Positions 1 to 64,000 of a stretch of DNA of 64,000 nt are shown here, one piece after another. Under the pieces are notes generated by a model that was given only the letters and a program-made list of their open reading frames with translations, was not told the origin of the DNA and did no database searches. Within the stretch, counting starts at the first letter, position 1. The number at the start of each line of letters is the position of its first letter. This stretch comes from Flammeovirgaceae bacterium 311 (lineage in GTDB: Bacteria; Bacteroidota; Bacteroidia; Cytophagales; Cyclobacteriaceae). The DNA lies in contig CP004371.1 in assembly GCA_000597885.1 (NCBI GenBank), positions 5,596,001-5,660,000 of the forward strand, read 5' to 3'. The position numbers and the translations under genes are program-made.

Positions 1-893
1 TTGGCTGGAGCGATGGTTTAACAGCCAGCGAGGGTGGTAAGCGGATCTCTGTAAACGCCCTCCCGGTAGACGAAGACTTTGTTGGTACCCTGGGGCTGGA
101 AATTATTGCCGGGGAGCCATATACGCTGGCTGATATCCGGCAGGCCGACCCTGCAAAGTGGGGCGATACCCTTCGCTATACCTATATGCTGAACGAGGCA
201 GCCGTGCTGGCCCTGGGCTGGACCCCACAGGAAGCCATTGGAAAAAAAGTAGCCAAGGGCAGAGAAGGCTTTGTGCGGGCAGTGGTAAAGGATTTTCATT
301 TCAGGCCGCTCCATGAGCCAATTACGCCGCTGGTGATCTTTATGGACAAGCGGCTAACTATTAACCTTTTTGTTAAGATAAACAGCGCTAACACCGCTGA
401 AACCCTAAATAAGCTGGAGCAAACCTGGAAAGCACGCGTAGCCCACCGGCCTTTTGAATACCAGTTCCTGGACGAGAATTATGCAGCACTCTACAAAGCC
501 GAACAAAGCATTGCAGGTGTGTTCACTACCTTTTCTTCTGTGGCTATTCTGCTGGCCTGCTTAGGGTTGTTTGCCCTTACCGCCTATGCCATGGTACGCC
601 GTACCAAAGAAATAGGTATCCGTAAAGTGTTAGGTGCCAGCGTACCAGATATTCTTGCCCTCATTTCTAAAGATTTTATCAAGCTGGTAGGCATTGCTAT
701 TGTTATTGCCATTCCGCTTGCCCTCATTGCTATTAATAAATGGCTTGAGGGCTTCTCTTACAAAATAAGCCTGCAGTGGTGGGTGTTTGGGCTGGCCAGT
801 GCCCTTATCCTCCTCATCGCTATCGTAACCATTTGCCTGCAGGCCCTTAAAACTGCCCTGAAGAACCCTGTTAAAAACCTAAGAACCGAATAA
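1..893 (+). CDS. ABC transporter permease, MacB/FtsX type (5' end outside window)
   Basis: The reading frame is already open at base 3 and runs without a stop to 893, so the gene begins upstream; the ATG at 186 is internal. The first ~60 visible codons are the end of a MacB-type periplasmic domain. From about base 520 come the hydrophobic FtsX segments, including the family hallmark with RRTKEIGIRKVLGAS, then two more membrane segments and a short tail. It is the inner-membrane half of an exporter; the ATPase starts 3 bases downstream and a TolC-like protein follows, so the three probably form one macrolide/peptide/lipid export system. The substrate cannot be read from sequence. Confidence 0.9.
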   Translation, partial: GWSDGLTASEGGKRISVNALPVDEDFVGTLGLEIIAGEPYTLADIRQADPAKWGDTLRYTYMLNEAAVLALGWTPQEAIGKKVAKGREGFVRAVVKDFHFRPLHEPITPLVIFMDKRLTINLFVKINSANTAETLNKLEQTWKARVAHRPFEYQFLDENYAALYKAEQSIAGVFTTFSSVAILLACLGLFALTAYAMVRRTKEIGIRKVLGASVPDILALISKDFIKLVGIAIVIAIPLALIAINKWLEGFSYKISLQWWVFGLASALILLIAIVTICLQALKTALKNPVKNLRTE

Positions 894-896
894 CCC

Positions 897-1577
897 ATGA
901 TCAAGCTACAGAACATTTACAAATGGTACCAGAGTGGCATCAACAGAACTTTTGTTTTAAAAGACATCAACCTGAATATTGAAGAAGGGGCTTTTGTTTC
1001 CCTGATGGGACCATCCGGCTCTGGTAAATCTACCCTGCTTAACATCATTGGCATGCTGGATGAGCCTTCCGAAGGCGAATACTACTTCCTGGATCAGTCT
1101 GTTTTTGCCATGAAGGAAAGGCAGCGCAAGGAGCTGTACAAGCAGTACATCGGTTTTGTATTCCAGTCGTACCACCTGATTGATGAGCTTACAGTATACG
1201 AGAACATTGAGGCGCCACTGTTGTACCAGGGCGTGAAATCATCTGAAAGAAGATCAATGGTGGCCGATATGCTGGACCGCTTCAGCATTGTGGGCAAAAA
1301 AGACCTGTTCCCCAACCAGCTATCTGGCGGGCAGCAGCAGCTGGTAGGCATTGTGCGTGCACTGATTGCCAAGCCCAAGCTGATCCTGGCCGACGAACCT
1401 ACAGGCAACCTCAATTCCGCCCAGGGCGACGAGATCATGCAGCTGTTTCAGCAGCTGAATAAGGAGGATGGCGTCACCATTCTACAGGCCACCCATTCAG
1501 AGAAAAATGCAGCATACGGCCATCGTACCATTCACCTGCTCGACGGCCAGATCCAGCATCAACCCATAGCGCTATGA
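897..1577 (+). CDS. ABC transporter ATP-binding protein, MacB/LolD type
   Basis: This 226-residue ATPase powers the preceding permease. It has a Walker A at residues 38-46 (GPSGSGKST), a Q-loop near 90, the ABC signature from residue 142, Walker B at 162-168 (LILADEP) and the H-loop His200. The signature reads LSGGQQQLVGIVRAL, where most LolD/MacB proteins have [15 protein letters not shown], so the usual Arg is Leu; nucleotide-binding residues remain intact. It starts 3 bases after the permease stop and overlaps the next gene by four bases (ATGA), which indicates translational coupling in one operon. Confidence 0.93.
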   Translation: MIKLQNIYKWYQSGINRTFVLKDINLNIEEGAFVSLMGPSGSGKSTLLNIIGMLDEPSEGEYYFLDQSVFAMKERQRKELYKQYIGFVFQSYHLIDELTVYENIEAPLLYQGVKSSERRSMVADMLDRFSIVGKKDLFPNQLSGGQQQLVGIVRALIAKPKLILADEPTGNLNSAQGDEIMQLFQQLNKEDGVTILQATHSEKNAAYGHRTIHLLDGQIQHQPIAL

Positions 1578-2902
1578 ACCGCATCCTGAACCTAATACTG
1601 CTCCTGCTTTCTACTCATGGCGTGTTGTTTGCACAATCAGAGGCAAACATGCTATCGCTGCAGGAGGCAATTGCAACAGGCCTCCGGAATAACATCGAGA
1701 TCAGGCGGAGCAGCGTAAGAACAGAGGCAGCGAGGGTAACTTATTCGCAGGCAAAAGCAAATCAGCTGCCCGAAATAGGGGCTACCATCAACCATGGCCT
1801 AAACCAGGGTCGAAGTATCGACCCATTTACCAATTCTTATGTAAACCAGGAGATTACGTATGCCACCTACAGCGCTGGGGCAAGCCTGGTGCTGTTTAGC
1901 GGACTGGTGCAGCGCAACACCATCAGGCAGACAGATTACGCCTACAGTGCCTCCGAACTGGAGCTGCAGCAGGCCAGGGATAACCTTACCCTTAACATTA
2001 TTCTGGCTTACCTGCAGGTGCTCAGCAATGAAGATCTGGTGGAGGTAGCCATTAAACAGGTAGCAGTTACCCAGCAGCAGCTGGAAAGGCTGCTGGTGCT
2101 CCACGAAAAAGGGGCCGTTAATCCGCCCGAGATTGCGGAGATGACAGGGCAGCTAAAGCTCGAAGAGCTGTCGCTGGCCAACAGCAGAAACACCCTGCAA
2201 AGTGCCAGGCTTGCGCTGGCACAGCTCATGAATGTACCTTACGAAGGTGCCCTGGAACTGGAAAGGGTACCCCTGGAGGAGCTGGTGATGGAGGATGTAA
2301 CCACCAGCCCGCAGGAAACTTATGCACGGGCCATTGACGAGCTGGCGCTGGTGAAAGCAGCCAATTTGAGAACGCAAAGTGCCGTAGCCGGGATAAAGGC
2401 CAGCCGTGGTCTTTTTTATCCCACCCTGCTCCTTAACAGCAACCTTAACAGTAACTATTCCAGTGCAGCCACTATTAATGGAGAAACAATCTATTACGAT
2501 GATCAGCTGCGGAACAACATCTTTTCAAACATTGGCATTACGCTGCGTGTACCCATCCTTAGCGGATTAAACAGCCACTACAGGTTAAAGCTGGCAAAGC
2601 TGGACCTGCAGGAAACAGACCTGGCTGAGGAAAACACCAGGGTACAGCTGCGGCTGGATATTGAGCAGGCTCACCTGAACATGAGCAATGCCCGCGAGCG
2701 CTACCAGATTCTGCAGGAGCAGGTAGCAGCCTTTCAGGAAGCCTTCAGGGCAGCAGAGATCAGGTTCAACTCCGGAGTAGGCACGCCGGTAGATTACCTC
2801 ATTGCCAAAAACAACCTCGACAGAACCGGCATCAGCCTGGTAACAGCCAAATACGACTACCTCCTGCGCATGAGGATCCTGGAGTTTTATAGAGGGAGGT
2901 AA
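1574..2902 (+). CDS. TolC-family outer membrane efflux protein
   Basis: This 442-residue protein has an N-terminal signal peptide ending near the Ala-Gln at residue 21, then two repeats of the outer membrane efflux protein fold: long amphipathic helices rich in Leu, Ala, Gln and Glu. Ordinary features of the family include the LSLQEAIATGLRNN start of repeat one and the later GVGTPVDYLIAKNNL before the final helix. It should form the outer-membrane exit duct for the ABC pair just upstream. It overlaps the ATPase by 4 bases. No adaptor (HlyD type) gene lies between, so it either precedes the window or is shared with another system. Confidence 0.92.
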   Translation: MNRILNLILLLLSTHGVLFAQSEANMLSLQEAIATGLRNNIEIRRSSVRTEAARVTYSQAKANQLPEIGATINHGLNQGRSIDPFTNSYVNQEITYATYSAGASLVLFSGLVQRNTIRQTDYAYSASELELQQARDNLTLNIILAYLQVLSNEDLVEVAIKQVAVTQQQLERLLVLHEKGAVNPPEIAEMTGQLKLEELSLANSRNTLQSARLALAQLMNVPYEGALELERVPLEELVMEDVTTSPQETYARAIDELALVKAANLRTQSAVAGIKASRGLFYPTLLLNSNLNSNYSSAATINGETIYYDDQLRNNIFSNIGITLRVPILSGLNSHYRLKLAKLDLQETDLAEENTRVQLRLDIEQAHLNMSNARERYQILQEQVAAFQEAFRAAEIRFNSGVGTPVDYLIAKNNLDRTGISLVTAKYDYLLRMRILEFYRGR

Positions 2903-2943
2903 AAGATATTCTAATACATAACCCCGCTTTTTATGCTGTGGCT

Positions 2944-2975
2944 ACACCTGTTAAGTTTTTAAACCTGACAGGTGT
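2944..2975. repeat. Imperfect palindrome (REP-like) in the convergent gap
   Basis: The arms ACACCTGT (2944-2951) and ACAGGTGT (2968-2975) are perfect inverted copies around an A/T-rich centre that itself holds TTAAG/TTTAA. It lies between two convergent transcription units, so it may act as a terminator for either, or be a copy of a dispersed palindromic repeat. Similar AACCTGACAGGTT-type palindromes are, as I remember, common between bacteroidete genes; this was not checked. Confidence 0.5.
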
Positions 2976-2988
2976 AAAGCCTCCGGGA

Positions 2989-3096
2989 TCAGAACCCCCT
3001 GAAGCCAAAGAGGATGGCGGCCAATACCAGCAGGATGCCAACGATATCGCCTACACGGCGAATAATCTTGTAGAGGAGTTTGTTTTGTTTCGCCAT
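2989..3096 (-). CDS. 35-residue single-pass membrane protein
   Basis: A short open frame reads MAKQNKLLYKIIRRVGDIVG and then a strongly hydrophobic ILLVLAAILFGF segment, ending in RGF and a TGA stop. The charge pattern (five Lys/Arg before the hydrophobic stretch) fits an N-in, single-helix inner membrane peptide. The ATG lies only 11 bases after the stop of the flavocytochrome on the same strand, so it is probably its co-transcribed partner. The frame on the opposite strand (2938-3135) is low-complexity and less convincing. No family is recognised; it could be a small subunit or regulator of the reductase. Confidence 0.62.
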   Translation of the reverse strand: MAKQNKLLYKIIRRVGDIVGILLVLAAILFGFRGF

Positions 3097-3107
3097 AGCT
3101 GCTGGTT

Positions 3108-4418
3108 TTACACAATTTCAAATCTTTCGGAATAAATTCTGTGCCAGTCTACCCCCAGGTTGCGCAGCGATTCTTCGCCTATGTCCATCATGGGCATAGG
3201 GCCGCAGAGAAAATACATCCATTCATTGGGTTTATCGGGCAGGTATTTTTTCAGCATATCCTGATCAACAAAGCCTTCTTCACCCTTCCAGTCTTTGGGA
3301 GTCTTTTCTAAAACATGGATCACCGTCAGGTTTATCTGTCCGCATAACTCATCCAACTCTTCCCGAAAGGTAATGTCATCCCAATCTTTGTTGGCATAGA
3401 TTAAGATGGCTTTTCTGGGGTCTTTATCATCGCGCATAGTTCTTAGCATGCTCATACAGGGGGTAACGCCTATGCCTCCCATCAGTAAAAAAAGGTGACT
3501 GTCTTCCTCGGGGGTAAAGGAACCAAAAGGGCCCTCCAGAAAGGCTTTCCGTCCTTTTTTGATCTTCTTCCAACTGCCGGTAAAATCGCCCATTGCCTTT
3601 GCCGTGAAGGTGATGGTATTATCCCGGGCGCTGGAGGCAAAGGAGAACGGATGTTGCTGCAGGGTAAAAGGAGTGTCGCAGATAGAGATCCAGGCAAATT
3701 GGCCGGGAATATACTCCAGTTTTTTGTGGCCGTTGGGGGCCAGTGTAAGGGAGTGGCAATCACCAATCTCCTCTTTTACCTCTACCACCTTATAGGGATA
3801 TTTTTTATTGAGCCAGGGCCTTACAATCCGGGTATGGATGGTGAGGTAGGCAAACAGGGCCATAAAAGCCGCCAGCGCAATTTTTTTCCAGAGCGGATCC
3901 AGGTAATGCCCCACCTGAATGGAATGCACCACCCCTACAAAAATGATGGACAGTGCGAGAAAACCGTGTAGCAGCCGCCATTTTTCATAATTCAGTTTGA
4001 AAGAGGTGCGCCAGATGCTGGTAGCAATAATGGCAATCACCCCCAGACTCACATAGTTCAGCGCGATAGCCCTCATCAGGTTTACCCTGGGGTCGAAATA
4101 TGCCAAGTAAGCCTGATTTTTCAGAATAAGCGTAAAGGGGTGGGCCAGCAGGAAAAGAAAGGCAATGATACCAAGTTCGCGATGGTACTGAATGATGTTA
4201 TCCATGCCGTAGGTTGGTGCAACCCAATTGAAACGGCCCGAAAAAAGAAACTGCAGCCCAAACAATGACAGGGCGATAAATCCCATGGCCACCCCAAATT
4301 CAATCCAGAATGACCGGTACAGCGGAATTTCACCAATCAGCGCTAAGCCTAACGGTACAAGTGCTATCAGTATGAATATTGATAGCCAGAAGAATCCGCG
4401 GCGGTAGGTGTATCTCAT
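3108..4418 (-). CDS. Ferric reductase-like flavocytochrome (FRE/NOX superfamily)
   Basis: The protein has 436 residues. The N-terminal half carries about six membrane segments and two histidine pairs with matching 13-14 residue spacing, His79/His93 and His151/His165, as expected for two b-type hemes in the ferric reductase domain. The C-terminal half is a ferredoxin-NADP reductase-like module with an FAD motif HPFSF at 256-260, a GDFTG loop, the NAD(P)H motif GGIGVTP at 314-320 and a late CGP motif. It should pass electrons from NAD(P)H across the membrane to iron, oxygen or another acceptor. A tiny membrane protein follows on the same strand. Confidence 0.88.
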   Translation of the reverse strand: MRYTYRRGFFWLSIFILIALVPLGLALIGEIPLYRSFWIEFGVAMGFIALSLFGLQFLFSGRFNWVAPTYGMDNIIQYHRELGIIAFLFLLAHPFTLILKNQAYLAYFDPRVNLMRAIALNYVSLGVIAIIATSIWRTSFKLNYEKWRLLHGFLALSIIFVGVVHSIQVGHYLDPLWKKIALAAFMALFAYLTIHTRIVRPWLNKKYPYKVVEVKEEIGDCHSLTLAPNGHKKLEYIPGQFAWISICDTPFTLQQHPFSFASSARDNTITFTAKAMGDFTGSWKKIKKGRKAFLEGPFGSFTPEEDSHLFLLMGGIGVTPCMSMLRTMRDDKDPRKAILIYANKDWDDITFREELDELCGQINLTVIHVLEKTPKDWKGEEGFVDQDMLKKYLPDKPNEWMYFLCGPMPMMDIGEESLRNLGVDWHRIYSERFEIV

Positions 4419-4773
4419 ACTCTTACTTTGGGGCTTTACAGCTCTGTAGCCTTTGCAGTTTGCAGAACAGCTATTTTTCTATTGTATTGAGTAACCTCAA
4501 TCAAACTTAAAGGTTTGGCAATACAAACTTCTCTGATTACTGAACCGGCTGCAAAAAAAAACAGCTATAGTTCGCTACCCGCCTGCAGTGGTAAAAAAGA
4601 AAAAGCTATAGTGGTAAAATTCACTTCCCATAAGAGAGTAAAAGTATAACTTTATTACCGGCACAGACGCTATAGATGGAATATGTGTTAGAATTGTTAA
4701 CCCTTTGTCTTTTCAGCGTGTTCAGCAAAGAGTGGGGCTTACCTACATATGTTAATTCAGCAAATATTATTAA
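4419..4773. promoter_or_regulatory. Divergent promoter region, flavocytochrome / hydrolase
   Basis: This 355-base divergent gap holds no gene I can support. On the minus strand, bases 4502-4509 read TAAGTTTG, a match to the bacteroidete -7 box TAnnTTTG, about 85 bases before the flavocytochrome start; a well-spaced -33 TTG is not clear. On the plus side the sequence AGCTATAG occurs twice (near 4562 and 4601) and CGCTATAG once just before the hydrolase, a loose direct repeat of unknown meaning. Confidence 0.4.
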
Positions 4774-5454
4774 ATGCGGTTATTGTTCATTCCCGGATTC
4801 GGAGAAGATCCATCCATCTTTGAAAAGATACAGAACCACATACCAGGTGAAAAAGTCTTTTTGGATTATTGGGTATTGCTGGGCGACAGGCCGAGGCCGG
4901 AGCTGAATGCCCTGCAGTATGCAAAAGAATTAGTGGAGCAGTTTGGCATCACAAAGCAAGACGTGGTGATAGGCCACTCAACAGGAGGCTGGATTGCCTA
5001 TCATATCAAGCATCTGGTTAATTGCCCGGTTGTGCAAATCGCTTCCTGGTCGGACAGCAGTAAAGTGGTAAGTCCGGTAAAGAACCGGCGTCTAATCTAC
5101 TGGTTTGTGAAGAGAGGACTTTACTTTAACTCCCTGGTGCGGCGCTACATAATTCGAAATAAATACAGGAATAAACCATCTGAAGCAGTTTTCGATCAGG
5201 TGTTCAGGAGGCTTGCCAGGGAAGATAAATACAAGGTGATCAATCAGATGAGGCTTATTTTTAACCCTGTACAGCAGCCAATATCGGTTCAGCCGGATTT
5301 AAGGATACATGCCAGGCCGGATTCTATCATACGCTATCCTGATCAGCCCGCTGTTGATGTTCCCGGCGATCATTTCAGCTTGTACACCTATCCCAGGGAG
5401 GTGTATGAGCCGATCAACAGGTTCATAAAGCAATTGCAGGAAGTTTCTTCTTAG
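4774..5454 (+). CDS. Alpha/beta-hydrolase fold protein
   Basis: The 226-residue protein shows the start of an alpha/beta-hydrolase (MRLLFIPGFGEDPSIF, with the oxyanion-type PGFG turn), the nucleophile elbow GHSTGG with Ser69, and a likely catalytic His in GDHFSLY near residue 199; the acidic member is not obvious. It lacks a signal peptide, so it is cytoplasmic. It is closest in style to small serine hydrolases/acyl esterases; no substrate can be inferred. It stands alone, ending at a bidirectional terminator shared with the ferritin-like pair. The ATG at 4774 starts directly at the first beta strand; the upstream frame from 4676 is a different phase. Confidence 0.75.
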   Translation: MRLLFIPGFGEDPSIFEKIQNHIPGEKVFLDYWVLLGDRPRPELNALQYAKELVEQFGITKQDVVIGHSTGGWIAYHIKHLVNCPVVQIASWSDSSKVVSPVKNRRLIYWFVKRGLYFNSLVRRYIIRNKYRNKPSEAVFDQVFRRLAREDKYKVINQMRLIFNPVQQPISVQPDLRIHARPDSIIRYPDQPAVDVPGDHFSLYTYPREVYEPINRFIKQLQEVSS

Positions 5455-5470
5455 CTTCAGATATAAAAAT

Positions 5471-5504
5471 AAAAGCAGCCATGGATACGATCATGGCTGC
5501 TTTT
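5471..5504. terminator. Bidirectional intrinsic terminator
   Basis: Perfect 13-bp stem: arms AAAAGCAGCCATG (5471-5483) and CATGGCTGCTTTT (5492-5504) around an 8-base loop, with A-run on the left and T-run on the right. It can stop both the hydrolase transcript (+) and the ferritin-like operon (-). Confidence 0.85.
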
Positions 5505-5562
5505 AATCTATCCTGCAGCCTAAACCAGCTGCAGGAGTGTTCATTTAACCTGTGGCTAACGC

Positions 5563-6387
5563 TTAGCCTACAATAAACGGAGCAACAATGGTCAATACTT
5601 CATCCATGGTAAGCGGCTCGTCCCATGCTTCTTCAACAGCCAAAGCTGGTACCGGGGTTACTGTTGTAACGTCCAGATCCAGGTGGACTTTGTTTTGCTC
5701 ACCGGCATAGATTCCGGCAGTAGCAGCACCAAATCCGCTGATACCATCATAATCTTCCATGGTGATCCAGCCTTTCATGTCGCGCATGGTACGTACCTGG
5801 GCAGCATGACGCGCTTCTACGGAATGGATACGAAGTGCAGCAGTAAGCAGGTCATTGTTATCAATCAGATTGCCTGCCTGTCCTTTGTAAGCCCGCACAC
5901 CGGTATCTTCAAAACCTTGGGAGAGGGCAAGGAAAGCCTGGTAATTCTCAGGACCGGTGATAAAAGGATCCGGGAAGATTCCACCTGCTGTAAAGTCGAA
6001 CATCGGTTCTGCTACCGGGGTTTCACCCAAAGATTCTATTACAGCCTGCAGTAATTCTACGTGTGCCCGCTCATGATCTCTGATCTTCATAAAGATGGGA
6101 CGATCTGCATTGGGTATCACCAGTCTTTCAATGGCTGTTTGGTAAAAACGATACTCCAGGTGCTCCAGGGTAAGGGCAAAGTTCAAAATATCGTGTGCCT
6201 GGGTGCCACGGGCAAAGGCCATTCTTGGCATTGCCGTTAATACCCCCAAAGGCAGGGCCGTAATGGCAGCAGTTTTGGCAAACTTGCCCATTTTACGGAA
6301 TGCTTCTTTGCGTGAAACAAAAGTGTCTTTTTCTTCAGCCGTCTGTTTCTCTGTTCCAAACGACTCAAATAATTTTATAAAGCTCAT
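5563..6387 (-). CDS. Ferritin-like domain protein (desiccation-related family style)
   Basis: The 274-residue protein has an N-terminal cytoplasm-like leader, then a hydrophobic stretch with a Tat/Sec-like AFARG cleavage region near residue 60, followed by a four-helix ferritin-like bundle. Candidate metal or helix-core motifs are LEHLEYRFY, DHERAHVELL, GFEDTGVRAYKG and HSVEARHAAQVR, which carry the repeated Glu/His pattern of ferritin_2-type proteins. It is the second gene of a two-gene operon, 19 bases after its paralogue. Family members are often linked to stress or biofilm functions, but no enzymatic role is established here. Confidence 0.8.
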   Translation of the reverse strand: MSFIKLFESFGTEKQTAEEKDTFVSRKEAFRKMGKFAKTAAITALPLGVLTAMPRMAFARGTQAHDILNFALTLEHLEYRFYQTAIERLVIPNADRPIFMKIRDHERAHVELLQAVIESLGETPVAEPMFDFTAGGIFPDPFITGPENYQAFLALSQGFEDTGVRAYKGQAGNLIDNNDLLTAALRIHSVEARHAAQVRTMRDMKGWITMEDYDGISGFGAATAGIYAGEQNKVHLDLDVTTVTPVPALAVEEAWDEPLTMDEVLTIVAPFIVG

Positions 6388-6406
6388 GTTTAAATTCTCC
6401 TTTTGA

Positions 6407-7396
6407 TTAAGCGGTTGGTAGATTTTCTGCGTTGATCTCGGTAACGATGAACGGACCTGCTCCGGCCAGTACTTCGGCAGGGGTTAAGATAATATCAAGC
6501 CCCTGTGCATCTACCGTGTCTACAAAAGCAGTTGAACGCGGATCGATCAGGTTGCTGATGACCGCAGCATGGCGTGCTTCTACCGATACAATTTTTCCGG
6601 CAACCAGCAGGTAATTTACATTTTCTAAAAGAGCACCTGCACCGTTATAGGCTCCTACGCCAGTATTTTCCAGTACTTTAGCGGTTCCCAGCACGCTGCT
6701 GCGGCTGTTGAAATCTACAGAGCTAAAGTCTACCATCAGGCCGGGAATGGCTGCAGTACCGAGGGCCGCTTTGAAGAAGTCACGGTGAGCTACCTCGTGG
6801 TAATAGATATCTTCCAGCACACGCTTCTCATTATCAGTAGCGCCGCTGTAAAAGTTGTTCTCTACCACCATGGTATAGAAGGCTGCCTCGAGCTGCTCCA
6901 GGGCATAGGCATAATTTAATACACCAATATCACCACTGCCCAGGTCTACCGCCATCACAGCATTAGTGCTGCTTATCACAGGAGTAGCAGCAGAAATCAT
7001 GCTTCCCTGAAAAGCTATTACACGATAATAATAGATTGCTCCCGCAGTTGGCAGAGCAGAGGCCAGATCAGTAAACATAGTAGTATTAGCTGGCAGGTCA
7101 TTGCCAACCTTAGAGAAAGATCCTGTAGGACTGGTGCTGCGTTCTACACGATAACCGCTTTCACCAGATGAGTTGTCTTTCCAGCTTAGCACAATGTCTC
7201 CATTTGCTTTTGTCTCTGCTGTCAGCTCGCTGGCTGGCTGCAGGTTGGAATTTCCCATTACATCGTCGTCGCTGCAACCTGATAGTAATAAGCCAGTCGT
7301 GATAATACCAACCCCTGAATAAATCAAAAATTTTCGCCGATCGGTACTGGCTGTAAATGCACCAGGCGAAGTGGAGGTAGTAAGTGATTTGGACAT
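6407..7396 (-). CDS. Ferritin-like lipoprotein with fibronectin III domain
   Basis: The 329-residue protein starts with TDRRKFLIYSGVGI, a twin-arginine-like leader, running into a lipobox-like LLLSGCSDDD with Cys near residue 41, so it is probably an exported lipoprotein. Residues ~55-145 form a fibronectin type III domain (LSWKDNSSGESGYRVERS), and the rest is a ferritin-like bundle with YALEQLEAAFY, YHEVAHRDFF, NTGVGAYNGAG and VSVEARHAAVIS. It precedes the second ferritin-like gene by 19 bases. The bundle motifs align one for one with that gene, so the pair are paralogues, one surface-anchored with an added FN3 domain. Confidence 0.82.
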   Translation of the reverse strand: MSKSLTTSTSPGAFTASTDRRKFLIYSGVGIITTGLLLSGCSDDDVMGNSNLQPASELTAETKANGDIVLSWKDNSSGESGYRVERSTSPTGSFSKVGNDLPANTTMFTDLASALPTAGAIYYYRVIAFQGSMISAATPVISSTNAVMAVDLGSGDIGVLNYAYALEQLEAAFYTMVVENNFYSGATDNEKRVLEDIYYHEVAHRDFFKAALGTAAIPGLMVDFSSVDFNSRSSVLGTAKVLENTGVGAYNGAGALLENVNYLLVAGKIVSVEARHAAVISNLIDPRSTAFVDTVDAQGLDIILTPAEVLAGAGPFIVTEINAENLPTA

Positions 7397-7808
7397 ACTT
7401 TAATTGTTTATTAGTAAAAAATATGATTAACCTCATCCTGAAAAAAACTAATAAAAGGTTCAAATCACGTACCACTCCGGCTGAGTGGGTATGGTAAAAG
7501 TTGAATCGTTTATTTAGTTAGTAAGAGTATCTACGTAATGAATGTTTAGATTGGATTTCAACATTTTAGAAAAAAAAGGTAGATATTTTTTAAATTATTT
7601 ATTTGTTTAAGAGATAGTTTAAAATATCATAATAATCCTCCACAAATCATCATAAAATATCTCCTGTTGTCAATTCCTGTGGCTGTTAAAAAGTTGTATC
7701 TAAAAGAAGTATAGTTTGGTAACTATTAATTTTGAATTAACCATAAAACCTTTTCAGCCTGCTTCTGCTTTCTTTTACATCTATTCACTTCTGCTATCAC
7801 CTTTTGCT
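7397..7808. other. Divergent AT-rich intergenic region
   Basis: This region lies between the ferritin-like pair and the large secreted protein. It is much more AT-rich than its surroundings, especially 7560-7720. A TATAGTTTG sequence at 7710-7718 resembles a -7 box with one extra spacer base and would precede the secreted protein's ATG (7809) by about 90 bases. No gene, RNA or clear operator was recognised. Confidence 0.35.
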
Positions 7809-10800
7809 ATGAAGGCTATATTAATGCTGCTTATTCTCATGTTCGGGGGAGGGGTTAGCCTTTATGCGCAGGATTGTGGCCCGGTACCACCCAATAATGA
7901 TAAGGTTTATCCCTGGTGCTACAAACTCAACGAAGGTACTAACTGGAATACTTCTGACTATAAGGCGTACATCATCAATGGCATGCCTTTCCGCCTGCTG
8001 TTCCCTAAAGGATTTGACAGTACTGCCGTTTCCACTAGAAAGTACCCCCTTACAGTTATGTTGCACGGGTTGGGCATGGGCGGTTCGGATAATAATATAC
8101 AGCTGAAGATAGGAGGTAAGAATCATCTTGAAGCACGCAATAGCGGTAGCTACGATGGCTTTGTGATGGTACCTCAGGCAGTAGGTGAATTGTGGAATAC
8201 CCCTGAACGTGCTACCATATTAAAGTTCGTTGAGCTGGCCTTACGTGATCTTCCCATAGATCCCTTCAGGGTACAGCTGGAGGGTTATTCAGCCGGCGGC
8301 GCTTCGGCTTGGAAGCTGGCCTACGAAAATCCGCTGGTATTTTCTGCGGCTATTGTTATGTCTGTTGCGGATGGCAATTCCGCCAGAAGGTATGCCGAAG
8401 TACTGAAATACATGCCCATATGGCACGCGCAGGGGGGCAGGGATTCTCAACCACAGCCATCCGCAGGCGAAAGGGTGGCCAGTGAGTTCAGGAAAGCAGG
8501 GGCCAACTATCGCTATCAGTATTACCATGAGCTGGGGCATGGTACCTGGGAGGCCATGTATGCAGAACCGGATTTTTTTCCTTTTCTGATGCGCAGCTCC
8601 ATGCTAAGCATCCACGCAGAACATTTTAAGTACAATTTCTGTGAGGGGGAGACCCTTAAAGGGGTAATGGGAATCAGGAGCGGCTTTGAAGCTTATGAAT
8701 GGCAGAAAAATGGAAAGCCCTTTGGTTCAAATGCAAACGAAATTCAATTTAATGGAGCTGGCGACTATACCGTAAGGGTGAAGCACAAAGGGCTGTGGTC
8801 TGCCTGGTCGAAACCACTAAAGGTGCAGCAGGTTGGACCCACCGCCACTCCGAAAATAATTGCAACTGGTCCTACCGCCCTGCCAACCCTCGATGGCAGA
8901 ACCACCGTTACCCTGCGCACAACAGCTGCATATCAGGATTATGCCTGGTCTGATGGGTCGGAGCTGGATAGCCTGGAAGTGAGTAAAGCAGGATCTTATT
9001 CTGTTTCAGTCACCGAGCCTTTTGGCTGTCCCAGTGCTGCTTCAGACCCTGTAAAAGTAACATATAATGCAGTGGGTGTATTGTCCTCTCCGAAGAGGCT
9101 CACCATTGGCTCAGTGTCGGAAACGGTGCTGCATTTATCCTGGACCGATAGGAGCACTACTGAAACAGGCTTTGAGCTTTACCGCAGCAGAACGCCTGAG
9201 GGTCCCTGGACACTGACAGCCCAGCTCCTTGCCAACACCACCACTTTTCAGGATACAAATTTAAACCCCTATACCCGGTATTTTTATGCGATCCGCAGCG
9301 TGAACGAAGATGGAGGCTCCACTTACCTGAACGGCAGCGGAAAAACGCATGCTGATGCCCTTGCACCCGGTATTCCCGCCAGGCTTTCCGTAGCAAAAAC
9401 CTCCCGAAGCACCATTAGCCTAAACTGGCAGGCTGCTGCCGACAACGCAACAGGCCCTGATCTGATTTTATACGAAATCTATGCGAACAGCAACGTTTTG
9501 GTAGGCACTACCCATAAAACAGTCTTTACTGTAAAAAACCTGCCGGAGCAGAAGTTTTATAATTTCAGGGTTCGTGCCGTAGATCAGATGGGAAACAAGT
9601 CTGCCTTCAGCAACCAGGTTACGGCAGGTACCTATATAAATGGCCTGCATTACAGCTACTACGAAGGTACACTGACAACCGTCCATGACATTTCCCTGTT
9701 AAAGCCGGTTCAATCCGGCAAGATATCCTATTTTGATATCAACCTACCCGGCCGTGCAGATAACCATTTTGCGTTCAGCTTCGAAGGCTACATAAATATA
9801 ACCGAGGCAGGTACATATACTTTTTACACCACATCAGATGATGGCAGCACGCTTAGCATTGATGGTTTTCAGGTAGTGAACAACGATAAGGTGCATAACA
9901 GCCAGGAAAAATGGGGAAAGGTTGAGCTGACCGCCGGAATTCACGAAATAAAGGTGCTTTACTTTGAAGATACAGGTTCAACCGAAATGCTGGAGGTCAG
10001 CTGGGAGGGGCCTGATATCACCAAACAGCCCATACCCGCTGAGGTATTTTCAGAATCATTCACGCCGCCAGTGCCGCCTGCAGCACCCACTGCTGTAACA
10101 GCTGCAGCTGTAGATGCTGAAAGTATTCTGTTAAACTGGCAGCTTGAGGGTACTGATTCAAGCGCGGTTGAGGTGTACAGGAGCAAGCTTCAGGAGGGGC
10201 CTTTCGTGTTGGTAAAAACTTTAAGTTCGGGTGCAGCTGCTTATACAGATGTTCAGTTAGAGCCTTCTACCACCTACTATTATCAAATACGTGTAACGAG
10301 CGCCACCGGAGAGTCAGCGTTTGCAGGCCTGCTTCTGGATGGTCGCTGGGTACACGCTACCACGAAAGCAGGCAGCCCGGCTGCACCAACAGCCTTAATG
10401 GCCAGCCGTAACGGCAGCAGTGCCGCCTATTTAAAATGGGCAGATAATACAGGCAGTGAAAACAGTTTTGAGGTATGGCGGGGAACAGATGGGAGCAGCT
10501 TCACCAAAATTGCTGCCACCCCTGCCAATATTACCAGCTACAGCGATCATACGGTTGATAGTATCACAAGCTACCACTACCAGGTAAGAGCAGTTACTGC
10601 CCATTCAACCTCTGACTGGAGTAATGTGGCGGTGCTGAACAGTACTAATAAACCGCCAGTCATTGCGGGAATTCCAGCAGCCTTGGTGGCACCTGAAGGT
10701 AAAACCACAGAGTTTCAGTTTGATGTGCTGGATGCGGAAGGGGATTCCGTCAGTCTGATCAGCAGGTATCTACCTGATTTTGCAAGTATTGAGACAACTG

Positions 10801-12608
10801 CTGCGGGTAAGGCTAAGATTATTGTACGGCCTACTGTTAAAGATATTGGTTTCTACAGCGGTATACAGCTTACTGCCCACGACGGGGTGCTGGAGGTAGA
10901 TACCAGCTTTACCATCAGGGTGATTAACAGCGAAAAGACTTCGATTTATGTAAATGTGGGGAATAATTCTGTTGCCGGCGCCCCCTGGAACAATATCAAT
11001 GTATTTGGCGGGCAGAATAATAAAGTTGTGGTCTCTAATATGCTGGATGAGGATGGTCTTGAAACCGGCTATTCCCTTACCCTCTTAGATGCCTGGTCGG
11101 CCAGCAAACCTTATGGAGAAACCAGCGGAAATAACAGCGGTATCTACCCCGATGTGGTAACCAGCTCTGCCTACATCATTGATCCGAGAAAAACTGCCCG
11201 CTTCAAAGTATCAGGGTTAAAGGCAGACTTAAGGTATAACTTTGTTTTCTTTGGCAGCAGCATTTACAAAAGCCATAATGGCAGCACCCTCTATACGGTT
11301 GGAGATGAACAGCAAAGCCTGGAAGTGCAAAGCAATGGGGATAAGACTGTTCAAATCAATGGCATTAAAGCAGATGCCAATGGTGAGGTAATCGTGAGTG
11401 TTGCAGGTGCAGCCGATGCCACCAAAGGTGGGTTTTTAAATGCCTTTGTGATCGAGCAATACCCGGCTACAGGTAAATTGCTGCGTCCGGGCCGCTTAAG
11501 GGCCCATGCTGTTTCCAGAACACAGCTACAGCTAAGCTGGACAGACAATGCAGATGGCGAAACGGGTTATGAGGTCTGGCGAAGGACCCTGCCTTCGGAA
11601 GATTTTGCACTGATCGCTACTGCAGGAGTAAATGCTACCAGCTTTATGGATGAGGCGGTAAGCCCCGACACTGGCTACGAATACAAGGTCAGGGCAGCCG
11701 CTAACGGCAGTTTCTCTGCTTTTTCCGAGACAAAGCAGGCAGCTACCCTCATGTATGAGGTGTTGATCAATACAAATTACAGTAAAAACATGGGCGATCC
11801 ATGGGTAAACCTCGACCAGCGGCCAACCACCGGGTATACCTGGTACAACTTCGAAAATGAAGATATGCAGAGTACCGGGATCAATTTAAAGCTGGACCAA
11901 AGTTTTGATGGTAATAATGCCTATGGGCCAGATGCCAACGGACAGGGCATTTATCATGACAATGTGATCAAAACATTTTATTATACTGAAATAGGTACCG
12001 TGGCCAAAATGCAATTCTACGGCCTGGATGATGAGCTTACTTATAACTTCCGCTTCTTTGCAGCCTCTGCTTTTGAAGGCGGTGAAAGCGGGGTAACAGC
12101 CTACAGGATAGAAAATAAAAAAGTAACGCTGGATGTGGAAAAGAACATCAGCAATACGGCAGTGATCCGGGATATACAAGCCAGTGACGGCAGCGTGGTA
12201 ATAGAGGTTGAGGCAGGTAAATTTGCACGATACGGTTACCTTAATGCCCTGGAAATAGAGGTAAGGGATGCACACAAAGAAATAAATGGGGCAACACCCG
12301 CAGGATTGTTTGATGAAGAGAGTCCAAAGGATCCTGCAGCAGAGACTGATCAATCGATAATCCTCTATCCAAACCCCACACAGGCAGCGCTGAACATTGT
12401 ATTTACTGCCCCTAAAACAGGGAAATATTTTATCCAGATCCTGGATTTGAGCGGTCACTTTATTCATGCGCAGGAGGTGGTTGCACAGGAGGGTAAAAAC
12501 ACGCTTACATTAGATCTTGGAGCACTGCTAATGAGCAAGGGAATGTACCTGCTTAAAATCAGATCAGCAGATTTTGAAAGCAGGACCTCCAGGTTTGTAA
12601 AGCATTAG
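7809..12608 (+). CDS. Type IX-secreted multidomain esterase with FN3, PA14 and sorting tail
   Basis: The start at ATG 7809 gives a clean Sec signal peptide (MKAILMLLILMFGGGVSLYAQ); the frame is open further upstream only from a TTG at 7716. The mature protein begins with an alpha/beta-hydrolase/esterase domain: HGLGMGG, the elbow GYSAGG (Ser161), GGRDSQP and a His in ELGHGTW. Then come an Ig-like stretch, several fibronectin III domains, a PA14-type domain (SDDGSTLSIDGFQV), a cadherin-like segment and two malectin-like beta domains. The last ~80 residues are a Por secretion tail (ILYPNPTQAALNI to the end). It is likely a cell-surface carbohydrate esterase, perhaps acting on plant or algal polysaccharide. 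Confidence 0.88.
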   Translation: MKAILMLLILMFGGGVSLYAQDCGPVPPNNDKVYPWCYKLNEGTNWNTSDYKAYIINGMPFRLLFPKGFDSTAVSTRKYPLTVMLHGLGMGGSDNNIQLKIGGKNHLEARNSGSYDGFVMVPQAVGELWNTPERATILKFVELALRDLPIDPFRVQLEGYSAGGASAWKLAYENPLVFSAAIVMSVADGNSARRYAEVLKYMPIWHAQGGRDSQPQPSAGERVASEFRKAGANYRYQYYHELGHGTWEAMYAEPDFFPFLMRSSMLSIHAEHFKYNFCEGETLKGVMGIRSGFEAYEWQKNGKPFGSNANEIQFNGAGDYTVRVKHKGLWSAWSKPLKVQQVGPTATPKIIATGPTALPTLDGRTTVTLRTTAAYQDYAWSDGSELDSLEVSKAGSYSVSVTEPFGCPSAASDPVKVTYNAVGVLSSPKRLTIGSVSETVLHLSWTDRSTTETGFELYRSRTPEGPWTLTAQLLANTTTFQDTNLNPYTRYFYAIRSVNEDGGSTYLNGSGKTHADALAPGIPARLSVAKTSRSTISLNWQAAADNATGPDLILYEIYANSNVLVGTTHKTVFTVKNLPEQKFYNFRVRAVDQMGNKSAFSNQVTAGTYINGLHYSYYEGTLTTVHDISLLKPVQSGKISYFDINLPGRADNHFAFSFEGYINITEAGTYTFYTTSDDGSTLSIDGFQVVNNDKVHNSQEKWGKVELTAGIHEIKVLYFEDTGSTEMLEVSWEGPDITKQPIPAEVFSESFTPPVPPAAPTAVTAAAVDAESILLNWQLEGTDSSAVEVYRSKLQEGPFVLVKTLSSGAAAYTDVQLEPSTTYYYQIRVTSATGESAFAGLLLDGRWVHATTKAGSPAAPTALMASRNGSSAAYLKWADNTGSENSFEVWRGTDGSSFTKIAATPANITSYSDHTVDSITSYHYQVRAVTAHSTSDWSNVAVLNSTNKPPVIAGIPAALVAPEGKTTEFQFDVLDAEGDSVSLISRYLPDFASIETTAAGKAKIIVRPTVKDIGFYSGIQLTAHDGVLEVDTSFTIRVINSEKTSIYVNVGNNSVAGAPWNNINVFGGQNNKVVVSNMLDEDGLETGYSLTLLDAWSASKPYGETSGNNSGIYPDVVTSSAYIIDPRKTARFKVSGLKADLRYNFVFFGSSIYKSHNGSTLYTVGDEQQSLEVQSNGDKTVQINGIKADANGEVIVSVAGAADATKGGFLNAFVIEQYPATGKLLRPGRLRAHAVSRTQLQLSWTDNADGETGYEVWRRTLPSEDFALIATAGVNATSFMDEAVSPDTGYEYKVRAAANGSFSAFSETKQAATLMYEVLINTNYSKNMGDPWVNLDQRPTTGYTWYNFENEDMQSTGINLKLDQSFDGNNAYGPDANGQGIYHDNVIKTFYYTEIGTVAKMQFYGLDDELTYNFRFFAASAFEGGESGVTAYRIENKKVTLDVEKNISNTAVIRDIQASDGSVVIEVEAGKFARYGYLNALEIEVRDAHKEINGATPAGLFDEESPKDPAAETDQSIILYPNPTQAALNIVFTAPKTGKYFIQILDLSGHFIHAQEVVAQEGKNTLTLDLGALLMSKGMYLLKIRSADFESRTSRFVKH

Positions 12609-12959
12609 CTTGAGTAGTAAAACAGGTTCTAAAATAACCTTTACCAGTAATCCTAATTCCATCATGCAGCAATAGCAGCCGGATTTCCGGCAACTGCTGC
12701 ATTTACCATAACAGATTTTACTGCTCCATTCCTGTACATTCCCTATTCCATTCCCGTACTTGTTAATAACGGCTGAATGCTGGTAGGGCAGCCTTTTATT
12801 GGTATCGCCAAAATTTGTGCCGTCAGCGGGTTGGGTAAAGCTGGTTCTCCTTTTTACTAATGCTGGATTATGATAAAGCCCGATCATTAAGAAAAAATGA
12901 AAGGGGTGGGAGGGAACAAAAGGCTGCAGCAGCACTATTATGAATAAAACAGATAGCAC
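12609..12959. other. Intergenic gap with a stem-loop
   Basis: No credible gene lies in this gap; the 133-codon frame on the minus strand overlaps the end of the secreted protein and has no family-like features. The only clear structure is a stem-loop at 12664-12702: arms ATGCAGCA and TGCTGCAT with an inner GCCGG/CCGGC pair. It lacks a long T-run, so it is a weak terminator candidate for the secreted protein gene. Confidence 0.4.
12664..12702 (+). terminator. Stem-loop after the secreted esterase gene
   Basis: Outer arms ATGCAGCA (12664-12671) and TGCTGCAT (12695-12702) and inner arms GCCGG/CCGGC form a nested hairpin 55 bases after the stop. The following bases are only ATTTACC, so termination is uncertain. 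Confidence 0.4.
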
Positions 12960-14516
12960 ATGCAACGATTAAGCACTAAAATATATAAGAACGAGTTTGT
13001 AAATAATTTCAAGGGCGATGACAGTGGTGACCTGCAGCCCCGGCAAACGCCGGGCGTACTGTACAGCAAGGCTAAGCCGACGCCTGTTCAAAACCCCAGG
13101 CTGCTGGCATGGTCAGAAGAAATTGCCCGTGAGCTGGGCGTGGAAAAGCCCGGCGAGGAAGACGTAGAGATCCTGGGTGGTAACAGCCTTGCCTCCTCTA
13201 TGGAGCCTTATGCGGCCTGCTATGGCGGCCACCAGTTTGGACACTGGGCCGGACAGCTGGGCGATGGCCGGGCCATTACGCTGGGAGAATGGGAGGCCCC
13301 CGACGGCAAAAGCTGGGAGCTGCAGCTAAAGGGTGCCGGGCTTACGCCTTACTCCCGCCGGGCCGATGGCAGAGCTGTCCTTAGATCGTCTGTCCGTGAG
13401 TACCTGATGAGCGAAGCCATGCACCACCTGGGCGTACCTACTACCAGGGCCTTAAGTCTGGTTGCTACCGGCGATAAGGTGCTGCGCGATATGTTCTATA
13501 ACGGCAATCCTGAATTTGAGCAGGGAGCCATCGTAATGCGGGTGGCGCCCAGCTTTATACGCTTTGGTAATTTTGAGATACTCGCCGCCAGAAAAGAACA
13601 TGAACATCTAAGGCAGCTGATCGACTGGACCATCAGCAGGTATTACCCTTATATAACAGGGGAGGATAAGGTTATTACCTGGTACAGAGAAGTGATGGAG
13701 CGTACAGCCAGCATGGTGGTGGAGTGGCTAAGGGTAGGCTTTGTGCATGGGGTGATGAATACCGACAACATGTCTATCCTTGGAATTACGATCGATTATG
13801 GCCCTTATTCCTTTCTGGATGACTATGACCCCCAGTTCACCCCCAATACCACCGACCTGCCCGGGCGTAGGTATGCTTTTGGCCAGCAGGCAGGAATTGC
13901 CTACTGGAACCTGGGCTGCCTGGCCAATGCCATTGCCCCGATATTTAAATCAACAGATGAATTGATCGCAGCATTGAAAGAGTACGAGAAGCTTATTTCT
14001 GATAAATTTTTTGCCATGATGGCCGGCAAGCTTGGGCTTGATACGGTAGGCAGGGAAGAAGCATATCTTATTGCGCAATGGGAGAAAACACTAATTCTCC
14101 TCAAGCCGGACATGACCATCTTTTACCAGTTGCTGATTGACCTGCCACAGGAGCTGGAAGGTGAAGAGGAGCTGGTGAATCATTTTAGTGAAAGCTTTTA
14201 TGAAGCACCTGACAAGACCCAGCGCCAGTCCTTGTACAGCCTGATGCAAAAGTATGTAGAGCGGCTAAAAGCAAATACCAGCAGCAGGGCAGAGGCCCGG
14301 GAAAAGATGAGGAGGAGCAATCCCCGCTTTATCTTAAGAAACTACCTGCTGCACCAGGCCATAGAAAGCCTTAATGAAGGAGATAATACCCTCTTCAAAA
14401 AGCTGGAAGAAGCCATGAAAGACCCTTATTCCAATAAGGGTGATGAATTCTTTGCCAAAAGACCCGAATGGGCAACCCAGAAAGCCGGCTGCTCTCAGCT
14501 ATCGTGCAGTTCGTAA
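12960..14516 (+). CDS. selO: SelO protein adenylyltransferase (YdiU/UPF0061)
   Basis: The 518-residue protein is a pseudokinase-fold enzyme that transfers AMP to Ser, Thr or Tyr of target proteins and is tied to redox stress responses in studied bacteria. Recognisable family segments are YAACYGGHQFGHWAGQLGDG, LQLKGAGLTPYSR, LRSSVREYLMSEAMHHLG, NTDNMSILGITIDYGPYSFLD and FGQQAGIAYWNLGCLANA. It ends in CSQLSCSS; the C-terminal Cys-Ser-Ser is the position of selenocysteine in some homologues, here an ordinary Cys. It is monocistronic and ends at a large palindromic terminator. Confidence 0.96.
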   Translation: MQRLSTKIYKNEFVNNFKGDDSGDLQPRQTPGVLYSKAKPTPVQNPRLLAWSEEIARELGVEKPGEEDVEILGGNSLASSMEPYAACYGGHQFGHWAGQLGDGRAITLGEWEAPDGKSWELQLKGAGLTPYSRRADGRAVLRSSVREYLMSEAMHHLGVPTTRALSLVATGDKVLRDMFYNGNPEFEQGAIVMRVAPSFIRFGNFEILAARKEHEHLRQLIDWTISRYYPYITGEDKVITWYREVMERTASMVVEWLRVGFVHGVMNTDNMSILGITIDYGPYSFLDDYDPQFTPNTTDLPGRRYAFGQQAGIAYWNLGCLANAIAPIFKSTDELIAALKEYEKLISDKFFAMMAGKLGLDTVGREEAYLIAQWEKTLILLKPDMTIFYQLLIDLPQELEGEEELVNHFSESFYEAPDKTQRQSLYSLMQKYVERLKANTSSRAEAREKMRRSNPRFILRNYLLHQAIESLNEGDNTLFKKLEEAMKDPYSNKGDEFFAKRPEWATQKAGCSQLSCSS

Positions 14517-14540
14517 ACCGCATGCCTGATTCAATCTTAA

Positions 14541-14580
14541 AACAGGAGGGGCTGTCTGAATTCAGACAGCCCCTCCTGTT
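14541..14580. terminator. 40-base perfect palindrome, bidirectional terminator
   Basis: Bases 14541-14560 (AACAGGAGGGGCTGTCTGAA) and 14561-14580 are exact reverse complements with no spacer, followed by ACTTTTTATC on the plus side. It sits between the convergent selO and curlin-like genes and should fold into an 18-20 bp G/C-rich hairpin in either transcript. Confidence 0.85.
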
Positions 14581-14599
14581 ACTTTTTATCGTATTTGGA

Positions 14600-15388
14600 T
14601 TACCTTATACTTGTGCGGTTGTCGTTGCCAATCTGGGTAATGATGGTACGGGCATCGGTGCCGGTCTGCATAATCTCTGCATAATTGCTATTACCCCACT
14701 GGCCAATATAGCCCAGGTTATTTGTACCTCCCTGGAAAATTAGGGCATTGTTAATATTCCCATATTGCTCAATTTCAGCATAGTGGGCACCATCAAACTG
14801 ACCGATTTCAGCGTAATTCCGGTTGCCCTCCTGGTACTGAACAGCCCATGAGTCCCAGGAGGTGCCGGTAGTCTGTTCTATTCTCGCAGTATTGTCATTT
14901 CCGTACTGTGCCTGCCACGACACATCGTTCGATCCGAAGCCTTGTAGGGCCTGCAGGGAGTTGTTGTTTCCCCATTGAAATTGTTCAAGTGAGCTTTGGT
15001 CGGTATCCAGCTGGAATGCATCGGCAGTGTTAAAATTACCGAACTGCTCAACATAGATCCAGCCGTTGCTGCCACCCTGGATGATATAGACAGAGTTTCC
15101 TTCTCCACCCTGGAATTGCATGCTGTAGTTGTTGTTTCGATGCTGCTCAATATAGACATCGTTCAGAATGTCCTGCTGGCTGGTGTATGACCAGTTTTCA
15201 TCCCCATACTGAATAATGTGTGAAAACTGTCCCTCACCGCGCTGTACAATGTGTGTGAGGTTGTCCATACCCGGCTGTTCTATTTGCAGGCTGTGGAACG
15301 CCCCGGCCTGGTCAATGATTTGATGATTCTGTGCCTGGGCAACAAATGGTGTGATCAGTAGTGCCAAAATGAGCTTTAAGTGTTTCAT
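14600..15388 (-). CDS. Curlin-repeat-like secreted protein
   Basis: The 262-residue protein has a signal peptide (MKHLKLILALLITPFVAQAQ) and then consists almost entirely of curli-type repeats of ~22 residues in which Gln, Gly and Asn recur as QxGxxN, for example QYGDEN, QFGNFN, QWGNNN, QYGNDN, QYGNIN, QWGNSN and QIGNDN. This pattern makes beta-strand ladders in CsgA/CsgB amyloids. Alternate strand residues are Gln- and Ile/Tyr-rich. No csgE, csgF or csgG homologue lies nearby, so assembly genes must be elsewhere or export is different. It could be an amyloid matrix subunit or nucleator. Confidence 0.82.
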   Translation of the reverse strand: MKHLKLILALLITPFVAQAQNHQIIDQAGAFHSLQIEQPGMDNLTHIVQRGEGQFSHIIQYGDENWSYTSQQDILNDVYIEQHRNNNYSMQFQGGEGNSVYIIQGGSNGWIYVEQFGNFNTADAFQLDTDQSSLEQFQWGNNNSLQALQGFGSNDVSWQAQYGNDNTARIEQTTGTSWDSWAVQYQEGNRNYAEIGQFDGAHYAEIEQYGNINNALIFQGGTNNLGYIGQWGNSNYAEIMQTGTDARTIITQIGNDNRTSIR

Positions 15389-15732
15389 AATGCTTGTGTT
15401 TAGGTGAATGGATAGATGTGAAAAACTTATTACTATTCATTTTCTACACTTCAGACGGACCCATATCTTGCCTATGTGTCTTTAATAGATGCAACGAAAG
15501 TTTTATTAATAGGTTAAACCATTTCCTGTGTGTAGGTTTATGGCGCTCCATATGCTTATTGCAGCTGCTGGCAAGCCAGCCATTATTCGAAATAGCAGCC
15601 AGGGAAAAAAACCTTCTGTTCTCCAACAGTGCAAAGGAGGGGCTTCAAAAGATAATGATCCCCCTCAAATAGCAACAGCCCGGGAACTCTTTCCCGGGCT
15701 GTTGTTGAATGCTCAATTACGTTTTCTAAAAA
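15389..15732. other. Intergenic gap, curlin-like gene to oligopeptidase
   Basis: No gene is supported. It holds the 5' leader of the curlin-like gene on the right strand and a strong hairpin at 15673-15704 downstream of the oligopeptidase stop. Short frames on both strands overlap one another and lack family features. Confidence 0.4.
15673..15704 (-). terminator. Hairpin terminator of the oligopeptidase gene
   Basis: Perfect 14-bp stem, arms CAACAGCCCGGGAA (15673-15686) and TTCCCGGGCTGTTG (15691-15704), with loop CTCT. It lies 29 bases after the oligopeptidase stop on the minus strand; there is no real T-run after it. Confidence 0.65.
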
Positions 15733-17985
15733 TTACGATCCATTCCTGTGCGTCTGTACTTGCTGACATTGTGCCTCTGCATGTTCTCCTGGCCGCCGGT
15801 GAGGCAATGCATCCCACTGGCTTTCCTGGCTGTCATAGGCGTTACAATCAGCTTTGCCCGCTAAATCAAGCAAAAATGCATAGCCCATGGCAACCTCCTT
15901 CAAAGCCTCAAAGCGGCCTGTAGATCCTTCATGCCCGGCCGTCATGTTGGTATGCAGCAACAGCACATTATCGTCGGTTTTGTTTGCCCGCAGTTTGGCT
16001 ACATATTTAGTGGGCTCCCAATACTGTACCTGGCTATCATGCAGCGCTGAAGTAACCAGGATGTTCGGGTAATGCTGTGCTTTGATCTTGTCATAGGGGC
16101 TGTAGCTCAGCATGTAGTTATAATAGTCCTTCGAGGCAGGATTGCCCCATTCGTTATATTCGCTCGTGGTAAGCGGAATGCTTTTATCCAGCATGGTGGT
16201 AACCGCATCTACAAAAGGCACGGCCGCAATCACACCTTTGTACAACTCCGGGCGCATGTTCATGACGGCACCCATCAGCAGGCCACCGGCACTGCCTCCC
16301 ATGGCAAAAAGCTTGTCTTTTGCCGCATAGCCTTTTCTGATCAGGTATTCAGAACAGCTAATAAAGTCATAGAAAGTGTTCTTCTTCCGGAGCAGCTTAC
16401 CATCTTCATACCATTGCCGGCCCATTTCCTGGCCGCCGCGCACATGGGCAATGGCAAACACAAAACCCCTGTTGAGCAGGCTAAGGCGGCTTGGATTAAA
16501 ATAGGGTCTGGTAGACCTGCCATAGCTGCCATAGGCATAAAGCAGGCAGGGCGCTGAGCCATCCAGCGGAGTATCTTTATGATAGACTAAGGAAACAGGT
16601 ACTTTTACGCCATCGTGGGCGGTAACCATTACGCGCTCTGAGCTGTAGTTTCCAGGCACGAAGCCCTGCACCACCTGTCTTTTGAGCAGCTTTTTCTGCC
16701 TGCTCTCCATGTTGTATTCGTAGGTGGAGTTGGGGGTGGTCAGGGAAGAATAGTCAAAGCGCAGCTTTGCCGTTTTATAGTCGTGGTGTTGCGCCAGGTA
16801 AACTGCATAGGTGGGTTCGCTGAAGCTGAGCAGCTGTTCCTGTCTGTCATGCCAGCGAATAATGCGCAGCCTGGTTAAGCCTTCCCGTCGCTCCTCCAGC
16901 ACCAGGTAATCCCTGAAAACAAGAAGGTTCTCCAGCAGCACCTCGCTGCGCTGCGGAATTACCTCTTTCCAGTGCTGCCTTTGCGGACTTTCCACGGGTG
17001 CCTCTACCAGTTTATAGTTGATGGCTTTGTAATTGGTCCGGATGTATAGCTTATCTCCGTGATGCTCTACCGTATAAAGGTGGCCTTCTTCTCTGGGCTG
17101 CACCAGCCTGAACGGATCTGCGGGATAATTGGCATTGAGCACACGGCTTTCGCTGCTGCAGGTACTGTAGGAGTTAATGATGATGTATTCGCCTGATTTT
17201 GTTTTGCTTAGCCGGCAGCTGTAGGTGCTGTCAGTTTCCTCATACACAAGTTCATCCTGGCCGGCTGAGGTACCCAGAACATGCCGATAGACCTGGTAGC
17301 TTCTTAGGGTATGTGGGTCCTGGCGGACATAAAAAACTGTTTTATGGTCGTTGGCCCAAACAAGGTTCCTGGTCGTCGCTTTAATGGTATCTGGCAGCAT
17401 GCATCCGCTGGCAAGGTCTTCAAAGCCGATGTTGTAGAAACGCCTGCCCACATTATCCTGCAGAATGGCGGCCACTTTGTGGTCTGGGCTTACTTCAACC
17501 GTAAAGCAGCAGTAAGCTTTGCCCCTGGCCAGGGCATTTCCGTTCACCATTACTTCTTCTGGTGCTTCCAGGCTGCCTTTTCTGCGGCAGTGCAGGGGGT
17601 ATTCTCCGCCCTTTTCATAGCGGGTGTAGTAAAAGTATTGGTCAAGTTTACAGGGTACCGACCCTTCCTCTTCCGGAAGGTAACCTTTCATTTCCTGGTA
17701 CAGGCTTTCTGTTACCCTTTTCAGGGGTGCCATCACATTTTTCAGGAAGGTGTTTTCAGCCTCCAGGTAAGCAATCACATCCTGATCTTCGCGGTTATTC
17801 AGCCAGAAATAATCATCCTGCCTAAGGTGATCATGCATCTGGTGGGTGGTGGTGAATTTTTTTGCGGCAGGAGCATCCAGCCCGGTCCGCATTTTAAGAT
17901 TTCTTTTTCTCTTAAGCCCGCTTTCATCAGACCAAAATAATAGTGGCTGTACTACCATGGCCTTCGTTAATGGCTGTTCTGTCAT
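15733..17985 (-). CDS. ptrB: Oligopeptidase B (S9A prolyl oligopeptidase family)
   Basis: This is a 750-residue serine peptidase that cuts short peptides after Lys/Arg. The N-terminal beta-propeller starts near DDYFWLNNREDQDVIAYLEAEN; the C-terminal hydrolase has GGSAGG with Ser565, HDSQVQYWEP holding the catalytic Asp, and AGHEGSTGRFEAL with the His. The region RGGQEMGRQWYEDGK and SEYNEWGNP are characteristic of oligopeptidase B. Typical members have ~690 residues; this one carries ~40 extra at the start (a second Met at residue 32 could be the true start) and a ~40-residue polar tail. No signal peptide, so cytoplasmic or periplasmic placement is uncertain. Confidence 0.9.
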   Translation of the reverse strand: MTEQPLTKAMVVQPLLFWSDESGLKRKRNLKMRTGLDAPAAKKFTTTHQMHDHLRQDDYFWLNNREDQDVIAYLEAENTFLKNVMAPLKRVTESLYQEMKGYLPEEEGSVPCKLDQYFYYTRYEKGGEYPLHCRRKGSLEAPEEVMVNGNALARGKAYCCFTVEVSPDHKVAAILQDNVGRRFYNIGFEDLASGCMLPDTIKATTRNLVWANDHKTVFYVRQDPHTLRSYQVYRHVLGTSAGQDELVYEETDSTYSCRLSKTKSGEYIIINSYSTCSSESRVLNANYPADPFRLVQPREEGHLYTVEHHGDKLYIRTNYKAINYKLVEAPVESPQRQHWKEVIPQRSEVLLENLLVFRDYLVLEERREGLTRLRIIRWHDRQEQLLSFSEPTYAVYLAQHHDYKTAKLRFDYSSLTTPNSTYEYNMESRQKKLLKRQVVQGFVPGNYSSERVMVTAHDGVKVPVSLVYHKDTPLDGSAPCLLYAYGSYGRSTRPYFNPSRLSLLNRGFVFAIAHVRGGQEMGRQWYEDGKLLRKKNTFYDFISCSEYLIRKGYAAKDKLFAMGGSAGGLLMGAVMNMRPELYKGVIAAVPFVDAVTTMLDKSIPLTTSEYNEWGNPASKDYYNYMLSYSPYDKIKAQHYPNILVTSALHDSQVQYWEPTKYVAKLRANKTDDNVLLLHTNMTAGHEGSTGRFEALKEVAMGYAFLLDLAGKADCNAYDSQESQWDALPHRRPGEHAEAQCQQVQTHRNGS

Positions 17986-18224
17986 GTAGCTTTAAATTTC
18001 TATAAATCAGATGTCTGCAGGAGGCTCTCCATTGGAGAGTGCTCCTCATAAAAAAGGTGTAGCATCTGAAATTCTCAACAGTCTCTGGCCTAAGATAGTC
18101 ACAGAACAATGTTGAATCATTAAATTTATGTAAATTGTTCTAAAAAAGCAATTAAAAGTACATTTGAAGGTAGTGTATAGCTCGCTAATAAGTCTTTTTT
18201 AGCTCCGGTAGGGGGATCAGGGCA
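17986..18224. promoter_or_regulatory. Intergenic region with TTG-N21-TACATTTG promoter
   Basis: On the plus strand TTG (18135-18137) and TACATTTG (18159-18166) are spaced 21 bases, a good bacteroidete -33/-7 pair; it would transcribe the truncated BNR gene and possibly glnS. A hairpin with arms CTCTCC/GGAGAG (18025-18030, 18034-18039) sits upstream of the oligopeptidase start. No gene is seen. Confidence 0.5.
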
Positions 18225-18584
18225 TTGTTGCTTAGTGCCTCCAGGTCCACAGCTGCACCCCCCCCCCCCCATAATGCAAGGCCACAGGTGCTGGTGAAAA
18301 ATGCCGGCGACAATACCTCTGTACTCATGCTTTTCCGGGATGAAGAAAGGGGCACCAAAGCCTCGGCAGCAGTGATTAATTCACTCTCAAGTGGAAAATG
18401 GACAATTAAAGACCTGACCGAAGAATCGCTGGGCTCCTGGGAACCAAGCTACGATACCGAGCTCTGGAAAGAGAAGGGAATTCTGAATCTGTTCGTGCAG
18501 AAAGTGGAGCAGGTAGATGGTGAAGGCCGTGCCAGTATCCCCCCACAACCAATCCGGGTGGTGGAATGGAAACCTGACTTCTGA
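18225..18584 (+). pseudogene. C-terminal remnant of a BNR_4-type (sialidase-like propeller) protein
   Basis: The frame from about 18280 encodes the end of a BNR-repeat family protein: YDTELWKEKGILNLFVQKVE, EQVDGEGRA and the terminal PIRVVEWKP segment that typically closes BNR_4 propellers. Only ~100 of an expected 400+ residues exist, and there is no signal peptide or start before them. The break coincides with a run of 13 C (18258-18270). It is therefore a truncated gene, either decayed or cut by an assembly error at the homopolymer. A promoter-like pair lies ~60 bases before the frame. Confidence 0.65.
18258..18270 (+). repeat. 13-base C homopolymer
   Basis: Thirteen consecutive C interrupt the start of the BNR-like remnant. 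Runs of this length are prone to slippage during replication and sequencing. Confidence 0.95.
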
Positions 18585-18815
18585 TAAAACAGGAGAGTAA
18601 AACCTGAATACAAAGACTGTCGAAGCAGTGCAGATCTATACCGGAAAAACAGGGATCTGAACAATTCATCAGAAATGATATTTAACCTTCCAGCCAGCTT
18701 CATAGGGATACATCGTTAAGAAATTCCCAAAAAGCACTAATTTTACCCTGCAGTTAAAGGTTTGCCCATGCTGGCGCCTTAAACTTTTCTGTCTCAGCTG
18801 TAGCAATAGATTTTT

Positions 18816-20477
18816 ATGAGTGAAAATAAAGGCCCTAACTTTCTCGAAGAGATTGTAGCCAACGATCTGAAAAACGGTAAGTACAAAAGCATCGTGACCC
18901 GCTTTCCGCCGGAGCCAAACGGTTACCTGCACATTGGTCATGCCAAAAGCATCTGCCTGAACTTTGGACTGTCGGAGGAGTTTGGCGGGTACACCAACCT
19001 GCGTTTCGACGATACCAACCCCACCACCGAGGATACCGAGTACGTACAAAGCATCAAAAATGATATTCAGTGGCTGGGCTTTAACTGGAAGCACGAATTA
19101 TATGCTTCTGATTATTTTGGCCAGCTCTACGATTGGGCTCTGGAGCTGATCCGCAAAGGCCTTGCTTATGTAGACGACAGCAGCAGCGAAGAAATTGCCG
19201 CACAGAAAGGTACCCCCACCAGGCCCGGCACCAACAGCCCCTACCGCGACCGCAGCGTAGAAGAAAACCTGCGTCTGTTCCAGGAAATGAAGGAGGGTAA
19301 GTACCGGGATGGTGAGAAGGTGCTGCGTGCCAAAATTGATATGGCGCATCAGAACATGCACATGCGCGATCCGCTCATGTACCGCATCAAGCATGCCCAC
19401 CACCACCGCACCGGCAATACCTGGTGCGTATACCCGATGTACGACTTTGCCCATGGCCAGAGCGATGCCATAGAAAATGTAACCCACAGCATTTGTACAC
19501 TGGAGTTTATCCCGCACCGCGATTTGTACTACTGGTTTATTGAGCAGCTGGGGATTTTCCCTTCGCAGCAATACGAATTTGCCCGCCTGAACCTAAGCTA
19601 TACGGTCATGAGCAAACGCAAATTGCTGCAGCTGGTAAATGGCCGGTACGTGAGTGGCTGGGACGATCCGCGTATGCCTACCATCAGCGCCCTTCGCCGC
19701 AGGGGCTATACACCAGAGAGTATCCGCGATTTCTGCGAGCGCATTGGTGTGGCCAGGCGCGAAAATCTGATCGATGTGGGGCTGCTGGAGTTTAGCGTGC
19801 GCGATCACCTGAACAAAGTGGCCCAACGCCGCATGGTGGTGCTGGATCCCCTTAAGGTGGTGCTGACCAATTATCCTGAAGGTGAAGTGGAGATGCTGCC
19901 CGGTGAAGACAATCCCGAAGATGCCAACAGTGACTCCAGAGAGATCCCGTTCAGCAGTGAACTGTACATTGAGCAGGAGGATTTTATGGAGAATGCGCCT
20001 AAAAAATTCTTTCGCCTGGCCCCCGGCCAGATGGTACGCCTCAAGCACGCCTATATTATTAAATGCGAGGAGGTAGTGAAAGATGACCAGGGCAATATAA
20101 CAGAACTGCGCTGCACCTATGTGCCCGAGAGCAAGAGCGGTTCAGATACTTCAGGCATCAATGTAAAAGGTACCCTGCACTGGGTGAGTGCTGCACAGGC
20201 CCTGCCGATAGAAGTGCGGATGTACGACCGCCTGTTCATGCATGAAGATGTAGCCGACGCGGAGGGTGATTTCAAGGAACACCTCAACCCGGATTCGCTA
20301 CAGGTGATTGATACTGCCTGGGCAGAGCCTGCACTAAAAGATGCCACCCTGGAGGAGCGCTACCAGTTCCTGCGCAAAGGCTATTTTACCCTGGATCCTG
20401 ACTCCACAGCCGAAAAGCTGGTGTTTAACCGCACCGTAGGCCTGCGGGACATGTGGGCCAAAGCATCTAAAAAATAG
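18816..20477 (+). CDS. glnS: Glutaminyl-tRNA synthetase
   Basis: The 553-residue class I enzyme charges tRNA-Gln with glutamine. The HIGH motif is in PNGYLHIGHAKS (HIGH at residues 39-42), the KMSKS-equivalent is VMSKRK at 264-269, and the catalytic domain has RFDDTNPTTEDTEYV and the HSICTLEF/HRDLYYWF segments. The C-terminal anticodon-binding beta-barrels follow (LKHAYIIKCEEVVKD, GTLHWVSAAQALPIEVRMYD). The length matches E. coli GlnRS closely. It is monocistronic and followed by an intrinsic terminator. Confidence 0.98.
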   Translation: MSENKGPNFLEEIVANDLKNGKYKSIVTRFPPEPNGYLHIGHAKSICLNFGLSEEFGGYTNLRFDDTNPTTEDTEYVQSIKNDIQWLGFNWKHELYASDYFGQLYDWALELIRKGLAYVDDSSSEEIAAQKGTPTRPGTNSPYRDRSVEENLRLFQEMKEGKYRDGEKVLRAKIDMAHQNMHMRDPLMYRIKHAHHHRTGNTWCVYPMYDFAHGQSDAIENVTHSICTLEFIPHRDLYYWFIEQLGIFPSQQYEFARLNLSYTVMSKRKLLQLVNGRYVSGWDDPRMPTISALRRRGYTPESIRDFCERIGVARRENLIDVGLLEFSVRDHLNKVAQRRMVVLDPLKVVLTNYPEGEVEMLPGEDNPEDANSDSREIPFSSELYIEQEDFMENAPKKFFRLAPGQMVRLKHAYIIKCEEVVKDDQGNITELRCTYVPESKSGSDTSGINVKGTLHWVSAAQALPIEVRMYDRLFMHEDVADAEGDFKEHLNPDSLQVIDTAWAEPALKDATLEERYQFLRKGYFTLDPDSTAEKLVFNRTVGLRDMWAKASKK

Positions 20478-20515
20478 TGCTGACTAGTTAATAGTAGCTG
20501 CTATAGCAGAGCCTA

Positions 20516-20579
20516 AAAAACCTCCTGACTTTTGGACGATGAAGCATGACAATTCATTTTCCTAAAGCAGGAGGTTTTT
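20516..20579 (+). terminator. Intrinsic terminator after glnS
   Basis: Arms AAAAACCTCCTG (20516-20527) and CAGGAGGTTTTT (20568-20579) are exact complements with a 40-base loop and a T-run at the end. It could also serve the convergent MBL-fold gene on the minus strand. Confidence 0.7.
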
Positions 20580-20622
20580 CTGTAATCGTATATCTTAGCT
20601 AACCCTTAAAGGGCTATCATGT

Positions 20623-21486
20623 TTAACTGTCTGTAGTTTTATCCCTGTCTTTTACATATTTCCCATGATCAGGCAGCGCAATTCTGTCAAATTCCTGCAC
20701 AAGCCTGCTTAGGCCATCGTTTAGTTCTCTACCTTCCATAGCAGGCCCATGGCCGGTTATTGCCAGCTGTGGCTTCAGGGCTTCTAGTTTTTTAACAGAA
20801 AGCCTGGCAGAAGTCCAGTCGGTGGTTAAATACCTGGGCGGGCCCTGCACCTCGGCTTTTTGCACCAGTACTTTATAAAAAGAGTCCTGCTTTACCGTTA
20901 TAAAGGCATCGCCGGCAATAAGCGTACGGTCACTGTCGCGGAAGAGCGAGACATGTCCTGGTGTGTGGCCCGGGGTATGGATCCAGCGCCACCCCTCCAT
21001 TTCAGGCACACTGCCATCTGCAGGCAGAGAACGAAGGGCGCCACTGATATTGGCAGGTTCGTGGGGGTAAATGGACGATATTTTCGCCAGCACACCTCCC
21101 TCAACAGAAGCATCAGGCTCTGCATAACTTTCCTGTCCGGTTAAAAAAGGAAACTCCAGTGTGTGGGCATATACCGGTACCGCCCACTCCTCCACCAGCT
21201 TTACAATTCCGCCTATATGATCAAAATGCCCGTGGGTTAAAACGATGGCTGCAGGTTTATTGCCTTTCCCAAACCGATTCTCTGCAACTGAGATGATTTC
21301 GTCACCTGATTTTGGCATACCCGCATCTACCAATACCCAGTGTTGGGCCGTACCCACCATGGCAAAATTTACGATCTGGTTGGTATAGTAATAAACGTCT
21401 TCTCTTACCTCCTTGCCTTTACCGCTTGAAAAAGAGGTCATCGGGATAAATTTATCATCCCTGCTTTGGTGCATATTATTCTCCAT
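20623..21486 (-). CDS. MBL-fold metallo-hydrolase
   Basis: The 287-residue protein carries the metallo-beta-lactamase signature THGHFDH (His85, His87, Asp89, His90), a second His in HTPGHTPGHVSLF and an Asp in GDAFITVKQD, so it should bind two metal ions, usually Zn. Last His lies in AITGHGPAM. No signal peptide is present. It is close to the glyoxalase II/lactonase-like group; the substrate is unknown. It is a single-gene unit. Confidence 0.88.
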   Translation of the reverse strand: MENNMHQSRDDKFIPMTSFSSGKGKEVREDVYYYTNQIVNFAMVGTAQHWVLVDAGMPKSGDEIISVAENRFGKGNKPAAIVLTHGHFDHIGGIVKLVEEWAVPVYAHTLEFPFLTGQESYAEPDASVEGGVLAKISSIYPHEPANISGALRSLPADGSVPEMEGWRWIHTPGHTPGHVSLFRDSDRTLIAGDAFITVKQDSFYKVLVQKAEVQGPPRYLTTDWTSARLSVKKLEALKPQLAITGHGPAMEGRELNDGLSRLVQEFDRIALPDHGKYVKDRDKTTDS

Positions 21487-21730
21487 GAGTTTAAAAAGTT
21501 AGGTCAGTGTTAAAAGGCTAACTTTGTTGTATATCAGATGTTTGACCCCCTGCTGCAGTTTCAGGCTTTCAGTACTTCCTTAAAGCAGGGTTCTTTGCTG
21601 TTTCTGCCTCCATTTCCGCTCCGCTTTATTTTTTCGGGGCTACATTTTAACCCTGTTTTTTAAGGCTTCAGTCAAACAAATTTTCAGCTAAACGGGCCAG
21701 GTGGCAACTTTGGTAAAAAAAAGGAAGCCC

Positions 21731-23062
21731 ATGCGCCTATCACCTATTTTTAACCTGATGCTCGGCAGCCTGTTGCTGGTTTGCAGCCTAAGTGCACAGG
21801 CACAGCTGGTGCTGGAAAGTGCAGAAGCCTGTATAAGCCATGCACAGCAAAACAACCTGCAGTTAAAATCTGCGCGGCGTACTGCCGATGCCATGTCCCA
21901 GGCAAAGACCATGCAACGTGCCAGCCTGCTGCCGCAGCTGAAAGCCGTTTCCACCCTGGATTACTACTTTAGCCTGCCGGTACAGCTGATCCCTGCCGAA
22001 GTTCTGGGCGGAGAACCAGGCACTTACCTGGAAGTTAGCTTTGGTCAGCCCTACGCCCTGAACCTGGGTGTGGAAGCCAGCATGCCCCTCATCAATGCCA
22101 GCCTCTGGGTTGGCGGACAGCAGGCAGCTATGGAAGTAAAAGCTGCAGCCCTGCAGTTGGAGCATCAACAGCTCAACACTGCCGAAGTAGTAGCCAGGGC
22201 CTACTATTTAACCCTCCTTAGCCAGCAAGCAGTAGCACTGGCACAAAGCACAAAAGAGGCCAATGATTCACTCATGATGCAAACAAAGCACCAGCTGCAG
22301 CAGGGGGTGATCGAACCGCTGGAGGCAAACCGCATCCGCAACCTGCAGCTGGAAAGTAGCCGGAACCTGGAAGAAAACAAAGCTGTTTTTGCAAACAACC
22401 TTAATCGGCTGAAGGTGCTGCTGGGGCTGGAGCCGCAGGAGGAGCTGCTCCTGACTGAAGCCCTGGATCCGGCGCAGGAAATGGATAAGCAGGAGCTAAG
22501 GTTTTCCTATACTGCCCTACCTGAATACAGGTTGATGGAGACTAGGGTGCAAAGCAGCAAAACCAATTGGCAGCAGGAGCGGAGCAAACGCCTGCCAGAG
22601 CTGTCGGCTTACGCCCGCTATACCCGGCAGGCGCAGCGTGATGCCTTTAACTTTACCGAAAGCGGTCAATCCTGGTTTAATATTGGTATTGTTGGTTTGC
22701 GGCTGGAGTGGCCCCTATTTACAGGTCTCTACCGCCTGGCTTCCAGCAGGCAGGCCCATCTGCAGTGGGAGGCCGCTACGCTGGAGATGCAATATACTGC
22801 CAGCCGCCTGCAGCAGGAACAGCAGGAGCTGCTCACCAACTACCAGCAGAGCAGCCGGAGCCTTGCTTTTGCACAGGAAGCTTTCAGTCTGGGAAATCAG
22901 AATTACCAGCTGGCAATCTTAAAATATAATGCCGGTGTATTGCCCCTGGATGGGCTCATCAATGTGTACCACGAAAAAATAAGAGCACAAAACGAACTCC
23001 TGAAAATACTCGCTGATCACCTCTATTACAGTGTACTTATCACTACCCGAAATACCTACTAA
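21731..23062 (+). CDS. TolC-family outer membrane efflux protein
   Basis: The frame opens with a GTG at 21701, but ATG 21731 gives a proper signal peptide (MRLSPIFNLMLGSLLLVC, cleavage after SAQA). The mature protein has the two helical repeats of outer membrane efflux proteins, with sequences such as CISHAQQNNLQLKSARR and ALGNQNYQLAILKYNAGVLP-like ends. It is the first gene of a six-gene operon with an adaptor starting 4 bases after its stop, so it is the outer-membrane channel of that ABC exporter. Confidence 0.9.
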   Translation: MRLSPIFNLMLGSLLLVCSLSAQAQLVLESAEACISHAQQNNLQLKSARRTADAMSQAKTMQRASLLPQLKAVSTLDYYFSLPVQLIPAEVLGGEPGTYLEVSFGQPYALNLGVEASMPLINASLWVGGQQAAMEVKAAALQLEHQQLNTAEVVARAYYLTLLSQQAVALAQSTKEANDSLMMQTKHQLQQGVIEPLEANRIRNLQLESSRNLEENKAVFANNLNRLKVLLGLEPQEELLLTEALDPAQEMDKQELRFSYTALPEYRLMETRVQSSKTNWQQERSKRLPELSAYARYTRQAQRDAFNFTESGQSWFNIGIVGLRLEWPLFTGLYRLASSRQAHLQWEAATLEMQYTASRLQQEQQELLTNYQQSSRSLAFAQEAFSLGNQNYQLAILKYNAGVLPLDGLINVYHEKIRAQNELLKILADHLYYSVLITTRNTY

Positions 23063-23066
23063 TGCC

Positions 23067-24218
23067 ATGAATACCTTAAAAGCCTTAATTCGCTCTAGTG
23101 TGAATGATTATACTGCTGCACTAAAGAACCCACTTTGGAGCCTGCTTACAATCACCACTTTCACCTTTACAGCCTGTAATGACAATGCTGAAACCATTCC
23201 GGTAGCTCAGCAGGAGATCATAGAAGCGGTATATGCCTCGGGCTACCTGGTGCCCGATGAGGAGTACCAGCTCTTTGCCCAAACCGAAGGGGTGGTTGCG
23301 CAGAAGCTGGTAGAGGAAGGCGCAGAAGTAAAAGCCGGCGACCCCATTTACATACTGGGCAGCACCCAGCAGGATGCACGTTATACCGATACCCAGGAGC
23401 GTTACCGCCAGGCCCAGCTAAACCTGGGCGAAAACTCACCGGTACTGCAGGAGCTTCGGGCGGGAGTGCAGGCAGCCCGTACCAAACTGGCCTATGACTC
23501 TGTAAACTACCACCGCTATAAAAACCTGATTGAAGCCGGCGCAACCTCGCCTGCAGAATTTGACAGGATGCGTCTGGCTTATGAAAATTCACAAAGCGAA
23601 TACTGGGCGCAGCAAAGTCGCCTGCAGCGCACCACCAACCAGCTGCAGCAGGAGCTCACCACTGCCAGGAGCCAGCTGAACATTGCCAGCGACGAGAGCG
23701 GCCGCTACATCGTGCGGAGCGATCGTGATGGCAAGGTATATTATACGGCTAAGCGTGTTGGTGAGCTGGTAAAGCGCAACGAGCTGCTGGCTACCCTGGG
23801 CAGGAGTAACCAGTATCACCTGGAGCTGCAGATCGATGAACTCGACATTCGCAAAATTGCCCTGGGGCAGGAGGTGCTTACCGAGCTGGATGCATTTCCG
23901 GGAAAGCTGTTCAGGGCCCGGGTAAGCAAAATATATCCGCAGGTAAGCGCCAGGGAGCAGGCAGTACGGGTAGAGGCCACTTTTACAGATAGCCTTCCGG
24001 GAGGCTTTTCAGGGCTTTCTGCAGAAGGCAACATCATCATAGCCCGAAAGCAAAATGCACTGGTGATCCCCAAAGAGGCACTGGTGGGCGATGATTCCGT
24101 CTGGATCACCAAAGAGGGAAAGGCACAGAAGGTACGGATACAAAAGGGCATTGAAACCATGGACCGGGTGGAAGTACTCGCCGGGCTGGATGCACAAACT
24201 CAACTTTTAATAGAATAA
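23067..24218 (+). CDS. Periplasmic adaptor (membrane fusion) lipoprotein, HlyD/MacA type
   Basis: Translation probably starts at ATG 23067, right after the TolC stop, rather than at the in-frame start at 23031 inside it. The leader leads to a lipobox-like FTACND, so the adaptor is lipid anchored. A biotinyl-lipoyl-like half (EGVVAQKLVEEGAEVKAGDP) flanks a coiled-coil hairpin, and the second half (YIVRSDRDGKVYYTAKRVGE) and beta-barrel follow, ending in the membrane-proximal domain (EALVGDDSVWITKEGKAQ). It should link the ABC permease to the TolC channel. Confidence 0.9.
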   Translation: MNTLKALIRSSVNDYTAALKNPLWSLLTITTFTFTACNDNAETIPVAQQEIIEAVYASGYLVPDEEYQLFAQTEGVVAQKLVEEGAEVKAGDPIYILGSTQQDARYTDTQERYRQAQLNLGENSPVLQELRAGVQAARTKLAYDSVNYHRYKNLIEAGATSPAEFDRMRLAYENSQSEYWAQQSRLQRTTNQLQQELTTARSQLNIASDESGRYIVRSDRDGKVYYTAKRVGELVKRNELLATLGRSNQYHLELQIDELDIRKIALGQEVLTELDAFPGKLFRARVSKIYPQVSAREQAVRVEATFTDSLPGGFSGLSAEGNIIIARKQNALVIPKEALVGDDSVWITKEGKAQKVRIQKGIETMDRVEVLAGLDAQTQLLIE

Positions 24219-24221
24219 GCC

Positions 24222-25469
24222 ATGCTGCTGTCTTTTCAAATAGCCAAAACGCACCTGCTTTCCCGCAGACGGCAAACCTTCGTGGCCATGATGGGGGTAA
24301 CCTTTGGCATCGGCATGTTTATTACCATGATCAGCCTGATGTCGGGCCTCAATGATATGACAGAGGATTTGGCCATGACCTCTGTGCCTGACATACGCAT
24401 CTATCATGATGTAAACGAGCAGCGCAGCACCCTGCTGGAGCGCCATTACCCGGATGCTGCTACCGTAGTGCACCATCAGAAAGCACGCAACGAGCAGCCA
24501 AAGCTGCGCAATGCCGCACAGCTGGCCGAGATGGTGCGGCAATATCCGCAGGTAAAAGGGGCAGCACCCCAGCTGGCAACGCAGGTGTTTTACAACAATG
24601 GCCCCAGCCAGCTGAACGGTACGGTGGCAGGTGTAAACATCCTGGAAGAAGACAAGCTCTTTGATCTGAAGCATAAGATCAAGTCGGGTAAGCTGGAGGA
24701 CCTGGTGGCTACACACAACGGGCTGATCATGGGGACTGGTCTGGCTAAAAAGCTGGGGGTGCAGCGGGGAGACCGGGTGGTGGTAACCACCCCTTCAGGC
24801 CAGGTAATAACCCTGAAAGTGGTGGCTACTTTTCAGATGGGCATTGGCACCATCGATAACAGCAAGAGCTACGCCAACATCAGCACCGTGCAAAAGATCC
24901 TGGGCGTAGACAAGAGCTATGTTACCGACATCAATATTAAGCTGCATGATTTTAAAGAGGCAAAAGCACTGGCGCCTAAACTGCAAAAGCTGGGGGGCTA
25001 CAAGGCCGAAGACTGGGAAACTGCCAATGCCACCATGCTGATGGGGGTGGTGATCCGCAACATACTGACCTATTCTGTATCCATCACGCTGCTGGTGGTA
25101 GCCGGTTTTGGTATTTACAACATCCTAAACATGACCATCATGAGCAAGATGAAAGACATTGCCATTCTGAAAGCGACAGGTTTTGCAGGCAAAGATGTAA
25201 AGCAGATCTTCATGATCCAGTCTCTGATCATTGGTGTAGTGGGTAGCCTGCTGGGGCTGCTCATAGGGTATGGATTATCCAGTTTGATCGTACAGGCACC
25301 TTTCGATGGTGGCGATATGATTGCCATGGACCACCTGCCCGTAAATTTCGATGCCCAATACTACATCATCGGGATTGTTTTTGGGGTACTTACTACCGCC
25401 ATTGCCGGTTACATGCCTTCCCGATTAGCCGCAGGTGTAGATCCAATTGAAATTATAAGAGGACAGTAA
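24222..25469 (+). CDS. ABC transporter permease, FtsX/MacB family
   Basis: The 415-residue protein has an N-terminal membrane helix (FQIAKTHLLSRRRQTFVAMM), a large periplasmic MacB domain, and three C-terminal membrane segments around ILNMTIMSKMKDIAILKATG, the FtsX hallmark. It lacks the fused ATPase of MacB; the ATPase follows 3 bases downstream. Together with the adaptor and TolC gene it makes a tripartite exporter. Confidence 0.93.
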   Translation: MLLSFQIAKTHLLSRRRQTFVAMMGVTFGIGMFITMISLMSGLNDMTEDLAMTSVPDIRIYHDVNEQRSTLLERHYPDAATVVHHQKARNEQPKLRNAAQLAEMVRQYPQVKGAAPQLATQVFYNNGPSQLNGTVAGVNILEEDKLFDLKHKIKSGKLEDLVATHNGLIMGTGLAKKLGVQRGDRVVVTTPSGQVITLKVVATFQMGIGTIDNSKSYANISTVQKILGVDKSYVTDINIKLHDFKEAKALAPKLQKLGGYKAEDWETANATMLMGVVIRNILTYSVSITLLVVAGFGIYNILNMTIMSKMKDIAILKATGFAGKDVKQIFMIQSLIIGVVGSLLGLLIGYGLSSLIVQAPFDGGDMIAMDHLPVNFDAQYYIIGIVFGVLTTAIAGYMPSRLAAGVDPIEIIRGQ

Positions 25470-25472
25470 GCT

Positions 25473-26168
25473 ATGAAAACGACCGTATTGGAAACCCGGC
25501 AGCTGAACAAATACTTCTACGAGCCACAGAAGTTCCAGGTGCTCAGGAACATAAACCTGCAGGTGCAGGCGGGAGAGTTTGTTGCCCTGGTGGGCAAATC
25601 GGGCTGTGGCAAGTCTACGCTTATGTACATACTCTCCACCATGGATACCGATTACGAAGGGGAGCTCTACATCAGGGGGCAGAAGCTAACCGGCCAAAAG
25701 CAAAATGGACTGGCCCGGTTCCGGAACGAGCACATCGGCTTTGTGTTCCAGTTTCATTACCTGCTGCCAGAGTTTACAGTGCTGCAGAATGTGATGCTGC
25801 CGGCACAAAAACTAGGGCGTTACAGCACCAAAGAAATAGAAGAGCGGGCCTACAGCAAACTGGAGATGCTGGGCATGAAAGATCAGGCCCTGAAACCTAC
25901 CAACAAGCTCTCTGGCGGGCAGCAGCAGCGGGTGGCCATTGCCAGGGCGATGATCAATGATCCTACCATTGTGATGGGCGATGAGCCTACCGGTAACCTC
26001 GACAGCTACAATACCGGGCTGGTGCTGGAGATTTTTCAGGAGCTGAAGCAGGCCTATGGGCAAACCATCATTGCTGTTACCCACGACGATGCCTTTGCCC
26101 GGCGCACCGATCGCATTGTGGAAATGGTTGACGGTCGTATTACCGGATCAAACATTTTAGTATCTTGA
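25473..26168 (+). CDS. ABC transporter ATP-binding protein, MacB/LolD type
   Basis: 231 residues. Walker A is GKSGCGKST (41-49), signature [15 protein letters not shown] (146-160), Walker B IVMGDEP (166-172) with H-loop His204. It lies between the permease (3-base gap) and the histidine kinase (4-base overlap), so it is co-translated with both. Confidence 0.95.
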
Positions 26169-27196
26169 ATGCCAGAATTACCATCGGCTTGAGAGAGAAA
26201 AAAAGGCTGCTGCGCACTTACAGCATTATATTTGCCATTGTGGTAGTGGGATTTATTACCCGCATATACGTGCTGCCGGAACTAAGTCTGCCTTTTCACC
26301 TGCTGATGGCACTGGCATCCCTGCTTCTGGTGGCGGTTATTTGGGAGTCGTTTTACGGGATTAACAAGCTGCTGAACCGGCTGCTGCCCTATGAACGTTC
26401 CATGAGCCTGCGCATTGTGGTACAGATGCTGCTGGGGATTGCCGTAGCCCTGCTTGTACGCTACATCCTCAAAGTTTTTGGTGAGCCATACATGCCTTTT
26501 AGAATAGAAGGCTTCTTCAGGCTATCTACCTATGTGCTTTATATTTTTGCGGCAGTTGCCCTGAACCTTGGCTTTATAGCCGATTATTTTATTGGGCGCT
26601 GGAAGGATTCTATTCGGCTGGCAGAGCGGCTGGAGCGTGAAAAAACACAGGTACAGTTCGATAATCTGAAGAACCAGCTAAACCCACATTTCCTGTTCAA
26701 TGCCCTTAGCTCGCTCAACAGCCTGATTTATGAGGACCAGGCACTGGCCTCCCAATTCCTGCAGCAGCTCTCCAAAGTATACCGCTACCTGCTGCAACAC
26801 CAGGCCTCCGGTCAGGTAAGCCTGGCTACCGAGCTGGATTTCATTGCCAATTACACCAACCTACTGCAAACCCGTTTTGGAGAAGGGCTGCGCTTTAATT
26901 TTGATATCCGAAAGGATGATCTGGAAAGAGGAGTAGTGCCGGTAAGCCTGCAGGTGCTGATCGAAAATGCCATCAAACATAATGTGCTGAACAAGGCAAA
27001 CCCGCTAACCATTACCATCGAAACCGGTGCAGGCTACCTCTGTGTGTGCAATAACCGTCACCCAAAAAACATTATCGATTCTTCTAACAGGCAGGGCCTG
27101 CAAAACCTCCGCTCCTTATATGCTTACCTCTCTGCCGAACCCATGAATGTAGAAGAAACCAGTACCAGTTTTACCGTAAAACTTCCGCTGTTATGA
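26165..27196 (+). CDS. Sensor histidine kinase, LytS/YpdA-like (His_kinase family)
   Basis: The 343-residue protein has four membrane segments in the first 145 residues (no large sensor domain), then a coiled coil and the His_kinase family motif QLNPHFLFNALSSLNSLIYE with phospho-acceptor His175, followed by an HATPase-like end (VLIENAIKHNVLNKANPLTI, then GLQNLRSLY). It should sense a membrane signal and phosphorylate the LytTR regulator that overlaps it by 4 bases. It overlaps the ATPase gene by 4 bases too, as in bacteroidete exporter operons controlled by such pairs. Confidence 0.93.
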   Translation: MNARITIGLREKKRLLRTYSIIFAIVVVGFITRIYVLPELSLPFHLLMALASLLLVAVIWESFYGINKLLNRLLPYERSMSLRIVVQMLLGIAVALLVRYILKVFGEPYMPFRIEGFFRLSTYVLYIFAAVALNLGFIADYFIGRWKDSIRLAERLEREKTQVQFDNLKNQLNPHFLFNALSSLNSLIYEDQALASQFLQQLSKVYRYLLQHQASGQVSLATELDFIANYTNLLQTRFGEGLRFNFDIRKDDLERGVVPVSLQVLIENAIKHNVLNKANPLTITIETGAGYLCVCNNRHPKNIIDSSNRQGLQNLRSLYAYLSAEPMNVEETSTSFTVKLPLL

Positions 27197-27948
27197 ACAT
27201 ACTGCTCATTGAAGACGAATCACTGGTGGCCCGTAACCTGCAGAAAATGGTGCAGGAGCTGGACCCTGCCGCACAGGTGCTGGCTGTACTCGATAGTGTA
27301 GCAGCCGCAGTGGCCTGGTTCAGGCAGCACCCGCAGCCCGACCTGGTGCTGGCAGATATACAACTCTCCGATGGCATCAGCTTTGACATTTTCAGCCAGG
27401 TAGCGGTAGAGGCACCCATTATCTTTACCACCGCTTACGACGAGTATGCACTGAAAGCATTTAAGCTGAACAGCCTTGATTACCTGCTCAAGCCCATCGA
27501 CAAGGCAGAGCTGCAGAAAGCCCTGGAGAAGTACAAAAAACTTGAGAACACACACCTGCTTAGTGAGCAGCTGAAGCAGCTGATAGGAGGCACGGCAGCA
27601 GGCAGTAAAAAATATAAGGAACGCTTCCTGGTTACCCAGCGCAAAAGCCTGGTGCCGGTAGAAGCAGGGGAGATTGCCTGCTTCCATAAAGAAGAACTCA
27701 TCTATCTCCACACTTTCGGAAACGAACGTTTCATCGCCGAGTATGCTACCCTTGATGAAATTCAGGACCTCCTGAATCCAGCCCATTTTTTCAGGGCAAA
27801 CCGGCAATACCTTATCCACATCCACAGCATAGACCGCATCCGCTCCACCTACAAAGGTCTTTCCGTACACCTGAAGCCCCCCCTCAATCAGGAAATCGAC
27901 ATCAGCCGCGAAAAAGCCGCCGCTTTCAAGGAGTGGATCAGTGAGTAA
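27193..27948 (+). CDS. LytTR-family response regulator
   Basis: 251 residues. The receiver domain has the acidic pair Glu7/Asp8, phospho-acceptor Asp55 in LVLADIQLSDG, and Lys100 in YLLKPIDKAE. A linker leads to a LytTR DNA-binding domain from about residue 143 (FLVTQRKSLVPVEAGEIAC, FFRANRQYLIHIHSID). It probably controls the exporter operon in which it is the last gene. Confidence 0.95.
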   Translation: MNILLIEDESLVARNLQKMVQELDPAAQVLAVLDSVAAAVAWFRQHPQPDLVLADIQLSDGISFDIFSQVAVEAPIIFTTAYDEYALKAFKLNSLDYLLKPIDKAELQKALEKYKKLENTHLLSEQLKQLIGGTAAGSKKYKERFLVTQRKSLVPVEAGEIACFHKEELIYLHTFGNERFIAEYATLDEIQDLLNPAHFFRANRQYLIHIHSIDRIRSTYKGLSVHLKPPLNQEIDISREKAAAFKEWISE

Positions 27949-28324
27949 GAGGGGCAGTATAAAATCCGTTGTTTAGGTTCAGCGTTTCGGTCTACTGGTA
28001 AACCTCAACAGTCCCTGTGTGCTCACTTAATTGGGCTGATTTCATCTAAGAAATTTGGAAATTTATACAGTGATCAGGGAGTACTGTGATTGTATTATTC
28101 TTAATTCTAATTAACTTTCTACCCATCCAGAGGCCGTTCCAGAACATTTGAGTTTGAAGTATAAGGCAAGAATAGCTGCTGCGTCCAAGACCAGGGAGCA
28201 GCGGTATTGTTGACAGATGGGCCTGTGCGTATGCCGGACAAATTTCTGCTATCCATGGGATATGACTGCCACTTTGTGAGGGTCCGGAATTCTGAATAGG
28301 AGCCATTTTAAATCCACTACAGCT

Positions 28325-28348
28325 GTCCACTTAATTGTGGACTTTTTT
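28325..28348 (+). terminator. Intrinsic terminator
   Basis: GTCCAC (28325-28330), loop TTAATT, GTGGAC (28337-28342), then six T (28343-28348): a textbook terminator on the plus strand. The nearest upstream gene ends 377 bases away. Confidence 0.8.
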
Positions 28349-28361
28349 CTAAGTTGCATGA

Positions 28362-28371
28362 CAAACGTTTG
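28362..28371 (+). promoter_or_regulatory. LacI-type operator candidate
   Basis: CAAACGTTTG is a perfect 10-base palindrome with the central CG of LacI/GalR-family operators, 40 bases before the sugar transporter ATG. The flanks GTTGCATGA and CATTTAG partly repeat TTGCAT. No LacI-family gene is in the window. Confidence 0.5.
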
Positions 28372-28411
28372 CATTTAGTGTCGTTAAGGAATCCAAACTT
28401 TTCAAATATTT

Positions 28412-29770
28412 ATGGCACAGGCTGTACAAACTCCGAAGACTTCTGTAGCGCAACCCCTACAGGTAGAAGGCAAAAGAAGGCTTAGCTTCTGGGAAATATG
28501 GAATATGAGCTTTGGCTTTCTGGGCATTCAGTTTGGCTTTGCTCTCCAGAATGCAAATGTGAGCCGCATTTTCGAAACTCTGGGTGGTACCGAAATTGCG
28601 CTTTACTGGCTGGCAGCTCCTGTAACAGGGCTGGTGGTGCAGCCTATTATTGGCTACTTAAGCGACCGTACCTGGCACCCCACCTTAGGTCGCCGGCGGC
28701 CCTTCTTCCTGATTGGTGCCATCCTGGCCTCTGCTGCTTTGTTCGTAATGCCCAATGCCTCAATGTTGTGGATGGCAGTAGGCATGCTCTGGATTCTGGA
28801 TACCTCCATTAACATCTCCATGGAGCCGTTCCGGGCACTGGTGGGCGACCTACTACCCTCCAGCCAGCGAACTACCGGTTTTGCTACACAAACTTTCTTT
28901 ATTGGTGTGGGTGCGGTGGTAGCCTCCCTGCTGCCTTTCATTTTTAACAACTGGTTCAATATTCCCAACACAGCTCCCGAGGGTGAGATTCCACCCTCTG
29001 TGAAATGGTCATTTTATGTGGGGGGTGTGGTATTCTTCTCTGCAGTGCTCTGGACGGTTCTGCGCACCCGCGAGTATCCGCCTGAAGATATGGAGGAATT
29101 CAGGGCGGAAAATGCCAGTACCAGCTTTATGGACGGGGTAAAAGAAACTGTACTCGGTATATTCAATATGCCCAAAACCATGCTGCAGCTGGCAGTGGTG
29201 CAGTTCTTTTCCTGGTTTGCCCTGTTTTCCATGTGGATCTACACCACCAAAGCCATCACCAGCCATGTATATGGCACATCTGATACTACCTCTGTGCTCT
29301 ACAACGAGGGTGCCGACTGGGTAGGGGTATGCTTTGCAGTATACAATGGTGTGTCTGCCCTGATTGCACTGGCCCTGCCCTTCCTGGCCAGGGCCACCAG
29401 CCGTAAGTTAACCCATCTGATTTGCCTGGTGCTGGGTGGGCTGGGGCTTATTTCCATCTACTTTATTTCAAACCCCTATATGCTGCTGGTTTCCATGGTG
29501 GGCGTAGGTATTGCCTGGGCCAGCATTTTATCCATACCCTATTCCATTCTGGCGGGCGCACTTCCGGCTAAACGAATGGGCTACTATATGGGGGTTTTCA
29601 ACTTTTTCATCGTAATCCCCCAGATCGTAGCCGGCTCTATCCTGGATTTTGTAACCAACAACATCTTCGAAGGGGAAGCAGTGCTGGCCCTGGTGCTCGG
29701 TGGCTGCGCCATGATTGTAGGGGGCTTTCTTACCCTGATGGTAAATGATGTGGATGAACATAAGGCATAG
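28412..29770 (+). CDS. MFS sugar transporter, SLC45/GPH-like
   Basis: The 452-residue protein has 12 predicted membrane segments. Its segment FGFALQNANVSRIFETLGG, the loop SDRTWHPTLGRRRPFFLIG and the central DTSINISMEPFRALVGDLLP closely follow the bacterial maltose/sucrose-type SLC45-like carriers, which co-transport sugar with H+. It is single in its unit, and a LacI-type palindrome 40 bases upstream fits sugar-regulated expression. It ends 3 bases from the convergent VOC gene, so termini overlap closely. Confidence 0.87.
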   Translation: MAQAVQTPKTSVAQPLQVEGKRRLSFWEIWNMSFGFLGIQFGFALQNANVSRIFETLGGTEIALYWLAAPVTGLVVQPIIGYLSDRTWHPTLGRRRPFFLIGAILASAALFVMPNASMLWMAVGMLWILDTSINISMEPFRALVGDLLPSSQRTTGFATQTFFIGVGAVVASLLPFIFNNWFNIPNTAPEGEIPPSVKWSFYVGGVVFFSAVLWTVLRTREYPPEDMEEFRAENASTSFMDGVKETVLGIFNMPKTMLQLAVVQFFSWFALFSMWIYTTKAITSHVYGTSDTTSVLYNEGADWVGVCFAVYNGVSALIALALPFLARATSRKLTHLICLVLGGLGLISIYFISNPYMLLVSMVGVGIAWASILSIPYSILAGALPAKRMGYYMGVFNFFIVIPQIVAGSILDFVTNNIFEGEAVLALVLGGCAMIVGGFLTLMVNDVDEHKA

Positions 29771-29773
29771 CGC

Positions 29774-30151
29774 CTATGCCTCCTCCGCCTGTACCACCCA
29801 CCACTGGTTGCCAAAAGGATCGTTGAAGCCCGCAGTAAAGCCGTAGTCTTTCCGCTGAGGTTCCATCAGGCTTTTGGCCCCTGCGGCGATTGCTGCCTTG
29901 TATACGCTTTCAGTGTCTTCAACATACAGATACATACCCGCCGTTTTCTCGGTCCAGCTGTCACCGGCCTGGGCAAACATGATCACGGCATCGTGTATTT
30001 TCAGCTCACCGTGCATAATGCCACTATCTTCTGCAGGAACGATCAGTTGTTCGGTGGCCCCAAATACCTTTTTGGCAAAATCAGAAAATAGCTTTGCATC
30101 TTTCAGGATCAGGTAGGGCATTACGGGCAGGTACTGTGCTGGAATTTTCAT
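29774..30151 (-). CDS. VOC-family protein (PhnB/glyoxalase-like)
   Basis: About 125 residues from ATG 30151 (frame open to 30175); MKIPAQYLPVMPYLILKDA is the usual start of PhnB-type small VOC proteins. The two betaalphabetabetabeta halves carry a His near KIHDAVIMFAQAG-like and a late Glu in the DPFGNQWWVVQ end typical of the family. It may bind a metal but the ligands are not certain. It is convergent with the sugar transporter and stands alone; function unknown. Confidence 0.85.
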   Translation of the reverse strand: MKIPAQYLPVMPYLILKDAKLFSDFAKKVFGATEQLIVPAEDSGIMHGELKIHDAVIMFAQAGDSWTEKTAGMYLYVEDTESVYKAAIAAGAKSLMEPQRKDYGFTAGFNDPFGNQWWVVQAEEA

Positions 30152-30227
30152 GTGGTTTACTTTTGATTGAATCATACTACTAAAGTAACCTTGCAGGAAA
30201 GAGTAAAATAGGAAAAAACCGACATCT

Positions 30228-31043
30228 TTAAACCCGCATCCAGTCCAGTCCTTCTGCCTTGCCGGAAAAGAAGTGGCGGGGGTTCAATCCTGAAAACTGC
30301 TTAAAATCCTGGATAAAATGCGACTGGTCATAATACCCGCACTCCAGGGCAATCTGGGCAAGGGTATTAACTGAGGCCGGGCTGTAGGCATTGAAGGCTT
30401 TGTGAAACCGCACAATTCTGGAGAAAATTTTAGGACTAAAGCCGCTTAGCTCCTTAAAATTTCGCTCATATTGCCGCAGGGAAAGGCAGGCCTCCTGCGC
30501 CAGTGCATCCATTTTTATGCAGCCACCACTTTGCATGATCAGGTGCATGGAAGCACAAATGGCTGATGAGGAGTCCCTGGAGGAGATACTTTTCAGCCTT
30601 AGCTCCAGAAAACGGCTCAAGAGCTGCACCCTTTCCCCATTATCTGCCGCCCCCATGATCTTTTCTTCCAGCCTTTTTCCATCAGCCCCTAACAAACCAT
30701 TTAGATCTGTATATTGATCCACAATTTCAGTAGCCGGAATGCCAAACAGCAGCGATAAGGTGTAGGGATAGAGGTAAGTACCGAATATGCCAAAGCACTC
30801 ATTGATCTGAAAGCGGCTGGTATGGCTGGTCTGCCCCTGCAATCCTGAAATAGATGACTTCTCCCGCCTTCCGTTTGCCTTCACTTCATCAAACTGCCCC
30901 TGGTAATGAAAAACCAGCTCCGGGCAAACATCGGCCATTGCATGATGCAGGTAAGCAGGCTGATCGCTCTCCAGCACCCAGAAGAACCTGATGTAAGGGG
31001 CCAGCTGTACCGGGGGTGGTATGGTATAATAAACGGTTGCCAT
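30228..31043 (-). CDS. AraC-family transcriptional regulator
   Basis: 271 residues. The N-terminal part (TIPPPVQLAPYIRFFWVLE, VFHYQGQFDEVK) is the DUF6597-type ligand/dimer region, and the C-terminal ~100 residues carry two helix-turn-helix units ending in LAQIALECGYYDQSHFIQDF, a classic AraC second recognition motif. It lies between the VOC gene and the divergent helicase gene; its targets are not known. Confidence 0.92.
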   Translation of the reverse strand: MATVYYTIPPPVQLAPYIRFFWVLESDQPAYLHHAMADVCPELVFHYQGQFDEVKANGRREKSSISGLQGQTSHTSRFQINECFGIFGTYLYPYTLSLLFGIPATEIVDQYTDLNGLLGADGKRLEEKIMGAADNGERVQLLSRFLELRLKSISSRDSSSAICASMHLIMQSGGCIKMDALAQEACLSLRQYERNFKELSGFSPKIFSRIVRFHKAFNAYSPASVNTLAQIALECGYYDQSHFIQDFKQFSGLNPRHFFSGKAEGLDWMRV

Positions 31044-31368
31044 CTTTAGTCTGTGGCTTCGCTGTTTAGATCCAAAAATGCTATAAGGGAAATGTACTAC
31101 TAATTTTTTAAAAGATAAGCGGCAGGTTTTAGGTATAACATCTCAACCTAAATAAGCCCTTTAACCTTAAGACTTTGCTTAATGTAATAGAACAGCTTTA
31201 GCCAGCTGGTAAGTATTTATTGTTAAAAATATCAGAGTATGCCGGCAGAATATTTATCTTAACCCCCTGAACATATGGCGTGTTCAAAAAGCTGTACTTC
31301 CCGCTTTTCAGCCTTACAATAAGGGAACGGCAGCGTTTTACCAGCACACGCTACTGATTAAAGCCATC
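31044..31368. other. Intergenic region before the helicase-nuclease gene
   Basis: These 325 bases are A/T-rich, divergent between the AraC gene and the helicase-nuclease. No open frame, RNA or convincing -33/-7 pair is seen. Confidence 0.4.
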
Positions 31369-34300
31369 ATGCAGGAAATAGTCTTATCACGCCTGGAAGC
31401 ATCCCGAAAGGAGCTGCTCGACCTGGGGCTGCGAAATCCTTTGCTCAACTACCGGGGCTCTAAAAGCAGGGGTTTACACATTGTGCAGGAGAAATCTGTC
31501 TGCATCTATGATATCCTGGTAAAGCAGGGCAAGGCCATGACTTTTCTGCCAAAGAAAAAATCAGAAGGTGCCGGAAAAGAAGGGGAGGAGGGCCAGCTGG
31601 AGTTTCTGGAGCCAACGGATGCCTCGCTGGAGCAGGCCTATGGCGATACAAAGTTGCAGACAGAAGAAACGGAACTTACGCTCCAGAACAAGCTCCTGAA
31701 TACCTATTACGCTGCCCGTACCAGCCTGGAGGAGCAGGGTGTAAACATCCTGTACATTGCCCTGGGCAAACTGCACTGGTACGAAACTACCAGCAGTGAA
31801 GAGGCAAGGCTGGCACCCCTGCTGCTGATTCCCGTCTCCCTGGAGCGCCATACGGCCAGGGAGCGCTTCCGCATCCGCTATACCCTGGCAGAGCTGGAGG
31901 GCAACCTTTCGCTGCAGGCAAAACAGAAGGCCGAGTATGGCATCAGCTTACCTGATCTGCCCGAGACAGATGATTTCAGCCTCGATAAATATTTTGAAGA
32001 GATACAGGAGGCAGTGGGCCACCTGCCCAGGTGGAAGGTAGAGCAGGATTCCATTGAGCTGGGTTTTTTCTCCTTTGGCAAATTCATGATCTACCACGAT
32101 CTGGATAATGCAAAATGGCCTGAAGGAAGCAAACCAGCCGAGCATGAAGTGCTACAGGCATTATTCCACGAAGGTTTCAGCGAGCCACCACCCTCCGTTC
32201 CGGAAGAGGCTTTCCTGGATGATGAAACCGACGCCAACCAGCTTTTTCAGGCAGTAGATGCCGATAGTTCACAGGTGTTGGCCATGCTGGCCGTGCATGA
32301 GGGGCGGAACCTGGTAATCCAGGGTCCTCCGGGCACCGGCAAATCGCAAACCATTACCAACATTATTGCCAATGCCATCGGGCAGGGTAAAAAAGTGCTG
32401 TTTGTCTCTGAAAAAATGGCCGCCCTGGAGGTGGTGAAGCGCCGCCTGGATACCATTCATCTGGGAGAGGCCTGCCTGGAATTGCACAGCCACAAGGCCA
32501 ATAAAAAAGTGCTGCACGAGGAACTAAGGCGGGTACTGGAGCTAAGAAAGCCTGCCCTGCACCACCTGGAGCAGGAGGTTGTGCTATTGGAGGACTACAG
32601 AGCCGAGTTGAACAGCTATAGCAGTGCTGTCAATACAGAGATCAGGCAGAGTGGCCTCACGCCCTACCAGGTAAAAGGATACTTGCTGCAGCTGGCTGAA
32701 AAAATCAGGAATGTTCCTTTGCCAAACATTCCACTACCTAACCTGAATAAATGGGATGGCAGTACCATGAGGCGGGCAGAAGCCCTGGCCGATCGGATAC
32801 AGGCCAGGTTAAAAGATATAGGTACACCAGCTAACCTACAGTTTTGGGGTAGCCGCTTAAAAGTGCTGCTCCCTCATGAGCAGGAGCGTTTGCCGCTTCT
32901 GCTGCAAAAAACAGTGGGCGCTGTAGAAGCGCTGCAGCAACAGGGTGCAGATGCCGCAGAAACCTTTGGCCTGACCTCCCCCGCAGACCGCAGGGATAGC
33001 CTGAAGCTGCTGGACATGACTGAAATACTTTCCCGGCAGCCCGATGTAAGCGAGCTGGCGGTAAAAGATGATGCCTGGCTGTTCAAAACGGCGGATATCG
33101 TGGAGCTGCTGCAGATGGGTAAGCACCTGGCAGCACTTCATCAGCAGTATGGGGATATTTTTATTGCCGAAGCCTGGGAGCAGGATGTGCTGGAGATACG
33201 GCAGAACCTGCTGGCCTATGGTGATAAGTGGTATAAATTCTTCATTGGTGATTACCGGAAAAGCAACAAACAGCTGGCAGGACTGCTTAAAGTAAAGCTG
33301 CCAAAAGATACTGAAACAAGGCTTCAGTGGGTGGATAGTCTGCTGGAGGCAAAGCAGCTTAGCACTGGTTTGGTAAGCTATGAAAGTCTGGCGTCGGGGC
33401 TTTTTGGCAGGCGATGGCAGGGCTTAAACTCAGACTGGAATGCCCTAACCACCGCCGCTACCTACCTGGCAGAACTGCACCAGATGATCAGGAACCGGAA
33501 ATGGCCTGTTGAAATCTTAAATTATATAGAGGCTAATCCGGAGCCGGCTGTTGCTAAACAGCACAAACATGTATTAACTGACAGGCTTGCCGAACATGAG
33601 GCAGCTGTTCAGGAGCTGGTCCGGAAACTGGAACTGGATGAAAATACCCGCTTTGGCGGGTCCACTTTTTTACTGCAGCCTTTTGAGCAACAGTTGCAGC
33701 TTAGCCGGGAATGGATAGACCATCTGCCGGAAATACACCAGGTCATCTCCTGGAATAACCTGGCAGAAACCGCTGCGGAAGAAGGATTTGCCGGACTGGC
33801 AGAGGTATCCATTTCCTGGCCCATTGCGAAAGATTATCTGAAATACAGCCTGCAAAAGGCCTGGTACCAGTACCTGCTGGAGCAGGCCATTACAGATGAG
33901 CCGGCCCTGCGTAAATTTGAACGCAGCAGCCATGAGGAGGCGGTAAAACAGTTCAGGCGATTGGACCTGCTTAACCTGCAGTACAACAGGGCCAGGGCTG
34001 CCTCCATCCACTGGGAAAATATCCCGCGGCTGGAGGCCGGCGGTCAGGTGAACATTCTGCGCACTGAGTTTCACAAAAAAGCCCGGCACATGCCCATCCG
34101 TAAGCTGATGCGCGAGGCAGGACTGGCCATTCAGGCCATCAAGCCGGTATTTATGATGAGCCCGCTCTCCATTGCCAATTTCCTGCCTCCGGGCAGCATG
34201 GAGTTTGACCTGGTGATTTTTGATGAAGCAAGCCAGGTACGGCCGGTGGAGGCGCTGGGCGCTATTTTAAGAGCAAAGCAACTGGTGGTGGTAGGCGATA

Positions 34301-36060
34301 CCAAACAGCTGCCGCCCACCAGCTTTTTCGATTCGCTTACCAAAGAGGTAGAGGATGAAGAAAATGTAACTGCCGACCTCCAGAGCATCCTTGGCATGTG
34401 CGATGCACAGGGAGCCCCTCAGCGAATGCTGCGCTGGCACTACCGAAGCCGGCACGAATCCCTGATCAGTCTCTCCAACCACGAGTTTTACGAGAACAAG
34501 CTGGTGATCTTCCCCAGTCCGGGTACCAAAGACCACATGGGACTGGTGCTTCACCACCTCAAAGATACCGCTTATGATCGGGGTAAAACCCGCACCAACT
34601 CGCTGGAGGCTTCTGCAGTAGCCGATGCCGTGATGGAACATGCCCGCAATACGCCCGGGCGAACGCTGGGGGTGGTGGCATTCAGCACCTCACAGATGCA
34701 GGCCATTCAGCAGGAGCTGGAGTTAAGGCGGCGCAAACATCCCGAGCTGGAAGATTTCTTTCAGAAACACGCACACGAGCCCTTTTTTGTAAAGAACCTG
34801 GAAAATGTACAGGGCGACGAACGGGATGTGATCTACATCAGCATTGGCTATGGCCGTACCAGCGAGGGCTATGTGAGCATGTCGTTCGGCCCCCTGAACA
34901 ATGAGGGAGGCGAGCGCCGGCTTAATGTACTGATCACCCGGGCAAAGCTGCGCTGTGAGGTGTTTACCAACATTACGGCAGATGATATTGATACCGACCG
35001 CACCAAGAATATTGGGATCAGGGCACTGAAAAATTTTCTTTACTATGCCCAGCATGGCAAGCTGAATTTTAACGAAGAAAGCGGCAGAGTAGCCGAAAGT
35101 CCTTTTGAAGAAAATGTGGCGCTGCAGCTGGAACGCCTGGGTTATGGAGTCAGAAAGCAGGTAGGTTCACAGGGCTTTTACATTGATCTGGCCATTGTAG
35201 ATCCTGAACATCCCGGCAGGTACCTGCTGGGCATTGAGTGCGATGGTGCCGCTTATCATTCGGCACGCTCTGCCCGCGACCGTGACAGGCTGCGGCAGCA
35301 GGTGCTGGAAAACATCGGCTGGCGCATACACCGTATCTGGAGCACCGACTGGTTCCGCAACCCGGAACGTGAACTAAAAAGAGTTGTGGCTGCCATAGAA
35401 AAAGCCCATAGCATGGCAGCGATGGAAGAAGAGGAAACTGAACCCGGGGCGCAGCCAGAAAGTGCTGTGTTGCTAAGAGAAGATGGTGAGAGGTCCGGAA
35501 ACGATTTGCCGGTTTATACTTATGCAGCATTGCCTTCCGAAATAGCAAATCAGGAGCTCCATCTGGTACCGTTAACAAAGCTTGCCGGCTGGGTCAGTGA
35601 GCTGGTGAAAACAGAAAGTCCTATACATTTTGAGGAGGCTGCCAGGCGAATGGTGGAGGCAGCAAAGATTACCCGGGTGGGGCCAAGAATCAGGCAGAGC
35701 CTACAGGAGGCAGTTGCCCACGCGCAGGAAAAGGGAGATATCATTGCCAGGGGAGATTTTCTATGGCACCTACAGATGCAGCAGCCGCAGATCAGGGACC
35801 GCAGCAGCTTTCCATCCACTTCTAAAAAATTGAAATTTATCGCCCCGGAAGAAATAAACCTGGCAGTGGTAAAGGTGGTGAAAGATGCAGTGGCAATCCA
35901 GTCAGAGGAGGCAGTTCCCCTCATCGCCAGGCTTTTTGGCTTCTCAAGAGTAACCGAAGACATAAAGCAGGAGCTCCTGCAGGCAATAGAGCAAAGCCTT
36001 CAGGAAAGAGTTATTGTGCAGGATGGAGCTTGGCTTAGAATGACTGACAAGGAAGTTTAG
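31369..36060 (+). CDS. DUF4011 / SF1 helicase / Vsr-like nuclease / DUF3320 protein
   Basis: The 1,563-residue protein begins with the DUF4011 motif region (RKELLDLGLRNPLLNYRGSK). A UvrD/AAA_11-type SF1 helicase follows: Walker A GPPGTGKS at 319-326, motif II DEAS near 952 (FDEASQ), motif III GDTKQLPPT, QGDERD and LITRAK. Then comes a Vsr/MTES_1575-type nuclease domain near residues 1250-1340, with FYIDLAI and GIECDG as the Asp and Cys-Asp catalytic-region motifs. The end is DUF3320-like. The architecture equals a reported antiphage family (remembered as Hhe); it probably unwinds and cuts DNA. Confidence 0.82.
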   Translation: MQEIVLSRLEASRKELLDLGLRNPLLNYRGSKSRGLHIVQEKSVCIYDILVKQGKAMTFLPKKKSEGAGKEGEEGQLEFLEPTDASLEQAYGDTKLQTEETELTLQNKLLNTYYAARTSLEEQGVNILYIALGKLHWYETTSSEEARLAPLLLIPVSLERHTARERFRIRYTLAELEGNLSLQAKQKAEYGISLPDLPETDDFSLDKYFEEIQEAVGHLPRWKVEQDSIELGFFSFGKFMIYHDLDNAKWPEGSKPAEHEVLQALFHEGFSEPPPSVPEEAFLDDETDANQLFQAVDADSSQVLAMLAVHEGRNLVIQGPPGTGKSQTITNIIANAIGQGKKVLFVSEKMAALEVVKRRLDTIHLGEACLELHSHKANKKVLHEELRRVLELRKPALHHLEQEVVLLEDYRAELNSYSSAVNTEIRQSGLTPYQVKGYLLQLAEKIRNVPLPNIPLPNLNKWDGSTMRRAEALADRIQARLKDIGTPANLQFWGSRLKVLLPHEQERLPLLLQKTVGAVEALQQQGADAAETFGLTSPADRRDSLKLLDMTEILSRQPDVSELAVKDDAWLFKTADIVELLQMGKHLAALHQQYGDIFIAEAWEQDVLEIRQNLLAYGDKWYKFFIGDYRKSNKQLAGLLKVKLPKDTETRLQWVDSLLEAKQLSTGLVSYESLASGLFGRRWQGLNSDWNALTTAATYLAELHQMIRNRKWPVEILNYIEANPEPAVAKQHKHVLTDRLAEHEAAVQELVRKLELDENTRFGGSTFLLQPFEQQLQLSREWIDHLPEIHQVISWNNLAETAAEEGFAGLAEVSISWPIAKDYLKYSLQKAWYQYLLEQAITDEPALRKFERSSHEEAVKQFRRLDLLNLQYNRARAASIHWENIPRLEAGGQVNILRTEFHKKARHMPIRKLMREAGLAIQAIKPVFMMSPLSIANFLPPGSMEFDLVIFDEASQVRPVEALGAILRAKQLVVVGDTKQLPPTSFFDSLTKEVEDEENVTADLQSILGMCDAQGAPQRMLRWHYRSRHESLISLSNHEFYENKLVIFPSPGTKDHMGLVLHHLKDTAYDRGKTRTNSLEASAVADAVMEHARNTPGRTLGVVAFSTSQMQAIQQELELRRRKHPELEDFFQKHAHEPFFVKNLENVQGDERDVIYISIGYGRTSEGYVSMSFGPLNNEGGERRLNVLITRAKLRCEVFTNITADDIDTDRTKNIGIRALKNFLYYAQHGKLNFNEESGRVAESPFEENVALQLERLGYGVRKQVGSQGFYIDLAIVDPEHPGRYLLGIECDGAAYHSARSARDRDRLRQQVLENIGWRIHRIWSTDWFRNPERELKRVVAAIEKAHSMAAMEEEETEPGAQPESAVLLREDGERSGNDLPVYTYAALPSEIANQELHLVPLTKLAGWVSELVKTESPIHFEEAARRMVEAAKITRVGPRIRQSLQEAVAHAQEKGDIIARGDFLWHLQMQQPQIRDRSSFPSTSKKLKFIAPEEINLAVVKVVKDAVAIQSEEAVPLIARLFGFSRVTEDIKQELLQAIEQSLQERVIVQDGAWLRMTDKEV

Positions 36061-36084
36061 GATGTTTTCTATCTTGAACATTGT

Positions 36085-36106
36085 ACCCGGGACTGAAGTC
36101 CCGGGT
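36085..36106. repeat. ACCCGGGACT palindrome (REP-like)
   Basis: ACCCGGGACT (36085-36094) and AGTCCCGGGT (36097-36106) are exact complements separated by GA. A related half, AGCCCGGGTC, follows near 36162. It lies in the convergent gap after the helicase gene and could be a terminator or a dispersed palindromic repeat. Confidence 0.55.
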
Positions 36107-36202
36107 AAACTATGAGCAGTCAAATCTTTTTGCTGAAGGAGTAGCTAAGAGTTCTCATATTTAGCCCGGGTCTTATGCGGAGCGGTTTCAGCTTTGGTTG
36201 CA

Positions 36203-37627
36203 TCAACCAAAAGCCCGCACCAGCTCATCGACTGTAATCTGAATATCTTTTTCGGTGGTGCGCCAGTTGACAAGAGCTGCCCGTAAGCCGGGGGTGCCTT
36301 TGTAAACCGTTGGGGTTATAAACACTTTACCGGCGGCATAGAGCTTTTCCAGTATTTGTTTTAGCTTTTCGTTACGGCCTTCACTCTCGCTGGTGGTAAA
36401 GCAAACAACATTCAGCCGTACGGGTGCTAAAAGTTTAAAGCAGCCAGCGGCTGTGAGCGCTTCTCCCAATTGCCTGGCCAGCTGAATGTTGGTTTCCACA
36501 ATTTGCTGGTAACCCTGCTTTCCATAGGCCATCAGGGTAAACCACACAGGCAGCGCCCTAAATCTCCTGGAATTCTCCGGCCCGAAATTTAAGTAAGAGA
36601 AGTTTTCCATAGGATCTCCCAGGTAGGGAGCATTGGAATTCTGGAATGTCTGGGTCTGCAGCAGGGCATGACTCTTTTGGATAAAATATACTGCGCTGTC
36701 GTAGGGTACGTTCAGCCATTTATGGCAGTCAACGGTTATGCTGTCCGCACCTTCCCATCCGCTCAGCAGCTGCCGGTATTGAGGCGATAGGGCGGCAAAT
36801 GCCCCAAAAGCAGCATCTATATGCCACCAGAACTGGTAGTGCTCTTTTAGCGCTGCAATGGCTTCCAGGTCGTCATAATCTACTGTGTTAACAGTGCCAC
36901 CACTGGAGATCAGGATAAAAGGTTCCTGCGGTGCAGCTGCCAGCAACTGTTTGAAAGCTTCCATATCAATGGCTTCACGATCGGGCAGTGTAGGCACCAT
37001 CAGCACCTGACTGCTGCCAACACCCAGCATAGCGAGTGTTTTGAGTGAAGAGGAGTGTGGCACTGCCGCATACACCTTTACAGGTATTTGCAGGCCTTCC
37101 CTTGCAATGTCTTTTTGAAATTGCTTTCCAATCCACTGGCGGGCAACGGCCAGGCAGGTAAAGTTAGAGAGGGTGGCCCCTGTTACAAAGCCACCGTTAA
37201 AATGCTGCGGAAGCCCAAAGAGGTGGAGCAACATCCGTATGGTTTGCTGCTCTACAGCAGCCGAGGCATCGCCTTTGCCATTGGTAAATTGGGTATTCTG
37301 ATCGAAAACAGCCGTGAGCCAGTCGCCGGCAATAGCAGCAGGCGTACCGCCGCCGGTTACAAAGCCAAAATAGCGGGGACCCGAGGCAGCCAACAGCAAG
37401 GGCCTGATCTGCTCCAGGAAAAGCTCGGTTGTTTCTGCCGCCCCCAAGCCCTTTTCGGGCAGGTTAAGGCTGATGGGGGGTACTTCTTTCAGACTGGTGG
37501 GATGATCATCCAGCTTGCTTAAATAGTCGGCAGAAATGCTGCTCACAAGCTGAAACAGCTCTATCATGTTGTTAGAATCGTGCAGGAGCTGGTTATTGTC
37601 AGTGCCGGTATTGTTGGCTGCTTTCAT
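36203..37627 (-). CDS. PLP-dependent (group II) amino acid decarboxylase
   Basis: The 474-residue enzyme resembles aromatic-L-amino-acid, tyrosine or glutamate decarboxylases. The cofactor Lys is Lys303 in VDCHKWLNVPYD; WHIDAAFGAFAAL has the PLP-pyridine Asp, and GGGTPAAIAGDWLTA and GGFVTGATLSNFTCL are family segments. There is no signal peptide. Which amino acid it acts on cannot be told from sequence; it is convergent with the helicase-nuclease and divergent from the retron operon. Confidence 0.9.
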   Translation of the reverse strand: MKAANNTGTDNNQLLHDSNNMIELFQLVSSISADYLSKLDDHPTSLKEVPPISLNLPEKGLGAAETTELFLEQIRPLLLAASGPRYFGFVTGGGTPAAIAGDWLTAVFDQNTQFTNGKGDASAAVEQQTIRMLLHLFGLPQHFNGGFVTGATLSNFTCLAVARQWIGKQFQKDIAREGLQIPVKVYAAVPHSSSLKTLAMLGVGSSQVLMVPTLPDREAIDMEAFKQLLAAAPQEPFILISSGGTVNTVDYDDLEAIAALKEHYQFWWHIDAAFGAFAALSPQYRQLLSGWEGADSITVDCHKWLNVPYDSAVYFIQKSHALLQTQTFQNSNAPYLGDPMENFSYLNFGPENSRRFRALPVWFTLMAYGKQGYQQIVETNIQLARQLGEALTAAGCFKLLAPVRLNVVCFTTSESEGRNEKLKQILEKLYAAGKVFITPTVYKGTPGLRAALVNWRTTEKDIQITVDELVRAFG

Positions 37628-37955
37628 AGATAAAAATGTTATGCTTTGTTTTCAGATCTGTGAAAAATGATCATCATCTAACAGGTAAGGCATTAAGGGC
37701 TGTGCTGAAATGTCTTGGCTACAAGGCGGCTTAGGAGAAGTTTCCTATTCAGAAACATTTCGCATCAAGGCTTGCTTAAAAACCACTACACAAAAATTTA
37801 CATAAAGAAATAAAACTAGGGTAGTTTTTGAATATCAGAGCGGAACAGATTGTGGTATCATGATCACATAAAACCGGATTCTTTCCACATTCTGCCCTGC
37901 TTGCTTTCATTTGCTTCTAAAATCTTTTAGATTTTGCTCTAAAACAGTTTAGCCG
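37628..37955. other. Divergent intergenic region, decarboxylase / retron operon
   Basis: These 328 bases contain the promoter of the WGR gene but no full TAnnTTTG box: TAGATTTTG (37929-37937) and TAGTTTTTG (37822-37830) each have one extra spacer base. The WGR gene itself starts with a GTG. No gene or RNA is seen. Confidence 0.4.
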
Positions 37956-40900
37956 GTGCAGATCATCAAGGATGCCTCCCTGTTTTTTAGGGAGGGCAAT
38001 TCAGATAAAGTTTACGAGCTGGAGCTGCAGCAAGCAGGGACAGGGGAGTATGTGGTAAACTTCCGCTACGGCAGGCGTGGTACAGCCCTGCGCGAGGGAA
38101 CCAAAACTATTTTTCCTGTTTCCCTGGCCGAGGCCGAAAGGGTATATGAAAAGCTGCTGAAAGAGAAAACTGATAAGGGGTACCAGCATACAGGCAGCGC
38201 CAGTCATGGCCTGCAACCACCTCTTAAAGCAACAGCTGCAGCAGCGCAGGAGCAGGAGGATAAAATACTGGAATACCTGCAAATTGCCTCCAGGGGCAGG
38301 TGGCAGGACGATCACTGGAAACTCTCACGCCTGGTTTGGCGCACAGGTGAACTGAAGCTGGTAGGAGCTGAACCTTACCTGGTAAACCTGCCCCGGCAAA
38401 AAGATGAGTTCTTCAACTATGCCCTGGCCTGGGCCCTGGGGCGCTGTGCCAATATTACCGCTACCGATAAGCTGATGGAGCTAAGGCGCAGCACTGATCC
38501 AAAAGTGGCCAGAATTGCTACGGTAGCCTTAAGTAAAATTGGCACACCGGCTGCACAACAGGCCCTGGACGATGAGCTGATGGGCAGGCTGCCAGCCAGC
38601 CTGCGGGAGGCCCTGCGCAACAACAATGCGGAGACCCTGCAGGAGGGGCTCCATGAACTACTTTATGAGCTACAGAGCCGTCAGCCCGATTTCCTGTTTA
38701 CCATTTACCTGCTGTCACGCAAGTATCCATTTGTATCAGCAGTGCTCCTGCAGGTTTTGGCTACACTGCCCTTCAGACCCCCTTACTTTCAACAAATACG
38801 CTACCTGCTGAAGGCCGGCGAGCTGCTGGAAGATAGCAGTGTGTGGGGCCTCATCAATGCCCGCATCGATAAAAATAAAGGCTTTTTTAAGCGGAGTCGC
38901 TGGGATGGAGGTGCCCTGGTTGAGGGTGAGTACATCAGGAAAATAGAGGATGAGCTGAAGAGAGAAGATTCCAGGGCAGCCTATTCTGATAAAACCCGCA
39001 GGTATCTGCAAAAAAGAGCGCTTCGTCTCCTTACCCGGATGGGCGAAGCAAAAGACCGGAGCTTTACCCCCTTTGCAAGAGACCTGCTGCTGCAGTATAC
39101 CGATGCTGATAACAGGGGCCCCAGCCAGACCTATACCTATGATTATGATCCCCTGACCCGCCGGTCTACACTGGTTACCCACCATTTCCCTGCTTTTTCG
39201 GAATATCCGCTCCTGAACCTGCTGCTGTACCGCAACAGTCGCAGGTTTGAGATGACGGCCAATAGCCTGAAGCTGCGCTACCGGCCTCCGCATCAGCCCT
39301 CTGAAACAACTGCCGCCCAGCGAGGTGTCGCTCAGCCGGGTGCCGCCCAGCGGGGTGCCGCCCAGCGCGAAGAGGCATTTCCTGCGCTTTGGGATAATGC
39401 GCCCCAGGACCTGGTGATCCTGCTTCAGCAGAACCGCTGTCAGCCGGTGAATGCGTTTGCCGTAAAAGCTTTTCGGGCTAATCCCTACTACAGGGAGTTT
39501 AGCACACCTGTGCTGATCTTCGACCTGCTCAACAAGCCTTACCCGGAAAGCAATGCCCTGGGAATGGAAATCGCCCGGGAGGGGTATGATCCGGCTAATC
39601 CGGATGTGGAGCTTCTTTTTGCTCTGCTCGACTGTAATCTGTTGGAGGCGCAGGCGCTGGGTATTAGCTGGCTGCAGGCAGCCAGAAGAAAAATACTGCA
39701 GGAAAAAGAAAATGTGGTAAGGCTGCTGCTGGCAAAACAGCCTGCGGTGGGGCAGTGGACTAAAGATAATGTAAGCCCAAACCTTTTTCACTCCACCATG
39801 GCCAAAGGAGTAACCGAAGAGGTGCTGGAGCTTCTGCCACTGATGGTACCGCCGGATGCTGAACCAGCCTCTGCAAATCCATGGGTGGCACAGGTAGGAG
39901 AGCTATTGCTGCTCCTGTTCCCGGAGGCGGTGAAAGAAGCATCTCTCCCCCATGTGCAATTGTTGCTGTCACACCCGCTTGAGGCCATGCAGGCCCTGGG
40001 GGTAAAAATATTGCTGCGCCACCGTACCCGGGCAGAGGAACTGCCGGCGGGTATGTTCGAAACCCTGCTCACCAGCCCCTACGCATCGGTGCGCGCCTCA
40101 GGAGTAGATTTATTTGGCCGGCTTACCAATTATATTCTCTACGAGCGCCGGGAGGTGCTGGTTAGTTTCTGCCTGTCCATCCACCCGGAGGTGCGCCAGC
40201 AGGTAATTCCGATTGTGGCCAAGCTGGTGCAGTACCGCAGCGGATTTGGCAGTGAGCTGCTGCTTTTGCTGTTGCCGCTGTTCTGGCAGAAAGAAAACCA
40301 TGAAGGCATTCATGCCGATCTGCTGGCCCTGTTCCAGGAGTCGTTGCTGCCTTATTTTAAGGAGATTCCGGAAGATAAGATCTGGAAGCTGATTGAAGCC
40401 CGGTTCCGTACAGCGCACTTACTGGGCAGCCAGCTGCTGCACCAGCATGTTGCCCTGGAAAAGGTGCCCCTGGAGCGGATTGCCGGTCTGGCCAATCACG
40501 AACTGCTGGAGCTGCGGCAGCTGGCCTGGCGCTACTTCGAAGCCCATGTACCGCAGGCGCGCTACGAGCGTGAGGCCACCCTTAAGCTGCTGGATGCCCC
40601 CTGGGATGATAGCTGGCTGTTTACAAAGCAGTACCTGGAAACCCATTTTAGAACCGAAGACTGGACCCCGGCGCTGCTGGTGAGCATCTGCGATCATAAG
40701 CGCGAAGAGGTGCAGCAATGGGGACTGCGCCTCATTAACAAACATTTTCAGGAGGAGGATGGCGCAGATTATATGTTAAAGCTAAGCCAGCACCCAAATA
40801 CCGGGCTGCAGCTATATGTAACCAACTACCTGCGGCACTATGCCGCCGGCCATCCCGAACGCATCAGTGGCTTGCACTACTATTTTGTGGCTGTATTATC

Positions 40901-41129
40901 GCAGGTAAACAGCGGGAGGGTAGCCAAAGAACGAGTTTTTGACTTTCTGCAGCAGGAGGCCCTGGCCAGCGAAGAGGTAGCCCGTGGGGTGGTGCCACTC
41001 ATTTCCCGCATCTCCGCTACCATTGCCATCCACGATAAAGCCCGCTGCCTGCTGCTGCTGGCGCAGCTGAAAAAGCAATATCCGGAGCTGGATTCTGCTA
41101 TCACCATCAAAGAACCTAAAACTGTATGA
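37956..41129 (+). CDS. WGR-domain protein with HEAT/ARM-like repeats, retron-associated
   Basis: The 1,057-residue protein has a GTG start and an N-terminal WGR domain (residues 1-75: SDKVYELELQQ, VVNFRYGRRGTALREGTKT), which binds nucleic acid ends in PARP-type proteins. The rest is helical repeats of the HEAT/ARM kind, e.g. DPKVARIATVALSKIGTPAA, the YASVRASGVDLFGRL and HPNTGLQLYVTNYL segments. Residues ~453-472 are a tandem in-frame repeat. No catalytic motif is visible. It overlaps the SWIM gene by four bases (ATGA) and is the first gene of the retron locus, so it is a candidate effector or RT/ssDNA binding partner. Confidence 0.85.
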   Translation: MQIIKDASLFFREGNSDKVYELELQQAGTGEYVVNFRYGRRGTALREGTKTIFPVSLAEAERVYEKLLKEKTDKGYQHTGSASHGLQPPLKATAAAAQEQEDKILEYLQIASRGRWQDDHWKLSRLVWRTGELKLVGAEPYLVNLPRQKDEFFNYALAWALGRCANITATDKLMELRRSTDPKVARIATVALSKIGTPAAQQALDDELMGRLPASLREALRNNNAETLQEGLHELLYELQSRQPDFLFTIYLLSRKYPFVSAVLLQVLATLPFRPPYFQQIRYLLKAGELLEDSSVWGLINARIDKNKGFFKRSRWDGGALVEGEYIRKIEDELKREDSRAAYSDKTRRYLQKRALRLLTRMGEAKDRSFTPFARDLLLQYTDADNRGPSQTYTYDYDPLTRRSTLVTHHFPAFSEYPLLNLLLYRNSRRFEMTANSLKLRYRPPHQPSETTAAQRGVAQPGAAQRGAAQREEAFPALWDNAPQDLVILLQQNRCQPVNAFAVKAFRANPYYREFSTPVLIFDLLNKPYPESNALGMEIAREGYDPANPDVELLFALLDCNLLEAQALGISWLQAARRKILQEKENVVRLLLAKQPAVGQWTKDNVSPNLFHSTMAKGVTEEVLELLPLMVPPDAEPASANPWVAQVGELLLLLFPEAVKEASLPHVQLLLSHPLEAMQALGVKILLRHRTRAEELPAGMFETLLTSPYASVRASGVDLFGRLTNYILYERREVLVSFCLSIHPEVRQQVIPIVAKLVQYRSGFGSELLLLLLPLFWQKENHEGIHADLLALFQESLLPYFKEIPEDKIWKLIEARFRTAHLLGSQLLHQHVALEKVPLERIAGLANHELLELRQLAWRYFEAHVPQARYEREATLKLLDAPWDDSWLFTKQYLETHFRTEDWTPALLVSICDHKREEVQQWGLRLINKHFQEEDGADYMLKLSQHPNTGLQLYVTNYLRHYAAGHPERISGLHYYFVAVLSQVNSGRVAKERVFDFLQQEALASEEVARGVVPLISRISATIAIHDKARCLLLLAQLKKQYPELDSAITIKEPKTV
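39315..39374 (+). repeat. 15-bp tandem repeat, four copies, within WGR gene
   Basis: Four contiguous 15-base units (39315, 39330, 39345, 39360) based on GCCCAGCGGGGTGCC encode the pentapeptide AQRGA/AQPGA. In-frame copy number can change without breaking the protein. Confidence 0.88.
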
Positions 41130-42775
41130 TATTCAACTACCGGTATGGGGGAGAAACCAAAGTAAACAGCAGCTCCTCGGCAGTGGGCGTTAGCTTTGCA
41201 CCCGATACCCTGCGGGAGCCTACTTATTTTATCGGCAAGCTTAACAGGCACCTTTCGTTCAGGGAGGCCATTTCGGCCCTGCATGAGGTGGTGGTATCCG
41301 ATCTGCGCTTTAAGCCGCGGGAGCGTACTGAATACAAAGCCTGGCTGGCGGAGCAGGAACCCCTGTGGCTGGCCGAGGCCCTGGCGCAAAAGCAGGCGCT
41401 GAAGCAGGAGATTGATCTGAAAACCAGCGAGCTGAAGGCGCTTCGGCAGCAGCGTGATGCCATTATGGGGCCTTTCTATAAAGCCAGGAGCAAGTATTTC
41501 AACTACCTCTATGAGCGCGACCGCGATATGTGGGTGGTGCTCGATCCGGTGATCAGCGTGCATCCTGATGAAGTGTTTTTTGAATGCTTCAGCCAGGACG
41601 AATCAACTTACGGAAAGCTTAGCTGTGACTACGAGGTGTTCAAAAATATTGATGAATTTAAGTGTGGTACCACCAACATCGATTACTCCTCGGCACTCTA
41701 TGAGCAGTTCCAGAAGATCAGGACCTATAAAGAAACCGAATTTAAGATAGACCCTGCAGGTTTTGAAGTGCAGACAGGCCGGGATGATGGCTATCGGGAA
41801 GTTAAAATAGACCTGCCTGATTCCTGGGTGCGTGGATTCTTGCAGGTAAGTTCTGCCATGACCATGCCCGCCAGAACCCTGTCGCTGCACCCCATGGATA
41901 TGCACAACCTGCTCTTTATCCTGAAGCGGCACAAGGAAAAGGAGGGGCCGCGGGCCATGCGTTTTCACCTGAACCCGGGCCAGCCTATCCGGGTGGTGTT
42001 TGAACCCTGGAATTACGAGGTGGTATGCGACCGATCTCCCTACACCGGCCATGAGCCCGACGAAATAAGGGTGTGGGGCCGAAGGCGGCTGCTGATCCTG
42101 GAGCGGTTGCTGCCGGTGGCAAAACGCTTTACCGTTACCCTGCTGGGTACAGGCATGCCCTCTTTTTACGAAGCCGACCTGGGTGATATGCAATTCACAC
42201 TGGGCCTTTCGGGCTGGACAGCCAATGACTGGTCCAGGATGGGCAACTTCGATCTGCTGGCACCCCGCCGGGAGGTAGATGCCATAACCCAGCAGCAGGT
42301 GTACCAGGTGCTGAAGGAAATCTGGCAGGAGAGTGCCGATTCGCTTGCACAGCGCCTGCAGCTGGATAAAAGCATGGTGCTGGGGGCGCTCACCTCCTTT
42401 GTACAGGCCGGACGTGCCATATACGACAGGCATAAAGACGTTTACCGCATCCGGGAGCTGCGGCGGGAGGAGTTACCGGTAGCCGAGCTACGCTTTGCCA
42501 ACCTAAGGGAGGAGTTCGCCCACTTTTTCGTGAAAACCAACCGGGTAAAGCTTGGGCAGATCGACCAACAGGCAGCAGGGGTGAAGATAAGGGGCAGGGT
42601 AGAAGATAAAGGGCGTGAGTACGAGCCGGTGATTACCATCGACAGGGACGAGCGCCTGGTGCAGCCCAGCTGTACCTGCAATTTTTATCAGCAGCATAAG
42701 CTCTTTAAAGGGCCCTGTGAGCATATGCTGGCGCTGCGCATGCGCTGGGGGCAAAAAGTAGCAGAAAAAAACTAA
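41126..42775 (+). CDS. SWIM zinc-finger protein, retron-associated
   Basis: 549 residues. Near the C-terminus is a SWIM finger, Cys516-x-Cys518-x12-Cys531-x-His533 (PSCTCNFYQQHK, GPCEHMLAL). Before it lies a likely winged-helix segment (SLAQRLQLDKSMVLGALTSFV), so it matches the WH-SWIM arrangement. The first ~400 residues are an alpha/beta region with acidic and aromatic stretches and no recognised enzyme motif. It starts within the WGR stop and is followed by the msr-msd and the RT gene, so the three are most likely one functional set. Confidence 0.85.
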   Translation: MIFNYRYGGETKVNSSSSAVGVSFAPDTLREPTYFIGKLNRHLSFREAISALHEVVVSDLRFKPRERTEYKAWLAEQEPLWLAEALAQKQALKQEIDLKTSELKALRQQRDAIMGPFYKARSKYFNYLYERDRDMWVVLDPVISVHPDEVFFECFSQDESTYGKLSCDYEVFKNIDEFKCGTTNIDYSSALYEQFQKIRTYKETEFKIDPAGFEVQTGRDDGYREVKIDLPDSWVRGFLQVSSAMTMPARTLSLHPMDMHNLLFILKRHKEKEGPRAMRFHLNPGQPIRVVFEPWNYEVVCDRSPYTGHEPDEIRVWGRRRLLILERLLPVAKRFTVTLLGTGMPSFYEADLGDMQFTLGLSGWTANDWSRMGNFDLLAPRREVDAITQQQVYQVLKEIWQESADSLAQRLQLDKSMVLGALTSFVQAGRAIYDRHKDVYRIRELRREELPVAELRFANLREEFAHFFVKTNRVKLGQIDQQAAGVKIRGRVEDKGREYEPVITIDRDERLVQPSCTCNFYQQHKLFKGPCEHMLALRMRWGQKVAEKN

Positions 42776-42807
42776 GAGAAAAACAGAATAGTATTAACTT
42801 TAAAACC

Positions 42808-43026
42808 AGGCAGCAGCAGGAGAAAAACTTGCAATCTGAGCGGCGGATCGCCGCTCCGGCATACAGCAATGCAACGCGTCACTGGCGCGTTCTTAACGGT
42901 GCACCCCATCTATATGTATGCCATTTCCGGTGCCACATCGGAGATGTGAAATAGCATACATATAGCGGGGTGCTTGAGTTGAACACTCCAGTCCTGTGAG
43001 TGTACGAAGTAGACCTGCTGCTGCTT
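42808..43026 (+). ncRNA. Retron msr-msd non-coding RNA
   Basis: The 261-base gap before the RT has the full retron RNA plan. The 13-bp a1/a2 inverted repeat (42808-42820 with 43014-43026; 11 Watson-Crick core GCAGCAGCAGG, plus one G-U and one A-U) brackets it. msr hairpins: GAGCGGCG/CGCCGCTC (42838-42856) and AACGCG/CGCGTT (42873-42891). The msd hairpin has arms GCACCCC/GGGGTGC (42901-42907, 42967-42973), CTATATGTATGC/GCATACATATAG (42910-42921, 42954-42965) and a CACATC/GATGTG tip (42934-42948). A further ACACTC/GAGTGT hairpin (42983-43003) lies 3' of it. The exact ends, branching G and ssDNA ends are not determined. Confidence 0.85.
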
Positions 43027-43036
43027 TTTTCTTTAT

Positions 43037-44542
43037 ATGGCCAACCAGTCAAAACCAACCCGTCAGCAACTTTACGACCGTATCCGCCAGAGCTCCCGCG
43101 ATGAGGTAGTGCTGGAAGAGATGAAAAAGCTGGGCTTCTGGCCCGATGGCGAAGGTGCGCCCTCTCTGCCCGAGCAGGTGATCAGGCGCGAAGGGGAGCT
43201 AAGCCGTGAGCTGGGCGATATGCTGGTGCAGCAGCGCAGGTATAGTGATCGGGAGCAGATGCTGAAAGAGATTCGTCAGCAGCGGATGGAGGCCTCGCGC
43301 CAGAAGCAGAAGGAAAACAAGGAACGGCGGAGGCAGGAGCGGCAGCAAAGGGCGGAGCAATGGAAAGCCCGGCAGGAAAAAGAGATCCTTTACCTGGGTG
43401 AAGGTGTATCGGCAGGTTTAGGAGAATCGGACAACGATGCAGCTAAACTTAGGCTAAACGGACTGCCGGATTTTATAGATATAGAATCACTTGCCCGGGC
43501 CATGGAAATTGATGTGGCCAGCCTGCGCTTCCTGGCTTACAGCCGCCAGGTGAGCAAGGTTTCGCACTACAAACGCTTCTACATTCAGAAGAAGACCGGC
43601 GGCAGGCGCATGATCTCGGCACCCATGCCCAGGTTAAAGCAGGCCCAGCAGTGGATCCTGCTCCATATCCTGGAAAATGTAAAAGTAAACGGGGCGGCAC
43701 ATGGCTTTGTACTCAACAGGTCAATTGTAACCAATGCCCTGCCACACCTGCAGCCCGATTTGCTGGTGAACCTCGATTTAAAAGACTTCTTTCCCACTGT
43801 TACCTACAAACGGATCAAGGGTGTTTTCCGCTCCCTGGGTTATTCGGAAAAGGTAGCGTCCATTTTTGGCCTGATTTGTACCGAGCCCGATATTACCGAG
43901 GCAGAAATGGATGGCCGAACCTACTTTATCGCCAGCGGGGAGCGGTTTTTACCACAGGGAGCCCCTACCAGCCCTGCCCTCACCAACATCCTCTGTCGCA
44001 GGCTGGATGTACGCCTGAAGGGCCTTGCCCGTAAATATGGCTTTACCTATACCCGCTATGCCGATGATCTTTCTTTTTCAGCCAGGGGCGAGGGCAAAGA
44101 AAACCTAACGAAGTTATTAGGCAATGTTCGCCGGATCATAAAGGATGAAGGTTTTGTGATACACCCTGATAAGCTGCGGGTGATGCGAAAGGGCAGCCGA
44201 CAGGAAGTAACCGGTGTGGTGGTGAACCAGAAGTTAAATGTATGCCGCAAAAAGGTGCGGAACTTTAAAGCACTGCTGTTTCAGATTGAAAAAGATGGCA
44301 TTGAAGGCAAAAGCTGGCAGGGGTCTTCCGATAATCTGCTGGCAGTCATCAAGGGATATGCCCACTACATTGCCATGGTAAATCCGGTGCAGGGGAAACC
44401 CCTGGCAGAGCGGGTGGAAGCCATCCTGAAAAAGCACCATTACAGGCACATCATCAAACATCCTGCTAAAAAGCCCTTCATGCAAGCAGCGGCCGAAGAA
44501 GAACCCCAGCCGAAGAAGAAACCCTGGTGGAAGTTCTGGTAG
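43037..44542 (+). CDS. Retron reverse transcriptase
   Basis: 501 residues starting 10 bases after a2. RT motifs: NLDLKDFF, the QGAPTSPALTN motif, catalytic RYADDLSFS (YADD 341-344). Retron-specific signatures are present: region X NALPH (NAxxH, 233-237) and region Y VTG (391-393). The first ~140 residues are an unusual extension with an Arg/Gln/Glu-rich, coiled-coil-like stretch (about 60-118: RQQRMEASRQKQKENKERRR). The C-terminal ends KKKPWWKFW. It should make msDNA from the adjacent msr-msd; upstream WGR and SWIM genes are its partners. Confidence 0.94.
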   Translation: MANQSKPTRQQLYDRIRQSSRDEVVLEEMKKLGFWPDGEGAPSLPEQVIRREGELSRELGDMLVQQRRYSDREQMLKEIRQQRMEASRQKQKENKERRRQERQQRAEQWKARQEKEILYLGEGVSAGLGESDNDAAKLRLNGLPDFIDIESLARAMEIDVASLRFLAYSRQVSKVSHYKRFYIQKKTGGRRMISAPMPRLKQAQQWILLHILENVKVNGAAHGFVLNRSIVTNALPHLQPDLLVNLDLKDFFPTVTYKRIKGVFRSLGYSEKVASIFGLICTEPDITEAEMDGRTYFIASGERFLPQGAPTSPALTNILCRRLDVRLKGLARKYGFTYTRYADDLSFSARGEGKENLTKLLGNVRRIIKDEGFVIHPDKLRVMRKGSRQEVTGVVVNQKLNVCRKKVRNFKALLFQIEKDGIEGKSWQGSSDNLLAVIKGYAHYIAMVNPVQGKPLAERVEAILKKHHYRHIIKHPAKKPFMQAAAEEEPQPKKKPWWKFW

Positions 44543-44547
44543 GAGCT

Positions 44548-44569
44548 GGCGCAAGCGTCTGCTTGTGCC
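44548..44569 (+). terminator. Hairpin after the RT gene
   Basis: GGCGCAAGC (44548-44556) and GCTTGTGCC (44561-44569) pair over 9 bp with one G-U; no T-run follows, so it is a weak candidate terminator. Confidence 0.4.
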
Positions 44570-44622
44570 TGTTGAGTATTATTCAGTGACCAGAACAGGA
44601 GTTGTTGACATCGTCCTCCTAA

Positions 44623-45552
44623 TCAGCTTAAACCCAGCTTCTTTTTTTCCAGGCTTTGTGATTTGTAGCCCGAATTTACAAGGTATACCCCCAGCACAAT
44701 TAGCAAAAAGGCAATAATAGTATATTCGTTTAGCCTTTCATTCAAAATAAAATAGCCGAGCAGTACTGCCACCAGTGGGTTTATATAGGCATAAACAGAC
44801 ACAAGGCCTACCGGCAGTTTTGTAAGGGCATAGAGGTAGGCGATAAAAGCACCAATGGAACCGAAAATAATCAGGTAGAGTAGGGCAAAAAAGCTTTCCT
44901 GTGTCATGGCAGAAGCCCTGGAAAGGTCATCGAAGACCAAACCTGTGAGGAGCAGGAATATGCCGCCGGCAATCATCTGCAGGGAAGCATTATAAAAGGG
45001 GTCGGCGCCGGCTGATCTTCTTTTGTTGATGATGCTGCCAAAGGCCCAGCTAAAGGCGGCAATTGAGCAGAAAATAATTCCCAGCAGGTACTGCCGGTTC
45101 ATGAGGTCATGGAGGTTCTCCTGAAAAATGGCTACCATGCCCATCAGCCCTGTTATCAGTCCGGTAATAATTTTCCAGTTTAGCCTGCTGAAGCCTTCAG
45201 AGAATAAATTAATGAGCACCACAAAGAGGGGCATCATAGAGCACAGCAGTGCAGCCAATCCGCTGGGAATATACATTTCTGCCCAGCCAACCAGTCCATT
45301 GCCAAGTCCAATCATCAGGATGCCGGGTACAATCTGTTGCCCAACGGTTTTCCAACTCCAGGCAAAGCTTCTTCTGAAGAAAAGTAAGAACAGCAAGAGC
45401 AAACCACCGCCTGTCGTCTGGCGAATGCCCGAAAACAGGAAGGGTGGAAAGGCTTCTACACCAATGCGCAAAGCCAGGTAGGTGGTGCCCCACACCAGGC
45501 AAATAAATGTGAGCGCCAGATAAGCCTTTGTGTTACTTATTTCCATAAACAC
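44623..45552 (-). CDS. EamA-family (DMT) transporter
   Basis: The 309-residue protein has ten membrane segments in two EamA halves (about 10-140 and 155-295); CLVWGTTYLALRIGVEAFPP is the usual start and YINPLVAVLLGYFILNERL ends the second. It exports or imports a small metabolite of unknown identity. It is convergent with the RT gene and does not belong to the retron locus by strand. Confidence 0.92.
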   Translation of the reverse strand: MFMEISNTKAYLALTFICLVWGTTYLALRIGVEAFPPFLFSGIRQTTGGGLLLLFLLFFRRSFAWSWKTVGQQIVPGILMIGLGNGLVGWAEMYIPSGLAALLCSMMPLFVVLINLFSEGFSRLNWKIITGLITGLMGMVAIFQENLHDLMNRQYLLGIIFCSIAAFSWAFGSIINKRRSAGADPFYNASLQMIAGGIFLLLTGLVFDDLSRASAMTQESFFALLYLIIFGSIGAFIAYLYALTKLPVGLVSVYAYINPLVAVLLGYFILNERLNEYTIIAFLLIVLGVYLVNSGYKSQSLEKKKLGLS

Positions 45553-45592
45553 CTGACAATTAACGTGCTAAACTTAAAGCATAAAGCGGGTG

Positions 45593-45600
45593 CAAAATTA
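45593..45600 (-). promoter_or_regulatory. -7 box of the EamA gene
   Basis: On the minus strand the bases read TAATTTTG, an exact TAnnTTTG match, about 41 bases before the EamA ATG. No TTG at the usual -33 distance is seen. Confidence 0.4.
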
Positions 45601-46073
45601 TAGAGTTATATGGATTAAAAGCAGAGGCAGGATCCTTATTTTTTAGGCAGGCCCGAGAGGGAGTATTGTACTGCGAATATGATGTTGGGGAACAATTTTT
45701 GATTCCAGTTTTGATTACTTAACAATTCCATAATCTGGCTTAACAAAGACTTAATCAGGAAACATTAATTAATTCTTTCCTTTTACGTCTCTTTGCATAG
45801 TAAACGGCAGGTAAAGTGCCTTTTCTGATGCATGATTAAGCTGGTAAGGCTTTTTAGTTCTACAAAATCAGCTAATGTATCCGGTACAGAAATCGATCGG
45901 TACCTGATGAGCCATGCTGCTGCAATCACGCCTGTATGGCTGCTGTTCATCATCCTCTTTAGAAGCCATTCAGCGCAAATCTATCTTTCTAATTTATCTG
46001 TCTGTTTGCGCGAGCTACAAGCCTGGTTAAAACCAGCAGGCTTTACTCTTACAGAAGCATCATTTCATAATCA
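45601..46073. other. pst promoter region
   Basis: It contains the CTTAACA direct repeats but no recognised gene. A frame at 45832-46077 would end in ATGA overlap with the pstS ATG; it has one hydrophobic segment but no known family, so it is left undecided. Confidence 0.4.
45718..45757 (+). promoter_or_regulatory. Possible Pho box upstream of pstS
   Basis: CTTAACA occurs at 45718 and 45739 and CTTAATC at 45750, i.e. 21 and 11 bases apart, close to one or two helical turns and to the spacing of PhoB-type direct repeats. It is ~320 bases upstream of the pstS start in an A/T-rich region. Confidence 0.4.
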
Positions 46074-47102
46074 ATGAAGACCTTAATAAAATCGAAACTT
46101 ATGTTTTCTTTTAATAAAAACCTTGAAAATTTTAGTGTAACAGGCTTGCTGCTAGGTGGTCTGTTGTTGCTAAATGCATGTGGTGGAGATGCCTCGGGAA
46201 CTGGTACGGAAAATTCCCTTTCCGGCAGCATCCAGATTGACGGATCTTCTACGGTTTATCCTATTACTGAAGCAGTGGCAGAGGAATTTCGCAGCGAAGC
46301 CTCCAGGGTAAAGGTAACGGTAGGTGTATCTGGTACTGGCGGTGGCATGAAAAAGTTCTCCCGTGGTGAAATTGATATTGTAGACGCCTCCCGCAGCATG
46401 AATGCAGATGAAGCAGCCATGGCCAAAGAAAATGGTATTACCTACCTGGAGATTCCGGTTGCATATGATGGCCTGACGGTGGTGGTGCATCCTGACAATA
46501 ACTGGGTGAATGATATTACGCTGGCAGAGCTAAAAAGAATTTGGGAGCCTGGTGCGCAGAACACCATCACCCGCTGGAACCAGATCCGCCCGGAATGGCC
46601 CGATCAGGAACTGCACCTCTACGGCCCTGGGGTAGAATCTGGTACCTATGACTACTTTACAGAGGCCGTGGTAGGCAAAAGCCACTCAAGCCGTGGGGAC
46701 TATACCGCCAGCGAAGATGATAATGTGCTGGTACAGGGTGTTTCCACAGATCCATACGCGCTGGGCTTCTTCGGCTATGCCTATTATGAGGAAAATGCAG
46801 CCAAACTGAAAGCGGTGCCGGTAAATGATGAGGATGACAGCAACGGGCAGGGAGCCATACTGCCAACCCTGGAAACTGTAAAAGATGGGTCCTATGCACC
46901 ACTTTCCCGCCCCCTGTTCATCTACGTCAATTCAAAGGCAGCTGTACGCCCTGAGGTGGTGGAGTTTGTGAATTTCTACCTCGATAATGCCCCGGAGCTT
47001 AGTGAAGAAGTAGGCTACATTCAGCTGCCTGCTGAACGCTACCAGGAGCAGAAGACTAAGTTCCGGCAGTTTGCTGAAGGCCTGAATCAGCAGCAGGAAT
47101 AG
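46074..47102 (+). CDS. pstS: Phosphate ABC transporter substrate-binding lipoprotein PstS
   Basis: 342 residues with lipobox LLLNACGG (Cys36) in the signal region; the ATG at 46101 is an alternative start. The mature protein starts IQIDGSSTVYPITEAVAEEF, with SSTVYP giving the phosphate-binding Ser/Thr residues, and has SRSMNADE and VESGTYDYF from the family. It delivers phosphate to PstCA. It is the first gene of pstSCAB-phoU and follows a possible Pho box. Confidence 0.94.
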   Translation: MKTLIKSKLMFSFNKNLENFSVTGLLLGGLLLLNACGGDASGTGTENSLSGSIQIDGSSTVYPITEAVAEEFRSEASRVKVTVGVSGTGGGMKKFSRGEIDIVDASRSMNADEAAMAKENGITYLEIPVAYDGLTVVVHPDNNWVNDITLAELKRIWEPGAQNTITRWNQIRPEWPDQELHLYGPGVESGTYDYFTEAVVGKSHSSRGDYTASEDDNVLVQGVSTDPYALGFFGYAYYEENAAKLKAVPVNDEDDSNGQGAILPTLETVKDGSYAPLSRPLFIYVNSKAAVRPEVVEFVNFYLDNAPELSEEVGYIQLPAERYQEQKTKFRQFAEGLNQQQE

Positions 47103-47160
47103 GGTATAAAGCATGAGGTATCGGCAAAATGTACTATTAGCACATTAGCATATTACACCC

Positions 47161-48036
47161 TTGAGGATACAGGAAAAAATCATCGAAGGCCTTTTGTTGT
47201 TATCGGCCATCATCACCATACTAATTACTGTTGGGATTATATGGGTGTTGCTGTCAGAGTCAGTCAGTTTTTTCAGTGAAGTATCCATTTTCCGGTTCCT
47301 GACAGAGAAGGAGTGGACGCCACTGTTTGCTGACAAGAAGTTTGGCATACTGCCCCTGGTAACGGGTACCCTGCTCACAACTGCCATTGCCATAGCAGTA
47401 GCCCTGCCCATTGGTTTAACAGTTGCGGTTTACCTGAATGAATATGCCCCTGGTAAAATTCGGCAGATCGTAAAGCCTGTACTGGAACTGCTGGCCACCA
47501 TACCAACGGTAGTCTATGGCTTTTTTGCCTTAACGGTTGTAACACCCTTTTTACAAGGCTTTATACCGGGACTGGCAGGTTTCAATGCCCTTTCTGCGGG
47601 CATCGTCATGGGCATCATGATCATCCCCATGATATCCTCCCTTAGCGAAGATGCCATCAGTGCCGTGCCGCAGTCCCTTCGTGAGGCAGCTTACGGGATG
47701 GGTTCCACCCCCTACCAGACAGCTTTTGGCGTAATGGTGCCTGCGGCCTCCTCGGGTATTATTGTATCTGTGATCCTGGCAATTTCGCGTGCGGTGGGTG
47801 AAACCATGATTGTTGCCATAGCAGCAGGACAGCAGCCCCGCCTTACGCTTAATCCGCTGGTACCTATTGAAACCATTACCACCTATATTGTGCAGGTAAG
47901 CCTGGGCGATGTACCCCACGGATCACTTGAGTATAGAACTATTTTTGCTGCGGGTATCACCCTGTTCGTGTTCACCTTCACGCTGAACAACATCAGTTTC
48001 TGGATCAGGAAAAAATTTCAGGAAAAGTATGACTAG
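47161..48036 (+). CDS. pstC: Phosphate ABC transporter permease PstC
   Basis: 291 residues with six membrane segments. The start is a TTG at 47161: no in-frame ATG lies nearby and the preceding frame has a stop. Segments [19 protein letters not shown] and [18 protein letters not shown] followed by [11 protein letters not shown] (EAA loop that contacts PstB) identify it. It pairs with PstA; their reading frames overlap by 8 bases. Confidence 0.94.
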
Positions 48037-48886
48037 TGCTGCATACAACAGGTTAAAGGATAAAGCTTTTCAGGTGTTTGGGATCTGCTGCACCTTTTTT
48101 TGTCTGCTGGTGCTGGCGATCTTCCTGCTGGACATTCTGCTGGAAGGTCTTAGCCGCATTGACTGGGATTTTATTAGCAGCCTTCCTTCCCGCAGGGCTG
48201 CCAGGGCGGGGATTCTCACTGCCTGGACGGGTACCCTCTGGATATTGGTGCTTACTGCGTTCATTGCCATACCGCTTGGTGTGGCAGCAGGGGTTTACCT
48301 GGAGGAGTATGCCCGCAAAGGCCGACTGTCTAATATTCTGGAGATTAATATCTCAAACCTGGCAGGGGTGCCTTCCATTATTTATGGGTTGCTGGGGCTG
48401 GAGATTTTTGTGCGGCAAATGCAGCTGGGGGCCAGCCTCCTCGCTGGAGCCCTTACCTTGTCGCTGCTGATTCTTCCCATTATTATAGTGACTACCCGGG
48501 AGGCGATTAAAGCTGTGCCCGGAAGTATCCGGGATGCCTCTTATGCCCTGGGGGCCTCTAAATGGCAAACCATCTGGATGCAGGTATTACCGGCTTCTGT
48601 AGGTGGTATCATGACGGGTGTTATTCTGGCCCTTTCCAGGGCAGTGGGAGAGGCTGCACCCTTGATTGTAATTGGTGCGCTGGCCTATGTACCCTTTGTG
48701 GCAACAGACCCAATGGAAGAGTTTACAGTACTGCCGATACAGATTTTTAACTGGGTTTCCAGGCCCCAGGCTGCATTCCTTGTTAATGCAGCAGCTGCCA
48801 TTATTGTGTTGTTGTTTATTACGTTTTTGCTGAATGGAATAGCCGTATATTTAAGATACCGGCAGCAGAGAAAAGTTAAGTGGTAA
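48029..48886 (+). CDS. pstA: Phosphate ABC transporter permease PstA
   Basis: 285 residues, six membrane segments; family sequences [20 protein letters not shown] and [20 protein letters not shown] (EAA loop). The 8-base overlap with pstC and 6-base gap to pstB keep the operon tight. Confidence 0.95.
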
Positions 48887-48892
48887 TTCTGA

Positions 48893-49654
48893 ATGAGCAA
48901 ATATTATAAACTTCTCGCCATAGAGGTGAATGCCTACTACGGCGATTTTCATGCCATCAAAAACATAAGCCTAGGCCTGGAAGAAAAGGCAGTAACTGCT
49001 TTTATAGGACCTTCGGGATGTGGTAAGTCTACTTTTCTGCGCCTGTTTAACCGCATGAACGACTACATCGATGGTTTTCGTTTAGACGGCGAGATCCTGC
49101 TGGATCAAAAAGACATCTACCAGAAAAACGTACGTGTAGATGAACTCCGGAAGGAGATAGGCATGGTTTTTCAGAAACCAAACCCATTCCCTAAAACCAT
49201 TTTCGAAAATGTGGTGTACGGACTTAAAATACAGGGTATCAGTAAAAAGTCTGTGCTGGAGGAATCTGCAGAACGCTCTCTGAAGCAGGCGGCCCTGTGG
49301 GATGAGGTAAAGGATAAGCTGCACAAATCAGCCCTGGCCCTCTCAGGCGGGCAGCAGCAAAGACTTTGCATCGCAAGAGCACTTGCCAATGGCCCCAGCG
49401 TATTGCTGATGGATGAGCCTGCCTCTGCGCTGGACCCCATCTCTACTGCCAAAATAGAAGAGCTGATCTGGGAGCTTAAAAAAGACTATACCATTGTAAT
49501 TGTTACCCACAATATGCAGCAGGCCGGCAGGGTGAGCGATAATACAGCTTTCTTCCTTTCCGGAGAGTTGATTGAGCAAGCAAAAACAAAATCCTTGTTC
49601 ACCAATCCTAAAGATCAGCGCACCCAAAATTATATTACCGGACGTTTTGGTTAA
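48893..49654 (+). CDS. pstB: Phosphate ABC transporter ATPase PstB
   Basis: 253 residues. Walker A is GPSGCGKST, signature [15 protein letters not shown], Walker [17 protein letters not shown], and the H-loop THNMQQA. The segment [20 protein letters not shown] is specific to PstB. It hydrolyses ATP for phosphate uptake. Confidence 0.97.
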
Positions 49655-49726
49655 TGCGTATACTGCATTGTTGTAATATTGTTAGGTACTAATATATCCG
49701 GATTTTAACGCTAGAATATCAAGAGC

Positions 49727-50401
49727 ATGCCTCATATAGATGTAGAAATAGAGCGCCTGAAAAAGAAACTCATGCAGATGTGGGATGTGGTAGAGTTTCA
49801 GCTGGTGAGCGGGCGCGAGGCGCTGATCAATGCAGACCAGCGCCTGTCAAAAAAGATCATCAAGCGGGGAGATAAGGTAAATGAGTACGATGTAAAGATA
49901 GACCGCATGTGCGAGAACTTCTTTGCCCTGTTTACACCGGTAGCTGTTGACCTGCGGGTGGTGCTGGCCATTCTGAAAATAAATGCCAACCTGGAGCGTA
50001 TTGGCGATACAGCCGAAGGGATCGCTCATTTTGTGAAAGACTTTGAAAACCCCCTTGAGCAGGAGTTGCTGGAGGCAACCAAAGTATTAGAAATGTATGA
50101 TGAAGCACTTAGTATGTTTGCGGACTGCCGCAGGGCTTTTCTTGAAAATGATACCGAGCTGGCGACAGAGCTGATTAAGCGTGATAAATTTCTTAATAAA
50201 ATTTACCGCAGGTCTGACAGTATTGTAATTCCTTACCTGAAGCAAAACCCGGATAAGATCAAGGAAGGAGTGGCGCTGCTTTCGATTATCAAGAAAATTG
50301 AACGGGTGGGCGACCAGGTGAGCAATGTAGCCGAAGAAATCATTTTTTATCGTGATGCCAAGGTGGTGAAGCACCAGTTGAAAAGAAAGAAGAAGGATTG
50401 A
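49727..50401 (+). CDS. phoU: Phosphate signalling regulator PhoU
   Basis: 224 residues forming two three-helix PhoU domains; metal-binding-type motifs EYDVKIDR in the first and ERIGDTAEGIAHF and ERVGDQVSNVAEE mark each repeat. It ties Pst activity to the PhoR-PhoB pathway. It is the last gene of the operon, 72 bases after pstB. Confidence 0.96.
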   Translation: MPHIDVEIERLKKKLMQMWDVVEFQLVSGREALINADQRLSKKIIKRGDKVNEYDVKIDRMCENFFALFTPVAVDLRVVLAILKINANLERIGDTAEGIAHFVKDFENPLEQELLEATKVLEMYDEALSMFADCRRAFLENDTELATELIKRDKFLNKIYRRSDSIVIPYLKQNPDKIKEGVALLSIIKKIERVGDQVSNVAEEIIFYRDAKVVKHQLKRKKKD

Positions 50402-50478
50402 GCATTAAAAAGTGATTTCCTGAAATTAATTTTGAGCAGCTTTCATTTTACAGCTGTAATGTTCTGTACATTTGCATA

Positions 50479-50829
50479 ATGATAAAACAAAAAATGGTGC
50501 CAAGCCTGTTGCAGAAAGCCTTCACCCTGGTGATGGCTGCATTGGTATTGTCGCTGGCCCTGTTTTATCCCGTACAGGCAGAAGCAATCACCAAGAAGGT
50601 ATCGGCAGCAGAAAGTACCATTTCCAATGCTTCCTATTCGGTTGCGCCTAATTTTTCACCTGCCCCCGGGCCTCTTCCTAAAGTAACCTTGCTTCTGTTT
50701 GCCCTGCCAAAGCTTTGGGCACTGTTTCTGGCATTCCTTTCGCCTGAAATTCAGGAGTATAAGGCTGTATTTCAGCAATTATTTATCCGGAAGATCAACT
50801 TCGTTTTTATTTCTACCCTGGCCCCCTAG
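50479..50829 (+). CDS. Small hypothetical exported or membrane protein
   Basis: 116 residues with a signal-like segment (LVLSLALFYPVQAEA) and a second hydrophobic segment (VTLLLFALPKLWALFLAFL), and a C-terminal aromatic, positively charged tail. No family is recognised. TACATTTG (50467-50474), a perfect -7 box, lies only 5 bases before its ATG; if used, translation would more likely start at the second Met (50494). Its position after phoU may be chance. Confidence 0.5.
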   Translation: MIKQKMVPSLLQKAFTLVMAALVLSLALFYPVQAEAITKKVSAAESTISNASYSVAPNFSPAPGPLPKVTLLLFALPKLWALFLAFLSPEIQEYKAVFQQLFIRKINFVFISTLAP

Positions 50830-51120
50830 GCCATCCACAACTGTGTGTTAGCAAGCGCTGTGTAAAATACAGTGATGGAGGCAGCTATGCCTGCCTGTGC
50901 ATTACTTGTACTATAACCTCCGGCTATTGTAGCCCTGCCTGCTAACATCCATTTATTCGATCCAATAACAGTTGTGGAAATCTACTATGCGCAATAACTT
51001 ATTTATTGTTCTACAGGCAGCACTGGCTAAAAGGCTCTGTTCGGGCTGCCTGCCTGTTCCATTCCTTCTTACGGAAAACCCCGAAGATTTTAAGAGCGGT
51101 TGCTGCCTAACATAGCGTAT

Positions 51121-51753
51121 ATGGAACAAGTGCTGCAATGGCTCAATCCCGAGACCATCCTGTCTGCAGGAGGGGTGTATCTGTTACTTCTGATCGTGTT
51201 TCTGGAGTCTGGCTTTTTCTTTGGGTTCTTTCTGCCCGGAGATTCCCTCTTGTTTACCGCAGGCCTGCTCAGTGGTATTGGCATGCTGGAGAGCAGTCTT
51301 GTCATGCTGCTGCTTACGCTCAATGTAGCAGCAATTGCCGGCTACGGCTGCGGGTATTTGTTTGGCAGCAGGATGGACAAACTACTGATAAATATGCGCG
51401 AAGGAATCTTTTATAAAAAGAAGTACCTGGAGATAACCCGTAGCTTTTATGGCCGGCATGGTAAGCTGACCCTTATCATTGGCCGCTTTCTGCCCGTAAT
51501 CCGCACTTTTGTGCCCATTCTGGCTGGCCTGGTGGGTGTAAATGTCCGTCAGTTTATGCTCTACAATGTACTTGGTTCACTTATCTGGATATGCTCTTTT
51601 GTGGTAGCTGGTTTTCTGCTTGGTAAAAGTTTTCCGCAGATCAGGGAGTACCTGGAGCTGGTGGTGGCAGCATTGATCATACTGACAGCTATTCCTGTTA
51701 TACGCACCTACAGAAAAGAGAAAAAAAGAAGTGAGCTACAATCAAAAAAATAA
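51121..51753 (+). CDS. DedA-family membrane protein
   Basis: The frame opens with TTG 51100, but ATG 51121 (MEQVLQWLNPE) is the better start, giving 210 residues. It has the DedA/VTT features: FFFGFFLPGDSLLFTAGLL near the start, the conserved FYGRHGKLTLIIGRFLPVIR and PILAGLVGVN. Such proteins move phospholipids or affect proton-motive-force homeostasis. It ends inside the upstream part of the NADH dehydrogenase frame. Confidence 0.9.
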   Translation: MEQVLQWLNPETILSAGGVYLLLLIVFLESGFFFGFFLPGDSLLFTAGLLSGIGMLESSLVMLLLTLNVAAIAGYGCGYLFGSRMDKLLINMREGIFYKKKYLEITRSFYGRHGKLTLIIGRFLPVIRTFVPILAGLVGVNVRQFMLYNVLGSLIWICSFVVAGFLLGKSFPQIREYLELVVAALIILTAIPVIRTYRKEKKRSELQSKK

Positions 51754-51796
51754 AAGCATCACAGCCGATCTCAAAACTGAATTATTCCTTACCCCA

Positions 51797-53113
51797 ATGA
51801 AAATTAGAATTCCCGAATCTGCAGATCCCCGTGTGGTGATTATTGGCGGAGGCTTTGGAGGTCTTAACCTGGCCAAAAAGCTTAGACATAAGCCTATTCA
51901 GGTAGTGCTGATCGATAAACATAACTACCACACTTTTCAGCCGCTGCTCTACCAGGTAGCAACAGGAGGTCTGGAACCAGATTCTATCGGAACTGCCTAT
52001 CGCAATATTTTTGAGAAAAGCAGCAACATATTCTTCAGGATGGCTGAAACCAGGGAGATAGATCCTGAACACAAGAAAGTGTACACGTCTATCGGGACCA
52101 TTCATTACGATTTTCTGGTAATTGCCACTGGTGCCAAAACCAATTTTTTTGGTATGGAAGAGGTAGAGCAAAATGCCATGGCCATGAAGAGCCTGCCACA
52201 GGCACTGGACCTGCGAAGCCTGTTTGTGCAAAACCTGGAGAAAGCAGTGAACCTGGAGTATGGAGATGAGCAGGAAAGCCTGATGGATATAGTAGTAGTA
52301 GGGGGTGGCCCCACGGGTGTGGAAACTGCCGGAGCACTGGCAGAGCTAAAGCGCCATGTGTTTCCGGACGAATTCGGGGAGCTGGATTTCAAGATCATGG
52401 ACATTCACCTGGTAGAAGCGGGACCTCGCCTGCTGGGTACCATGTCTGAGAAGGCCTCTGAAAAAACCAAAAAGTACCTGGAAGAGCTGGGGGTGCGGGT
52501 GAGCGTAAACACTGGCCTTATTTCTTATGACGGGAAAGTAGCCCTATTCAATAACGGACTCCAGATTCCTACTGAATCCCTCATCTGGACGGCTGGCGTA
52601 AAAGGCAATCCTGTTTATGGCATACCACCGGAGCTGATGGTTAAAGGCAACCGCATTAAAGTTGATGAATTTTTACGCGTGCCCGGCCTGGATGATGTCT
52701 TTGCCATAGGCGATGTGGCAGCCATGCACCGGATGGGTCAATGGGAGGCACAGCCCATGGTTGCCCCGGCGGCCATTCAGCATGGACAGTATCTGGCAGA
52801 GACCCTGTTACGCATCAGAAAGAATAAACCCATAGGTATGTTCCGGTATGTGGATAAGGGTTCTATGGCCACTATTGGCCGCAATAAAGCCGTGGTGGAT
52901 TTGGGCAGACTGCGCTTTCAGGGGGTGTTTGCCTGGTTTGTCTGGATGTTTGTGCACCTGATGTACCTGGTGGGTTTCCGCAATAGGCTGGTTGTGTTTG
53001 TAAACTGGGCCTGGAACTACTTTAGCTACGACAAAGGGCTGCAGCTCATCATACATCCATTCATGAAAACCCCCAAAAATAAGGCGCCGCTGGCAAAAGA
53101 AAGCCTGGCTTAA
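51797..53113 (+). CDS. ndh: Type II NADH dehydrogenase (FAD)
   Basis: ATG 51797 gives 438 residues; the frame is open from GTG 51731, overlapping DedA. Two Rossmann motifs are present: VVIIGGGFGGLNLAKKL (FAD) and VVVGGGPTGVETAGALAEL (NADH). HNYHTFQPLLYQVATGGLEP and FAIGDVAAMH are typical of NDH-2. The C-terminal amphipathic region with FVWMFVHLMYLVGF fits membrane attachment. It oxidises NADH and reduces quinone without pumping protons. Confidence 0.92.
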   Translation: MKIRIPESADPRVVIIGGGFGGLNLAKKLRHKPIQVVLIDKHNYHTFQPLLYQVATGGLEPDSIGTAYRNIFEKSSNIFFRMAETREIDPEHKKVYTSIGTIHYDFLVIATGAKTNFFGMEEVEQNAMAMKSLPQALDLRSLFVQNLEKAVNLEYGDEQESLMDIVVVGGGPTGVETAGALAELKRHVFPDEFGELDFKIMDIHLVEAGPRLLGTMSEKASEKTKKYLEELGVRVSVNTGLISYDGKVALFNNGLQIPTESLIWTAGVKGNPVYGIPPELMVKGNRIKVDEFLRVPGLDDVFAIGDVAAMHRMGQWEAQPMVAPAAIQHGQYLAETLLRIRKNKPIGMFRYVDKGSMATIGRNKAVVDLGRLRFQGVFAWFVWMFVHLMYLVGFRNRLVVFVNWAWNYFSYDKGLQLIIHPFMKTPKNKAPLAKESLA

Positions 53114-53125
53114 TCTGCTTGAAGA

Positions 53126-54526
53126 ATGATGGTATTAAAATCAAAGGCCGGTACACTGGGTATACTGCTGCTTGTTACGCAGGCAGCACTTTTGGGAGTG
53201 GTAGAGTTATTATGGGCAGGATTGCTGCCTAGGGAGGCAATGCTGTTTAGCCGCTGGGCCGGTGTGGCCGGCGTTACGCTCTACTGCCTGAGGAAAGCAT
53301 CGCTCACCACCTGGATTTTCGGTAGCATGGTGATAGGGGCAACCTTTGGCTATGATTTTCCCGAGATCGCTGTTGAGCTCAAAGTGCTTAGCCAGGTGTT
53401 TCTGCGCCTGATCAAAACCATAATAGCACCGCTCCTATTTGGTACGCTGGTGGTGGGCATTGCCGGCCATTCCAATCTAAAGCAGGTGGGCCGCATGGGC
53501 TGGAAATCTCTCCTCTACTTTGAGGTGGTGACCACCATAGCCCTGGTGGTGGGGCTCATTGCTATCAACATTTCCAAGGCAGGGGTGGGTATTGAGTTGC
53601 CCGCCGGCGAAGTACCCCTTGAGGCAAAGGCACAGGGCTGGGAAGAAGTGGTGCTGCATGTATTCCCTGAAAACATCGCCAAGTCTATTGTCGAAGGGCA
53701 GATCCTGCAGATCGTGATCTTCAGCATTCTGTTCGGCATAGGTCTGGCCATGATTGCGGATGATAAAAAGAAACATACCATGCTTGCTTTTGCGGAGAGC
53801 CTCTCGGAGGCCATGTTCAATTTTACACGCATCATCATGTACTTTGCGCCCATTGGTGTGGGAGCGGCCATTGCCTTTACTGTAGGGGAGATGGGCCTGG
53901 GTATCCTGGTAAACCTCTTTCAGCTGCTTGCAACCCTCTATATAGCGCTTGGCATATTTCTGCTGGGTGTGCTGCTGCCTATAGCACTGGCGCTAAAAAT
54001 ACCGATCCGCAAGTTTATCAAAGCTATTTCAGAGCCGGTCTCCATAGCCTTTGCCACCACCAGCTCAGAGGCTGCGTTGCCCAAAGCTATGGAGGCCATG
54101 GAAAAATTTGGCGTGCCCCGTAAAATTGTTGCCTTTGTGATGCCTACCGGCTATAGTTTTAACCTGGATGGCACAACCCTTTACCTGGCCCTGGCTGCTG
54201 TGTTTGTAGCTCAGGCTGCGGGTGTAGACATGAGCCTGCAGGACCAGGTGCTGATGGTGCTTACCCTGATGCTGACCAGTAAAGGCGTGGCGGGTGTGCC
54301 GCGGGCATCGCTGGTCATCCTGATGGGAACGGCTGCTACTTTCAACCTGCCCATGGCACCTATTTTCCTGATACTGGGTATCGATGAACTGATGGACATG
54401 GCTCGCACTTCTGTGAACGTTATTGGCAACTGCCTGGCTACCTGTGTGGTGGCTAAGTGGGAGGGAGAATTTGGTGTGGAATTACCACAGCCAGAGGTAG
54501 AAAAGACGGTTGAAGTAGCCGCATAA
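53126..54526 (+). CDS. Dicarboxylate/amino acid:cation symporter (DAACS)
   Basis: 466 residues, eight membrane segments plus two re-entrant hairpins. Hallmarks are the Ser-rich ATTSSEAALPKAMEAMEKFG hairpin, MPTGYSFNLDGTTLYLALA (variant NLDGT of the NMDGT motif) and KGVAGVPRASLVIL. It takes up glutamate, aspartate or C4-dicarboxylates with Na+ or H+. It starts 12 bases after the dehydrogenase; ATG at 53126. Confidence 0.93.
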   Translation: MMVLKSKAGTLGILLLVTQAALLGVVELLWAGLLPREAMLFSRWAGVAGVTLYCLRKASLTTWIFGSMVIGATFGYDFPEIAVELKVLSQVFLRLIKTIIAPLLFGTLVVGIAGHSNLKQVGRMGWKSLLYFEVVTTIALVVGLIAINISKAGVGIELPAGEVPLEAKAQGWEEVVLHVFPENIAKSIVEGQILQIVIFSILFGIGLAMIADDKKKHTMLAFAESLSEAMFNFTRIIMYFAPIGVGAAIAFTVGEMGLGILVNLFQLLATLYIALGIFLLGVLLPIALALKIPIRKFIKAISEPVSIAFATTSSEAALPKAMEAMEKFGVPRKIVAFVMPTGYSFNLDGTTLYLALAAVFVAQAAGVDMSLQDQVLMVLTLMLTSKGVAGVPRASLVILMGTAATFNLPMAPIFLILGIDELMDMARTSVNVIGNCLATCVVAKWEGEFGVELPQPEVEKTVEVAA

Positions 54527-54560
54527 GTTTTGAAAAATATTTAAACCCAACAGAAATATC

Positions 54561-55643
54561 ATGCAAATCCTGCTTTGGACTGGTTTCCTCATCCTGGTGG
54601 CAATTTTTCTTACCATCGACCTGGGCGTTTTCAATAAAAAAGCCCACCAGATTTCTGCTAAGGAGGCCCTGGGGTGGACCGGTTTATGGGTATCACTGGC
54701 GCTGCTTTTTGGCGGGTTCGTTTATTTTCTGTACGAAACTAACTGGATGCAGCTGCTGGCTCCAGATAATGTGTTGCTCTTTAACGGTAAAGAAGCCCTG
54801 CTAAAATACTATACCGGCTTTCTGATTGAAAAGTCCCTCAGCCTGGATAATATTTTTGTAATGGCCATGGTCTTTGCCTACTTCCGTATTCCCTTAAAAT
54901 ACCAGCATGAGGTGCTGTTCTGGGGAATTCTGGGTGCCATGGTATTCCGGGGTATCATGATCTTTGCAGGTACAGCACTCATTGCACAATTCTACTGGGT
55001 AAATTATCTCTTTGGTTTGCTGCTGCTATACTCTGCTATTCAAATGCTGTTGGCGAAGCAGGAGCAGGCAGATCTGTTCAACAGTCCGGTGGTAAGGTTT
55101 ATAAAGAAGTTTTACAGCATCAGCACGCATTTGCAGGAAGGGAAGTTTTTTGTGAGGGAGAAGGGAAAAAGGGCTGTTACGATTCTGTTTGTGGCGCTGG
55201 TGGTAATTGAAACGTCGGATATTCTGTTTGCAGTAGACTCTATTCCAGCCATTTTTGCCATCACCACAGATCCTTTTCTGGTATTTACTTCTAATATTTT
55301 TGCCATACTGGGGCTGCGCTCCCTTTATTTTGTATTGGCAGATTTTATGGACAGGTTTCGCTACCTCAAGTACAGCCTAATCTTTATTCTTGCTTTTGTA
55401 GGGGTAAAAATTATGCTGGCCCATCACTATGCATTTCCTACTATACTTTCGCTGAGTATCATCATCGGAACACTCATAGCAGGCATAGCAGCCTCCTACC
55501 TGACTGGCAGAAACAATAGAAGGGAGGAAGTTTCGCCCCTCGGCAATGACTATGGCAGTGTTGCAAAACCAGCAGACCGTGAACCTGTTGCTGTTGGGAC
55601 AGAGAAAGCAGTAGCTGGTCCGGGTACCGAGCAGCTTGGTTGA
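54561..55643 (+). CDS. TerC/Alx-family membrane protein
   Basis: 360 residues with about nine membrane segments. EKSLSLDNIFVMAMVFAYF and ETSDILFAVDSIPAIFAI are the paired TerC motifs holding conserved acidic residues. TerC/Alx proteins handle metal (notably Mn2+) export. It has a polar ~50-residue tail. A long hairpin and a promoter separate it from the antiporter. Confidence 0.93.
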   Translation: MQILLWTGFLILVAIFLTIDLGVFNKKAHQISAKEALGWTGLWVSLALLFGGFVYFLYETNWMQLLAPDNVLLFNGKEALLKYYTGFLIEKSLSLDNIFVMAMVFAYFRIPLKYQHEVLFWGILGAMVFRGIMIFAGTALIAQFYWVNYLFGLLLLYSAIQMLLAKQEQADLFNSPVVRFIKKFYSISTHLQEGKFFVREKGKRAVTILFVALVVIETSDILFAVDSIPAIFAITTDPFLVFTSNIFAILGLRSLYFVLADFMDRFRYLKYSLIFILAFVGVKIMLAHHYAFPTILSLSIIIGTLIAGIAASYLTGRNNRREEVSPLGNDYGSVAKPADREPVAVGTEKAVAGPGTEQLG

Positions 55644-55666
55644 TGACAGTTAAATAAAAAAGTATA

Positions 55667-55717
55667 AGCAGAGGGTTCAGAAGGTGCAATCAGCATTGAA
55701 CATCAGAACCCTCTGCT
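55667..55717. terminator. Hairpin after terC
   Basis: AGCAGAGGGTTC (55667-55678) and GAACCCTCTGCT (55706-55717) are exact complements around a 27-base loop. The right arm runs into the promoter of the next gene. Confidence 0.6.
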
Positions 55718-55724
55718 ATCTTTG
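55696..55724 (+). promoter_or_regulatory. Bacteroidete-type promoter of the antiporter gene
   Basis: TTG (55696-55698), 18-base spacer, then TATCTTTG (55717-55724), an exact TAnnTTTG box; the ATG is 36 bases downstream at 55760. Confidence 0.65.
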
Positions 55725-55759
55725 CAGTTCATAATTTGACTAGCGACACACCCATACAT

Positions 55760-56734
55760 ATGCTTAACTATCTTTTTTTGTTCGGGGGCATGGCCCTGAT
55801 TATTTTTAGCGCTAACTGGCTGGTAGACGGCGCCTCCGGCATTGCCAAAAAGTTTGGTATCTCTGATCTGGTGATTGGATTAACCATTGTAGCATTTGGC
55901 ACCTCAGCCCCTGAGCTCACCGTAAACGTGTTTTCTGCCCTGCAGGGCTCCACCGACATTGCCATTGGCAATGTGCTGGGCAGTAATATTGCCAATATTT
56001 TTCTGATTCTGGGCGTAGCGGCACTTATCTACCCGCTCAGTATTCAGCGTAATACCACCTGGAAAGAAATTCCCCTAAGCCTGCTGGCTGCGGTGGTGTT
56101 GGGGGTACTTGCCAACGATCAGCTCATTGACCGCAGTACCACAGGCAGCGAGGTATCGCGCATCGATGGTATTGTGCTGCTTTGCTTTTTCCTGATCTTT
56201 ATGGTGTACACTTTTGAAATTGCCCGCAGCCAAAAGGAAGCAATTGATGAAAGCATAAAACCAGTCCCTTTGTGGAAAGGCCTGTTGCTCATAGCCATCG
56301 GGCTGCTTGGTCTCTATTTTGGTGGAAAATACCTGGTAGAGGGTGCTATTGTGATTGCACGTGAATTTGGGATGAGCGAGCGCCTGATTGGCCTGACCAT
56401 TATTGCCATTGGCACATCGCTGCCGGAGTTAGCCACTTCTGTGGTAGCGGCCTTTAAGAAAAAAGCAGATATAGCCATCGGGAATGTAGTGGGTTCCAAT
56501 ATCTTTAACATCTTCTTTATACTGGGCGTAACCTCAGTATTAAAGCCACTGCCCTTTGTGCCGGCTGCCAATTTCGATATCATAGCCACCATTTTAGCCA
56601 GCCTGCTGCTGTTCCTGACTACCTTTACCCTGGGCAGAAAAAGCGTGGATAGGATAGAGGGAGGTTTCTTTGTGCTGATCTACATTGGATATATCATCTA
56701 TTCTTTGGCGATGGGAAGCACCACCACTGCCTGA
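55760..56734 (+). CDS. Calcium/sodium antiporter (CaCA family, YrbG type)
   Basis: ATG 55760 is used; the frame also opens with TTG at 55736. The 324-residue protein has ten membrane segments and the two inverted alpha repeats, TSAPELTVNVFSALQGSTDI with VLGSNIANIFLILG and TSLPELATSVVAAFKKKADI with VVGSNIFNIFFILG. It exchanges Ca2+ (or Na+/H+) across the inner membrane. Confidence 0.95.
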   Translation: MLNYLFLFGGMALIIFSANWLVDGASGIAKKFGISDLVIGLTIVAFGTSAPELTVNVFSALQGSTDIAIGNVLGSNIANIFLILGVAALIYPLSIQRNTTWKEIPLSLLAAVVLGVLANDQLIDRSTTGSEVSRIDGIVLLCFFLIFMVYTFEIARSQKEAIDESIKPVPLWKGLLLIAIGLLGLYFGGKYLVEGAIVIAREFGMSERLIGLTIIAIGTSLPELATSVVAAFKKKADIAIGNVVGSNIFNIFFILGVTSVLKPLPFVPAANFDIIATILASLLLFLTTFTLGRKSVDRIEGGFFVLIYIGYIIYSLAMGSTTTA

Positions 56735-56748
56735 TACAGCTCTTTTGG

Positions 56749-59700
56749 CTATGGCAGTCCTATCAGAGCATCTACCACCCATTCTACCCAGCCGGGCATC
56801 AGGCTGGAGGCCATGCCGCTTGTCATGGCGCCGCTCATGTGGTTGAATACAGATTTTGAATAATCCCTTTCCACTTCAATTTCACCTCTGCGCAGGTTTC
56901 CAAAGCTGGAGGGGTTATTATCCTTGATCACAACATTGTTGATGAGCCAGCTACCGGCATTCATCAAAAAGCCTGGATTTTCCGGATCTTCCTTATCGAT
57001 GAGCTGCATATCCAGATTCTGGTACAGGAAGCGCATCTCGCCCTCTGCCATATGTTCTGTGGCGGTTACGGCAAAGGCAGCTTTGTTAATACGGCCGCTT
57101 TCCATGCGGATAAACATGATCTTTTCGAACAGTGGATTGAAGGCCGTGAATTTCATAGGCTCGAGAGACCCTTCATAGGTGTACAGGTCATCGGGATGAT
57201 CCATCTGAAACTGGAACTTAACCTCAAGGGTGCTTTCACCCATCAGACTGGTACTGCCATCAACAGTAATGATGTTGTTCTCTCTGAACAGCAAAGAATC
57301 ATTGGTGATGTTCGTAATCAGCAACCTGGTTTGGTCAAGGGTAAGCACGCCGGGTTCTACGCCATCCGGTGCAATTTCAGAGTAAACGATCACCCCTTTT
57401 ATCACGCTTACAGTATCTATTTCTACGCGAAATTCCAGATCCCGAAGCATGCGTTGCAGCGTATAAGGCTGTCTGCCTGGGTCCTGTTGTACGCGGTTAT
57501 CACGGTATATGTCTATGTCAGGATCCTTGACCAGTATCTTCGAGGCCAGTATTTCCTGGTTATTAAAAAGTTCATCCAGCCTGAAGCCCTGCATTTCGAT
57601 GCCGGGTATTTTCAGATCAATGCGGTCTGCTGCATATTCAAGCCTGTCCTGGTATTCATCATGTTTGAATAAAGGCTCCAGGCGTATACTGTCTATGGTA
57701 AGCAACTGGTCATTCAGGGCAGTTCTTAGCTCGCCCAGGCGAAATTCATACAGGCTGTCGGGGGTCAGAAAGGAATAATCCTTCACTAAAATCCCAATAT
57801 CATCTACCCGGAACATTTCCAGGGGGTCGGCGGCCTCCATCGACGCCAGTCTTAGCTCATCCAGAATAACGGATACATGCTCCAGGGTCTGGCTTCTTTG
57901 TACGGTATCATCAAGAATCTTAAGGCTGAAATAGCCGTCTTCTACACGTATACGTTCCACCCTGAAGGTTTCCACTATCTCGTTTACCTGCTCCAGGGCT
58001 CCATTTTCTCCTGCTGCCTGGCTGCTGTCGGCCTGTATACCTTCACTGGTATTTTCCTCCTGGTCTTCCTCGCTTTCGTCTCTATCGCCTGCTGTATTAG
58101 TTTCTTCCTCAGGTTCTTCCCCGTCACGCCGGTCTACTACATTTTTGTCCTGCAAAATGGCTATCTCCGGTTGTGTGAGCACCATTTCTGTCATATTGAA
58201 ACGGCCTGTTTCATAGGAGCGCACCAGGTCAAAACCGGTAATCCTGAAACTTTCTGCTGTTATATCAAACAGGTTGCGGCTGGCCTCCTCAAAATTTTCT
58301 GCTTTGATCTGCTCATGCATTTCCCTGTCTGAGTCAACTTCGAACAGGCGGGCAGTAAGTGTTTCCTCCCTGCTGGAGTAGTGCAGGCTGTCCAGGGTAA
58401 TGGTATAGAGGCTGTCGGGCGACTGATAGCTGTAATTGCCTGCCGTAAGGACCATTTCTTCCAGGGGAAGTTCCTCATCAAGACCATCCATTTTTTCAGG
58501 GCTGAGGTGGAGTCCTGAAACAGTGGTAGATACATGCTCCAGCAACTGGGTCCGGATTATCTCATCACGCTTTTCCCGGTAGGTAAAGGTGCCGTTTTCC
58601 AGTCGAATGGCATTAACCGTAACTGGGCTGAAAAAGCTGAATAACACATCGGTAGCCGGTTCCTGTTCGCCATTTTGCGGGCTGCTTTCCTCAACATCCC
58701 GGTCCATGGTAATTGCCAGTTCGGGCTGCCGGAGCGTAATCTCGTCAATATCCATTCTGCCTGCATTCATGGCCCTGATAATGTCCAGATTGGTGATGCG
58801 GAACAGGCTGGCAGAAAAGTCAAACAAGTTTTTGCTGGCATCATTGCTCTGTTTCAGCCTGTCGTTATGCTGGGTATCTGCACTCAGCTCTATAGATCTT
58901 GCGGTAAGCTCCTTTTCTCTGGTAGAGTAGCGGAGCCTGCCCAGGGCAAAGGTCTGGGCATTATCGGGAATCCTGTAGCTGTAATTACGGGCTGTTAAAA
59001 GGATGTCATTAAGCGGCAAACGGGGATTCTGCTGGTAAATAAAAACGGAATCTATATGGAGACCGGTAAGTGTAACGGAGGCTTCTTCCAACTCCTGGCT
59101 TAGCATGATATCACCATCTTTAACATGCTGGGTATGGTAAAGATCCTGAACCGTTATCTGGTCAACATTAAGTTCGGTGATAAAGTCTGAAAGCTGCTCA
59201 TAAGTGTTTTGCATGAGGGCCTCGAGGTCAAGTTTGGGTTCAGGCACTGCTTCTGCGTGCAGGATATCCAGGGATGGACTACGGAGCAGGATACTGCCAA
59301 TGTCCATCATCCGGGTCTGAAAAGCCTGTAGCAGGTCCATGTCATCTATGCGGAGGCTGGGTGCTTCCAGGTTGTACACAATAAACTGGGCCTTGTTAAT
59401 TTGTTTTAAGCTGTCATTTTTGTCCCAGTCGCCTTTTACACTTATAGAATCTAAGTGAAGGTGCTGGTCCCTGCTCGAGAGTTCCAGCCATCCCAGGTCT
59501 ATGGTATAAGGCGTTTCGGGGTGCCTGTAGCGATAGTCTTCTACCGTAATCAGGTACTCCTGAAGGGGCAGGCTGTCTCTGGGTGTAAAGAGCGTGGCAG
59601 AGTCGATCTGTATTTCCTGCAGGCTTAGGTTTAGCTTATCGAGGTGCTGTACGGTTAAAATTTCATGAAACTTGGTGCGGTACACCAGGCGGGCATCAGC

Positions 59701-60777
59701 TATACGAAATTCCTCCAGCCCTACAGTCTCTATATATTCAGAGGCTTGTTCATAGAGCTGTTTCAGGTTAAATTCTGCTGCAACAGCCGGAATATCGGGG
59801 TTTTCCAGCACCTCCAGCTCTGCGTTTTCAAGGGTAATATGCTCCACCTGGAGCTGCTTGCTGCGATAGGCCTCTACGATATCAAAGCCCTCCATATGCA
59901 GCCGGGGTGCACGTACGCCAAAAAGCATCCGGTTGGCATCTGCAGTGGCCAGGGCTATATTAGCTTCATGATCTGCTTTTACCACAAAATCTTCCAGCAG
60001 TAGCCCGCCTTCTTTTGAGGAGTAGCTGAACAGCCTGAAACCAATGGTATAGACACTGTCAGGCGTATTGAAAACATATTCTTTTAATTCTATCCGGATA
60101 TCATCTGCATCGAAAATACGGGTGTGGTCGGGCTGATCAAGTTGATCGAGTGCCAGCTCCAGCTCTGTAATACCCAGTGAAAGATGCGGAATATCATGCA
60201 CAGGCTGGTTGGGCTCACCCCAGACAAGCTGGCGGATGGTGGCGTCGGGAATGTCTATTTCTCCTATATCTACAGATTCAATAAAATTTCTGATGGCGTT
60301 ACCATTGCCTTGTTCATCGGGCTTATTCTCCGAAGTTTCCACGCTTTCATCTACTACCACTGTAATATCGGGGCTATCCATAAATACCCTGCCAATGCTT
60401 AGCTGCTTTCTTAGGATTGCGTCTAACAGATTTATGCCCGCTACCTTAAACTCCTGCGTTTTTAGCTCAATAAGCATTGGACTGGCTTCGCCGGCTTCAC
60501 GCTGCCGGCGGTGTACGGCGGTATCGGCAGATAAATGCAGGTTGTTAAGTGTTACAGTTGTGGCAAGCAGGTTGATATTTATATCTTCAAATTCGATGCT
60601 GTACAAGCCATCCGTATTTGTTGCTACCTGTTCCTTGAGGTAGCGTTCTGCATAAGGCTCTAATGCCGTAAGAAGTAAGATAGTAAGGATCAGTACCAGG
60701 CCAAACAAACACCCACACACAATACCTACAATTTTTAGTATTTTTCGGCTAAGGCTTGGCTTTTCTGATGATGACAT
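56749..60777 (-). CDS. Large AsmA/DUF748-like envelope protein with five tandem modules
   Basis: 1,342 residues. One N-terminal membrane anchor (IVGIVCGCLFGLVLILTILL), then an AsmA/DUF748-type beta-rich region. Five modules of ~180 residues repeat the order YxYRxPDxxYTI, LxYSSRExxLxx, a charged loop, LFDxxAxxxRIxxxDLxxA, MDIxEIxLxxPEL; the first two are the most diverged. A ~50-residue Glu-rich insert is near residue 900. The C-terminal module ends in hydrophobic repeats (GAMTSGMASSLMPGW). AsmA-like proteins handle lipid traffic in the envelope; exact role unknown. Confidence 0.75.
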   Translation of the reverse strand: MSSSEKPSLSRKILKIVGIVCGCLFGLVLILTILLLTALEPYAERYLKEQVATNTDGLYSIEFEDININLLATTVTLNNLHLSADTAVHRRQREAGEASPMLIELKTQEFKVAGINLLDAILRKQLSIGRVFMDSPDITVVVDESVETSENKPDEQGNGNAIRNFIESVDIGEIDIPDATIRQLVWGEPNQPVHDIPHLSLGITELELALDQLDQPDHTRIFDADDIRIELKEYVFNTPDSVYTIGFRLFSYSSKEGGLLLEDFVVKADHEANIALATADANRMLFGVRAPRLHMEGFDIVEAYRSKQLQVEHITLENAELEVLENPDIPAVAAEFNLKQLYEQASEYIETVGLEEFRIADARLVYRTKFHEILTVQHLDKLNLSLQEIQIDSATLFTPRDSLPLQEYLITVEDYRYRHPETPYTIDLGWLELSSRDQHLHLDSISVKGDWDKNDSLKQINKAQFIVYNLEAPSLRIDDMDLLQAFQTRMMDIGSILLRSPSLDILHAEAVPEPKLDLEALMQNTYEQLSDFITELNVDQITVQDLYHTQHVKDGDIMLSQELEEASVTLTGLHIDSVFIYQQNPRLPLNDILLTARNYSYRIPDNAQTFALGRLRYSTREKELTARSIELSADTQHNDRLKQSNDASKNLFDFSASLFRITNLDIIRAMNAGRMDIDEITLRQPELAITMDRDVEESSPQNGEQEPATDVLFSFFSPVTVNAIRLENGTFTYREKRDEIIRTQLLEHVSTTVSGLHLSPEKMDGLDEELPLEEMVLTAGNYSYQSPDSLYTITLDSLHYSSREETLTARLFEVDSDREMHEQIKAENFEEASRNLFDITAESFRITGFDLVRSYETGRFNMTEMVLTQPEIAILQDKNVVDRRDGEEPEEETNTAGDRDESEEDQEENTSEGIQADSSQAAGENGALEQVNEIVETFRVERIRVEDGYFSLKILDDTVQRSQTLEHVSVILDELRLASMEAADPLEMFRVDDIGILVKDYSFLTPDSLYEFRLGELRTALNDQLLTIDSIRLEPLFKHDEYQDRLEYAADRIDLKIPGIEMQGFRLDELFNNQEILASKILVKDPDIDIYRDNRVQQDPGRQPYTLQRMLRDLEFRVEIDTVSVIKGVIVYSEIAPDGVEPGVLTLDQTRLLITNITNDSLLFRENNIITVDGSTSLMGESTLEVKFQFQMDHPDDLYTYEGSLEPMKFTAFNPLFEKIMFIRMESGRINKAAFAVTATEHMAEGEMRFLYQNLDMQLIDKEDPENPGFLMNAGSWLINNVVIKDNNPSSFGNLRRGEIEVERDYSKSVFNHMSGAMTSGMASSLMPGWVEWVVDALIGLP

Positions 60778-61097
60778 TTATAAATAGAAAATTCTGGGTT
60801 CTAAAAAACAGAGTTATAAAAATTAACCTCTCCTTATGTCTTACGTTGAAAGAACAGATTTGGATTTAATTAATATGAGTCTAAATTTTTTGTTTGTAAT
60901 GCCAGAAAGGTTAAACAAACTTTTAAGGCCTTAAGCAATTTGCTGATGGTGGTGTGATTACGATAAAGATCAGCTACTGAGGTTGAATTTGGAGCAGTAG
61001 CATTAATTAGGAAATAAGAAATATCTTTGCGTAATCCTTGTTTAAACCTTGTTTTTAGAGCTGAATCCATTTATTATTTAAACTTCCATTCGAAAAT
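60778..61097. other. Divergent region between AsmA-like gene and PQQ dehydrogenase
   Basis: 320 A/T-rich bases. A perfect -7 box TATCTTTG is at 61022-61029, ~69 bases upstream of the dehydrogenase ATG. A 66-codon frame on the minus strand (60870-61070) matches nothing I recognise. No RNA is seen. Confidence 0.4.
61022..61029 (+). promoter_or_regulatory. -7 box of the dehydrogenase gene
   Basis: TATCTTTG is an exact TAnnTTTG match; no TTG occurs at the usual -33 spacing, the nearest being about 30 bases upstream. Confidence 0.45.
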
Positions 61098-62570
61098 ATG
61101 ACAGTAATAAATAAAATGCCCGCCTTCTTGTTGCTGGTACTTTTAGGACTATATGCCTGTAATGGTGAGCAGGCAGACACACAGACCGGTACTGCTGCCG
61201 ATACGGCAGGTCTTGGTGCAGAAGAGGCACTTGCAGGCGAGGAGCATCAAAAGGCTGCAGCAAATTTTACAGCCTATTGTGCCGGCTGCCATGGCGGCAG
61301 TGCAAGTACTTTTGCGGATAGAGAATGGAAGTACGGAGACCAGCCCGATTCACTTTTTGCCTCCATCAAACATGGACACCCAGATGTGGGCATGCCAGCT
61401 TTTGAAGAAACTTTCTCTGATCAGGAAATCCGGGGCCTCGTTGCCTATATTCAGCAGGGGATGAATCAGGTTGCGCAGTATACTTTTGAGGAAGCTGAAA
61501 GTCTGCCTGCCACCTACCAGGCAGAGCAGTTTACCTACAGGCTCGATACAGTTGCCATTGATTTTGGCGAGGTACCCTGGAGTATTGAGTTTTTGCCTGA
61601 TGGCGGAATGCTCATTACTGAAATTGGCGGCACCTTATACCGCCGCACGCCAGATGGCAAACTGCAGGAGGTAAGCGGTGTGCCTAAGGTACAGGCCGAA
61701 GGGCAGGGCGGCCTGCTGGATATTGAGCTCCACCCCAACTTCAGCAGTAACAACCTTATTTTTCTCTCATACTCGGCTGTGAAAGAAGAGGGGGGCAGTA
61801 CCTTAACAACCACTGCTGTGATGCGGGCAAGGTTAGAGGGTAATTCCCTCAGAGAGCAAAAAGTAATATTCGAGGCGGAGCCGTGGTCAACCACCAGGCA
61901 TCATTATGGTTCCCGCCTTGCCTTTGGTCCTGATGGCAACCTGTACTTCTCTGTTGGCGACCGGGGCAATCACGATGAAAACCCGCAGGACCTCCAGCGG
62001 CACCCCGGCAAAATTCACCGGATCAGGGATGATGGGTCCATTCCTGCCGATAATCCTTTTAGCGGCCAGGGAAATGCAAAAGCGTCAATCTACTCATACG
62101 GGCACCGCAACCCGCAGGGAATGCTTTTTCATCCGAAAAGTGGCCAGCTCTGGGAGCATGAGCACGGCCCACGGGGCGGCGATGAGATCAATGTGATCGA
62201 GAAGGGAGTAAATTATGGCTGGCCAGCCATTTCTTATGGCATCAACTACGACGGAAAACCAATCACTGATAAAACAGAAGCAACGGGAATGGAGCAGCCG
62301 CTCCAACAGTGGACACCCTCCATTGCACCTTCGGGCATGGCCTTTGTAACAGGTAATAGGTACAAAGGGTGGGAGGGCAGCCTGCTTTCCGGTTCTCTGC
62401 GCTTTCAGTACCTGAACCGCAGCACACTAGAGGGCACTGATATCACTGCAGAGGAACAGCTGCTGAAAAACATCGGCAGGGTGCGGGATGTGAAAATGAG
62501 TCCGGATGGTTACATCTACCTGGCAGTAGAAAACCCGGCCCGTATTTACCGGATTGTTCCTGTTGAGTAA
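61098..62570 (+). CDS. Lipoprotein cytochrome c / PQQ-dependent sugar dehydrogenase fusion
   Basis: 490 residues. The leader ends in a lipobox LYACNG (Cys near residue 17). A short cytochrome c domain follows (CAGCH heme site at residues ~62-66, with GMPAFEE as the Met ligand). Residues ~150-490 are a soluble aldose/sorbosone dehydrogenase propeller: VPWSIEFLPDGGMLITE, RLAFGPDGNLYFSVGDRGNH and EHGPRGGDEINVIEKGVNYG. The dehydrogenase oxidises a sugar with PQQ and could pass electrons to the fused heme. Confidence 0.88.
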   Translation: MTVINKMPAFLLLVLLGLYACNGEQADTQTGTAADTAGLGAEEALAGEEHQKAAANFTAYCAGCHGGSASTFADREWKYGDQPDSLFASIKHGHPDVGMPAFEETFSDQEIRGLVAYIQQGMNQVAQYTFEEAESLPATYQAEQFTYRLDTVAIDFGEVPWSIEFLPDGGMLITEIGGTLYRRTPDGKLQEVSGVPKVQAEGQGGLLDIELHPNFSSNNLIFLSYSAVKEEGGSTLTTTAVMRARLEGNSLREQKVIFEAEPWSTTRHHYGSRLAFGPDGNLYFSVGDRGNHDENPQDLQRHPGKIHRIRDDGSIPADNPFSGQGNAKASIYSYGHRNPQGMLFHPKSGQLWEHEHGPRGGDEINVIEKGVNYGWPAISYGINYDGKPITDKTEATGMEQPLQQWTPSIAPSGMAFVTGNRYKGWEGSLLSGSLRFQYLNRSTLEGTDITAEEQLLKNIGRVRDVKMSPDGYIYLAVENPARIYRIVPVE

Positions 62571-62588
62571 TTAATTATAAGAAACAGC

Positions 62589-62628
62589 AAAAGGGTGGTG
62601 CATATTTTCAAATATGCACCACCCTTTT
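62589..62628. terminator. Bidirectional 19-bp hairpin terminator
   Basis: Bases 62589-62607 and 62610-62628 are exact complements with a two-base loop; A-run on one side and T-run on the other. It sits between the convergent dehydrogenase and small lipoprotein genes. Confidence 0.85.
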
Positions 62629-62649
62629 TATATAATGGTAATGTTCTAA

Positions 62650-62991
62650 TTATTTGTTAAGAGGTGCGCCAACAGGCACCGCACAGTCGTGGCCCGGCTC
62701 TCCATGAGGAGGGTTGGTGCCTGGTACAACAGTGCCCTGTGCAGGCAGAGGATTCAGGTTTGGCATGGGCAGGTTTGGTGCAGCAGGCGTATTCAGGGGA
62801 GCGCCTACTTCAATATCGCAACGGTGCCCGGGCTGTCCGTGCGGTGGGTTTAAGGCTGCTGTATTGGTGGGCGCTGCCATTGTTGATGGAGCAGTGCCGG
62901 GGGTGTTGCCTTCCTTGTTGGTGTTTCCATCTGAGCAGCTCATAAAGGAAACAAAAGAAGCTAGCAGGAACAGATTTACCGTAATTTTCAT
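62650..62991 (-). CDS. Small lipoprotein with two PPHGxPGHxC repeats
   Basis: 113 residues: leader with lipobox FMSCSD (Cys19), then a Pro/Ala/Asn-rich chain holding two copies of LNPPHGQPGHRCDIEVGAPL-like sequence (copy two: NPPHGEPGHDCAVPVGAPLN). Each repeat has two His and one Cys, a plausible metal or heme ligand set, but the function is unknown. This repeat is seen in other bacteroidete lipoproteins as I remember. A -7 box is on the same strand at 63093-63100. Confidence 0.82.
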   Translation of the reverse strand: MKITVNLFLLASFVSFMSCSDGNTNKEGNTPGTAPSTMAAPTNTAALNPPHGQPGHRCDIEVGAPLNTPAAPNLPMPNLNPLPAQGTVVPGTNPPHGEPGHDCAVPVGAPLNK

Positions 62992-63092
62992 AATGAATTT
63001 GTTGCTGTATCAGGTTATCTAAGGATTTGTGAAGAAAGCTTTGGCTTATTACAAGCCACTGTTCCGGTCAGCCAATCCGTAAAATGATTCTT

Positions 63093-63100
63093 CAAATATA
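63093..63100 (-). promoter_or_regulatory. -7 box of the repeat lipoprotein
   Basis: On the minus strand the bases read TATATTTG, an exact TAnnTTTG match about 100 bases before the lipoprotein ATG; no clear -33 TTG. Confidence 0.35.
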
Positions 63101-63121
63101 ATCATATTGATTGAGGATTGA

Positions 63122-63385
63122 ACACCGCTTTCTGCTGTACCGTTCCTGCTTTATACTTTTTTTTACCAGGATCAGGTTAAGCCGCTGAATTCACGGATCT
63201 TCAGTAGTCTTTCTGCTATTGTATTCACTCAACAGGAAGATACCATCGATTTATCCTACCTCGAAAGTAAGTTAGGCCACAACAGCAGTAAAAGTACCGC
63301 ATCATGTTTTGCTGGGGGTAGTATAAAGCTGAAGCAACAGGTAATCCATGCCATTTCAAACCACAAACCAGTTGGATCTAATTAA
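63122..63385 (+). pseudogene. Decayed C-terminal piece of a tyrosine recombinase
   Basis: An 88-codon open stretch with no start ends at a TAA (63383-63385). Its central part, DTIDLSYLESKLGHNSSKST, matches the end of XerC/integrase proteins, whose usual form is GxDLRYIQELLGHSSSKTT, but the catalytic Tyr motif (EIYTHV) is replaced by ASCFAGGS. The upstream helices resemble the HSFATHLLE step only loosely. It is therefore a decayed fragment; the identification rests on ~20 residues. Confidence 0.45.
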
Positions 63386-63432
63386 AAAATATCATAGGTT
63401 AACTCTTCGATATCCCAGAAAACGCAAGAACC

Positions 63433-63511
63433 TACAATGGCTAAATGCCACAAAAACGCGATAGTAACAAAAATCCTTATTACACTTGTGTTTAGCCGTT
63501 AGTTGTGCTTA
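63433..63511. other. attC-like imperfect palindrome
   Basis: GGCTAAA (63439-63445) pairs with TTTAGCC (63491-63497) and CACAA (63449-63453) with TTGTG (63486-63490), with a 3-base bulge on one side; the outer end CGTTAG followed by GTTGTGCTTA (63502-63511) resembles the cassette-end of integron recombination sites. It lies just left of a single-gene cassette. Confidence 0.5.
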
Positions 63512-63916
63512 ATAAAAGGGGACTCCAGAAAGAGAAAGGCCTTGCTAAAAATATCTAACTGAAGATCATATTGATGGAGACTGTAATCATGTTGGCTGGA
63601 TACCTCATTGTAACAATAATGCTGTTATCAATGATTATCCTGGTGATAAGTCAGCAAAAAGAATCCATTATACATGAAAAAGGAATATATCCTGACGATG
63701 TCAACATCTACTTCAGAGCATCGGGTTTGAAAATAAAAGAACTTAAAAGAGTGCAGGATAAGGTGGACGACCCGGAAATTAAAATGAAGGTTGGGCGGGT
63801 AATCTATCTTAGAAAATTAGGATTTAGATTATTGATCGCTGTTCCAGTACTATGGACGATCTTAATGGTGATCAAAGGTCAGATTGAATAAAAAATAAAA
63901 ATATACTAAGCACAAC
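63502..63916. mobile_element. Putative gene cassette bounded by inverted repeats
   Basis: GTTGTGCTTA (63502-63511) and TAAGCACAAC (63907-63916) are perfect 10-base inverted copies bracketing the two-helix membrane gene. Combined with the attC-like palindrome on the left and the recombinase tail upstream this looks like an integron-type cassette; the right-hand site is cut off by the window end. Confidence 0.45.
63574..63891 (+). CDS. Small two-helix membrane protein (cassette gene)
   Basis: ATG 63574 (a TTG is just before it) gives 105 residues. The N-terminal hydrophobic helix (VIMLAGYLIVTIMLLSMIIL) and the C-terminal helix (LLIAVPVLWTILMVI) flank a soluble stretch with many Lys and Asp (SGLKIKELKRVQDKVDDPEI). 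No family is recognised. It is the only gene between GTTGTGCTTA (63502-63511) and its inverted copy TAAGCACAAC (63907-63916), the form of a mobile cassette. Confidence 0.6.
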   Translation: METVIMLAGYLIVTIMLLSMIILVISQQKESIIHEKGIYPDDVNIYFRASGLKIKELKRVQDKVDDPEIKMKVGRVIYLRKLGFRLLIAVPVLWTILMVIKGQIE

Positions 63917-64000
63917 AACAGAATAAAGCAAATGCCCCAAGAGCGTTCAGCCATTGACAATGTAGGTAGCAAATTTTGCGTACTTTCATCAAACGGCAGT

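Follow-up and report, generated by a model that had tools for sequence, protein, structure and literature searches.

The locus described here raises the question whether a reverse transcriptase (RT) gene and the structured stretch in front of it constitute a retron, which other genes belong to the system, and how its components could act together. It lies in a window of 64,000 nucleotides, which is the whole stretch of DNA that was analysed and to which all positions refer. Its identity as a complete bacterial retron, of a type that is catalogued but little studied, is near certain, and the analysis as a whole indicates that the system probably makes a small DNA serving phage defence. A type XIII retron with a clamp-coupled complex is the best overall explanation, and we give it a probability of roughly 0.55.

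Operon organization and type assignment

PADLOC assigned the RT gene, the SWIM gene and the WGR/HEAT gene to retron type XIII (Table 1), and the operon, in which these three genes are adjacent, accordingly spans 37956-44542, in the 5' to 3' order WGR-HEAT, SWIM, msr-msd RNA and RT. Within this one operon each of the three proteins had a type XIII model as its best match, and it can hardly be doubted that the locus is a retron of this type. Type XIII is catalogued in PADLOC, a defence library. The initial annotation had placed a complete retron at 42808-44542: the RNA and the RT are indeed there, but this extent omits the two upstream genes (37956-42775). Standing immediately upstream of the RNA and the RT, the SWIM_XIII and WGR_XIII genes provide, at the level of genes, the accessory proteins of a tripartite retron. 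SWIM_XIII was present in all 12 genomes that were reached through RT similarity.

Table 1. Coordinates of the genes and RNA elements of the type XIII retron operon in the window
Feature	Position	Strand	Evidence
WGR_XIII accessory protein, 1057 aa	37956..41129	+	PADLOC 1047.9 bits; Pfam WGR, HEAT_2
SWIM_XIII accessory protein, 549 aa	41126..42775	+	PADLOC 784.3 bits; Pfam SWIM aa 508-537
a1 inverted repeat	42808..42820	+	13-bp pairing with 43014-43026, one G.U
CTTGC	42828..42832	+	invariant in 18 aligned RNAs
msr hairpin	42838..42856	+	helix 2: 100% of cells paired, 5/7 pairs changed on both sides
CACTGG, 5' side of msd-arm base helix	42880..42885	+	helix 3
Left arm of long msd stem	42901..42921	+	helices 4-6: 17/18 pairs changed on both sides
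Conserved apical head of msd hairpin, CATTTCCGGT...GTGAAATA	42922..42953	+	helices 7-8
Right arm of long msd stem	42954..42973	+	pairs with left arm
CCAGTC, 3' side of msd-arm base helix	42988..42993	+	pairs with CACTGG 42880-42885
CGAAG adjoining a2	43005..43009	+	invariant in 18 aligned RNAs
a2 inverted repeat	43014..43026	+	pairs with a1
Type XIII retron reverse transcriptase, 501 aa	43037..44542	+	PADLOC RT_XIII 638.2 bits; Pfam RVT_1
PWWKFW, C-terminal peptide of RT, candidate clamp-binding motif	44522..44539	+	WWx[VILF][VILFW]

The RT and the msr-msd RNA

We call the locus a retron because of the motifs of its RT, RT_XIII as the best family, the covarying RNA upstream and the grouping of the RT, and on these four grounds the retron interpretation given from the first reading is supported. 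NAxxH, YADD and VTG are the motifs of retron RTs, and all three, which the initial annotation had named, were located in the protein, as NALPH at aa 233 (43733), YADD at aa 341 (44057) and VTG at aa 391 (44207). RT_XIII was the best RT family by a wide margin (638.2 versus 324.8 bits for the runner-up), and among the best 25 of 51 PADLOC matches the best were retron RT models. In an unrooted RT tree, built without the rows L174 and L040, a branch (99/99) separates 46 type XIII RTs from 23 further RTs of the phylum; the phylogenetic check thus puts the RT of the window with those of other type XIII loci. When viral_contigs were searched for the RT, none of the 13 candidate stretches was a relative.

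The gap between the stop of the SWIM gene (42775) and the start of the RT gene (43037) measures 261 nt (42776-43036) and is mostly RNA gene. Its fold reached -111 kcal/mol compared with -70.5 ± 4.8 kcal/mol for 200 dinucleotide shuffles (z -8.5; 0/200 as low), and the 13-bp a1/a2 duplex, which includes one G.U pair, has a duplex energy of -25.9 kcal/mol. This fold, together with the covarying structure, bears out the claim that an RNA lies in the 261 bases before the RT gene, and the inverted repeat was found as described; in Rfam the window had no family match at the gathering threshold.

In the consensus structure over 18 RNAs, the window included, 90.9% was paired, and 37 of the 50 pairs had changed on both sides yet kept their pairing, a count that was not equalled in any of 500 shuffles. 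Absence of covariation in homologues, or an RT outside the retrons, had been named as what would speak against a retron; both points were checked, and covariation and a retron RT were found instead. The long msd hairpin (42901-42973) is present and supported by the homologues. Two msr hairpins had also been proposed, of which the first has the support of the homologues, but the second (about 42873-42891) does so poorly: it forms in the window sequence's own fold, and over the 18 aligned RNAs 63.6% of its cells were paired and 3 of its 9 pairs had changed on both sides. The better supported partner of CACTGG is CCAGTC, with which it closes the msd; this conserved base (helix 3) was 90.4% paired, with both-side changes in 7 of 11 pairs. 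Helices 7 and 8 of the apical head were paired in 92.2% and 95.6%, and the invariant columns of the head include T121, C123 and G125 (42926, 42928, 42930). The small 3' hairpin is weak (57.6% paired across the aligned RNAs). The CTT of CTTGC pairs with the AAG of CGAAG (helix 1, 100% of cells paired). G42831 is a candidate for the branching (priming) guanosine, and CGAAG is the probable start of the reverse-transcribed template. Taken together, the analysis makes it very probable that msDNA is made by this retron.

Of 52 locus sources, preselected from the matches of an earlier search and not including L073, 51 gave a match to an RNA model, R1; its 73 matches contain the 18 training RNAs. Outside the training set R1 found the RNA at a locus on an alphaproteobacterial megaplasmid (E 2.8e-27). 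When 40 genomes were searched for the RNA at E 0.001, 16 were without a match, namely G280, G467 and 14 planctomycete genomes. Each of these 14 has a SWIM_XIII match, and one of them, G785, gave a weak RNA match (45.5 bits) when its locus was searched alone. In G806 a second RNA stands beside another SWIM gene (L073, 69.5 bits), which was missed in the 40-genome search.

Sequence properties of the msd stem

A hypervariable msd stem was considered and rejected: in 16 of 16 close pairs, which share members and are thus not independent, the divergence of the stems stays below that of fourfold-degenerate sites in the genes for the RT and SWIM (for L160, in SWIM alone). In L164 versus L165 the stem divergence was 10% against 66% at these sites; the window and L002, among the pairs nearest to neutral, showed 38% (gapped alignment) against 43%. 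Counted ungapped by eye, the latter stems differ at 12 of 21 positions, which would exceed the neutral value. The '3part' divergence figures, which are unreliable for some pairs owing to a misplaced anchor, were left out. A palindromic bait stem was likewise unsupported, palindromic 4- and 6-mers not exceeding dinucleotide shuffles. Inverted repeats within one arm were mildly raised, 180 against 164 ± 6 in dinucleotide shuffles (0/300) and 158 ± 8 in genomic windows (2/200).

The msd stems have an unusual word usage in common: CTAG, ACTA, CCTA and TATA, which the loci seldom contain, are frequent in the stems. That the stem is built of genomically rare words held only in part, since overall the two usages correlate weakly (rho -0.14, p 0.11, k=4). 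The stems also score as A-philic (z -7.3 versus composition shuffles, z -11.5 versus genomic windows), and the a1 and msr controls do not; a preference of the stems for A-form DNA is a candidate property only. With even odds, this usage reflects instead the stability of the RNA or hybrid, or transcription, and not a property of the DNA. The a1 arms are equally paired in the RNA but follow genomic usage (rho +0.41, k=4), whereas the stems do not (-0.14), and the stacking energies of DNA and RNA give a poorer fit than the A-philicity scale, with rho 0.22 and 0.04; these points speak against stability or transcription as the cause. On the other side, the fit to the scale over ten dinucleotide steps was rho -0.50 (p 0.14), and its main misfit is the TA step, which shows the strongest gain in the stems and is B-preferring in crystals (PMC2687451, as far as consulted). 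The scale derives from a table in PMC3483203, in which the P1 and P2 columns are identical and the last four row labels are misprinted; these were taken as TA, TC, TG and TT.

The accessory proteins and the C-terminal peptide of the RT

The WGR_XIII protein begins with an N-terminal WGR domain, which is followed by a long HEAT/ARM-like helical solenoid. Its profile matches were of the alphaRep/HEAT kind, its AF2 model had a pLDDT of 78.6, and the Foldseek matches listed were mostly large helical-repeat proteins. An enzymatic domain was sought in the WGR and SWIM proteins by Pfam and profile searches and was not found. The chances that the WGR/HEAT protein is a toxic effector appear evenly balanced.

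SWIM_XIII has a predicted sliding-clamp-like region, followed by a helical region with a possible winged helix and by a C-terminal SWIM zinc finger. All of the best 50 of 331 Foldseek matches to the PDB (E <= 0.001) were PCNA entries, the best with a probability of 1.00 and E 2.2e-07 from a model whose mean pLDDT is only 59; the TM-scores to PCNA were about 0.5 by target, with an rmsd of mostly 8-11 Å. Matches among viral structures comprised PCNA, DnaN-type clamps and herpesvirus processivity factors, besides unnamed rows. A sliding-clamp fold in SWIM_XIII is thus predicted from the AF2 model, of which the mean pLDDT is 59.2, the values per ten-residue block are 57-95 over aa 241-360, and those at aa 59-148 and 175-240, the part in which a first clamp domain would be expected, are below 50. 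At the level of sequence, neither Pfam (E up to 5, although the HMMER filters drop most matches above 0.1) nor the sequences of the PDB (E up to 1) gave a match to a clamp family, and among 50,697 phage records there was no match to SWIM.

A possible counterpart to this predicted fold lies at the end of the RT. Of the 47 type XIII RTs, 31, the window's included, carry the motif WWx[VILF][VILFW] within their final 9 aa; it occurs in none of the 24 other RTs, and 0.018 would be expected from shuffles. Among these 31 the last five residues are 55% identical, compared with 11% in the preceding 30, the WWxΦΦ peptide being preceded by an unconserved linker. The strict tail is absent from 16 of the 47: nothing similar was seen in L180, L174, L183, L163, L012 and L181, the RTs L164, L165, L166, L168 and L169 of family f7 have other endings (three with FF or WF), and five type XIII RTs carry near variants. 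The C-terminal end of the Methylobacterium RT differs from WWxΦΦ as well. In its placing the tail resembles the clamp-binding tails of polymerases. That it binds the clamp region of SWIM is a possibility which we put slightly short of even.

A less probable, yet still considerable, explanation accepts the RT and RNA as a retron but holds that SWIM does not function as a clamp: its match to the clamp fold would come from a weak model, SWIM would be a winged-helix/zinc-finger adaptor, and the RT tail would bind WGR/HEAT or the RT itself. The low pLDDT of the model, overall and in the two segments given above, and the absence of a clamp family match at sequence level are what this explanation would lead one to expect; in addition, a winged-helix (WH) protein that bridges msDNA and RT is known from the type IX retron-Kva2 (PMC13405049, in the part consulted). 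It accounts less well for the PCNA entries that fill the best 50 PDB matches, for the several independent clamp families among the viral ones and for the polymerase-like position of the tail.

Tandem RNAs in related loci

The window locus has one RNA, and 2-4 tandem RNAs were found in 14 of 50 loci. Arrays occur in Saprospiraceae and Planctomicrobium, and in several loci the stems are clearly different. We consider it improbable that they are merely decayed duplicates or assembly errors without meaning. The own a2 is the best pairing partner for 30 of the 36 array copies; across four related loci, counterpart copies resemble each other from genome to genome (0.71-0.91), whereas the copies inside one array differ (0.21-0.47); and two Planctomicrobium genomes have in common a pair whose two stem types agree. 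Decay or misassembly would nevertheless agree with the low scores of some copies (E 1e-11 to 1e-17 per genome), with irregular folds in some, with the 6 of 36 copies for which another copy's a2 pairs better, with arrays whose copies are alike (0.64-0.88), and with the fact that the titled array genomes are metagenome bins. Among the literature matches listed, none was on tandem retron RNAs by its title or the start of its abstract, the type survey (Mestre et al. 2020) being outside the scope of this search.

Proposed mechanism and its significance

The clamp-coupled mechanism that we infer for the type XIII retron is as follows. As in known retrons, the RT would bind the RNA folded by a1/a2, prime from a 2'-OH, for which G42831 is the candidate, and copy the msd arm up to the conserved base, the product being the msDNA, a DNA hairpin that is joined to RNA and has a long duplex as its stem. 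The SWIM protein, with its predicted clamp-like fold, would be the subunit holding the msDNA, and the WWxΦΦ tail of the RT would dock on it through its flexible linker in the manner of a DNA polymerase tail on a clamp. The WH protein reported to link msDNA with the RT in retron-Kva2 (PMC13405049) speaks for an arrangement of this kind too. The WGR/HEAT protein would be kept inactive inside this complex, until a phage factor acting on the msDNA stem by binding, methylation, cleavage or unwinding freed it and the infected cell was stopped. An extended version, in which the RT peptide docks on a clamp-fold accessory that holds or encircles the msDNA duplex and, in addition, one RT serves arrays of 2-4 RNAs as multi-stem baits for phage factors, seems to us unlikely to hold in full.

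The msDNA has been reviewed as a trigger sensor, and in the same 2026 commentary the relation of msDNA sequence and stem-loop structure to recognition specificity is called still unclear (PMC13158370, as far as consulted). Type XIII offers a natural test set for it: the stems differ between relatives and between the copies of one RT, and the frame is strongly conserved. If true, a clamp-like accessory with a docking peptide on the RT would give retron complexes a new kind of architecture; such coupling would connect retrons with the biology of replication clamps, and fusing an RT to a clamp might then be considered for DNA production in cells. It should be stressed that the interest lies in the comparison across the type rather than in the window locus alone, which belongs to a catalogued type as one of its ordinary members and has no feature outside type XIII.

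The tandem RNAs, the clamp fold of SWIM, the RT tail and the word usage of the stems are additions of the present analysis, and may already be in print. No literature joining a retron with WGR and SWIM was found; no match listed for retron and sliding clamp joins the two by title or start of abstract, PMC9967889 containing both words; and 'XIII' is absent from the main text of PMC12548924.

Comparison with known systems

In all three proteins and in the RNA upstream of the RT the locus is like the type XIII retrons described by the PADLOC models RT_XIII, SWIM_XIII, WGR_XIII and HEAT-ARM_XIII. Its predicted SWIM fold and the RT tail on a variable linker are like PCNA and DnaN-type clamps with the C-terminal tails of polymerases; in the Pfam and PDB searches SWIM_XIII showed no sequence similarity to these clamps, and its clamp-like region is joined to a SWIM zinc finger. 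Defence-associated RT (DRT) systems, too, have a structured RNA next to their RT, and the retron motifs and the a1/a2 priming layout set the present locus apart from them. It is accordingly very improbable that the RT is DRT-like, acting without a 2'-5' branch on an RNA that merely resembles msr-msd: although DRT systems pair an RT with adjoining structured RNA (PMC12039810 and PMC12483538, as far as listed), this RT has NAxxH and VTG and RT_XIII as its best family, and the RNA has a1/a2, immediately within which stands an invariant G, and one msr hairpin followed by the msd arm, in retron order. A further parallel in composition is type IX, retron-Kva2, which, as is proposed for type XIII, combines an RT, an RNA, an adaptor and an effector; according to the part of PMC13405049 consulted, Kva2 uses HEPN and WH proteins, whereas type XIII has WGR/HEAT, a predicted clamp-like SWIM protein and the tail motif of the RT.

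Operon organization and retron type

As judged from its sequence, the system is a retron of type XIII, since PADLOC assigns the reverse transcriptase (RT), SWIM and WGR genes to the models of this type, and it is a further member of an already catalogued retron type. The initial annotation had placed a complete retron at 42808-44542. The RNA and the RT were found there, the latter with its NALPH, YADD and VTG motifs; however, the system is larger, and the two upstream genes matched by WGR_XIII and SWIM_XIII also belong to it. These genes overlap by 4 bases, and the second ends 261 nt before the RT gene. The genome contains one RT and one RNA of type XIII, and the window holds a single RNA copy without an array. 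A gene of the PDC-S37 candidate defence family lies 1.9 kb upstream of the operon, thus the two may form a small defence cluster.

Features of the window, with PADLOC scores where available
Feature	Position	Strand	Remarks
fn3/PA14 protein	7716-12608	+	1630 aa; Por secretion C-terminal sorting tail
DUF4011/helicase/MTES_1575 nuclease protein	31369-36060	+	1563 aa; PDC-S37, 2116.6 bits
Retron operon	37956-44542		WGR, SWIM, RNA, RT
WGR_XIII			upstream gene; 1047.9 bits
SWIM_XIII			upstream gene; 784.3 bits
Gap	42776-43036		from stop of upstream gene to RT start
GAGAAAAAC, two copies	42776-42784; 42820-42828		before a1 and just after a1; two-copy short repeats can be chance
a1/a2 inverted repeat	42808-42820; 43014-43026		13 bp, one G.U
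RT_XIII			638.2 bits; next family 324.8
Probable phosphate-uptake operon	46074-50401	+	binding protein, two permeases, ATPase, PhoU-like; judged from translations

Structure and covariation of the msr-msd RNA

The RNA claimed in the gap before the RT gene was borne out by the a1/a2 pairing and by strong folding of the gap (-111 kcal/mol; z -8.5 relative to 200 dinucleotide-shuffled sequences). Covariation was checked in an alignment (A1) of 18 msr-msd RNAs, including that of the window and, from each of two loci, two copies (four in all). CTTGC, GAGTTG, AGTC and CGAAG do not vary among them. Of the 50 pairs in the RNAalifold structure, 37 show double change. In all, 90.9% of its cells are paired, a measure on which a consensus derived from A1 itself is favoured; the stronger point is the number of double-change cells, 220 where 70 would be expected. 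None of 500 shuffles matched the structure on any of five measures, and pairing fell to 34-44% when the partners were slid. The second of the two annotated msr hairpins was less well preserved: only 63.6% of its cells are paired, above the slid versions, yet unconvincing, and in its place a CACTGG-CCAGTC pairing closes the msd arm. The small 3' hairpin (57.6%) is likewise above the slid versions on that measure and unconvincing. The msd arm consists of a conserved base, a long stem which varies among relatives yet stays paired, and a conserved head.

Covariance model and layout of the loci

The covariance model of the type XIII RNA (R1) found 73 RNAs, 18 of them training members, in 51 of the 52 locus sources, most of which had been chosen because earlier searches pointed there; L163 was the sole source without a match. 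In whole genomes, 24 of the 40 supplied were matched. A good independent test case is the Methylobacterium bullatum megaplasmid, located via SWIM, where R1 matched at E 2.8e-27 and the open frames are ordered WGR-like, SWIM, RNA, RT.

As a rule the RT, where it was mapped, is immediately preceded by the RNA. The order is RNA-RT-WGR-SWIM in L167 and L170, and in two distant relatives weak matches were found just downstream of the RT (L181) and about 10 kb from SWIM (L182). In L162 (G737) about 5.9 kb (6801-12695) separates the RT (5425-6801) from the SWIM gene (12695-14335), and the RNA (6835-7064) still adjoins the RT. G806 may hold two type XIII loci: an R1 match of 69.5 bits (L073, 3280-3511), missed by the whole-genome search, lies near a second SWIM_XIII gene. 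The RT of L174 (G1442, 5968-7343) may be frameshifted, since it aligns as two overlapping pieces and has an open frame of 293 aa.

Distribution

The nearest relative found, Cesiribacter sp. SM1, has 81.5% DNA identity over 37793-44543. An RT search of genome contigs gave 12 loci, in Bacteroidota, three Planctomycetota and one Desulfobacterales, and SWIM_XIII was present in all 12 genomes reached in this way. In evenly drawn samples SWIM_XIII was found in 5 of 395 genomes from the own class (E 1e-20; own genome counted) and, for the phylum to which the planctomycete locus L009 belongs, in 22 of 392 (E 1e-40; centre counted, many lower-scoring). Type XIII RNA occurred in 5 of 249 genomes sampled from family f7, in 11 of 180 from the family that includes an Arcicella (G732) and in 15 of 160 from the family that includes G734 (titled Saprospiraceae), the sample centre being among the matches in each and the first two counts also including genomes previously known to be positive. 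Planctomycete loci L053-L059 and L061-L067 carry SWIM_XIII relatives at about 430-600 bits. The whole-genome R1 search gave no match in 14 planctomycete genomes of the SWIM_XIII sample, G785 having a weak match in the locus search; these SWIM_XIII relatives may be non-retron or divergent.

Tandem RNA arrays

Two to four RNA copies are sited between the SWIM and RT genes in 14 of 50 R1-matched loci (two contigs of G1618 taken as one). In the G734-family sample 12 of 15 positive genomes had 2-4 matches, the two of G1598 on different contigs. Both Planctomicrobium genomes have two RNAs each. For 30 of 36 scored copies in the 14 array loci the own a2 was the best partner. Corresponding copies across four related loci have similar stems (L006b-L161b 0.91, L006a-L161a 0.83, L161b-L141b 0.82, L161b-L154a 0.71), whereas within these arrays copies are sometimes no more alike than shuffled stems are (L154a-b 0.21, L006b-c 0.25; shuffled mean 0.27, 95% point 0.39). 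Other arrays have close copies (L146a-b 0.88, L153a-b 0.87), and the within-locus mean is 0.49 over 22 pairs. From the own-a2 pairing and the stems kept across genomes, one RT therefore seems to serve several lasting msDNAs, clearly different in some loci. Such arrays of type XIII RNAs were not met among the literature matches listed, and we do not claim that they are unpublished.

Word usage of the msd stems

Words were counted on both strands of 47 stem arms, obtained from 66 curated ones by clustering to below 70% identity, against random windows of the same loci. CTAG (28 vs 2.9), GTAC (40 vs 5.5), ACTA/TAGT (41 vs 5.8) and CCCC/GGGG (36 vs 4.6) were enriched, and AGGA/TCCT was absent (0 vs 9.7). 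Correlation with genomic usage (k=4) was rho +0.41 for the a1 arms of the same RNAs and -0.14 for the stems. Among dinucleotides GG/CC and AC/GT are raised and AA/TT and GA/TC lowered, and part of this bias fits DNA preferring the A form, GG/CC being A-philic and AA/TT and GA/TC A-phobic according to PMC2687451. Against this reading, TA shows the strongest gain, yet it ranks only in the middle of the A-philicity scale used and is B-preferring in crystals (same paper), and the ten-step correlation with the scale was not significant. In 16 of 16 pairs the stems have diverged less than fourfold sites. Pairing alone could explain this, and word usage is therefore left as the sole hint that the identity of the bases is itself important.

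A putative clamp-coupled retron

In the WGR protein a long helical solenoid comes after the WGR domain. The structural model of SWIM_XIII is weak overall (pLDDT 59.2), better at residues 241-360 (57-95 per ten-residue block) and in the last 90 (70-88). Against the PDB, the best 50 of 331 Foldseek rows (E <= 0.001) were all PCNA entries (top match E 2.2e-07, probability 1.00; TM by target about 0.5), and among viral models the matches included PCNA, DnaN-type clamps, herpesvirus processivity factors and unnamed rows. None of the sequence searches with SWIM_XIII supported a clamp. A clamp-like fold is thus likely, though not proven; in retrons it was not met among the literature matches listed, which is no claim that it is unpublished.

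After VTG, the C-terminal part of the type XIII RTs varies in sequence. In 31 of 47 it ends in WWx[VILF][VILFW], exactly terminal in 30 of the 31, and this tail was found in none of 24 other RTs (0.018 from shuffles of the last 45 residues). Identity among the tailed RTs is 55% over the last five residues versus 11% over the preceding 30. The strict tail is absent from 16 of the 47: near variants occur in L155, L142, L178, L150 and L170, five RTs of family f7 have other tails, three of these ending FF or WF, and nothing similar is seen in L180, L183, L163, L012, L181 and L174, the last probably broken. A different ending is also found in the Methylobacterium RT, which is outside the 47. Because of this tail and the predicted clamp-like fold, the system could be regarded as a putative clamp-coupled retron.

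In studied retrons, as described in PMC13158370 and PMC13405049, the msDNA keeps the effector switched off until it is acted on by a phage factor, and by analogy RT, msDNA, SWIM and WGR/HEAT proteins would be expected to join in a single complex. In it, both the DNA of the msDNA and the RT tail would be held by SWIM, and the role of WGR/HEAT would be that of the effector or of a protein carrying it; a catalytic domain was not detected in either protein. Clamp-binding peptides of such layout are common on DNA polymerases, and it is these peptides that the layout of the RT tail resembles.
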